DNA from: Gavia stellata
Taxonomy: Eukaryota; Chordata; Aves; Gaviiformes; Gaviidae
Assembly: GCF_030936135.1 (NCBI RefSeq)
Contig: NC_082620.1
Span: 1,612,001-1,676,000, forward strand
Length of the DNA stretch: 64,000 nucleotides
Direction: 5' to 3'
Shown here in pieces: positions 1 to 64,000 of the stretch. Under the pieces are notes generated by a model, which was not told where the DNA came from, did not search any database, and saw only the letters and a program-made list of their open reading frames with translations. Each line of letters starts with the position of its first letter. Within the stretch, counting starts at the first letter, position 1. Position numbers and translations under genes: made by a program.

Positions 1-1936
1 AGCTGGCTTCGTAGTCGCTGTGCGGTGCTGAACTCTAAGTGAAATGAGTTGAGATGCTCTTGAGCATGCTTTCTCCCCCTCTCCACCCTGTCTTCCTGTC
101 GTTCCTCTCCCCCACGCGCTGAAGTGTTTAATAAGGGATATTTAAGGAAGCTTCCTTCCAGTCCACCACTTCCAGGAGGCCCTGGGGAGGCGGGGTTAAC
201 TATTTGAGTTTGAAAAAGTGTTTTAAAGACTATTCTATAGCCGGATATAACCTCTTCTGGCGTGGCGCGGGCAGATGAGCTAACCCCTTCCCCTTAATTG
301 GACTTTCATTGTTTGCCGCCAGCCGCTCTACAATGTCTCCATCCTTGCTGGGATATCCGTTTCCCTGCAGCCTGTTCCTGGACAGCCATTATTCTGTCTT
401 TGCAGGCAGCTGATGCGCATTTTCTCCGTCCTCCTGAGCAGCATTGCGATGGGATTTTCTTCCCAGTCCTCTTGAAGGAAACTGCAGGTGTGTTTGCCCT
501 CGATGGGAGGCTGTAGCTGTGACCTGGCCTTCAGCTCAATGTCACATCAAGCCCCTGGCTGGTTTTGTCCTTACAAATCACCTGTCACTTCCCAGTACAG
601 AGTTTGGTAGAAAATTCAACCTCCCACCCGCCGTTTGTCTTCCCAAAATGGTTTGTAACTATTCCCTTCTAGGTGGAAGCTACTGTGGGCTGTTGGCCCG
701 TGTAGCTGTGTGACCAAGAGCAAACACTGTGGTTTGGCATCTTGTAGCAACTCGCGTTCATTCCCTGCTTACTGGGGCATCGGGGAATTGCCGTGCGAAC
801 CAGTTTCTTCACTGGGTTGCGCCTGCTGTGGTTTTTGACAGCAGGGTAGGCTCCGCTGGCAGCAAGCTTTCAGTGTAGTTAAGCAAACCGGCCTGAAAAG
901 TAGAGCAGCTGTGTCCTGCCAGAAGCTTGGAATTTCCTTCAGTATTGCCAGTTATCAGCTGGCGAAACTAGGACAGTCTCAGGTAGTTTTCTTTTTCTCC
1001 TCTTCATTGATGATGAAATAAAACACGTAGCTGTTTCGGAGGCTCTTTTATAATAGCATCAGCAGTCACGAGAATCTAAAGAGTATCAGCGAGGTTGGGG
1101 AAGGTTGCCTAAAGAGAGACTGGGGCTGAAAGCTGGCTTTATTTTTCTATTTAGTAAAGTGTCTCTGCATAATTGCTCCGATTGCAAAACGTAAACACCT
1201 TTGCTAAGGCAGATGCAAGCCTTGGACAGAAGTTGACATGCTTAAAGCCATGCTCTGTTGGCATTCAGGGGTGATTAATAAGTCTTTCCGCCGATTGATG
1301 ACTCGGCAGCTGTGTTGCAAAGGGAAGGAGAAGCGCAATAAGGCTGTGCTCCGGCGAGTTCTTGGGTGCATGTCAGGCAGGGCAGGGACTTTTTTGTGAA
1401 GGAGGGTTATTGCAGCAAGCAGCAGGAATGCGGACCTGCCAGCTAGTCCTCCGAATGGCTGCTGGCTCCGGGGCTGAGCTGCCCCACTGAAATCAAGCGC
1501 ATGGACTGATGTAGATCACCCCGGACGGTTGCTGCTGCTGCTTCTCTGCCCAAGAGGTTTGGCGCTGGTTCCTGCTTGGATCTGGGAATACCTTGCTGCG
1601 TATTCCTGTGGCTCTTTACCCTTAACAGAGCTTTCTTGCCAGCTGAAGTCCTTAAAATGAAAGATGAACGCCTCGCAGTTGCCCTCTCACCGCTACAGGC
1701 AAAATCCACAGCCTGCTGTAGGTGTATTAATGGCTACGCTAGAATATAGGTGGTGGCTTTGCTTTTCTCTGCTTCTGGATTTGCAAGTCATCCTCAGACG
1801 GAGGCGCACGCTCTCTCTGTCCCCTTTTTAGTATCGCTGTACGGAAGGGTGAAATTAAATGTGTGCGCAGCCAGGCTCAAACTCCTATCTCCAAGACGAG
1901 CCTTCAGGATTTTATTTTTATCTCCTTCCTTTCTAG
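1..1936 (+). other. SZRD1: SZRD1 intron 1 (3' part)
   Basis: No exon is recognisable here. The first SZRD1 coding exon (human Met-Glu-Asp-Glu-Glu-Val start, about 17 residues) was looked for and not found, so it should lie left of the window. The stretch has ordinary composition, runs of T and A, and no tandem repeat of note. It ends in a pyrimidine-rich acceptor (tccttcctttctag) at 1936. Intron status is inferred from the gene model. Confidence 0.75.
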
Positions 1937-3914
1937 GAAATAGACAGACGGTTGGAAAAGAAGCTGAAGATCACGCAGAAGGAAAGGTAATGATGCTGCG
2001 TGGTTCGGTAAAAAAACCTTATTTTCCTGAGGTGCCGTTGGACATCCGAAGGCCCGGGGAGCGGGAAGAGTGGGGCAACGGCTTCAAACTGAGCAGAGCG
2101 CACCGGGTTTGAGTTCAGAAATAGGGAATCTCTGTAATCATGCCACTAGATGGCCCTTTCGATCCATAGCAGGGTAGCGGAAAGCTTCTTGAGAGTGATT
2201 TTATTTCAGAGCCGGGTCTTCCAGACGGGATGTAGCTACAGCTATGGGGAAGCCATTTAAGAAAAAGACACTCAAAGGAAGAAATGGGTGAGTCAGGTAA
2301 TCCCAACTCATGGCCTTAAATTGGCTTGCCATGTCTTGCGTCAGTAGGACTTTCTTTTCCTGCTTACTTCGGGTTGGGGCGGGGGAGTGTGTGTTACTGT
2401 TTTCTAGCAGAAATATTTCTAATCACTTCTGACAAGGCTTTTGTTGTTGTTTCCCCCCCCTTTGATACTTAGTCGGCTGCTTGGAGTCATGGTATTACTT
2501 CTCTGGGACTTCTGCCCAGAGAAGGGACCATAAAAAAATTCATATGGTGAGACGGGGGCCGAGGCTGGCTCTGAGAAGTGAAATGGCAGGGTTGGAGCGG
2601 AAGGCCGGGTATCCTGGTGAGAGGAGCCCTAAAAGTCCTTGCAGGGAATGGAATCAAGGTGCTTATGCCTCTATCTCCAGATAGAAGTGCTAAAACTTTT
2701 GCCCAGCATCTGCTTCCCTTTCCTTCGGTCCAGTTTAAAGATGTTGAGCGCACCAGGGACTGGTTTTCTCTCCCTTCCTGAGCTAACCTTGTGCAAACCC
2801 TCCTGCTGCTCTAGTTTAGGGTTTCAAATGTAACGAGGTCTTTAATTATTACAGGCTGCCTTCTTAATCATGGGAATGACATCTGCCAGGGAGGAATTCG
2901 CACGCAGAGCGAAAAACATGCTTGCTGGAGAAAACAAGTACCAACCAAATGTTTTTCTTTTAAACAGTAGAAAGTCAAAATCTCCTCCTAAAGTGCCGAT
3001 CGTGATTCAGGACGACAGCCTTCCTTCAGGTCCTCCCCCGCAGATCCGCATCTTGAAGAGGCCGACGACCAACGGCGTGCTTAGCAATCCCAACTCCGCC
3101 AGCAGACCGGCCTTCCCCGTGAAATCCTTGGCGCAGAGGGAAGCGGAGTACGCAGAAGCCAGGAAACGAATATTGGGCAGCGCCAGCCCCGAAGAAGAGC
3201 AGGAGAAACCCATTTTGGATAGGTGAGAGCCGCCTTCCGTGCTGCGGCAGCTTTGCCTGCGCTCCTGGCAAACACCTTCCTATCAGAAGGATGGGGACGA
3301 GCTCCTTGAAGAGTAAAGTGAGGCCAGCAAGGAGAAAGGCGTGCTCTGTTAGCAAGTAGGGCATCATAAATCTCAAATATACAGGAGTTAAAGGAAGTGC
3401 AAGTGCCTGATAAAGCCAAAAAGGTTATCTTAGACCCTCGAAGAGCATGCTGGGGGTATAGGGAGGAGCACGGGCAACCAGAGTTACGCTGGCAGGGCGT
3501 ATCCTCGTCTTTGCTGAAGTTTTTGACTTAGGGGAGCTGCCGTGTGCAGACGGGAGAGTTGAGCTTCTGCACTCTTAAATGAATGCAGGTTATTTGAAGG
3601 CACCGTGCTCTCTCTGTAGTTGCAGTTGAGAACAAGACTCCCAAATCTTTGGAGAGAAAGTTCCATTTTTGGTGGCATTCCCCATCCCAGGGAGCAACGC
3701 GTGTCCTGTGGCCGTGGCTTCCCACCGAGGCGGGTGGGGGAGTGTTTGCTGAAGGCATACGGCGTGACGCAGCCGTCTTGCCTCCGCCTCTGATCTCCTT
3801 TCTCCTTGCAGGCCGCCGAGGATCTCCCAGCCGGAGGACACCAGACAGCCCAACAATGTGATCAGGCAACCCCTGGGTCCCGATGGCTCGCAAGGCTTCA
3901 AACAACGCAGATAA
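1937..3914 (+). CDS. SZRD1: SUZ RNA-binding domain-containing protein 1 (5' exon missing)
   Basis: Three coding exons are seen: 1937-1986, 2968-3222 and 3812-3914 (stop TAA 3912-3914). They join in phase (50, 255, 103 nt) to give 135 residues. With the missing ~17-residue first exon the total is 152, the human length. Exon 1937 encodes [16 protein letters not shown]. Exon 2968 carries the SUZ domain ([12 protein letters not shown], then [16 protein letters not shown]). The last exon carries the SUZ-C motif ending [12 protein letters not shown]. The family is a small SUZ-domain protein thought to bind RNA; its cellular role is poorly defined. The frame is open for 33 codons upstream of the 2968 acceptor, from an ATG at 2870, so an alternative first exon is possible. 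A long 3' UTR follows. Confidence 0.96.
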
Positions 3915-6020
3915 ACGCGGGCGAGAGACGCTGCTGCGGAAGGCAGGGTCCGCCGCCACGGGTCGCACTGCCGTGGCGGACAAACGGACTTGAGCAAAGG
4001 GAACTACCTGGTTTATTTGCACTGTGATTTCCCCTTTGCTCTGCCCACTGTGACCTTCAACCCCACGCACTGTGACCTTCCCCTCTCCACCCACTGTGAC
4101 CGGCAAACCGAGAAGGGCTGTCCCCAAGTCGCTGGAAAATGGAAGGGGACGAGGGGAGGGGGGTTATAAAGGACTCGGACGGGTGCAGAGAGTCTTGTGG
4201 GTGCCACTTGGGTTGAAGCTAGCGCCAGCAATAATGTTTGTTGTACTCATAACCTGGGATTTAAGGAAAAAAAAAAAAAAGGGAAGCCTCCCCAGACGCG
4301 CGTGTGTCCTCATCACTTTAGGAGCAAGTTCTGTTTCAAAGGATCTCTTTTAATTTTCTTTTTTCTTGTTTGTTTTCTGTATATCAGATCAACGGAGTGC
4401 ATGGGAAGGGTTTTAACTGTTTGTTTTAATTGAGAGAGGTAGTTAAGTGTTCGAAAAGGAGTTTCGATGAATTTCTGCGACTTTAATGGCTCGGGTTTGG
4501 CTTCTCCTTCTCTCTTTCTCCTGCTGCCAAGCACGTGGAAGTGGACTCCCGGATACCTGGCCTTTCCGATCGCCTTGGGAGCCGGCGGAGCCCGACGACC
4601 TAGTTTACATCTTGCACCCGTTAAAGCTTGGCTAGTATTTTCTGCTGGCTTTGAGGAAAAGCTTAAAATACATCTTTTTTTGTTTCTTTTTGTATTTGGG
4701 GAGAAGGGAACGTAGACGGATCCCGTGAAAATGCCTGCTGCCCGGCCGCTGTGTGCGGCAGAGAGTGCCAGGTGGCGGAGAATTAGGGCTCCGTTGCGAG
4801 GAGGAGAACGACCGGCACCGTTCCGGTCTGTGAAATAAATACGTGGGGAGGAGGCCCGCTCCGCACGGCCCGTGCTCGGCAAGCGGCTGGCGTAACGACG
4901 GGGAGCGGGCTGTCCCGAGGGCCCGAACCTGAGTGGCTGAACGACAGAGCGAAGGCTCCGCTCCATCTCTCGGTCACGGTACAAGCCACCTTCGCCTCTG
5001 GAAATCGCAGATGTCGGGAACAAAAACCGCCTCGGATAAAGCCTGGATGATTCCACCTCCCTCTTCCTGGCGGCAGCTGGCTCCCCGCGAGGCTTCAGGG
5101 AAGGGATTTTCCTCCTCCGGCTCCTGGGAAGAGGACAGGGAGGCTGGTGGTCCGCAAGAACACGGATGTTCCCCCCCGCCCCCGGATGAAGCTGACCTAC
5201 CTTAATATCACTTAATATCGAGGGATTAGATGAACACTAAATGCTCTTCTTGGAGGGGACGGTACCTAGAAAACCATTTCTGGTTATCGGCGGATTATTC
5301 TGTACGGGTGCAGCCTTCCCTGCTGCTTCGTGCTCAGTAGGTTCAAGGGTAAACGAGTAAACCTTGACATCTTCAACGTGAAGGGAAGCGGCCATACAAA
5401 AAGACGTGTATGGAAATACGGCTTAAAAAAACCACATACCGGTAAAATAAAACTACCTGTGTATAAAAAGAATCTGCTAGAGCGTTAATTAGCTGATTAA
5501 AGCTGATTAAAGCACCGAGGACGGTGGCGAGGTGGGGACGGACGGGCAGACGTCCCCCGGGCATCCCCAACCGCCGGCGCTTTTTTGGGGACGGTCTTAT
5601 TTATTCTCCCCGGGCTGGTGGTCAGGATGAGTTCCCCGGGGGGAGCGGGAGGGAAGAAGGACGTTGGCAATAACCGTAGTCACCACGCCTTTCCTTAATT
5701 ATTACTAAAAATAGCTTTTAATGGCCAAAAAAGCCCCAAATCCTCCCGGTTCCTGGTGTAGCTGGCCAGTGTTAAAGTTGCCACCATCTTCGGCACCGAA
5801 ATCTCCGTCTTTGGCACCGAAATATCCCGGCTCCTCCATCCCAGCGACCAGGATACGTCCCGCCCGCGGGCAGGGCTCGGCGGCGTTCCTGCGGGAAGCC
5901 CCTTCATCCCGGGAAGGTGGAGGATAAACACGGTACCGCGTGTTTTCACCCCAAAACGTGCGCCGAAGAGAAAACGTTTTATAAATTGTATTTTAAATAA
6001 ATGTCTTTAAACTTTTAATG
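3915..6020 (+). other. SZRD1: SZRD1 3' UTR (probable)
   Basis: About 2.1 kb downstream of the SZRD1 stop contains no coding exon. Candidate poly(A) signals AATAAA lie at 4834-4839, 5446-5451 and 5996-6001. The last is followed by a T-rich run at about 6024. The SZRD1 3' UTR is long in mammals, so use of the distal signal is plausible but not shown. A run of 14 A at 4266-4279 is the only simple repeat. Confidence 0.6.
5996..6001 (+). terminator. Candidate distal poly(A) signal of SZRD1
   Basis: AATAAA followed within ~25 nt by a T-rich element. It is the last such signal before the NECAP2 promoter region. Two more proximal AATAAA copies exist at 4834 and 5446. Confidence 0.45.
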
Positions 6021-6933
6021 ACTTTTTTTTTTTCTCCTTTGTCCCCGTCTCTCGCAGGGGCTGCTGCAAGAGGGTCGTTTCAGTGGCAGCTTAAGCTCCC
6101 AGTGCGAGTAGATCCTTAAAAATTCGTCAGGAAGGTAAAATCTGGGAGCGTTCGGCAGTAATTGTGCCGGTATTTACCCAAAAAGGGGAAATTTTGCCCC
6201 ATTTTTAGGCTCGCTGGGGAGATGTGGTCCAAGGAGGGTGGGAAGTGGCAGTGCTCAGAGGGAGGATGTGGTTTCCAAACCTGGGTGTGAGCTGTGACCT
6301 TGCTGCCTCTCACCGTGGAGGATCAAGGAAGCGATTTTAATTTTATTAATTATATTTTTATTTTGTTTTTGCAATGTGCTGACCTCCCCCCTCGGGCGTT
6401 GGGCTTGATAACCGCCAGAGAACATGAGCCAAGGCTGTCAGGGTGCCTCCGGCCAGGGTGAAGAGGGGTCAGGGTGCACTGGCAGCTCCCGCAGGCGCTG
6501 ACTCCCTTTTAATTCTTATTTTTAGGTGTTTTGGGTTTTTTTATGAAGGTGAAATCGGGGAAAAAATGTGATTTTTAGTGACTTGGAGTTGCTGAGCGGG
6601 GAGGAAAGGTGCTACAGGAGCAGGCCCGCCTAGCAGTGTCCCCAGACGGGGCCGGGCTGGGAGCTCCGGCAGCCGGGCGCTCTGCAGCCGCTCCCCGCGA
6701 CCGCGTACTGGTTCCCAGTTCCAGCAGCCCCCTGGGACCAGTTCCCCGCCCTCCCACACACTTCATTGCAGGGAAGCCTCCCCCTCGCCAGGGGGCGCTG
6801 CGGCGGCGGGTGCGGAAGCCCCGCCCCTCCCTCCCTCCGCCCCGCGCCGCCCGGGGGAAGGGGGCGGTACCATGGAGGCGGGCCGTACCATCGAGGCGGG
6901 GGCCAGAGCGGCGGCGGGCGGAGTTCCGCCGCG
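6021..6933. other. SZRD1-NECAP2 intergenic region and NECAP2 CpG-rich promoter
   Basis: No exon is seen. The left half is ordinary sequence. From about 6600 the DNA becomes very GC- and CpG-rich, as expected of a CpG-island promoter running into NECAP2 exon 1. SPATA21, which sits between SZRD1 and NECAP2 in mammals, has no recognisable remnant here. Confidence 0.6.
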
Positions 6934-6947
6934 ATGGCGGCCATGGC
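6928..6947 (+). promoter_or_regulatory. NECAP2: YY1-like element over NECAP2 start codon
   Basis: The sequence GCCGCGATGGCGGCCATGGC contains the YY1 core (gATGGCGGC) across the first ATG. YY1 elements often sit at the 5' end of CpG-island genes and overlap translation starts. Two in-frame ATGs lie here (6934 and 6943); the second has the better Kozak context (gccATGG). Motif match only. Confidence 0.45.
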
Positions 6948-9900
6948 AGGGGAGGAGGAGGAGTACGAGGCGGTGCTGTGCGTGAAACCGGCGGTGCACG
7001 TCTACCGGGTACCGCCGCGGGCCTCCAACCGCGGCTACAGGTGGGGCCTGCCCCTCTCCCCTGACCCCTGTCCTGCTGTGGGGTGGGCTGCCCCACCTTG
7101 GCTTACATGGCGTCTGTCGCCTCCCTCTCCTCAGGGTGTCTGCTCCTCCTGCCATGGGGCTGTGTGGGGTTTGCCTCCTCCCCGTGGGGCGTGTGGGGCC
7201 TCTCCTCGCTGTGGGGCAGCAAGGCTTGCCCCTCGTGAGGTCTCTCTGCCCCTCCACCCCGGCCCCACACCCCCAGTGGGGCATCTCCATCCCCCCAATG
7301 TCTTTTGGGGCTCCTCTCCCCTCAGCCCGGCCTAAAGGCTGGCCTGGCAGAGCCGGGCTGTAGCTAACGCGACTCAGCACCTCCAAGAAACTGCTTTTGA
7401 GCTGGAGATCCTGCAGAAGGGGAAGCGAAACCTCTTCTGCAATTCTCGCTGGGACCCGACGCCTGGTTTTGCCGGGGGGGCAGCTGGTTTGGGGTGAAAC
7501 GAGAGGTGACGTGACGGATCTACCTCCTCCTGCAGCGAGTGCGGGTGCAGGCGGGTTCTTCCTTGCGCTGCTTTGGTACTGTTAACAAGGAGAGTCGAGC
7601 AGACGAACTCCGTGATACCTTATGGGAGCGTTAAAATAGGTCGGTGGTGGTGTCTGGGACGTGAGAGGTGTCTTAGACATCCGTCGCCGTTTCCTCTTTC
7701 TCCAGAGCTGCGGAGTGGCAGCTGGACCAGCCGGCGTGGAGCGGCAGGCTGCGGATCACAGCCAAGGGCAAGATCGCCTTCATTAAGCTGGAGGACAAGA
7801 CCTCGGGTAAGGAGGAGGGAAGGCAACATCTCTGCGCCTCTTCATGGGGAGGAAGATGGCGCAGAGACACTCTGCCCTGGCGTTAATCTGCTCTCCTTTC
7901 TTTTTTTCAGGAGAGCTTTTTGCCCAGGCACCGGTGGAGCAGTTCCCTGGCATCGCTGTGGAGAGCGTGATGGACTCCAGCAGATATTTTGTCATCCGGA
8001 TCGAAGACGGGAACGGTATGTTGCAATATACAGGGGACAGGTTGGAGGAATCACCTCAGAAAGTCTTCAGTGCCCTTGCTGCTCGTATTTGTGAAGGATT
8101 CCTGCTTTCAAGGGCTAAATATTCCCTGCATACGGTGATAAAGGGACAAATTGTCTCACTCCCACATGCCAGCTGCGCTCTGTCCTTCACCTTGAATAAA
8201 AACAGTTTAATTTTGCTGCTCGGCGTTAGCGTGAGGACGCCTCCGTATGCAGGATCATCAGCGTGATGCCAACCTCTGCTTTGACTTGCTTATGTTAATT
8301 TAAAAGCTGGTTTTACTAAGCCTGTACGTGCAGCCAACACGCTGAAGATATCTCCAGTCCTGTATCTCAGTCTCCAGAGTCCCAGCTCCAGCTGGAGGAG
8401 GCGGCAGGCACAGGGGTGTGCGGGACAGGCTATTCCCTTCCTCTTTCTCCGCTGCTTTGCGATTCCAGCCCTTACTCTTCCTCCTTCCGCAGGCCGTCGA
8501 GCTTTCATCGGAGTGGGCTTTGTCGACCGTGGGGATGCTTTTGACTTCAACGTGGCTCTCCAAGACCATTTTAAGTGAGTTTATGCCTCTCCCTGTGTCC
8601 TTTCGGCTCGACTTTTTTTGCGGACGCCTGCCAGAAACGGTGGGGGAGAGGAAGCTGTGAGCTCCTGTCGCGCTTGAGCGGACAAGCATGGTGTAAAGAT
8701 GTGGAAACACCTGTTCGTGTGCGCAGCCTTTGTGCAGGCAGCTCTCCCCCTCAAACATTTCCTAGCAGGCTCCTAAACTTGGCTTCCCAGTCCAAAATTA
8801 GGCAGGTTTCCTAATTCCTTTCCTTCTCTTCATGTACCACGGGTAAGGGGCTGCTCCTGAGGGGCTGGGACGCTGCTCCAGCTCCTGGCATATAGTGGGG
8901 CTTTGCGACAGGATGGAATGCGCTGCTGGCTGGAGGATACATGCGGCTCAAGCACTCACAGCCGCTGATAGGAATCATTCCCCCAGCGCTACCTGTAGCA
9001 CGTCGCTCCGGCAGGCAAGATCTCGGATCACATCCAGCGCCTTTAAAGAGCTGCTGCCCGACAGAGGGGATGATCTTGGGCAGGATTTGTCCGGGAGAGC
9101 CTCGGGCTGGTGGTTGACGTGTCCTTCTCTGCTTATTTAATTCCTGCAGATGGGTGAGGCAGCAGAGCGAGCTGGCCAGACAGGCCGAGAACCCCGATCA
9201 GGGACCCAAACTGGATCTGGGCTTCAAGGAGGGGCAAACCATCAAACTCAACATTGCGGTGAGGGGCTTTTCTGGCTAAATCCGCTCCCAACGTTTCCCT
9301 TGGGTGGCACAAGAGGAAGTGGTGGCTTCTCCCTGAAATCCCCGTGCAGGAGGAAGCCCAGAGCAGAGCCCTTTGTGGTAACACTGTGTGCAGTGATTTG
9401 CAGAGGGGTTGTGTTGTAGTTCCCGGTTACAGAACCGGGTCTGTGGGTTTCTGGTGGGGATTTGGAGGTAAGAAACATCTTTGGTTTGACCCCTTTTGCT
9501 CCTCCAGCAGTGGGACATCGCAGCACAGCAGGTTTTTTTCCCCAGAATAAAGCGATTTGGCTTCCTGTGAGCCATGGCTGGGGGGAATCATGCTCCAGCT
9601 CTGGATTTAAACATGACACCACCCAAATTTCCCTCTCTTCTTTCAGAACATGAAGAAAAAAGAAGGAGCAACAGGGAACACCAGACCGCGGCCAGCGGGT
9701 CCTGGGGGCCTGAGCTTGCTCCCACCGCCTCCCGGAGGAAAATCTTCTGCTCCGCTTTGTCCTTCCGGAGAGCGGCCATCTTCGCTGTCCGCTCCCACCC
9801 AGCTCCCGGGCACTCCCATCACAGGTCCGTGGTCATGCAGCAACGACTGTAAAGCTCTTTAGACTCCATTTTATCCATCAAAGATGGGAAAACAGAGCGG

Positions 9901-10513
9901 GAAATCTGGGAATAAGAGTGGGAAATAACTCCTGATGTTTGTTTTCTCTCTTCCTGACTTCCCTGGCCACCGACAGACTCCCTCTTGTCCTGGCCGCAGC
10001 CCGCTGCTGCTCCCTCTGCCGCCGCCGCCGATGTCTGGGGAGACTTCGCCAAAGCTTCGGGGTGAGGCCATGTGGGGTTTGTGCGTGGCGTGGGTGATCC
10101 CCGCAGCGTCAGAAAACCCCCATCCGGACCAAATCCCGCTGGTTTTGCTGAAAACCCCTGCTGGGGTGGGGGCACCGCTCCATCCAAACACCCGTTGGGG
10201 ATTTAAAAGCGGCTCTGACAAGAGCGTGTCGCAAATTCCTCGAGTTCAGTGCAGGTCTGTGGGCGCTGCCTTCCTCTTCCTCCCAGCGCCAGAGGCATGC
10301 CCCGTCTTCCTCCACTGCTCTGGGCTGCTCTGTGCAAGGGGGGAGAGTTTTGGGGCAACCTCGGAGGACCCATTTGCTGCTGCCCAGCTCCCTCCCTGTG
10401 TGCCACAATCCCTTTCAGCGTCTAAAACCTCTTTTTTTCCCCCCCTCTTTTTCTCTCTCTCCAGGTCGGCTTCTAACCAGACTCAGGCAAACGCAGGCTG
10501 GGTTCAGTTCTGA
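6934..10513 (+). CDS. NECAP2: NECAP endocytosis-associated protein 2
   Basis: Eight exons: 6934-7040, 7706-7806, 7911-8015, 8493-8574, 9150-9258, 9647-9824, 9977-10061, 10465-10513 (TGA 10511-10513). Phases join without a break to 271 residues (human 263). The N-terminal PHear (PH-like) domain is plain: [75 protein letters not shown] and [21 protein letters not shown] Pro/Gly/Ser-rich tail follows, with a WGDF motif and the C-terminal WVQF that binds AP appendage domains. The family acts with AP-1/AP-2 adaptors in clathrin-coated vesicle formation and endosomal recycling. The start used is the first ATG ([14 protein letters not shown]); the extreme N-terminus is longer and more acidic than in human. 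Exon 6 uses a weak donor (GTCCGT). Otherwise intact. Confidence 0.97.
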
Positions 10514-11470
10514 CCCCAGCCCCTCATACGCTCTTCCCTGCTCGGGTGCTGGGATCGTCGCGATTCCTTCAGGACCAAAGCTCGGGCTTCGGGACACCCC
10601 GCTCCTGCCCTTAAATCCCTCCCCCGGGATCAAAATGCTGAAATAAGTGCCGGAGAGCAAATGAACACGTGCCTTAAAACACTCCACAGCATTGGGGGCC
10701 TTTTATTTTCTACCTGGATTGCAGCAAACCTCTGAGGCTTCTCCTTTTGCAAAAAAAAAGCCGTCGGCTTCATGGCCTCTCCGTAATAACGAGAGGGTGA
10801 GCAAGTGCTCACAGCCGGAGGACTTTTGCTTGTAGCGCTGCCCTAATTAAGGTAATTTTCGCCAAAGGTTTATGCGATAGAGCCTCCTTGGAGACTTCTC
10901 CGCTTTCTCCTCACATATTTGGGCTGGATAAATCCTTCCCTCGGTGGGGACCATCCTCCTGGAGACGTCTTACCTGCAAAATCCAGATGAACGCGCTGTC
11001 GAGACACCGAGCGTCACCCCGATTTCCCCCCCCCCCAAGTGCTTAACTCGGTGATGCGGGAGGTGGGGAGCCAGACTGCTGCGTTTCCATGCTGAAATTC
11101 CGAATTTCTTGCTCTGGGAAGGTTTATGTTTTTTTTTCTCCCTCCTCTATTTTGAAGATGGATTTTTACTTCTTTCTGCGGACATTTTATTAAGCCTTAT
11201 ATGCAATGAAGGACAGAACGGAGTCGGTCTCTTTGACAGAGCTGGGGTTGAGATTCCTCTTTAAACAAATAAATATTTTCTTACCTATTTATATTAAGGC
11301 CTTTCAGTGTACGAAGTCCTGCTTATTTTTTTCAGTGCCTCGGATTTTTATTATTTCCATTTCCAACTGGATGACGAGCATTTTGGTTTCAGAGCTTAAC
11401 TGTGCCTGGCAGTGAGCGTGCAAACCCAGGTGAGAGATGTAACACTTCAAAGCGAATAATAAAATGGTTT
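10514..11470 (+). other. NECAP2: NECAP2 3' UTR
   Basis: About 950 nt after the stop hold no coding exon and end near an AATAAA at 11458-11463, preceded by AATAAT. The composition becomes AT-richer from 11100 to 11470, typical of a 3' UTR end. The 3' UTR extent is inferred. Confidence 0.65.
11458..11463 (+). terminator. NECAP2 poly(A) signal
   Basis: AATAAA about 945 nt after the NECAP2 stop, followed by a T-containing stretch and then a sharp change to GC-rich intergenic DNA. The best candidate in this interval. Confidence 0.6.
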
Positions 11471-12757
11471 TGATGCCAAATACAGATTTTACCCCCCGCC
11501 CCGTGTGAGCTCGGAGGGGCTATGATGAGTTTTTGTGGTTCCCCCTCCTTGCTGGTGTTGAGACTGTCGGACGGCGAAGCACAACAGACGCTTGTTGCTT
11601 AGCAGTGGTTTTATGGTTGTGAAGGACTCCGGGAGGGGAAGGTAAGGAAAAAAATGGTGCGGGGGGCGGAAAATGAGTTTTCTTGCATCTCCAACACCCT
11701 GGGGGGAGCCTCGATGCACCTTCCGCTTGGCCGGAGGGACTCAAGACGCCGGAAATCCTCAATCCTGTCTACTTGCACCAGCGCCGTCTCCCCCTCGCCG
11801 TTAATCCGCGGCTCTTGGGGAGGAGAAAGGGCGCTTTCCCGGGCTGCGGGGTTGGGAAGAGAGCGGCTGGGAGACTCCCACCCCCTCCGGGGGGTGGCTT
11901 GGGGTCAGATCCGTGATTTATTTTGGGAGCGGGGATGCCTCCAGCCCCCAGCACGGGGGATTTTAAGCTTGGGTTGGGGATTTACCGATGCCGTTCCCTG
12001 CTGGGGTGGGGGCAAAAAATCCTTAATTACCCCAGGGGGTAAAAAATCCTTAATTACCCCGGGGGTAAAATTTGCTGCCCCAGGGGGGCTGCGGGGGCTG
12101 CGGCACAGGGGGGACGCATCCCTGGGGGTTTGTTTAATGCCGCTTTGCCTCGTAGCAACCCTGGCACGCTCCACCCCAAGGCTTTTCCTGCCAGAGCAAA
12201 CCCCTGGGCTTTAATGAGCTTAACGCGGGCCAGGATTTAACGAAAGGGCTGGCTTACTCTCTCCAAGGAGCTCCTTTCCCCGGTGGGAGCCAGCACCATC
12301 CTGCCTGGGGGGGGACAGCTCAGCAAAGTAAGCACATTTCCACCGATTTTGGGCACGGGGAAGCGCCGGGCACTGCTATTTTTTTATATTTTCCTTTATT
12401 TTGCTCGTTCCCCTCTCGCCAAGAGCCTCGTTGGTTGTTTTTATTTCCAAAGCCCTGCTTGGCCGGGGGAATATCCGGTGGTATTTTTGGCGGTGGATGC
12501 TAAAATGTTGCTGCTCGCGGCCTCGCCGGTTGCGTTGGGACCCCCGAGGCAGCCAGGAAGAGGAGGGTCCCCGGTCCCGCCGTCACGCCGGGAGGGGAAG
12601 GCGAGGATTTCGGGTTAATCCCAACCACGCATCCGCTTTCCGCTTGCAGGCGACGAGCCCAAACGGAGCCCCAAAAAAATCCCAGGAAGGGGCTTGGGAG
12701 CAAGGAGGCCGCGGGAAGGGGGTGCGCAGGGCTCGGCGGACCCCCCTTGGGGAGCCC
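11471..12757. other. NECAP2-CROCC spacer
   Basis: GC-rich DNA with no exon that I can recognise. It includes a short direct duplication at about 12010-12070 (aatccttaattacccc, twice). Rootletin N-terminal residues (human residues ~20-70) were sought here and not found. Confidence 0.5.
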
Positions 12758-12796
12758 ATGAGTGAAGCGGAGCCCACGGTGGAGGCTGTGGTTGAG
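12758..12796 (+). CDS. Candidate first coding exon of CROCC
   Basis: ATG followed by 12 codons (MSEAEPTVEAVVE) and a GTGGGT donor at 12797. It resembles the start of rootletin (human MSLGLARAQEVELTLETVIQ) in the Glu/Val/Thr pattern only. The exon would end in phase 0, whereas the next recognised exon begins in phase 1, so at least one unseen exon would be needed between them. The match is short and could be chance. Confidence 0.25.
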
Positions 12797-12888
12797 GTGG
12801 GTGTCGTCGTTCTCCCCCCCACCGCAGCGGGAACTGGTGGCTGCTCTCGCGGGATCGGCCACGGAGCCACGGCGGCAGAGGGGGGGCG

Positions 12889-13790
12889 GCGGGTTTGCGA
12901 TTGCAAAGGGCACTTTTGCAGCGGGTTTTTGCGAGCGCAACCGGCGCTTTTGTGATGGCAAAATGCAAACCTGCGGCGGTTCTGCGATTGCACCGGCAGT
13001 TTTGTCATCGCAAGCGCAAATTTGCGGCGGTTTTGCGATCATAACGGCGGATTTGCAGCGGTTTTGCAATTGCAACTGTAAACCTGCAGTGGCTTTGCGA
13101 TCGCAAAGACAAATTTGCAGCAGTCTTGCGACTGCAACTATAAATCTGCGGCGGTTATATGATTGCAACAACTATAAATCTGCAGCGCTCTTGCAATCGC
13201 AGCTGCAAATCTACAGTGGTCTTCTGATCATAACTTCAAATCCGCAGCAGTTTTGTGATTGCAACTATAAATCTGCAGCAGTCTTGCAGTTGCAGACTAT
13301 TCTGTAGCAGTTTGCCATTGCAACTGCAAATGTGCAGCAGTCTTGCAATTGCAGCTGTGAACGCGCAGCGGTTTTGTGATTGCAGCTATAAACCTGCAGC
13401 GCTCTTGTGGTTGCAAACACACATTTGTAGCAGGTTTGCAACTGCAACTGCAAATCTGCAGCAGTTTTGTGATAGCAAACGCAAATCTGCAGCGGTTTTG
13501 CAATTGCAGTAATAAACCTGCAGCGCGCTTGGGATCGCAGCTGCAAACCTGCAGCGCGCTCGGGATCGCAGCTGCAAACCTGCAGTGGTTTTTGTGATCG
13601 CAACTGCAAATTTCTAGCGGTCTTGCCATTGCAAACAGAAATCTGCAGCAGTTTTGCCATTGCAAAGACACATTTGCAGTGGTTTTGCAATTCCAAACAC
13701 AAATCTGCAGCAATTTTGCCGCTGCGAAGACACATTTGCAATGGTTTTGCACTTGCAAACACAAACCTGCAGCAGTTTTGCCGCTGCAAA
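12889..13790. repeat. Minisatellite rich in gcgatcgcaa / gcaattgcaa cores
   Basis: About 900 bp of degenerate tandem units of 30-36 bp, roughly 27 copies, each built on a ctgcagcrgttttgcgatygcaa-like core. Alternate units carry self-complementary blocks such as gcgatcgc, gcaattgc and ctgcag. Units run in one orientation, but because the core is near-palindromic both strands read similarly. Long open frames on both strands, rich in Leu-Gln-Leu and Cys-Asn-Cys, are by-products of the repeat. Confidence 0.9.
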
Positions 13791-13957
13791 CCGTGCCGCT
13801 CAGCATGTCCGAGTTGCACGGGGCGCAGCATTTGCAGCTGGCGGGGGGAAGAATGCTTTTCGTGGCCTCGGCCGAGCGCGTGGGGAAGGCTCAGCCCAGC
13901 CCCCTTCCCCGCCGAAGGAACAAAGCAGCTCTTGGCTGCAAAGGGCATCTTGGCCCC

Positions 13958-14028
13958 ATCCCGGGGCCGGATCCCCATCCCGGGGCCGGATCCCCATCCC
14001 GGGGCCGGATCCCCATCCCGCTGCTGTC
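13958..14028 (+). repeat. 18-bp tandem repeat before CROCC exon
   Basis: About four near-perfect copies of an 18-bp unit (ccatcccggggccggatc), immediately upstream of the first certain CROCC exon. It lies in the intron or 5' flank. Confidence 0.85.
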
Positions 14029-14062
14029 CGGAGCCGGCCTGAGCCCCGTCCCCGTCCCGCAG

Positions 14063-17000
14063 CAGCCGTCGCGGGGGCCATGTCCTCGCTGCTGTCCCTC
14101 CAGGAGGAGAACCGCATCCTGCAGCAGGAGCTATCGCGCGTCGAGGACTTGTTGGCTCAGAGCCGGGCCGAGCGCGATGAGTTGGCCATCAAGTACAACG
14201 CCATCAGCGAGCGGGTAAGTCGCCAACTGGGTTAACCCCAAACCACCCATTTGCATCCCAAAATCAAGGTGATGCAAGCTGTAATCTTTGCATTCCCCAT
14301 GCTTGGAGCAGGAGATGCTGCGGCATCTTGCAACGTCCCGGTGACTGGAATTTCAGTGCCGTGTCCGGACCTGTTCCGGCTTGCCGGGGCTTGTCCTGCA
14401 GGATGCACAAAGCATCCCCCGCCCCCCCCCTCCCTATTTTATTTATCCTGCTGCTTCTCGGGAAGCGGAGACCCCCCTGTTGGCATCCTTCGCCTTTTGC
14501 ATCCCTTTCCCGTGGCAACGGGGGAATTGAAAAGGGCTTTGGGCAGCAGCCAGATGCTGAACGTGGCTCCTGGGGAGACCCGAATCGAGGGGCTGCCGGG
14601 TTTTTTGGGGGGCAGCCCCTCTGTGGCTATTTATTTACAAAAAAAAAAAAGCAAATATCAGGAAAATACCCCAAGGGGAATCGCCACCCCTGAGCCTGAG
14701 GATCCTTTACCCATCAGCTAATCCCGTGCAACGCAGGATGGGGCTTTGCTGAACTCCAGATTCAAAGTTGGGTTATTTTTAAAAGCACCCCCAAATTTTC
14801 CTATTCATCCCCACTCTGTGCATGCGAAGGGGGGGGATGCAGAATTTGGGGGGGTCTCAGCTTTGGCCGTGTGGGGGTTTGCTGTAGGACCACCCCGAAG
14901 CGATGGCTTTGTCCGGGATGGGGTGTTGCGTGTCAAGTTGGAGGATGCTCGGTGGGTGCTGGGGTGGGGCAGGTTTAACATCCCAATGCGTGGCGGTGGG
15001 ATGGTGTCCCAGGACTTCCCACATCCCATCCCAGCTGGAGCAAACCCTGCGGCTGGAGACGGGCGAGCGGGAGGCAGCGGAGAGCCGGAGCCTGGCGCAG
15101 CACAACATCGAGCTGCGGCGGCTGCTGGAGGAGGAACAAGCCGCCTACAAGCGCAAGCTGCAGGCGTACCAGGAGGGCCAGCAGCGGCAAGCCCAGCTGG
15201 TGCAGAAGCTCCAAGCCAAGGTAAATCCTTCCCGGGGGACACGGGGACGTTTTGGGGACACCCTCCCCGGCTCCAGTGTCACCCACCCTATCTCCTCCAC
15301 CCAGGTGTTGCAGTATAAGAAGAAATGCGGCGAAGTGGAGCAGCAGCTGCTGGAGAAGGCGACGGAGCTGGAGCAGGAGAGGCTGACGGTGAGGGATGGG
15401 TTTGGGGAGGTCCCTCTGCCCTGACCCCCCCCCCCAAATTGGGGTGACGGTGAGCGGGCTGTTGTCCCCGCAGAGCCAGCTAGATGCGAGCGGCTCGCAG
15501 CCAGAGGAGGAGAGCAGCAACGAGCTGGAGAACGCCCTGATCCGGCTGGAAGAGGAGCAACAGAGGTGAGCGGGGGTCCCTGGGGAGCTGTGGGACCCCC
15601 CCGGGATAATGCTCCGGCCGTGTGTGACCCCCCCACCCCAGGAGCAGCAGCCTGGTGCAGGTGAACTCGATGCTGCGGGAACAGCTGGAACAAGCCAACG
15701 TGGCCAACGCGGCACTGAGCGAGGACATCCGCAAGCTGACGGCCGACTGGGCGCGGGCGCGGGATGAGCTGGAGCAGCGGGAGGCGGAGTGGAGGCGCGA
15801 GGAGGAGGTTTGGGGGAGCCCCAGGGATGTGGAGGGGCCTGGGGATGTGGCAAGTAGCAGGACGGGAGGTGGCGGGGAGAGGGATGCGAGGCAGAAGGAT
15901 GCGGGCGTGTGGCATGGAAAGGGATGCGGGGAGGGATGAAGGATCACTGGGAGGGATGCAGGACCATCGGGAAGGATGTGGGGCCACGGGGGCTGTTGCA
16001 CAGAGAAGAATTTGGGGGTGCAGGGGATGCGGCATGTGCTGGGAGGGCGATGCGAGGCAGGGGGATGCAGGGATGCGGCACAGAAGGGGATGCAGGACCG
16101 CTGGGGAGAGATGCGGGGCCATGGGAGGTGATGCACGGAGAAGAATTTGGGGGTGCAGGGGATGCAGCACATGATGCGAGGGCGACGCAAGGCAGAGGGT
16201 TGCAGGGATGTGGCATGGAAAAGGATGCAGGGAGGGATGTGAGGATGTGGGGATGCAGGGAGGGATGCGAGGCTGCGGGGAGGGATGCGGGGCTGTGGGG
16301 GCTGTTGCGCAGCGAAGAATTTGGGGGTGCAGGGAATGTGGCATGTGCTGGGAGGGCGATGTGAGGCAGGAGGATGCATCCCCCATCCCTCTCCGTGCAG
16401 GGTGGAAGGGAATTGGGGTGGGGGCTGCTGGCTGTGGAGGACCGCGAGGGCGACGGGTGCGGACATGGGGGACGGTGCACAGAGATTTGGGGACCAAAGG
16501 GAGAGGGATGGGGGGCCAGGGGAGGTGGGGATGCTGCCCGGAGGGCTGGGGGGCTGCAAGGCGGAGGTGGCTGCATGGGGAGGGACCCCACCACCACCAC
16601 GCCGGGACCGACGCCGCTCCGTCCCACGGGCAGTCCTTCAACACCTACTTCAGCAACGAGCACAGCCGACTCCTGACCCTGTGGAGGCAGGTGGTGGCCT
16701 TCAGGCGTCACTTCGGGGAGATGAAAGCCACCACCGAGAGGTCCGGGGCAGGGGGGTGGTCCCGCGGGGTTGTCCCTGGAGGTCCCCAAGGACCACCACC
16801 TCCAATCCCGCATCTCCCACCGCAGGGATCTATCGGAGCTGAGCCACGAGGCGTCGCGGGCGGGCAGGGCTGCCCATGCCGCCTGCATTCACTTGGCTGC
16901 CAACCTGCGGCTGGCCGAGAGCCAGGCTGGCGCTGCGCGGGAGAAGCAGGCCATGCGCCTGGCGCAGCTGGAGGAGCAGCTGGCGGCACGGGCGCGGGAT

Positions 17001-20000
17001 GCCGACCTGGAAAAAACCGCCCTCAGTGCCAGGTACCGGGGTGGGGTGGGTCGCAGGGGATGGGTGCCAGGGTGGGGACCCGCTGCTGCCCGGTGTCTCG
17101 TCGCAGGCTGTCGGAGCTGGCGGCGGCCCTGGAGCGCCTGCGGGCTGAGGACGGGGAGAAGGAGCGGGCGGTGGAGGCGCTGACCCTGCAGCTGCAAAAC
17201 CTGGTGAGCGCAGGGCGTGATGAGTTTTGGGGTGGGATGCGCGCTGAGCCGGGGGGTGCAAGGATGCACGCTGCGGCAGGGTGCATGCTAAGCTGTGGTG
17301 CATGCTGGGGCGCAATGCACGATGCATACCGGAGCGGGGTGCATGCCAAGTTGCAGTGCATGGTGGGGCACGATGCCCTCCAAGCCGGGAGGTGCAATGC
17401 ACACCGAGCTGTGATGCATGCTAGAGCATGATGCGTGATGCATACCAGGGTGCGATGCACGCAGGAGCATGCTGAGCTGTGATGCACACCGGGGAGTGAT
17501 GCAAGATGCATGCCAGGGCACGATGCACGGTGCATACCAGAGTGTGGTGCATGCTTGGATGCAATGCACACTGGACTGGGCTGCACGCTGGGGTGCGACG
17601 GATGAGGTGTGCCGCGGTGCAGTGCACACCAGGGTACAATGCACACCGGGGCATGACGCGTGCCAAATTCTGGTGCCGCGTGGCACACAACATGCACCAG
17701 GGTGCGATATATGATGCACGCCGAGCCACAATGCACACCGGAGCGTGATGCGTGCCAGGGTGTACTGCATGATACACGCCAGGGCGTGATGCATGCTGGG
17801 GTGCGATGTATGAGGCATGCTGAGGTGTGATGCATGCCAGGGTGCAATGCACGATGCACCCTGGGGTGTGATGCATGCCAGGGTGTGCTGCACGATGCAC
17901 GCCGGGGTGCGATGCATGCTGGGGTGCAATGCCTGATGCATGGCAGGGCATGATGCTGACCGACGCACCATGCCTGCCGGCCGCACCTGACGCTGCGCCG
18001 ACGGGCTTTGCAGGAGGCCTCGCGCGCCCAGGAGCCATCGCCGGCGGAGGTGGAGGCCTTGCGCTCAGAGGTGGAGCTGCTCCGTCAGACGCTGCAGGAT
18101 GTTACCCAGGTGCTGGGGGCTCCCTGCTCCCCCCTCTGCCCCAACCCCTGCAGCCAAGGGGGTCCCCCTCCCCTGCCTCAGTTTCCCCCTCCCCTGCCTC
18201 AGTTCCCCCCTCCCCTGCCTCAGTTCCCCCCTCCCCTGCCTCAGTTCCCCCCTCCCCTGCCTCAGTTTCCCCTCGGTGACACAGGGGCTCCCTCCCTCCC
18301 TTCACAGGCGGTGCTGGCGGATGACCCCGAGCAGCCGCCGCCACCCCCGGAGTCCCCCCCGTGTCCCCCTGCGTCCCCTCGCCGCAGCCTCTCACCCAGC
18401 GCCGCCGTCACCGCCGTGCACGCCGCCCTGCGCCGCCGCCACCTCCAGCTGCAGGTGAGCGCCGGGGGGCTGCAGCATGATGAGGATGATGAGGATGAGG
18501 ATGATGAAGGCTGACCCCCGCCTTGTCCCCCCTCCCAGGACGCCCGGAGCCAGGCGGAGGCCAGCCGGGAGGTGGCCGGGAGCCTGCGGCGGGAGCTGGG
18601 GGACAGCGAGAGGCGGCTGGGGACCCTGGAGCAGCGGCTGGAGCAGCTCAGCGCCGAGGCCGGGGGCTGCCGGCGGGCGCAGGATGAGGCCCTGCACGAG
18701 GTGGCCTGCCTGCGCGCTGAGGCCGAGGTCCTGCGCAGGTACCTTCCGTCCGTCTGTCCCAAGCTCCGTCCGTCTGTCCCAAGCTCCGTCCGTCACTCTG
18801 TGGCTGTCCCTGCGCTTGCATCTTTGTGTATCCGTCTGTCCCTTTGCATCCTTGTGCGTCCGTCTGTCCCTCTGCATCCTTGCGTGTCTGTCTGTCTGTC
18901 CATCCCCGTGTGTCCCTGCACATCCATCCCCCTGCATCCTGGCCAGACTGTCCGTCCGTCCATCCAGCTTTCCCCCGCCCCCTCATGTGTCCGTCTGTCC
19001 CTGCGCATCCTGGCCTGTTTGTCTGTCCCTTTATCCCTTCGCATCTCTCGCTGTGTGTTCCTGCATGTCCGTTTGTCTCCACGCATCCTGGCTTGTCTGT
19101 CTGTCCATCCCCCTGGCCTGTCTGTTTGTCCATCTGTCCCTGCACACCCTCCCCTCTCTGTGCGTCCATCCCTGGGCATTTTGGCCTCTCCGTCTGTCCA
19201 TGCATGCATCCCTGCACGTTCATCCCCATGCATCCTGCTTGCCTGTCCATCTATCTATCCCTCCTTGCCTCACCATGTCCGTCTGTCTGTCCCTGTGCAT
19301 CCTGCCCTGTCTGTCTGTCCATCCATCCCTACGCATTCATCTCTGCCTGTCCATCCATGCGCATCCCTGCACATCCCTCCATCCCGGCACACCCACCCGC
19401 GTCCGTCCATCCGTGTCCGCCTGCCCACCCGCGTCCGTCTGTCCGGCAGGGAGCGGCTGCGGGCGGAGGAGGCGCTGGCGGGGGAGCAGCAGCGGGCGGG
19501 TGCCCTGCAGCAGGAGCGGGCGCAGCTGCAGCGCCGGGGCGAGGGGCTGGAAGACGCCCGCGACGAGGCCGCCCGCGCCGCCGAGGCTGCCCGCCAGCAG
19601 CTGGAGCGCAGGTGGGGGACGGGTGGGTGCTGCGAGATAGTGGGTGCCATGAGATAGTGGGTGCTGCAAAATCCCAGTGGGTCCCCTGCAACCTCCCCCC
19701 AAATCTGGGTGCTGCCACCTTGCCCCCCCCCAGTTGGGTGCTGCAACCCCTCCACCCCCACTAACTGGGTGCTGCACACCCCCCACCAAGTGGGTGCTGC
19801 AAAATCTCAGCGAGTCCCCTGAAACCCCCCCAAGTGGGTCCCCTGAACACCCCCCCACCCCGATATGGGTGCTGCAGCCTCTTCCCTCCCACCAGATTGG
19901 GTGTTGCAGCTTCTCCCCACCAACTGGGTGCTACAAAATCTCAGTGGGTGCTTCAACCCCCCCCCCAAGTGGGTCCCCGAAGCCCCCTCCTAAGGTGGGT

Positions 20001-23000
20001 GCTGCCAGGTCCCCTTCCAGGTGGGTGCTGCCACCCCTCCAACGGGTGGGGTGCAAAACTTCAGCGGGTGCTGCCACCCCCCAAGTGGGTGCTGCAATCC
20101 CCCTCTCCAAATGCGTGCTGCAAAATAGCGGGTGCTGCATCCCCTGCCCCAAGTGGGTGCTGCAAAATAGTGGGTGCTGCAACCCCCCCCTTTCCCCATG
20201 GGTGCCCCCCATGGGTGCTGGCAGCCAGCAGCAGGTGGAGGAGCTGGAGGCGCAGCGGGCAGGGGTGCAGCGGGAGCTGCTGGAGGCGCGGGAGGCGCTG
20301 AGCCGGGCGGCGCTGGAAGCCGAGGTGGCGCGGGGCGAGCGGGAGGCGCTGGCTGAGGCGCTGGGCAAGGTGGGTCCCCCGATACCCAGCCCTTCACCCC
20401 CCTGCAGCGGGTGCACCCCTGTGCAGTAGGTGCAACCCCAAGCAGTGGGTGCCACCCCGCCGTGCATCAGGCTTAATCCCCCCTGCACTGGGCGCACCCC
20501 CTATGCAGTGGGTGCGACCTCTCTTACGGAGTGGGTGCACCCCTATGCAGTGGGTGAACCCCCAGCAGCAGGTGCCCCCCCCCCATGTATCAGGCTTAGC
20601 CCCCTCTGCGGTGGGTGCCACCCCTCCCATGCAGCAGGTGCCACCCCATGCAGAGGGTGCAACCCCCATGCAGCAGGCTCCCCCACCCCATATACAGCGG
20701 GTGCCGCCCATGCAGCAGGTGCAACCCCTAAGCAACAGGCTCAGCCCATGCACTGGGTGCCCCCCATGCAGTGGGTGCATCCCTATGCAGCGGGTGCAAC
20801 TCCTGCACCAGGCGCCGCCCATGCAGCAGGCGCAACCCTAAGCAACAGGCTCAGCCCATGCACTGGGTGCCCCCATGCAGTGGGTGCATCCCTATGCAGC
20901 AGGTGCAACCCCTGCACCGGGCGCCGCCCATGCAGCAGGTGCAACCCCTACGCAACAGGCTCAGCCCATGCACTGGGTGCCCCCATGCAGTGGGTGCATC
21001 CCTATGCAGCGGGTGCAACCCCTGCAGCGGGCGCCGCCCATGCAGCAGGTGCAACCCCTACGCAACAGGCTCAGCCCATGCACTGGGTGCCCCCCATGCA
21101 GCGGGTGCAACCCCTGCACCAGGTGCCCCCCATGCAGCAGGTGCAACCCTAAGCAGCAGGCTCAGCCCATGTGCTGGGTGCCCCCCATGCAGCGGGTGCA
21201 ACCCCTAAGCAACAGGCTCAGCCCATGCACTGGGTGCCCCCCTGCGCTGGGTGCTGCAGCGGCGCAGGCATGACGCAGACTCCGGCCAACTCATCGCACC
21301 CGGGCCGTCCCGGCAGGCGCAGGGGAGCTGCGGGGAGCTGGCAGCGGCGCAGCGTGCCGCGCAGGCGGAGGAAGCCCGGCTGCGGGACGCCTTGGCCAAG
21401 ACGAGCGAGCTGGCGGCCGGGCTGGCGCGGGAGAAGACGGAGCTGAGCCGAACCCTGGCCCGGCTGGAAGAGGAGCGGGAGAGCGGCCGCAGCCGGACGC
21501 GGGAGCTGGGGCAGGAGCTGGCGCTGCTGCGGGGACGGCTGGAGCGCGGGCGACGGGCCGGGGCGGCCGAGCGGCAGGGCCTGGAGCGGGCACGCAGGGC
21601 GGCCGAGGAGGGCTGCCGGGGGCTGCGGGCAGAGCTGCGGGTGCTGCGGGGCCAGCACCTGCGCCTGCGCCAGCACCTGGAGCAGGTGGGTGATGGGGAG
21701 GGGTGGGGAGGGGGCAGGAGGTGACTGGGAGGGTGCATGGGGCAACTGGGAGGGATGGGGAAGAGGGCATGGGGCAACTGGGAGTGATGGGGAGGGTGCA
21801 TGGGGTAACTGGGAAGGTGCATGGGGCAACTGGGAGAGGTGGGGAGGGTTCAGGGGGCAATTGGGATGGTGCAGGGGGTGACTGGGAGGGGTGGGGAGAG
21901 AGCACAGGGCAACTGGGAGGGTGCACAGGGCAATTGGAAGGGATGGGGAGGGGGCACGGGGCTATTGGGAGCGATGAGGAGGGTGCATGGGGTAACTGGG
22001 AGGGGGCACGGGGCAACTGGGAGGGTGCAAGGGGTGACTGGGAGGGTGCACGGGGCAATTGGAAGGGATGGGGAGGGGGCACGGGGCTATTGGGAGCGAT
22101 GGGGAGGGTGCATGGGGTAACTGGGAAGGTGCAGGGGGCAACTGGGAGGGGTGGGGAGGGGGTACGGGGCAACTGGAATGGTGCAGGGGGCGACTGGGAG
22201 GGGTGGGGAGGGTGCATGGGGTAACTGGGAGGGGTAGGGAGGGTGCACGGGGCAACTGGGAGGGTGCACAGGGCAATTGGAAGGGATGGGGAGGGGGCAC
22301 GGGGCTATGGGGAACGATGGGGAGGGTGCATGGGGTAACTGGGAAGGTGCATGGGGTAACTGGGAAGGTGCATGGGGCAACTGGGAGGGGTGGGGAGGGT
22401 GCAGGGGGCAACTGGGATGGTGCAGGGGGCGACTGGGAGGGATGGGGACGGGGCACGGGGCAACTGGGAGGGGTACGGAGGGTGCATGGGGCCACTGGGA
22501 GGGATGGGGAGGGGGCACAGGGCTATTGGGAGTGATGGGGAGGGTGCATGGGGTAACTGGGAAGGTGCATGGGGCAACTGGGAGGGATGGGGAGGATGAA
22601 CAGGGTAACTGGGCTGGTGCACAGGCTAACTGGGAGTACCATGGAGGGTGCATAGGGTAACTGGGAGGGATGGGGAGGCTGTACAAGTCAACTGGGAGGA
22701 TGGGTGGGGAGGGTGCATGGGAGCTGGAAAGCTGCGTGGGGCAACTGGGAGGGATGGGGAGGGTGCACAAGGCAATTGGGAATGATGGGAAGGGTGCATG
22801 GACTAACTGGGAGGATGCATGGGGTGACTGGGAGGATGCATGGGGTGACTGGGAGGGCCATGGCGGATGCCTGGGGTGACTGGGCGGCGGGGATGCCGCC
22901 GACCCCCGCGCCCCGCAGGCGGTGCAGGAGCAGAGCGCGGCGGGCGAGGCGCTGGCGCAGGCGCGGGGCGAGCAGGAGCGGCTGCGGGGCGAGCTGCTGC

Positions 23001-26000
23001 GGCTCAGCCGGGCCCGCGAGGGACTGGCCAAGGAGGGGGCCAGCCTGGCCGTCCAGCTCGCCGCCGCCCAGCGCCACGGCCAGGATCAGGCCCAGGAGGC
23101 GGCTGGGCTCAGGTGGGTGCCAGCGGGGGTGTGAGGGTGTCTCCCTCCCACCCGGATCCCGGGTTTCAGCAGCATGGCTGGCGGCCTTCCGGCAGGTCGG
23201 AGAAGGAGGGGCTGGAGAGCAGCATCTTCCAGCTGCAGCAGCGGCTGGCCCAGCTCGACACCCGCAACCAGCAGCTGGAGGCCGAAGGCCGGATCCTGCT
23301 CCAGGCTAAGGAGGCGCTGGAGGGTGAGGGGTCCACCCCCGGCCCCCCAGTCTGTCCCCATCACCACGGCCATCCCCATCCTTCCTCCTCCCCACCCTTA
23401 AACCTCCCCATCCTTCCATCCTTAAACCTCCCCATCTTCATCCTCATCCTCGCCCCCATCCATCCTCATCTTCACCCTCACCCCCATCCATCCTCAGCCC
23501 CATCCCTCCTCACCCTCACCCCTGTCCCCATCCCTCCTCACCCTCACCCCTGTCCCCATCCCTCCTCACCCTCACCCTCGTCCCCATCCCTCCTCACCCT
23601 CACCCTCGTCCCCATCCCTCCTCACCCTCACCCTCGTCCCCATCCCTCCTCACCCTCGTCCCCATCCCTCCTCACCCTCACCCTCGTCCCCATCCCTCCT
23701 CACCCTCACCCTCGTCCCCATCCCTCCTCACCCTCACCCCATCCTTAAACCTCCCCATCCTCATCCTCACCCCCATCCCCATCCTTCCATCCTTAAACCT
23801 CCCCATCCCCATCCTCACCCCCATCCCCATCCTTCCATCCTTAAACCTCCCCATCCTCATCCTCACCCCCATCCCCATCCTTCCATCCTTAAACCTCCCC
23901 ATCCTCATCCTCACCCCCATCCCCATCCATCCTCATCCTCACCCCCATCCCCATCCATCCTCATCCTCACCCCCATCCCCATCCATCCTCATCCTCACCC
24001 CCATCCATCCCCGTCCATCCTCATCCTCACCCCCATCCATCCCCGTCCCTCCTCATCCCCGTCCCTCCCCGTCCCCATCTTCAACCCCATCTTCAACCCC
24101 ATCTTCAACCCCATCTTCAACCCCATCTTCAACCCCATCTTCAACCCCGTCCCCCCATCCGTCCCCATCCCCCTGCAACAGGGTCACAACAAACCCTCCG
24201 CCACCGTGTCCCCCCCACGTCCCCGCTCCTGTCACTTAACCCACACCCACACTGCCCTCCCACTGACTGCGACTGGGGGGTGGGGGTGCGTGTCCCCGCA
24301 GCCGAGCTGGGTGCTGCACGGCTGGAACGGGAGCGGGAGCTGCAGGCCCGGCGGCAAGCGGTGGCGGCCGCCGAGACGGCGGCGGTGACGGTGGCCCTGC
24401 AGAGCGCCCGCGATGCGCACCGCGGTGAGCTCGACCGCCTCCAGCGTGAGAAGGTGGGCGTTGGGTGGGGGATGCTGATTTTTGGGGTGCGATGCTGATT
24501 TTTGGGGTGCGATGCTGATTTTTGGGGTGCGATGCTGATTCTTGGGATGCGATGCTGATTCTTGGGATGCGACGCTGATTCTTGGGATGCGACGCTGATC
24601 GTTGCGGGGGGCAGGAGGAGCTGGAGGCCGAGCGGGGCCGGCTGGCGCGGGAGCAGGAGGAGCTGGCGGCCGAGCTGGCGGCGACGCAGCGGCAGCGCGA
24701 GAGCGAGAAGCAGCAGGTGGGTGGCCCCGATGTCCCCTCCTGTCCCATCTCCAGTGTCCCCCCGCCCGGGGCTGAGCCGTGTTCCCCCCCAGGCGCTGGC
24801 GCTGCAGGAAGAGGAGAGGGCGGCGCTGGCCGAGACGCTGGCGGGGCTGCAGCGGAGCCTGGCCGAGGCCACGGCCGAGCTCGAGCAGCAGCGGCGAGAG
24901 GTCACTGGCCACCAGGAGAAGGAGCAGGTGGGGGGGTGGGGGTCCTGGGACCCCCCCAGAATGGCGCAGAGCCCCATGTGTCCCCCACTGCAAGCCCTCG
25001 TGCCCAGGCGTCCCTTCTCGTTGCAAATCCCCATGCCTAAGCATTCCCTCCCATTGCAGCCCCCCCGCCCCGTGCCTGGGTGTCCCCCGTGTCCCCCCCA
25101 TTGCGTATCCCCATGCATGGGCATCCCCTATGCCCCCCCCATTGCAAGCCCCTAATGCCTGGGCGTCCCCCCTATTACATCCCCCAATGCCTGAGGCTCA
25201 CCATCCCCTTGCAAGCCCCCCCACTACACCTTCCACTGCTTGAAGCCCCCCCCAATGACCCCCCTTCTTGCACCCCTCCCAATTGCAACCACCTCCCCAC
25301 TGCATCCCTCTGGCAACGGGGATGCTGGGATGTGGTACCCGAGCTCCATATCCCCATCCCTGGGGTGTGGTACCTGAGCATCCGTATCCCCATCCCTTCA
25401 CCATCCCCATTGCAATCCCCCCCGCGGGACCCCCACACCGCCGGGGATTGGGGCTCAGGGCTCTGTGTGCCCCCCCCAATCCCCGCAGAGCCTGGCTGCG
25501 GAGCTGCGCAGCCTGCGGGCGCAGGCGGAGGAGACGGCAGCGGCCCATGAGCGGGAGGCGAAGACTCTCCGCAACCAAGCGACGGCGGCGGCCAAGCAGC
25601 GGGACAGTGCCCTGCGGGAGGTGAACCCCCCCCAAACACCTTCCCACCCCCCCAAAATGTCCCCGCTAAACCCCGGACACCCCGCCGCAGGCGGAGGAGG
25701 CGCGGGCGCAGCTGCGGCTGGTGGCGGAGGTGCGGGCAGCGGGACGGCGGGAGCTGCTGGAGGCGCAGCGGGAGGCCCGGGAGAGCCGGGAGGGCCGGGA
25801 AGCGCAGCAGCGGCAGGCGCAGGAGGCACGCCGGGCCCTGGGAGACGAGGCGAGGGAGAAGGAGGCCCTGCGGCGCTCCAATGAGGAGCTGCGGGCGGCA
25901 TTGCGGCGTGCCGAGGGCGAGCGCATCAGGTGACGCTCGGGGTCAGGGGATGCTCGGGACAAGGGGATGCCCAAGTTGGGAGATGGAGGGGATGGGGCGA

Positions 26001-29000
26001 TGCCTTGGAGGGCGATCCTTGGGACAAGGGCGATGCTCAGGACAAGGGGATGCCCAAGTTGGGACTTGCATGGGGTGGTGCAGTGCCTTGGAGGGGGATG
26101 CTCAGGGTCGGGGTGATGCTTGGGACACAGGGGTGCTCAAATTGGGAGATGCAGGGGATGGTGCGATGCCTTGGAGGGTGATGCTCGGGATAAGGGTGAT
26201 GCTCAGGACAAGGGGGTGCCCAAGTTGAGAGGTGGAGGGGATGGGGCGATGCTCGGGACAAGGGTGATGCTCGGGACAAGGGGATGCCCAAGTTGGGACT
26301 TGCATGGGGTGGTGCAGCGCCTTGGAGGGCGATGCTCAGGGTTGGGGTGATGCTTGGAACAAGGGGATGCTCAAATTGGGAGATGCAGGGGATGGTGTGA
26401 TGCCTTGGAGAGTTACGCTCAGGATAAGGGTGATGCTCAAGAGATACATGGGATGGTGTGATGCCTTGGAGAGTTACGCTCAGGATCGGGCTGATGCTTG
26501 GGACACAAGGGTGCTCAAATTGGGAGATTCAGGGGATGGGGTGATGCCTTGGAGGGCGATGTTCGGGACAAGGGGATGTCCAAGCTGGGACTTGCATGGG
26601 GTGGTGCAGCGCCTCGGAGGGCGATGCTCAGGGTCGGGGTGATGCTTGGGACACAGGGGTGCTCAAATTGGGAGATGCAGGGGATGGTGCGATGCCTTGG
26701 AGGGTGATGCTCAGGATAAGGGTGATGCTCAGGACAAGGGAGTGCCCAAGTTGGGAGATGGAGGGGATGGTGCGATGCTTGGGACAAGGGCGATGCTCGG
26801 GACAAGGGGATGCCCAAGTTGGGACTTGCATGGGGTGGTGCAGCACCTTGGAGGGCGATGCTCAGGGTTGGGGTGATGCTTGGAACAAGGGGATGCTCAA
26901 ATTGGGAGATGCAGGGGATGGTGTGATGCCTTGGAGAGTTACGCTCAGGATCGGGCTGATGCTTGGGACACAGGGGTGCTCAAATTGGGAGATTCAGGGG
27001 ATGGGGTGATGCCTTGGAGGGCGATGTTCGGGACAAGGGGATGTCCAAGCCGGGACTTGCATGGGGTGGTGCAGTGCCTCGGAGGGCGATGCTCAGGGTT
27101 GGGGTGATGCTTGGGACACAGGGGTGCTCAAATTGGGAGATGCAGGGGATGGTGTGATGCTCAGGATAAGGGTGATGCTCGAGATATATGGGATGGTGCG
27201 ATGCCTTGGAGAGTTAAGCTCAGGGTCGGGGTGATGCTTGGGACAAGGTGTCACCCTTGGGACACAGGGATGCTCAAGTTGGGAGATGCAGGGGATGTTG
27301 TGATGCCTTGGAGGATGATGGTCTGGGTCAGGGTGATGCTCGGGACAAGGGGATGAGGTTTGGGGCTGGGAGGAATGCACTGGGTAGGATGCTCAGTACA
27401 TGAGATACGAGAGGAGCTTGGGAAGGGGCCATGCCTTAGATAGGGATGCTGGGGGACAGCGGGGATGTTTGGGGTGGCAATGCTCAGGGTGGGGGCTGCC
27501 CTGATGGGGTGATGCCTGGGAGGGGGTGCCCGAGGTGGGGGGGAGTGCTCAGGGATGGGGGGAATGCCTGGGCTGGGGATGGCTTGGAGCAGGATGCTTG
27601 GGACGGGGGCTGGCTCAGGATGGGGTGATGCTCGGGGCGATGCCGGGGATGGGGCGATGCTCGGGGCCAGGGCGATGCCCCTGGGGGGGTGACACCAGCT
27701 CCTTCTCCCCTCTCCCACAGCTTGAAGCGTGCCAGCGAGGAGAAGGAGCAGCGGCTGGCGCTGGTGGAGGACGGGCGGGCAGCGGCCGACCGGGAGGTGA
27801 AAGAGCTGCGGGCAACCCTGCGGGAGCTGGAGCGCGCCCGCCTCGATGCCCGCCGCGAGCTGCAGGAGCTGCGCCGGCAGGTGAGGAGGAGGAGGAGGAT
27901 GACGGGGACTCCCCCACCCATTTGGGGTGCCCCCAAGCCGCCGCCGTCTCCTCCTTGGGCAGGTGAAGGACCTGGACAGCGAGAACAGCAAGAGGAGCAA
28001 GGAGGTGGGCGAGCTGCAGGCGCGCATGGCCCTGGAGGAGCAGCGGGAGGAGGAGAGCCGCCGCGAAGCCTTCGGCCTCAGGCAGAAGGTGGCGGAGAGC
28101 GAGGCCGGCACGGAGGCCGCCAGGAAGGAGGTGGGGGGGTCCCTGAGCGTCCCCAGTGCCCCGTTGCTTGGTGTCCCGCATCCCAAAGTGTGCCCGTCAC
28201 CCCACAGCTTGGTACCCTGCCATACCCAGATGTCCCCATCCCTTCACCCCATAGCTCGGTGCCTGCTGTCCCCAAGCATCTCCATCGCCCCATAAGTGGT
28301 ATCCTCTGTCCCTGGGTGTCCCTGCTACTCCGTTGCTTGATGCCATGTCCCTGGGTGTCCCCGTCACCCCACCGCTCAGTCCCCTATGTCCCCATCGCCC
28401 TTTGCTCTCTGCCCTGCATCCCTGGGGGTCCCTTGCACCCCCATTGCCCCTTGCTCTGAGCCTGGTGTCCCTGGCTGTCCCCACCACCCCATCCCCTTGC
28501 ATCCTTGGGAGTCCTCATCACCCTGTTGCTCCAGCCCTTCCATCCCCATCACCCCATTGCTCCATCCCCTGCATCCCTGGGGGTCCCCCATACCCCATTG
28601 CTCCATCCCTGGGAGTCCCCCATCATCCTATTGCTCCATCCCCTGCATCCCTGGGGGGGTCCCCCATCATCCTGTTGCTGTGTTCCCTGCATCCCTGGGG
28701 TCCCCCATACCCCACTGTTCCATCCCTGGGGCTCCCACATATCCCATTACTCCATCCCTTGCATCCATGGGGGTCCCCAATACCCCATTGCTCCCTTCCC
28801 TGCATCCCCATCACCCCATTGCTCCGTCTCTTGCATCCCTGGGGGTCACCCATACCCATCGCTCCCTCTCTCGCATCTCCATCACCCTGTGCTCCATCCC
28901 TTGCACCCCATCACCCATCCCTCCACACCCTGCACCCCACCTCTCCCCATCACCCCCTTTCTGCTCCTTCCCCAGCTCCAGCACCTGCAGCGGCGGCTGT

Positions 29001-32000
29001 CGGAGGCGGAGGGCGAATTTCGGCAGCGGGAGAAGGACCTGGCCCGCAGCTTGGAGGAGGCTCGCGGCAACGAGAAGAAGCTGCTGGCCGATGCCCGCAA
29101 CCTGCAGCTGAAGGTGGAGGCGGCGCGGGGCGAAGCGGCCGAGCTGAGCCTGCGCCTGAGTGCGGCTGAGGGTCGGGCGCAGGGGCTGGAAGCCGAGCTG
29201 GCTCGCGGCGAGGCGCTGCGCCGGGCTGCCGAAACCCGCCTGGGAGGCATCCAGTCCGCCCTACGCCGTACCATGGGCATCGGCCGGGCACGGGCCGGCT
29301 CCCCGGGCAAGGGTGAGAGTCCCTGGGGACACCCGGTGCCCCGTCCCTTGCTTAGGGGAAGGGGATGCATCCTGCTGCAGTGCTCCACTCCCTGCACCCC
29401 TGGGGGTCCCCCATATCCCATCGCTCCATCCTCTGCATCCCCATCACCCCATTGCTCCATCCCTGGGGGTCCCCCATCACCCCATTGCTCCATCCCCTGC
29501 ATCCCTGGGGTTCCCCATACCCCATAGCTCCATCCCTGGGGGTCCCCCATCACCCCATTGCTCCATTCCCTGCATCCCTGGGGTCCCCCATCACCCCATT
29601 GCTCTATCCCCTGCATCCCTGGGGTTCCCCATACCCCATTGCTCCATCCCTGTGGGTCCCCCATCACCCCATTGCTCCATCCCTGGGGGTCCCCCATACC
29701 CTATTGCTCCATCCCCTGTGTCCCTGGAGGGTCCCCCCTACCGCATTGCTCCGTCTCTTACATCCCTGGGGGTCCTCCCCATCCCATGGGTGCATCCCAC
29801 TGCCGCTTGCGGTCCTCCCTTGGGTGCTGCGCCCCGTTGTCCCAATGTCACCCAGTTTGTCCCTATACAGGTGGGGGACCCGAGGGGTCGGGGAGCCCTG
29901 GCTCGTCCCCGGACCCCGATGCAGCGACCGAGCCCGAGGCGGTGCGGGCGGCCCTGCGGGATTTCCTGCGCGAGCTGCAGGACGCGCAGCGGGAACGGGT
30001 ACACCTTCCTTCCCCTTCCCTCCCCATCGTCCCCAAAAAGCCCCTTTCTCACCCCATTTTCTCGCCCCGTTTTCTTGCCGCAGGAGGAGCTGCGGGTGCA
30101 GGTGGGCAGCCTGGGCCGGCGGCTGGCGGAGGCGGAGGAGGAGCGGGACAGCGCCGATGCCCGGGCGCAGCAGCTCCAGAAGCTGGTGGCTGAGAGCGAG
30201 GAAGGTGATGGGGGTGTTTTTTGGGGTGCATCCCCTCCAGATCATGGGATTTGGGGTGATTTGTCCTGTGCTGGAGCCTCACCAGCAAGCGGGGGCTTTT
30301 GGGGAAACTGAGGCACGGGGGCGGTGGTGACAATGGTGCCTGGGACTGCAGGATGCTCGCTGGGATTTCCCCCATGCACGACCCTAAAATCCCGGTAAAA
30401 TTGGTAAAACCTCACATGCAAACCCCGTGAACCCCAGTAAAAACCCTATTCGTGCCCAGTAAACCCCGGTAAAACTGGTAAATGCCCCTATAGATTCCCT
30501 ATAAATCCCAGTAAAACTGGTAAATTCCCCGTGCAAGCCCCATAAACCCCAGTAAAACTGGTAAACCCCCCCCCATGGATCCCCTGTAAACCCAGTAAAA
30601 CTGGTAAATGCCTCACGCATCCCCTGTAATGCCCAATAAATCTGGTGAACCCCCCATGCTTGCCCTGTAAACCCCAGTAAAACTGATAAAAGACCCCTGC
30701 CTCCCCCATAAACCCCAATAAAACTGGTAAAAGCCCCTGTGCATCCCCCATAAACACTGGTAAACCCTCCTGCCTCCCCCATAAACCCCAATAAAACTGG
30801 TAAAAGCTCCTGTGCATCCCCAAAAACCCGAATAAATCTGGTGAACCCCCTGTGCTTGCCCCATAAACCGCAGTAAAACTGATAAAAGATGCCTGCATCC
30901 CCCATAAACCCCAATAGAATTGGTAAAAGCCCCCGTGCATCCCCCATAAACCCCAATAAAACTGGTAAAAGCTCCTGTGCATCCCCAAAAACCCCAATAA
31001 ATCTGGTGAACCCCCTGTGCTTGCCCCATAAACCGCAGTAAAACTGATAAAAGATGCCTGCCTCCCCCATAAACCCCAATAGAATTGGTAAAAGCCCCCG
31101 TGCATCCCCCATAAACCCCAATAAAACTGGTAAAAGCTCCTGTGCATCCCCAAAAACCCCAATAAATCTGGTGAACCCCCTGTGCTTGCTCCATAAACCA
31201 CAGTAAAACTGATAAAAGACCCCTGCCTCCCCCATAAACCCCAATAAAACTGGTAAAAGCTCCTGTGCATCCCCAAAACCCCCAATAAATCTGGTGAACC
31301 CCCGTGCTTGCCCCATAAACCGCAGTAAAACTGATAAAAGATGCCTGCATCCCCCATAAACCCCAATAGAATTGGTAAAAGCCCCTGTGCATCCCCCATA
31401 AACCCCAATAAAACTGGTAAAAGCTCCTGTGCATCCCCAAAAACCCCAATAAATCTGGTGAACCCGCTGTGCTTGCCCCATAAACCGCAGTAAAACTGAT
31501 AAAAGATGCCTGCATCCCCCATAAACCCCAATAGAATTGGTAAAAGCCCCCGTGCATCCCCCATAAACCCCAATAAAACTGGTAAAAGCTCCTGTGCATC
31601 CCCAAAAACCCCAATAAATCTGGTGAACCCCCTGTGCTTGCCCCATAAACCGCAGTAAAACTGATAAAAGATGCCTGCCTCCCCCATAAACCCCAATAGA
31701 ATTGGTAAAAGCCCCCGTGCATCCCCCATAAACCCCAATAAAACTGGTAAAAGCTCCTGTGCATCCCCAAAAACCCCAATAAATCTGGTGAACCCCCTGT
31801 GCTTGCCCCATAAACCACAGTAAAACTGATAAAAGACCCCTGCCTCCCCCATAAACCCCAATAGAATTGGTAAAAGCCCCCATGCATCCCCCATAAACCC
31901 CAATAAAACTGGTAAAAGCTCCTGTGCATCCCCAAAACCCCCAATAAATCTGGTGAACCCCCGTGCTTGCCCCATAAACCGCAGTAAAACTGATAAAAGA

Positions 32001-35000
32001 TGCCTGCATCCCCCATAAACCCCAATAGAATTGGTAAAAGCCCCCGTGCATCCCCCATAAACCCCAATAAAACTGGTAAAAGCTCCTGTGCATCCCCAAA
32101 AACCCCAATAAATCTGGTGAACCCCCTGTGCTTGCCCCATAAACCGCAGTAAAACTGATAAAAGATGCCTGCATCCCCCATAAACCCCAATAGAATTGGT
32201 AAAAGCCCCCGTGCATCCCCCATAAACCCCAATAAAACTGGTAAAAGCTCCTGTGCATCCCCAAAAACCCCAATAAATCTGGTGAACCCCCTGTGCTTGC
32301 CCCATAAACCGCAGTAAAACTGATAAAAGATGCCTGCATCCCCCATAAACCCCAATAGAATTGGTAAAAGCCCCTGTGCATCCCCCATAAACCCCAATAA
32401 AACTGGTAAAAGCTCCTGTGCATCCCCAAAAACCCCAATAAATCTGGTGAACCCCCTGTGCTTGCCCCATAAACCGCAGTAAAACTGATAAAAGATGCCT
32501 GCCTCCCCCATAAACCCCAATAGAATTGGTAAAAGCCCCCGTGCATCCCCCATAAACCCCAATAAAACTGGTAAAAGCTCCTGTGCATCCCCAAAAACCC
32601 CAATAAATCTGGTGAACCCCCTGTGCTTGCCCCATAAACCACAGTAAAACTGATAAAAGATGCCTGCCTCCCCCATAAACCCCAATAGAATTGGTAAAAG
32701 CCCCTGTGCATCCCCCATAAACCCCAATAAAACTGGTAAAAGCTCCTGTGCATCCCCAAAAACCCCAATAAATCTGGTGAACCCCCGTGCTTGCCCCATA
32801 AACCGCAGTAAAACTGATAAAAGATGCCTGCATCCCCCATAAACCCCAATAGAATTGGTAAAAGCCCCTGTGCATCCCCCATAAACCCCAATAAAACTGG
32901 TAAAAGTCCCTGTGCATCCCCCATAAACACTGGTAAACCCTCCTGTATCCCCCATAAACCCCAATAAAACTGGTAAAAGCCCCCGTGCATCCCCAAAAAC
33001 CCTAATAAAATGGGTAACCCCCCTGTGCATCCCCAAAAACCCCAATAAAATGGGTAAAGCCCCTCTGCGTCCCCCGTATCGCCCCCGTGCACGCCTCTAT
33101 AAGGTGGGTGACCATCGGGGTGGCTCCGGCAGGGCGTCGCAGCGGTGGCGGGGAGCTGAGCAGCACCCAGGCCACGCTGCTGCTGCAGGAGGAGACGCTG
33201 CGACAGGGCGAGCGGGAGCGGCGGGCGCTGCGGGAGAAGGTGACGGCGCTGGAACGGAGCCTGCACGCCGCCGAGGGCGAGCGCCGAGCCACCCAGGTGG
33301 GCATCGCCATGGGGGGGACTGGATCCTGCCCCCATCCCTGACTGCTCCGTGCCAGCCAGCCGGTGCCTTGCAGGAGAGGATGAGCGCGGCACGAGCCGGC
33401 GAGGCCAAACTGGAGGATACCAAGCGGCGGCTGGAGGTGGCGGAGAGCCGGAGCACCCGCCTGGAGCTGCAGCAGCGGGTGCTGGAGGGCGAGTTGCAAC
33501 GGGCACGGCTAGCCCTGGGCGAGCGGCAAGCAGAGGCGCGGGCGATGCAGGATCGTGCTGAGCTGCTCCAGAAACAGGTAACGGCTCAAATTCCTCTAAA
33601 ATCCCCATTGCGTGGATTTTTATTTTTGTTTTAATGATTATACTTAATTTTGCTATCGTTTTTGGGGTGTAGCTAGCGGAGAGCGAGCAGCGCGCCGGCG
33701 CTTTGCAGCTGGCGGTGGAGCGGTTGAGCGCGGCGTTGGCGGACAGTGGCTCGAAGGACGATGCGTCGAGCACAACGGCGGCGTTGGCCGATGGCACCGC
33801 GGTCCACGAGCGGCTGCTGCAGCTCCAAAGCGCCCTGGCCGCCGGCGAGCTTGACCGCCGGGCGCTCCAGGTGGGAGCGAGCACCCTAGGGTGACACCGG
33901 GGTGCTTTTGCTTGGGGGTGACCCTGGGTGTCGTTTCCTTCCCACCCATCCCAGGAGGGGCTGGATGTGGCCCGGCGGGCGCTGGCGGAGGCGCGGGAGG
34001 AGAAGGGAGCGCTGCGGGAGCAGCTGCGGGGGCTGCGGGAGGAGCAGGAGGCCCTGCAGCGCAGCAAGGAGGAGCTGGAGGCGCAGGTCCGGCAGCAGCA
34101 GGAGGTGAGGGTGGGTGGGTGCACCCCACGCTGGTGGGGGGGTGGCAGTGGGGCTCCCCAAATCCGCTATTCTTTGCCCTCGGGCAGCACCCTGAGCCCT
34201 TTTGCGCCCCTCCTGGGCAGCACCCTTGGCCCCCATGCAGCTCCCCGGCATCCTTTTGCTGCCTGGCAGCCCTTTGCACCCATACAGCCCCCCCTATACC
34301 CTATTGCACCCGTACAGCCCCCCCTATACCCTATTGCACCCATACAGCCCCCCCATACCCTATTGCACCCGTACAGCCCCGCCATACCCTATTGCACCCG
34401 TACAGCCCCCCCATACCCTATTGCACCCGTACAGCCCCGCCATACCCTATTGCACCCGTACAGCCCCCCCATACCCTATTGCACCCCCATACCCTATTGC
34501 ACCCATACAGCCCCCCCCATACCCTATTGCACCCTTACAGCCCCCCCATACCCTATTGCACCCATACAGCCCCCCTACACCCTCTTGCATCCCCCAGCAC
34601 CCTGTTGCCCCCATGCAGCCTCCTTTGCCCCCCCACCTTGCATCACCTTATGGACCCCCCCAAAGCCCCAGCACCCTTTTGCCCCCCCATGCAGCATCCT
34701 TTGCCCCACCCCTTGCATCACCCTATTGCCCCCATGCAGCCTCTCTGCACCCTTTTGCCCCCCCATGAAGCCCCTTGCATCCTTCTCCCCCCCCCCCCGC
34801 CAGCACCCTATTGCCCCCATGCAGCACCCTGCACACCTTTGCCCCCCATGCAGCATCCTTTGCTCACCCCCCACCCTGCATCACCCTATAGACCCCCCAT
34901 ATAGCTCCAGCACCCCCTTGCCCCCCCTGCAGCCCCTGCCTATAGTGGGGGCCATGGCTGACCCCCCACCCCGGCGCAGGAGCTGCGGCAGCGGCAGGAG

Positions 35001-35138
35001 GAAGGTGGGGGGCTGCAGGAGCGGGTGGGCAGCCTGCAGCGCGCCCTGACCCGCGCGCAGGAGGAGAAGCGGGAGGCCGAGCGCGTCGCCCTGCGCCTCG
35101 AGAAGGACAAGAGCGCCCTGAAGAAGACCCTGGACAAG
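14063..35138 (+). CDS. CROCC: Rootletin (ciliary rootlet coiled-coil protein), both ends missing
   Basis: 31 exons join in perfect phase: 14063-14214, 15035-15220, 15305-15388, 15474-15565, 15642-15807, 16634-16740, 16826-17032, 17107-17203, 18014-18109, 18308-18454, 18539-18738, 19450-19611, 20225-20369, 21317-21685, 22919-23112, 23196-23323, 24302-24453, 24615-24716, 24793-24927, 25489-25620, 25691-25929, 27721-27880, 27963-28130, 28976-29312, 29871-29998, 30084-30204, 33133-33296, 33374-33577, 33673-33870, 33955-34104, 34980-35138. From the Met at 14080 they give 1688 residues, almost wholly heptad coiled coil. Landmarks shared with human rootletin: SLLSLQEEN near the start, AYQEGQQRQAQLVQKLQ, SFNTYFSNEHSRLL, EALRRSNEELR, RRELQELRRQ, LRLSAAEGRAQGLEAELARG, and ALRLEKDKSALKKTLDK at the end. 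Human rootletin is 2017 residues; about 70 N-terminal residues are unfound and about 165 C-terminal residues fall beyond exon 35138, in or past the gap. It forms the striated rootlet anchoring basal bodies and links centrosomes. Introns are mostly minisatellite. Confidence 0.97.
15890..16375. repeat. 130-175-bp tandem repeat, CROCC intron after exon 15642-15807
   Basis: At least three long units, each containing gagaagaatttgggggtgca or a close variant, at about 16005, 16140 and 16315. Each unit is itself made of ggatgcrgg sub-repeats. The exon on its left uses a weak GTTTGG donor. Confidence 0.85.
17215..17960. repeat. Minisatellite (gatgcatgccagggtgc family)
   Basis: About 750 bp of degenerate 30-40-bp units (gtgatgcatgccagggtgca and variants) filling the intron between CROCC exons 17107-17203 and 18014-18109. 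Multiple ATG-containing short frames are repeat artefacts. Confidence 0.9.
18165..18270. repeat. 18-bp pyrimidine tandem repeat
   Basis: Six copies of tcccctgcctcagttccc in the short intron 18110-18307 of CROCC, near its 3' end. It supplies a very long polypyrimidine tract for the downstream acceptor. Confidence 0.92.
18740..19447. repeat. Pyrimidine-rich minisatellite (tgtccgtctgtcc family)
   Basis: About 700 bp of irregular units built on gtccgtctgtccctgcrcatcc between CROCC exons 18539-18738 and 19450-19611. The strand is strongly asymmetric (C/T on the coding strand). Confidence 0.9.
19640..20215. repeat. Minisatellite (aagtgggtgctgcaa family)
   Basis: Degenerate ~30-40-bp units containing aagtgggtgctgcaaaatc and cccccc runs, filling the intron between CROCC exons 19450-19611 and 20225-20369. 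The array runs right up to the next acceptor, which is embedded in cagccagcagcag. Confidence 0.9.
20400..21262. repeat. Minisatellite with 100-147-bp higher-order unit (cagcgggtgcaacccc family)
   Basis: Basic 15-18-bp units (gcagygggtgcaacccct). A higher-order unit is marked by aggctcagcccatgcactgg at about 20738, 20855, 20958, 21068 and 21215. Lies between CROCC exons 20225-20369 and 21317-21685. Confidence 0.92.
21690..22885. repeat. Minisatellite (ggtgcatggggcaactgggagg family)
   Basis: About 1.2 kb of ~22-26-bp units (ggtgcayggggyaactgggag), with longer local duplications, filling the intron between CROCC exons 21317-21685 and 22919-23112. G-rich on the coding strand. Confidence 0.93.
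23345..24165. repeat. Composite C-rich minisatellites (ccctcaccctcgtccccatc and relatives)
   Basis: Several adjoining arrays: 27-bp cctcaccctcgtccccatccct units at 23500-23735; a ~65-bp unit with ccttaaacctccccatcc at 23740-23920; catcctcatcctcaccccca at 23920-24050; and 15-bp atcttcaaccccatcttcaa at 24075-24150. Intron between CROCC exons 23196-23323 and 24302-24453. Confidence 0.92.
24464..24602. repeat. 22-bp tandem repeat (gatgctgatttttggggtgc)
   Basis: Six nearly perfect 22-bp copies in the short intron between CROCC exons 24302-24453 and 24615-24716. High identity suggests recent expansion. Confidence 0.94.
24930..25460. repeat. Degenerate C-rich repeat (ccccattgcaagcccc family)
   Basis: Irregular repeats of ccccattgcaa(gc/tc)cccc with interspersed catgcctgggcrtcccc, intron between CROCC exons 24793-24927 and 25489-25620. 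Much more decayed than neighbouring arrays. Confidence 0.7.
25930..27700. repeat. Minisatellite with ~230-290-bp higher-order unit (gatgctcgggacaagggg family)
   Basis: Roughly 1.75 kb. Basic ~30-bp units (cgatgctcgggacaagggga) are arranged in a higher-order unit marked by gggacttgcatggggtggtg at about 26060, 26295, 26590, 26820 and 27055. Fills the intron between CROCC exons 25691-25929 and 27721-27880. The last ~300 bp are diverged. Confidence 0.93.
28140..28970. repeat. Minisatellite (ccattgctccatccctgcatccctggg family), first array
   Basis: About 830 bp of ~40-bp units built from ccattgctccatcccctgca and tccctgggggtcccccat, intron between CROCC exons 27963-28130 and 28976-29312. The same family recurs in the next intron. 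The 5' third is more diverged. Confidence 0.92.
29365..29800. repeat. Same minisatellite family, second array in the next CROCC intron
   Basis: About 430 bp of ccattgctccatccctgggg and tcccccatcaccccattgct units, clearly homologous to the array at 28140-28970. The two arrays flank the 337-nt exon 28976-29312. Intron between exons 28976-29312 and 29871-29998. Confidence 0.92.
30385..33065. repeat. 2.7-kb satellite-like array, 165-bp higher-order unit
   Basis: Basic ~33-bp units (ccccataaaccccaataaaa) are grouped in fives to a 165-bp higher-order unit, marked by cccataaaccgcagtaaaac roughly every 165 bp; about 13 copies. The central copies are nearly identical and both ends are more diverged. 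The coding strand lacks TTA, CTA and TCA almost throughout, so all three frames of the opposite strand stay open for about 800 codons or more. The opposite strand has GGGGTTTATTGGGG-like, G-quadruplex-prone runs. Lies in the intron between CROCC exons 30084-30204 and 33133-33296. Confidence 0.96.
34240..34600. repeat. 28-bp minisatellite (cccataccctattgcaccc family)
   Basis: About a dozen near-identical units of cccataccctattgcacccg plus tacagccccc, followed to 34915 by a decayed relative (atgcagcmtcctttgcccc). Intron between CROCC exons 33955-34104 and 34980-35138. Confidence 0.93.
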
Positions 35139-35459
35139 GTGAGACGGTGGGCAGCACCCTTGGGTGCCCCTGGGGCTGGCCCCGTGGGGAGCATCGCACC
35201 CAGGGGGGGGACAGGAAAAAATGCATCCGTCGTGCCAGGACTGGGCGCAAATCAAATGCAAAGCCCGAAAAACAGCTTATTTATAGCGCGTTATTATTTT
35301 TTAAGCGTAAAATATACTTTATCTATATGCTCCACTATGCATAGAGTCTATATGCATTTAAAATATATGGGGTTTTATATATTATATATGGGTTTTTATA
35401 TATTATATATGGTTTTTATATATTATATATGGTTTTTATATATATTATATGTATTTTTA
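35139..35459. repeat. CROCC intron fragment ending in AT-rich 22-bp repeat at the gap edge
   Basis: After the last visible CROCC exon the sequence turns abruptly AT-rich at about 35200. From about 35365 it is a tandem array of ~22 bp (tatataTTATATATGGTTTT type, 3-4 copies) that runs into the N gap. This is unlike any other intron of the gene here. Such AT-rich low-complexity DNA is a common cause of contig ends. Confidence 0.85.
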
Positions 35460-35659
35460 NNNNNNNNNNNNNNNNNNNNNNNNNNNNNNNNNNNNNNNNN
35501 NNNNNNNNNNNNNNNNNNNNNNNNNNNNNNNNNNNNNNNNNNNNNNNNNNNNNNNNNNNNNNNNNNNNNNNNNNNNNNNNNNNNNNNNNNNNNNNNNNNN
35601 NNNNNNNNNNNNNNNNNNNNNNNNNNNNNNNNNNNNNNNNNNNNNNNNNNNNNNNNNNN
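35460..35659. other. Assembly gap (200 N)
   Basis: Exactly 200 N, a round number usual for a gap of unknown size. On the left it interrupts a CROCC intron; on the right it cuts EPHA2 in mid-exon. Missing across it are the last CROCC exons (about 165 residues) and the EPHA2 kinase, SAM and PDZ-binding exons, which need far more than 200 bp. Confidence 0.98.
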
Positions 35660-38600
35660 TGACTTGGAGAAGTAGACGTCCTCGGTGGACTGGCGTGGCC
35701 GTGACCTCTTCCTCCTGCGGAAAAGCAGCGGTTTGCCCCCAAAAAAATCACCCCTCACCCATCTTTGGTGGTGGAAAAAATGGTATTTTGGGGTTCGTTG
35801 GGGTTTTTTGGGGGGGTTTTATCTCCATACCGCCGGAGGACGTAGAGGAGAGCAGCCAAGAGGAGGAGGACGAAGAAGACACCAGCGACGGAGCCACTGA
35901 TGACGGCGGTGGATGCCATGGCCTCGGCGCCTGCGGGGACAATTCGGGGGGGGGTTTTGGGGTGAACTGTGCACCCCCTGCACCCCCACCCCCAAATCCT
36001 ACCCCCGCCCCGTGGTCCTCACCTTCGGGCAGGGTCTCGAACTCGTGCTGGGGGCTGTAGGGGCCGTGGCCGTCCGGGGTGAGCGCCTGGACCCGCACCA
36101 CGTAGGCGGTGGCAGGGGACAGCTTGGGGAGGGTGACGGAGGTGCCCTTGCAGCGCAGCACCGAGTAGCTGTTCTCGTCCACCTGGGGGGGTGACATGGG
36201 GGGGACAAGGGTGGAGGTGACAAGGATGGAGGTGACACGGATGGAGGGGGGACGTGGATGGGGACACCGATCGAGACAGGGCTGAAGTCATGACACGGGA
36301 CGGACCTTCTTGCTGTAGGTGACCTCGTACTTCCAGACCCGACTCTGCTGCCGTGGTGGCACCGTCCAGGAGAGGACCAAGCTGGTGGCCGTCCGTCCAT
36401 CCAGGCTCACCGATGTCACCCGGGGGGGCTCTGCCGTGGGGACAGGGACGTCACAGAGGTGCCCCCGTGGTGGAGGGAAGGCGTGGGAGATGCTGGTGGC
36501 CCCTTACCTGTCTGGTTGACGCTGATGGTGGCGGTGGCCACGCTGCGGTGGTGGCTGTAGGACGACACTCCGTTCCGGGCTTCGACGGTGAAGGTGTAGT
36601 TGACATGTGGCTCCAGGTCGGTGACCGTCACCCCCGTTCCCGTCAACCCCCGGGGGGGCTGCGAATAGCGGATCCCCCCATCGCAGGGACGGCACTCCCC
36701 GCTCTCCGGCCAGCACTGCTCGCAGGTGACGCTGTAGGTGACATCCCCACGGCCACCCGGGTCGGCGGGGGGGGACCAACGTAGCTGCACCGTGGCCCCC
36801 AGCCCCACGGCCGTGACACCCTGAGGGGGCGAGGGGGGACCTGGCGGAGGCGGGGGGACGACAGAGAGCAGAGAGGGGGGTCAGGGGGAGGGACGGCCAC
36901 GCCGTGCCTCAGTTTCCCCCCCCCCAAAGGTCACTTACGGGTGCAGGGGTCGGCGGGGGGGTCGGCGGGGGCGCGGAAGAAGCCATCCTGGCAGGGGCAG
37001 GCAGCGGCGGCGGCAGGGGAGGGTAGGGTGTGGGGCGGGCAGGGCTGGCAGCTGCTCAGGGACACGGTGGCCTTGAAGGAGCCGGGGGGACAAGCTGGGG
37101 GACACACACGGATACACACAATGACGTCGGTGAGACCCCAAATCCCCCTTCCCCACCCACGGCATCCTCACCCAGGCGGGTTTTGGGGTGCATCACCCTG
37201 CCAAGCACCCAGAGTGGGGATTTTAGGGTGTTACACCTTATTTTGCAGCTTCTTCATTATTGGGACCCCCCCAGCCCGCCCCTCTCCTGGCTGAGCCCTG
37301 CCGCACTCGCTGCACTGGTGATGCTCTGGGTTAAGGATCCAGGACAGGTGGTTTCGGTGCTGCCACCTCATTCCTCCACCCCAGATTGGGGATTTTAGGG
37401 TATTTTTTGCCTTATTTTGCAGCTTCGTGCCCCACAGGGGCAACAGGACCCCCCCACCCAACCCACCTCTCGCCTGGCTGAGCCCTGCCGCACTCGTTGT
37501 ACTAGTGATGCTTGAGGGTAAGGATCCAGGATGGGGAATTTTGGGGCTAACACCTCATTTCTCTGACCCAGACTGGGGATTTTAGGGTATTTCACCTTAT
37601 TTTTGCAGCTATTATTATTGGGACACCCCCGCCCAAGCCCACCACTCTGAGCCCTTACCGCACTCGCTGCACTAGTGATGCTCAAAGTTAAGGATCGGGG
37701 ATGGGGAATTTTGGAGCCAACACCTCATTTCTCCGCCCCCCTCTTCTATCCCCTGGCATGCGCTGAGCTGGTGCGTCCTCAGCCCCCCCCAATCCCCCCA
37801 ACCACAGCTCCTCACCCCCCCATCCCTATTTACCCCCTCCCCAAGCGCTACCTTGGCATCTCTCTCCCACTTTCTCGTAGCCGGCCCGGCACAGGCACTC
37901 CCCGATGGGCACCAACCACTCGCCGTCGGCGTTGCAGTGCAGCGCCGGAGCTTGGTCGGCCACCGCCTCCTCCACGCACGTCCCCCGCACCTCGGCCAAG
38001 GTCTGCGAGTCGACGCCGGCCACCGTTTCGGGGAAGCGAGCCATTCCCCGTAAAACAGCCGGGCACCTCTTGTAATAAATCCGAACGGAAAGCAATGCCA
38101 CGCAAGCTCCCAAATCCTGGAAAGCCAAGTAGAAACCTTTCCGACGGAGAGGTCCCACCGATCGCACCTCGACGTTGAGTTTAACGATCCGGGAAGCAAA
38201 ATCATCCTGAACGGTGATTTCATCCGGAGCGATGGTGTCGATCTTCTTGAATTGTCTCTTCTGGAAGTTGGTGCCGTAATCCACGTCGGATTCGGCGTAG
38301 TAGAGGTTGAAGGTCTCCTTGCAGGAGCCGCCGCCGGCGGTGGGGAAGCTGTTGCAGTCGCGGACGGTGAATTGGAGCTCGATGAAGATGCGTTGGGCCA
38401 CCCCGCGGTAGATCCAGTTGGTGCGTAGCCAGTTCTCCTGCTCGCCCTCCAGCACGTTGCACACCGAGTAGATGTAGATCAAGGAGTCGTTCAGCACGTT
38501 CTGCAGCAGGTCCCACTGCGCCCCCAAGAGAGAAACGGGGGCTATGGGGGGGGGAAACTGAGGCAGGGCAGGCGGTGCCCCTGTTCCCCGTGGATGCGCT

Positions 38601-41600
38601 TGTCCTCATCCCCATGGATGCCCCTGTCTTCATCTCCATGGGTGTCCCCATCCCCATGGGTGTCCCAGTTCCTATCTCTGTGGAGGTTCCCACCCCCGGT
38701 CCCCAGGGATGTCCCTGTCCTCATCCCCAAGGATGTCCCCGTCCTCATCAGTGTCCCCACCCCCATCGGTGCCCCCATCCTGGATGTCCTCATCCCCGTG
38801 GAGGTCCCCAACCCCATCCCCAGTCCCCAGGGATGTCCCTGTCCCCATCCCCAAGGATGTCCCCATTCCCATGGGTGTCCTTGTCCTCATCCCCAAGGAT
38901 GCCCCCATCCCCATTCCCACGGAGGTCCCCATTCCCATGGAGTTCCCCATGGATATCCCTGTTCCCATCCCCAAGGATGTCCCCGTCCCCATCGGTGTCC
39001 CCATCCCCACTGGTGCCCCCATCCTGGATGTCATCATCCCCGTGGAGGTCCCCAACCACATCCCCAGTCCCCAAGGATGTCCCTGTCCCCATGGGTGTCC
39101 CCATCCCCATGGGTGTCCTTGTCCTCATCCCCAAGGATGCTCCCATCCCCATTCCCACGGAGGTCCCCATTCCCATGGAGTTCCCCATGGATATCCCTGT
39201 TCCCATCCCCAAGGATGTCCCCATCCCCATCGGTGCCCCCATCCCCATGGATGTCCCCAATCCCATCGCCAGTCCCCAGGGATGTCCCTGTCCCCATCCC
39301 CAAGGATGTCCCTGTTCCCATGGGTGTCCCCCTCCCCATGGGTGTCCTTGTCCTCATCCCCAAGGATGCCCCCATCCCCCTTCCCATGGAGGTCCCCATC
39401 CCCATGGAGTTCCCCATAGATATCCCTGTCCCCATCCCCATGGATGCCCCCACGTATGTCCCCATTCCCACCCCCACGGATGTCCCCGTCCCCATAGATG
39501 TCCCCAAGCCCAGTGATATCCCTGTCCCCATGGATGTCCCCATCCCCACGGATGTCCCCATTCCCGGTGCGGGCTCTCGGGGCGGTGCTGGCCGGGGGGC
39601 GGACGCCCGGGTCCCCGGGTGCTCACCCCTTTGCCATAGGGCTGGGTGAGCCAGCCCAGCTCTCCCTGCGCCTTGGCGAAGTCCAGCAGGACCACTGTGG
39701 GGAGAGAGGGGATGTTAGTGGGAGATGCCACCAGGACCCACGGATGGCCCCAGGGCACGCAGGTGCCACCAATACATCCAGATCCCTCTTGGATCTGCGG
39801 ATGTCCCTGGGACCCATGGATGTCCCTCAGGACCCACAGATGTCCCCCAGGATCCATGGATGCCCCTCAGGACCCACGGATGCCCCTCCGGACCCACGGA
39901 TGCCCCCCAGGATCTGTGGATGTCCCTGGGACCCATGGATGTCCCCCAGGATCCGTGGATGCCCCTCAGGACCCACGGATGCCCCTCCGGATCCATGGAT
40001 GCCCCTCCGGACCCACGGATGCCCCTGGGACTCATGGATGTCCCCCAGGATCCACAGATGCCCCTGGGGCCCCTCATGTCCCTCAGGACCCACGGATGCC
40101 CCCCAGGACCCGTGGATGTCCCTCAGGACCCATGGATGTCCCCCTGGATCCACGGATGTCCCCCCGGATCCACGGATGTCTCTGGGACCCATGGATGTCC
40201 CCCAGGATCCATAGGTGTCTTTGGGACCAATGGATGCCCCCCAGGACCCACGGATGCCCCTGGGACCCACGGATGACCCCCCGGATCCACGGATGACCCC
40301 CAGGACCCACGGATGCAGCTGGGACCCAGAGATGCCCCCAGGATCCATGGATGTCCTCGGGACCCACGGATGACCCGAGGACCTGGGACCCACGGATATC
40401 CCCAGGACACGTAGAAACCCCAGGACCCACAGATGCACCCAGTCCCCACAGACGTCCCCATAACCCACGGATGTCCCCAGGACCTGCAAACACCCCTGGG
40501 ACCCACAGATGCTCCCAGTCTCATCAGATTCCCCTGGGACCCCCACGAGAACACCCCCAGGGACCCCCCCAAAAAGAGGGGAAACCGAGGCAGAGCTCGG
40601 CACCGTGCCGAGGCCGGGCAGACCTGCCATGGCATGCCGGCCGCTCTGGCGAGGGCGGTGGCCAGATCCAGCGCCCGGGAGAGGAAGAGGAGGCCGCCGA
40701 GGGCCGGGAGGGAAGTGCTGACGGGTGGCCCCCCCCTTGGTGAATCACCCCCCAGGAATGCACCCGGACGCCTGGGTTCATGCTGGCTGCTGGCGGGACG
40801 GGTCCCAATGGGGTGGGGGAGTTTCGGGGACGGATGCCCCCCCGCCGGCCAACCTCATCTGCTGAGAACGGGCGAGCTCATGACATGCCGCAAGAGGGTA
40901 AAGTCTGGGGGGGAACCCCAAAACCCAGTTGGGGGGACACACGTGGCTCTGTCGTTGTCCCCCCTCCCCGTGCCCGGGGTCAGGAAGGATGCCGGAGCGG
41001 ATATCCCAGCTTTCCTGCGGCTGGAAATCCCCCCGCATGCCTCCGGAGAGCGGAAAGCCGGCGGGGAGGCTGGCGCATGAGCTGAGTTGCTGGGTTCTCT
41101 GCAGGGTGTCCCCCCGCCACGTCCCCCCCGAGGCTGTGCCGGGGGTGAGTCAGGGGAGAAACCCAGGGCTGCGGCTGTTGAGTCAAGGGGTGCAGCACCT
41201 AAGGGTGCACCCACGCCCAGGGCCACCGGCGCCGTTGGCACCCCCGGTGCCATCACCATCTGCACCCCCTCTGCCACTGCCATCACCATCAGCACCGCCG
41301 CCACCAGCTCCATTGCCATCATCAGCACCGCCACCACCTCCACCGCCACCATCATCTGCAGCCCCCGCACCACCATCACCTCCCCTGTCCGCGTCTGCAT
41401 CGCCGGCCCCACTGCCGGCCCCACTGCCGGCCCCACCGCCGGCTGCAGCCCCATTGCCATCGGCACCACCATCCCCACGACCATCTGCAGCCCCGGCACC
41501 ACTGCTGTCACCGTCCCTGTCTGCATCGGCACTGCTGTTGCCATCGCCATCATCACCATCATCGCCATCGCCACCACTGCACGTCTGCATCCCTGTCCCA

Positions 41601-43609
41601 TCCCCAGCTGCATCCTTGTCCCCGTCCCTGTCCTGTCCCCATCCCATCTCAGCCCCAATCCACATCTCAATCCCAATCCCCATCCCCATCGCTATCGCTA
41701 TCCCCATCCCAAGCTTGATCTGAATCCCAATCCCAAAATTAATCCCCACCCCAATCCCATTCCTTTCCATTCCCATCCCAATCCAAATCCCAATCTGAAT
41801 CCCAATCCCATCCCCTCCCATTCCCATCCCAATCCAGATCCCATCCGCTCCCATTCCAACCCCCATCCCAATCTGAATCTCAATCCCAATCCCATCCCAA
41901 TCTGAATCCCAATCCCAAAATGAATCCTCATCCCAATCCCAGATCCCAGTCTGAATCCCAGTCCCAAAACGAATCCCAATCCCAAAATTAATCCCAATCC
42001 CAAAATGAATCCCAGTCTGAATCCCAGTCCCCAAATCCCAATCTGAATCCCCATCCCAATCCCAAATCCCACTCTGAATCCCAGTCCCCAAATGAATCCC
42101 CATCCCAATCCCAAAATGAATCCCCGTCCCAATCCCTTCCCCTCCCACCCCCATCCCAATCCGAATCCAAATCCCAATCTGAATCTTAATCCCATCCCCA
42201 TCCCAATCTGAATCCCATCCCATTCCCCCCCTCCTTGTCCCCCGCTTCCCGGACACCCCAAACCTCGGCGCAGGCGCTGCAGGATCCGTCCGGGACACCC
42301 AGCACCCCCCAACCTCCCCATCCCACCGGATTTCGCCCTCTCCAAGCGATGGGAAGCACCCCCCCCCAACCCCCCCCCAAATCCCGCTGCTCTCCCAACA
42401 CTTTCCCCTATTTTGCACTTTTTTAACCCAAAAAGCCCAATATCCCCAAGGATCCCTCCTGGGAATCGGCACTTTGGGAACGCGCCCCAAATCCCGCAGC
42501 CGCGTCGGGGGGCGGTTGGGGGTCCCCGCCATGGGGTCGCCCCCCTCCGCCTTCCCCCCCAGCACTTCAAAAACCTCATTTGAGGGTTTTTCACCCCATT
42601 TTTATTGGGGGGGGGCGGATTTTCCATCCCAAAGCACCCCCCAGCCTCCGATTTCTTTGCGTTGCGGGCCGGATCCGTCCGTCTTTCCCTCGAGAAGCGA
42701 CGGATAAACCCTTCGGACAGACTTTTTAGAAACCTCAATTTTTTAAAAAATTAAATATATATGAAAAAAAGTGACTTTTCCCTTTTTTTACCCCAAACCC
42801 CCCAATCTGAGCCCAAAAAGCAGCCGGGGAATCGTTGCGAAGCGGAGGCCGGGACGCTGCTTGTTTTTTTCCCAGCACTTTTTGGGGTTTTCCTGACATT
42901 GTTTTCCAGTTCTCCGAGCCGGATCCCGCCCGGCCCATCGCCGGCCATGGGAAACACTCCGTTTTAGGGTGATTTCCCCCTTTTTTGGGTTTTTTTTTTT
43001 TTTTTCTTTTTCAACCCCCCCCCACCCCACCCACTGGGTCAGACCCTTTTTGGGGGGCACCCAGCAGGATCCCGCCCCGGAGCGGGACGCTCTGCGTGGG
43101 AAAAGTTGCCCAAAATTCTTGATTTTCCCCCTATTTTAGCTTTTTCCCCCTTTTTTGAGCTCCCCCCCCCATTTTAACACCCTTTCCCCCCCATTTTAAC
43201 CCTTCCCCCCCCGTTTAAACCCTTTTCCTCCCCATTTTAACCCTTTCCCCCCCCATTTTAACCCTTTCCCCCCCCGAACGCAGCAGCTGGTGCGCCACCA
43301 CCGCACCCTATGGGCACCCCTTTTTTTTTTTGGGGGGGGTGCGCGCCACCCTCCCATCACCCTTTATTTTAGGGGGGGCTCCTCCAGCCCCCCCCCAACC
43401 TCTCAGCTCTCAAAAGTGCCCAAACTTACCCCCAAACCACCCCACCCCTTTGGGTGCGCACCCCAGCCACCCCCCCCCCCCAGCAGCACCCAATAAGTGG
43501 GTTTTGGGGTGGCCCCCCCCCCCAAAGCGCAGAGCTCACCTTCCTCAGCTGCCAGCGGGGAGAGGGCGGTGAGGAGGAGGAGGGTGAAGGCTGGGGGGGT
43601 GCCCGCCAT
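35660..43609 (-). CDS. EPHA2: Ephrin type-A receptor 2, 3' half missing into gap
   Basis: Nine exons on the minus strand: 43609-43540, 39694-39627, 38515-37852, 37094-36939, 36840-36508, 36430-36306, 36182-36023, 35930-35831, 35714-35660 (cut by the gap). Phases join without a break; 577 codons. Domains: signal peptide ([21 protein letters not shown]); ephrin-binding domain ([80 protein letters not shown]); Cys-rich/EGF-like region (CPPHTLP, GFFRAP); two fibronectin III repeats ([36 protein letters not shown]); membrane segment ([20 protein letters not shown]); basic stop-transfer and juxtamembrane EDVYFSKS with its tyrosine. It receives ephrin-A ligands at cell contacts. Kinase, SAM and tail are absent only because of the gap. 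Introns 1-3 hold minisatellites. Confidence 0.97.
37210..37740. repeat. ~175-bp tandem repeat, three copies, EPHA2 intron 3
   Basis: Three long units begin with gggattttagggtrtt at about 37216, 37388 and 37564. Each also carries tgagccctgccgcactcgct and gatgctc followed by gttaaggatccagg. Identity is high but units differ by small indels. Fills most of the intron between exons 37852 and 37094. Confidence 0.9.
38575..39570. repeat. Minisatellite (atccccatggatgtcccc family), EPHA2 intron 2
   Basis: About 1 kb of 18-24-bp units (atccccaaggatgtccc). A ~250-bp higher-order duplication is marked by catccccgtggaggtcccca at about 38787 and 39036. Occupies nearly all of the intron between exons 39627 and 38515. 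Confidence 0.93.
39720..40570. repeat. Minisatellite (ggacccacggatgcccc family), EPHA2 intron 1
   Basis: About 850 bp of 18-bp units (ggacccacggatgcccct, ggatccatggatgtcccc). Related in sequence (ccatggatgtcccc) to the array in intron 2, suggesting spread across exon 39627-39694 or common origin. Confidence 0.93.
41220..41620. repeat. Imperfect trinucleotide-rich block (accatc/gccacc), EPHA2 intron 1
   Basis: About 400 bp rich in caccatc, gccgcc and accacc triplets with a short gccggccccact duplication at 41405-41430. The triplet period keeps frames open on both strands; no gene is inferred. Confidence 0.8.
41640..42235. repeat. Short-period minisatellite (atcccaatcccaaaatga), EPHA2 intron 1
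   Basis: About 600 bp of 6-18-bp units (aatcccaatcccaaaatgaatcc). Six-base atccca/atcccc steps are combined into longer imperfect repeats. Confidence 0.92.
43165..43285. repeat. Short tandem repeat (ccccattttaaccctttcc)
   Basis: Five to six copies of a ~20-bp unit (ccccattttaaccctttcc) in EPHA2 intron 1, within a longer C/T-rich stretch. Confidence 0.88.
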
Positions 43610-44340
43610 AGCCGGGGGGGCTGGGGGGGGCCCGGGGTGCACCCCACGACCGGCTAGCACCCAGCGCTGTGTGGGCGTGTGGGGCTGAGCACCCCGCTCC
43701 TGTTCATTCATGCCCCGAGTGATGTCACCCGGCCACGCCCGCTCTTAAAGAGACAGGAGCTGCTCCCAGTACCCACCAGTATGGGACTGGGAGGGCCCGA
43801 GTGTGAGGATGGGAAGTGGGCCGGGGGTGGGGGGGGGTGTGGGTGTGTGGGACACCTCCCCCCCCCCCCGGGAGCACACCCGTGGGGGGTGTGCGTGGGT
43901 CCCGATCCGTCCGTGGGTGCTGGGTGCTGGGTGCGGGTCCGTCCCGCAGCAGTGTCTCCCCCCGCACCCCCCCCCCCCCCACGAAGGGGTTAACCCCCCC
44001 CCGCCCCCTCCCCTTTCATTCATGAAGCGGCGTGGGAAGGGCGCGGGGGGCGGCAGCCAATGGCGGCAGGGGGCGGGGCCACGCGGCTACTACCGGCTCC
44101 GCCCCCCCCGCCCACCAGTTAGATAGTGGGGGGGCAGGAACTGGGGGGCAGGCTCAGGTGGGGTGCCGGAGGGCGGGCTGGTTTTGGGGGGGCGATGCCC
44201 GCCCCCCCCCCCCCCGCCCCTTTCCCGCGTCCCGAAAGAGGCCGGACCAGAAATCGGCTTTTTCCGGCCCAAAAGTAATGCCGGTTTCTGGCGGGGAGGG
44301 GGGGCCGGGCCCCTGGGGGGGCGGGATCGGGCCCAGCAGC
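43610..44340. other. EPHA2 5' flank
   Basis: CpG- and G/C-run-rich DNA with no coding exon, taken as the EPHA2 promoter and 5' UTR. ARHGEF19, which lies between EPHA2 and CPLANE2 in mammals, is not recognisable here or in the following repeat. Confidence 0.6.
44056..44080 (-). promoter_or_regulatory. EPHA2: EPHA2 promoter-proximal CCAAT and GC box
   Basis: CCAAT at 44057-44061 is followed by ggcggcagggggcggggcc, a GC box (Sp1 type). They lie about 450 bp upstream of the EPHA2 ATG in CpG-rich DNA, a usual place for core promoter elements. Motif match only; the transcription start is not visible. Confidence 0.45.
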
Positions 44341-44349
44341 CCCCCAGCA

Positions 44350-45790
44350 CCCCAAATCTTCCATCAACTGTAGCATCCCCATGATCCCGCAGCACCCCAA
44401 ATCCTGCATCATCCACAGCACCCCAAATCCTCAGCACCCCGCGGCACCCCATGATCCCCCAGCACCCCAAATCCCGCAGCACCCATAGCACCCCGTCCCT
44501 ATCACCCCATTGCACCCCAAATCCCCAGCACCCCCCAGTACCCCAAATCCTGCAGCACCCCATCCCCACAGTCTCACAGCACCCCAAATCCCCCAGCACC
44601 CCATCTCCATCACCCCCCAGCACCCCAAAAACCCCAGCACCCCATCCCCGTCACCCCCCAGCACCCCAAATCCCATGGCACCCCATCCCCAAGATCCCCC
44701 AGCACCCTAAATCCCCCAGCACTCCATCTCCATCACCCCCCAGCACCCCAAATTCTGCAGCACCCCATCCCCAAGATCTCATGGCACCCCAAATCCCCCA
44801 GCACCCCATCTCCGTCACCCCCCAGCACCCCAAAAACCCCAGCACCCCATCTCCGTCACCTCCCAGCACCCCATCCCCGCCACCTCCCAGCACGCCAAAT
44901 CCTGCAGCACCCCATCCCCACAGTCTCACAGCACCCCAAATCCCCCAGCACCCCATCTCCATCACCCCCCAGCACCCCAAAAACCCCAGCACCCCATCCC
45001 CGTCACCCCCCAGCACCCCAAATCCCATGGCACCCCATCCCCAAGATCCCCCAGCACCCTAAATCCCCCAGCACTCCATCTCCATCACCCCCCAGCACCC
45101 CAAATTCTGCAGCACCCCATCCCCAAGATCTCATGGCACCCCAAATCCCCCAGCACCCCATCTCCGTCACCTCCCAGCACCCCATCCCCGCCACCTCCCA
45201 GCACGCCAAATCCTGCAGCACCCCATCCCCAAGATCCCCCAGCACCCCAAATCCCCCAGCACCCCATCCCCGTCACCCCCCAGTACCCCAAATCCCCCAG
45301 CACCCCATCCCCAAGATCTCATGGCACCCCAAATCCCCCAGTATGCCATCCCCAAGATACCCCAGCACCCCAAATCCCCCAGGACCCCAAATCCTGCAGC
45401 ACCCCATCCCCAAGATCCCCCAGCACCCCAAATCCCCCAGCACCCCATCCCCGTCACCCCTCAGCACCCCAAATCCTGCAGCACCCCATCCCCAAGATCC
45501 CCCAGCACCCCAAATCCCCCAGCACCCCATCCCCAAGATCCCCCAGCACCCCAAATCCCCCAGCACCCTCATCCCCATCACCCCCCAGCACCCCAAATCC
45601 TGCAGCACCCCATCCCCAAGATCCCCCAGCACCCCAAATCCCCCAGCACCCCATCCCCGTCACCCCCCAGCACCCCAAATCCTGCAGCACCCCATCCCCA
45701 AGATCTCATGGCACCCCAAATCCCCCAGCACCCCATCTCTGTCACCCCCCCCGCACCCCCCACCCCAGCACCCCAAAGCCCCCAGCACCC
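44350..45790. repeat. Minisatellite (cagcaccccaaatccccc family), EPHA2-CPLANE2 spacer
   Basis: About 1.4 kb of ~25-27-bp units (cagcaccccaaatcccccag; caccccatccccaagatcc), with large internal duplications: 44620-44790 and 44980-45150 are nearly identical. It fills almost the whole spacer between the EPHA2 promoter and the CPLANE2 stop. Confidence 0.95.
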
Positions 45791-45916
45791 CAAATCGGAC
45801 GAGTCAGGGCACCCAAGGCTCTTTTTGGTGGAGAAACATGGATTTTGGTCAAAAAGCACCTTTTCCCCTCCCATTCCCCCCCAACCCCCCCAAACCCGCC
45901 CCGCAAGATGGGGGGT

Positions 45917-47516
45917 TCAGGCGGGGGGGGACCCCTCGCCCCCCGGGGCGACGCCGGCGGCGATTTGGTCCCGCCGCCAGAGCCTCTCGACCAGGGCGTC
46001 GAGGAGGGGGGCGACGCGGGCCAGCCCCCCGCGCCCCGGCCCGGCCCCCGGCCGGCTGCCCACCCGCAGCACCGGCACCCCCCAGGCCCCCTCGAAGGCC
46101 GTCACGTCCCCCTCCGTCACGTCCGCCTGCGGGGACAGGTCGAATCTGGGGCGGGTGTTGGGGGGGGGGCACGTGGTCAAGGGAGACAGCAACACCCTGA
46201 AAAATCCCCCCACAACAACCCCTAAAAATAAGCGGGTGCTGCCAATCCATCGGTGTAACGAAATGTGCACGTTCTCAGCCTACCAAGGTACCGAGAGGTG
46301 CAAAATACGGGGGTGCAAACCCACTTGGGGGGGGATGACACACAGTCAAAGGAGACACCAACACCCCAAAAAATCCCCCCAGGGGGCAAACCCCTATAAA
46401 AATAGGTGGAAGCTGCGATTCCATTCATGTAACAAAGTGTGTGTGTTTTCAGCCCGCCAAGGTATTGAGTGGTGTGAAATATGGGGGTGCAAACCCACTT
46501 TGGGGGGGACATACAAGGGAGACACCAACAGCCCAAAAAATCCCCCCGGAGGGGGCAAAACCCCCTAAAAAAAAAGGTGGGAGCTGTGATTCCACTGGTG
46601 TAATGAGGTGTGCGCGTTCTCAGCCTACTGAGATGCCAAGTGGTGGGAAATATGGGGGTGCCAACCTGTTTATGGGGGGATGCGCCCTCCTCCCGCCCCT
46701 CCGGCCCACGCTCTGAGAAGGATACTTGGTGCCGACGACCACCCTAACGAGGTTTTCTTCGTCAGGGCCGACCACCCGGCTCATCTGCGCCGGCAGCTCC
46801 TCGAAGGACGAGCGGTCGGTGAAGGAGAAGAGGAAGAGGACGGCGTCCGCTTCCTCCTTACAAGCCTGGTGGGGGGGGGGAAGAGGGGACAGCCACCGTG
46901 ATGGGGGGATCCTGTGTGTGTGTGTCCCCCAAAACTTGTCCCCCCCACCCCGACTCACGGGCAGGAGATGCTCGAATTTTTTCAGGGCTCCGTCCCCGCA
47001 ATCCCAAAAGCGGAGCTGGAAGATGACGGGGCGGCCGCTGGCCCGCGGCTTGGCCGGCCAGTAGACGGTGGTGGCCTCTATGCCTGGGGGGGACACCACA
47101 CCCCCCCCCACGGTCACCCCCAGGGGACATCGGGGGTGCTGTGTGTGTGTGTCCCCCCTGTTCCGTGACATACCCAGGGTCTCGTGGTGGACGGGGGGCA
47201 CGGGGGTCCCCGCCAGCGTGGCCACCAAGGCCGTCTTGCCGACGCCGCTCTTGCCGGAGAGGAAGAGTTTGTAGGTGACGGTGGGGGCGGCCAAGGTGGG
47301 GGGCAGCACCGGGCGCTCCAGCAGACCTGGTGGGGGGATAGGTGTGTGTGTGAGGGTTTTTTTGGGGTGCTGGCACCCCATTTTTTTTTTTGGGGGGGTG
47401 TGGGTCTCACCGAACACTCTCCGCTGGTTCTTCTGGAGGATGGAGTCCAGGTAGGGGCGGCCGGCGGGGGAGAGGAGCCAGCCCGGCTCCAGCACCGAGC
47501 CCCCCCGCGCCGCCAT
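45917..47516 (-). CDS. CPLANE2: CPLANE2 (REM2- and Rab-like small GTPase 1)
   Basis: Five exons on the minus strand: 47516-47411, 47326-47174, 47083-46959, 46865-46726, 46145-45917 (TGA 45919-45917). They join in phase to 250 residues (human 258). GTPase motifs: P-loop SGKSGVGKTAL; G3-like FWDCGDGALKKFEHLL (Cys where most have Ala/Thr); FLFSFTDRSSFEELP; G4 GTKFD across the last junction. The start MAARGGSVLEPGW is followed by YLDSILQKNQRRVFGLLERP, matching the human N-terminal region. The protein is a CPLANE (ciliogenesis and planar polarity effector) member that works with Fuzzy and Inturned at the basal body to recruit intraflagellar transport proteins. The fourth intron has a U12-type donor. 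Complete and apparently intact. Confidence 0.96.
46146..46725 (-). other. CPLANE2: U12-type (minor spliceosome) intron of CPLANE2
   Basis: Read on the minus strand the donor is GTATCCTTCT (46725-46716), a perfect match to the U12 GT-AG donor consensus. It is the only donor in the window of this kind. A branch-site candidate TCCCTTGAC (46184-46176) lies about 31 nt before the CAG acceptor, a little farther than usual. The splice joins ...GTK to FDL within the G4 motif. Confidence 0.8.
46165..46682. repeat. ~170-bp tandem triplication inside the CPLANE2 U12 intron
   Basis: Three copies of about 165-175 bp begin near 46172, 46344 and 46515. Shared blocks are gggagacaccaacacccc, tctcagcctaccaaggta and atgggggtgcaaacccactt. 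Copies differ by substitutions and A-run lengths. The copy nearest the acceptor contains the branch-site candidate. Confidence 0.88.
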
Positions 47517-47634
47517 GGGCCCCCCGAAACCTGGGGGTGCAGGGAAGACACCCCCCCCCCCCGCCTTCCCCCGGGGGGTCACTGCACCCCACAGCTTGGG
47601 GGAGCAGGGAGTCCCCTTCTGACCCCGCACCCCG

Positions 47635-48290
47635 GGGTCTATGCCCCCCCCCCGGGGTCCCTGAACACCCCCATGGGGTCCCTGAACCCCTCATGGGGTC
47701 TCTGCCCCCCCCCGGGGTTCCTGCACCCCACATGGGGTCCCTGAACCCCCCCATGGGGTCTTTGCCCCCCCCCCGGGGTCCCTGAACCCCCCCATAGGGT
47801 CCCTGAACCCCCCATGGGGTCCATGCCCCCCCCCGGGGTCCCTGCACCCCACATGGGGTCCCTGAACCCCCCCATGGGGTCTTTGCCCCCCCCCGGGGTC
47901 CCTGACCCCCCCCCCCCCCCATGGGGTCTCTGCCCCCCCCGGGGTTCCTGCTCCCCTCATGGGGTCCCTGCACCCCCCTATGGGGTCTCTGTCCCCCCCA
48001 TGGGGTCTCTGAACCCCCCCCAAGGGGTCTCTGCCCCCCCCCCCGGGTCCTGCACTCCCCATGGGCTCCCTGCACCCCCCCCCGGGGTCTCTGCCCCCCC
48101 CATGGGATCTCTGCCCCCCCCCTCGGGGTCCCTGAACCCCCCCATGGGGTCTCTGCCCCCCCCCCCCTCGGGTCCCTGCACCCCCATAGGGTCTCTGCCC
48201 CCCCATGGGGTCCCAGCATCCCCCCCCCGGGGTCCCTGCCCCCCCCCAGCGGCTCCCTGCACCCCAAACCCTGCAAAGGGGGTGCAACAC
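47635..48290. repeat. ~19-20-bp C-rich minisatellite (ccccatggggtccctgaa family)
   Basis: About 650 bp of units such as ccccatggggtctctgcccc and cggggtccctgaacccccc, upstream of CPLANE2 exon 1 (5' UTR, first intron or promoter side). Long C runs (up to 14) on the plus strand. Confidence 0.95.
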
Positions 48291-48448
48291 CCCCCCCCCG
48301 TCCCCGCCATGGGGTGCCCCCCCCCACCTCTGCCCCGCGCGGTCCCTTTAAGGCGCGGCCCCACCGCCCTCACCTGCGGCCGCTTCCGCCTCGGGATGAT
48401 GTCAGCGCGGAGGGCGTGGCCTCCCCGCCGCCCCGCCCCTTTACCGCG

Positions 48449-48458
48449 GCGCATGCGC
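48449..48458. promoter_or_regulatory. CPLANE2: NRF1-type site, probable CPLANE2 promoter
   Basis: GCGCATGCGC is the palindromic NRF1 consensus, inside a short CpG-rich block (48330-48500) about 0.9 kb upstream of the CPLANE2 ATG. Between them lies a minisatellite. This suggests transcription starts here and that the intervening DNA is 5' UTR or a first intron. Motif match only. Confidence 0.5.
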
Positions 48459-48654
48459 GGGAGGTGGCGGAGGGGAGGCACGTGGAGCGGGGCAGACCCC
48501 GTCCCTATAGCTAATGGGGGGGGGGCGGCCCTATAGGCTATGGGAGACCCGGACCCTATAGGGTGGGGGGGTTCCCAGCCCTATAGGCGGTGTGGGGCTG
48601 GGGGAAACCCCCACATGCCTGGCCTGACGCTGCAACCTGTGCCCAGCGCTGCCC

Positions 48655-49320
48655 TGTACGGGGTCCCCAATTTCCAGCCCCCCCCAGGATTTGGGGTCCC
48701 CAATTTCCAGCCCCCCCCCAGGCTTTGGGGTCCCCAATTTCCAGTCCCCCCAGGATTTGGGGTCCCCAATTTCCAGCCCCCACAGGCTTTGGGGTCCCCA
48801 ATTTCCAGCCCCCCCCCAGGCTTTGGGGTCCCCAATTTCCAGTCCCCCCAGGATTTGGGGTCCCCAATTTCCAGCCCCCACAGGCTTTGGGGTCCCCAAT
48901 TTCCAGGCCCCCCCCAGGCTTTGGGGTCCCCAATTTCCAGCCATCACAGGCTTTGGGGTCCCCATCCCTAGTGAACGACACCAGAATGCTTTGGGGTCTC
49001 AAATCTCCAGCCCTGGCAGGATTTGGCGTTCCTAATTAACCAACCCTGGCAAGCTTTGGGGTCCCCATCCCCAATTTCCAGCCCCCCCAGGCTTTGGGGT
49101 CCCCAATTTCCAGCCCCACAGGCTTTGGGGTCCCCAATTTCCAGCCATCACAGGCTTTGGGGTCCCCATCCCTAGTGAACGACACTGGAATGCTTTGGGG
49201 TCTCAAATCTCCAGCCCTGGCAGGATTTGGCGTTCCTAATTAACCAACCCTGGCAAGCTTTGGGGTCCCCATCCCCAATTTCCAGCCCCGGCAGGCTTTA
49301 GGGTCCCCAATTTCCAGCAC
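48655..49320. repeat. ~34-bp minisatellite with ~190-bp higher-order duplication
   Basis: Units of ggctttggggtccccaattt followed by ccagcccccc. A longer segment containing tagtgaacgacac, gcgttcctaattaaccaacc and the surrounding units occurs twice (about 48950-49090 and 49143-49285). Located between the CPLANE2 promoter and the FBXO42 3' end. Confidence 0.94.
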
Positions 49321-49549
49321 TATCCCCCTTTTCCGAACCCTCCCGTTCATCCCCCAACCCACGCTCCCCCTTTTTTCCACCTCTCTCTGTTGCTCTAACA
49401 TCCCCTGGTAGAAATACCACCCTTTTTTTCACCCACCGAGACCCCCAAATCCCCTCTTTCGCCCCTAAACTTGCGGGGAGCGCAGCGGGGGTTTCCCTCC
49501 ACGGCATTTCCACCCATCGCCCCCCTCCCCAAAAGGACCAACCATCCGT

Positions 49550-51577
49550 TTCTTTTCCTTTTTATTTGTTAAACCGCTAAAAATTCATCAGGATGGGGGG
49601 GGGGACGACACCCATTTACAGCCCTCCCCCCCCCAAATGTACACAAGATTTTAAATATCACCGAAAATCGCTTTTCATTCCTACGCTCGGCCGAGCCTGG
49701 GGTGACGATGTGGGGGGGACACCTGAGTCGCGGGGGGGAACGATGACACCTCGCTCACAGCACCAGCGGCTCACGGCGGGGGGGTGTGTGTGTGTGCGCG
49801 TGTCTCAAAATTTGGGATGAATTTACCGTGAACGGCACGGAACATGCCTTTCCGCGACCGATGGGGACGGAGGAGGGATGGCCCCGGCCACTCGGCCAGT
49901 TTGGGGCCGGTTAGGGGGAATTTGGGACCGGTTACGGGTATTTTGGGATCAGTTGAGAATGGAGACTGCGTAAACATTGGGAAAACGCCCCTCGAGGGAT
50001 GCTCCGCGCAGGGAGAAGGACGTCAGCTCAACACCGACTCACCGTCCATCCCTTGTTTGACTCATTTTTTGGGGTGAGACATGCAAAGGGGAGGGAATTG
50101 CTGCCGAAGCCGCGACCCGCCTTCCCCGTGGCGAAGTTTAAAGTGGAGAAGAAATATTTCACAGATCACCCTAGGTGCTCCTGAGGTTTTGGGGGTAAAA
50201 ATTGCGTTTTGCCTTCCCTTAGGACAAATCAAATACGTTTGGGATTGGAGCGGGAGAGGCTGGATTTAACGAGGGATTTATTTACAGAGGTGGAAACGCC
50301 GCAGATGAAGCAAAACCCTCCCCATCCCCACGCGGCTGCGATGCGATTTAAGGCTCCGACCGGCAAAAAGCTCAGTGGGGATGGAGGGGAAAAAAACCCC
50401 AAATAAACGAGGGGAAAAGGGGCCACGTCATGGCGCTGCCGGTTTGGGGAGGGTTCCTTACTTTTCGGGTGCTGGAGGTTGTTGACCAAAACCTGGCAGA
50501 ATCCGCCCATTTCCCCCCCCCATCATCTGGAGGGGAAAGGGAAGGAGGGAGGTTGTCCCAGAAGGACGCACAGGTTCAATCCCTTCGGATTTTAATGTCT
50601 GAAGCTTTGCGGAAGGAGGCACGTGCAAAGATGAGGTGCAGTTACTGCAATTGAGGCTGCTCACGCCCTCAAATTTACCAATATCCGTCCTTTTGGCTAG
50701 AAAAAACCCCCCATTTTCAGGCTACAAGGTGCTGGTTCAGCCTTGAGCAGGTTCGAGCTGTCGAGTGAGATGAAATCTTCAAGTCTAGAAGGGAATGGGT
50801 GGCCAAATTTCTCAGCTTTGGAGGAATAATGGGGTTTTTAGAATAAATGGTATGGTTTTTTGCTGATCAGAAGGGATCAGGGCTGATCCCAAAGCCTGAT
50901 CCAGGTACAGGGCAGGGAGAGGAGGATGCTAACGCCCGGCTAATTCTTAATATTTTTGGCATTTTGACGCAAAAACCTGTCCTTTCTTCCTTCTTACGGT
51001 CCTGTACAGAGGACAGGAACGAGAGTGGCAGGCCAAAGGGGTGAGACACAAAAAAAAAAGGCATCGTGTTTGTGTCGAGCAAAGGTTTGCAGCGCTGGAA
51101 GATTCCTGGTGGGGTATTGCTGTTGTTTTCCTTACGGAGTCAAGCATGGAAATAATCAGTGCGTGCAAGCTACCAGGCTCCTGCCTGCCGGTATTTGGTT
51201 TGTTCGTGCAAAACCACTTTTACTCATATCCCGCGAGGAGTTTCGGAGAGATACGAAACCTCTCAAACCCCTGGAATATAAAAACCAACCTCAAGAGGAT
51301 AGTGGATGGCAGATTTCCCTACCTGCTCACCCCAAATCCTTGGCTTGGATCGCAGCGGCGTGGGTCCTTCCCCGCCTGTAAACAACGATTCGCTTTACTG
51401 GGATCTTACTGGGAACCGGCGGGGCAGCGCTGGAGGTTTTGCTTGGACTTTATTGGTTTCTTGCTCCCTAATTCACAGTTTGAACGCCTGCGTGACAGAG
51501 TAAGGGCTTGGAAAGGAGAGGGAAGAGCCGCGGGGAGGGAGGGGAGAAGGTGATGGCGGCGAAGGGCTCGGGCCGCA
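49550..51577 (-). other. FBXO42: FBXO42 3' UTR
   Basis: About 2 kb downstream (minus strand) of the FBXO42 stop without any exon. The composition returns to ordinary vertebrate UTR/intron style. Poly(A) signal candidates (AATAAA on the minus strand) lie at 50282-50277 and 49566-49561; the distal one is just before the minisatellite-rich spacer. Confidence 0.65.
49561..49566 (-). terminator. Distal poly(A) signal of FBXO42
   Basis: TTTATT on the plus strand (AATAAA on the minus) about 2 kb after the FBXO42 stop, in an AT-rich pocket. An alternative proximal copy is at 50277-50282. Confidence 0.5.

Positions 51578-64000
<12,423 letters not shown>

Follow-up and report, generated by a model that had tools for sequence, protein, structure and literature searches.

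A probable false haplotypic duplication of the EPHA2-CROCC block around an assembly gap

False haplotypic duplication is an already known class of assembly artefact. One form of it, the 'flanking contigs' type of heterotype duplication, is set out in the part of Rhie et al. 2021 (PMC8081667) that we draw on: the 5′ side belongs to one haplotype and the 3′ side to the other. The same part gives heterozygosities of 0.1-1.1% for its genomes, with the exception of the zebra finch (1.6%). According to the excerpt of Ko et al. 2022 (PMC9516828) used here, false duplications are most often separated by a gap, and the excerpt of Guan et al. 2020 on purge_dups (PMC7203741) describes overlaps between homologous chromosomes that are retained among primary contigs.

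Here we analyse a locus in which the genes on the two sides of a gap appear in a permuted order. We consider it very probable (roughly nine chances in ten) that this locus is a false duplication of the haplotypic, or 'heterotype', kind, with two parental versions of the same block placed end to end. A search of the literature for a duplication involving EPHA2, CROCC and FBXO42 together found none.

The window, its gap and its genes

The window is the whole stretch of DNA analysed, 64,000 nucleotides long (C27:1612001-1676000), from an assembly of 1.32 Gb in 1,185 contigs. Flanks of 100 kb were added on either side, and the right one was then extended by 20 kb, for a total of 284 kb (C27 1512001-1796000). 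Coordinate 0 is C27 1612000, and negative values, as well as values above 64000, are window coordinates extended beyond the edges. A single N run of 200 bases (35460-35659) separates contig A, on the left, from contig B, on the right, and there is no other gap across the 284 kb. A literature search for a published link between gaps of 200 N and a particular scaffolder led to a paper that reports gaps of 100 N. Gene identities were obtained through Pfam and PDB sequence searches with one exon per gene, yielding the following features (copy 1 belongs to contig A and copy 2 to contig B).

1..35459, + strand: right end of contig A; copy 1 of the overlap begins outside the window at -75070 (C27 1536930) and ends at 35459 (C27 1647459)
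2852..3220, + strand: SZRD1 exon (assumed name), copy 1, SUZ domain (Pfam); copy 2 at 113553
7820..8233, + strand: frame with the NECAP2 exon, copy 1, NECAP family (Pfam) and PDB; copy 2 at 118548
14089..35139, + strand: copy 1 of CROCC, cut short by the gap; the last exon upstream of the gap is at about 34977-35138
35460..35659, no strand: gap of 200 N, the sole N run in C27 1512001-1796000
35660..64000, + strand: left end of contig B; copy 2 of the overlap begins at 35660 and ends outside the window, at about 145950 (C27 about 1757950)
35660..38518, - strand: copy 2 of EPHA2, cut short by the gap and lacking the kinase exons
46834..47004 (about), - strand: piece of a CPLANE2 exon in copy 2; its copy 1 counterpart is at -64000..-63830
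51593..51871, - strand: copy 2 of the C-terminal exon of FBXO42, matching PDB 9o04 'F-box only protein 42' at E 1.4e-61; copy 1 at -59097

We take the SUZ-domain exon at 2852-3220 to be SZRD1 in view of its position. The frame at 7820-8233 obtained nearly equal PDB scores for NECAP2 and NECAP1, and the paralogue was assigned from position, while a Rootletin domain at 15023-15418 (+), in an exon that is found again at 125760, supports CROCC at the level of the family. Within these matched families the names NECAP2 and CROCC are our assumption, made from position. The EPHA2 ligand-binding domain lies at 38069-38518 (-), and its 14 best PDB matches are chains of EPHA2, two of which carry just 'Ephrin receptor' or a capitalised name as their label. 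CPLANE2 was identified with its contig A copy, which matched PDB 7q3e, 'Ciliogenesis and planar polarity effector 2'.

The window reads SZRD1, NECAP2 and CROCC (+), 200 N, and then EPHA2, CPLANE2 and FBXO42 (-), which is the order, and these are the strands, that the original prediction had given, now with Pfam and PDB support. It had also held that both genes at the gap are cut, and this is indeed the case: CROCC is interrupted at 35459, in an AT-rich microsatellite within an intron, and EPHA2 opens mid-gene at 35660. The anomaly in gene order was correctly placed at the N gap, given that CROCC and EPHA2 are neighbours only across the N run, and FBXO42 does leave the window at the right edge, its F-box exon in contig B being located by eye at 84011, past that edge, and its counterpart in contig A, also by eye, at -26675.

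Two collinear copies and their flanks

Contigs A and B both hold EPHA2, CPLANE2, FBXO42, SZRD1, NECAP2 and CROCC over ~110 kb, in identical order and orientation, and many coding-like frames are listed twice, spaced about 110.7 kb apart and with their strand unchanged. Alignment of A against B yields a direct repeat that pairs A -75070..35459 with B 35660..about 145950. When 41-mers unique in both copies are used as anchors, 85,429 out of 85,507 fall in one increasing chain, which covers -75000..35377 in A (110,377 bp) and 35730..145889 in B (110,159 bp). Both copies are on one scaffold, and the gap at 35460-35659 lies exactly between them.

The ends of the overlap coincide with the contig ends at the gap. 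Homology starts with the first base of B (35660 pairs with -75070) and reaches 35450, at most 9 bases from the end of A, in the AT-rich microsatellite that B reads through. Contig A continues past the point where B starts and into the EPHA2 kinase exons: copy 1 of EPHA2 has its ligand-binding exon at -72661..-72212 and retains kinase exons (Pfam) together with a SAM-like exon (by eye) between -79.8 and -75.1 kb. On the other side, copy 2 of CROCC runs beyond 145.6 kb into single-copy 3′ sequence. Since A reads past the start of B and B reads past the end of A, each contig supplies what the other lacks. No sequenced junction links the two copies; where copy 1 stops and copy 2 begins there is only the N run.

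Copy number across the genome was assessed with four probes. The EPHA2 ligand-binding probe has two near-identical places, C27:1539170 and 1649900, its 9 remaining matches being 66-86% identical. The CROCC exon nearest the gap in contig A also has two, C27:1646900 and 1757392, and no other match. Outside the overlap, the EPHA2 kinase exon, present in A only, has one place, its 12 remaining matches being 73-88% identical. The 3′ portion of CROCC, present in B only, likewise has one place genome-wide and no other match. The flanks are hence single copy, as judged from one probe per flank, and no third near-identical copy or alternate contig was found elsewhere in the genome with the four probes. 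A second close, direct pair of near-identical copies was looked for by eye in 150 scored homeodomain matches of 317 candidates, without a clear case, in a survey where HOX clusters make bit scores difficult to judge.

To the left of EPHA2 are a ZBTB17 BTB exon, an HSP20-domain exon that we read as HSPB7, and an exon of a CLCNK-type chloride channel, and to the right of CROCC is ATP13A2 (31-residue match). Dropping one copy gives the order ZBTB17, HSPB7, CLCNK, EPHA2, CPLANE2, FBXO42, SZRD1, NECAP2, CROCC, ATP13A2, which we take to be that of mammals, where the interval presumably contains further genes, for example FAM131C, ARHGEF19, SPATA21 and MFAP2. FBXO42 is followed by SZRD1, gap-free, in contig A (-26675, 2852) and in contig B (84011, 113553). 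The ancestral order is not lost: FBXO42-SZRD1 is present twice, and the flanks are collinear with the mammalian order. In any window that crosses the seam of a head-to-tail repeat, the repeated block appears in cyclically permuted order, and the order looks permuted here because the window takes in the last part of copy 1 and the first part of copy 2. Nothing is rearranged, and contigs A and B are in the correct order.

Two repeat features were noted outside the block. Past the ATP13A2 exons, on their right, a long minisatellite at C27 1790366-1792023 (window 178366-180023) contains long, overlapping repetitive frames on both strands. Telomere-repeat arrays were found, among the first places listed, at C14:15004-15419, near the start of C14, and at C1:1256295-1256458, which is internal and might mark either a scaffold join or an interstitial telomere.

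Divergence between the copies

The main alignment, of 84,040 columns, contains 413 SNPs (0.49%; 305 transitions against 108 transversions) as well as 65 indels, of which 39 are of 1 bp. Counted in 82 one-kb windows, SNPs number 380 (0.46%), and 6 of the 82 windows have none. In 15 exon pieces totalling 3,042 bp, which were picked by eye and do not amount to full gene models, there are 9 mismatches and no indel. A SNP divergence of 0.46-0.49% is at the level of haplotypes, the yardstick being the heterozygosity of other genomes and not that of this individual. Indeed, the range of 0.1-1.1% in the part of PMC8081667 used here brackets the 0.5% divergence, and this fits the copies being haplotypes.

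SNP density is patchy, with an index of dispersion of 2.07 (0 of 20,000 Poisson simulations were as high) and a lag-1 autocorrelation of 0.24 (57 of 5,000 permutations were as high). Such patchiness is expected of alleles with recombination, but it could also stem from gene conversion between paralogues or from variation in mutation rate.

Length differences of at least 15 bp number 33, and 23 of these overlap listed tandem arrays (minisatellites). The largest length step, 1,317 bp, falls in an array of 165-bp units in a CROCC intron. This minisatellite (30538-33074) comprises about 14 copies with 93% matches, and according to the anchor steps its contig B version is shorter by about 1.1 kb. 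Because 165 is divisible by 3, the array gives rise to spurious antisense frames of great length (up to 1260 aa). GC-rich minisatellites are also abundant at 20395-29752, in CROCC introns, and at 44512-49318, between EPHA2 and FBXO42, and several of them differ in length between the copies. If the copies are alleles, these minisatellites would be possible length-polymorphic markers.

A 22-bp tandem duplication was further observed in contig B (C27 about 1724.0 kb; the B copy of 3199-3220), where it repeats the end of the SZRD1 exon and its donor. As a consequence B has two SZRD1 splice donors in tandem and A has one, the exon piece itself being unaltered. This is possibly a splice-site polymorphism.

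Origin of the duplicated block

The original prediction had attributed the gene order either to two contigs joined in the wrong order or to a real rearrangement that placed CROCC and EPHA2 tail to tail. Inside the window alone, exchanging the halves does give what we take to be the mammalian order, as would be expected if the true order were B then A. Nevertheless, FBXO42-SZRD1 is contiguous, without a gap, within A and within B, and ZBTB17, HSPB7 and CLCNK (left of A) and ATP13A2 (right of B) occupy their mammalian places only if A precedes B, and would be displaced by swapping the halves. The wrong-order join was hence rejected as extremely improbable, and it is only the more general idea of an assembly error that survives. 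The prediction had also proposed to look for FBXO42 and SZRD1 past the window ends: further copies of both are found there, but their adjacency is not broken, being gap-free in both contigs. The rearrangement, in which CROCC and EPHA2 would have become neighbours in this lineage, draws on the gene order of the window. It was rejected too, and is hardly credible, since the order supposed to be lost is found in the flanks, with the EPHA2-to-CROCC block standing twice head to tail and the CLCNK-EPHA2, FBXO42-SZRD1 and CROCC-ATP13A2 successions all present, and since the new adjacency exists solely across N.

The same geometry would result from a true tandem duplication whose junction is hidden by the gap. 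A duplication of this kind would be a real and recent segmental one of ~110 kb, from EPHA2 to CROCC and about 0.5% diverged, in which FBXO42, SZRD1, NECAP2 and CPLANE2 are doubled and a 3′-truncated CROCC (copy 1) adjoins a kinase-less EPHA2 (copy 2). The collinear head-to-tail copies, their 0.46-0.49% of SNPs and the lack of indels in the 15 exon pieces agree with it, and so does the fact that false duplications were not seen to be common in the limited homeodomain survey (150 of 317 candidates). On the other hand, the single gap in 284 kb must then have hit the junction exactly, with homology flush with the contig ends; a divergence of 0.5% over 110 kb would not obviously halt an assembler only there, and the differences in minisatellite length look allelic. 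We consider such a duplication unlikely.

The reading that we favour is false haplotypic duplication, with the two copies most likely being alleles of one locus. Its most likely history is that contig A was built through one parental haplotype up to the AT-rich microsatellite in the CROCC intron, and that contig B was begun within EPHA2 from the other haplotype of a heterozygous genome that looks bird-like in its size and gene style. The overlap between A and B, of about 110 kb, would have been neither merged nor trimmed, and the scaffolder would then have set A before B, in the correct order and with a 200-N spacer, doubling the shared block head to tail. That no clear second case appeared in the homeodomain survey suggests a residual error in an otherwise purged assembly and is no support for this reading.

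If the locus is not corrected, FBXO42, SZRD1, NECAP2 and CPLANE2 would each be credited with an extra copy that does not exist, EPHA2 with a spurious version lacking its kinase and CROCC with a spurious truncated one, and an untrue break in synteny would be recorded. It also serves as a warning that findings made in windows of fixed size need to be checked beyond both edges before a rearrangement is claimed.

Among described systems, the locus resembles the 'flanking contigs' type as described in the legend of Extended Data Fig. 5a of PMC8081667, in which the left and right contigs are different haplotypes and carry tandem copies with a gap between them; at the present locus the allelic state of the copies is a probable one. 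It resembles as well the heterozygous overlap of purge_dups (PMC7203741), a collinear overlap at the ends of adjoining contigs that is left in the assembly. In the portion of that paper drawn on, purge_dups makes a call only if both copies have low read depth, whereas ours is made from the letters of the assembly. Finally, in the account of NPNT and NPNT-like in the VGP zebra finch given in the excerpt of PMC9516828, gap-separated copies are seen in which each gene copy is short of exons at one end, as are EPHA2 and CROCC at this gap, but the duplication reported here extends over about 110 kb and includes at least six genes.
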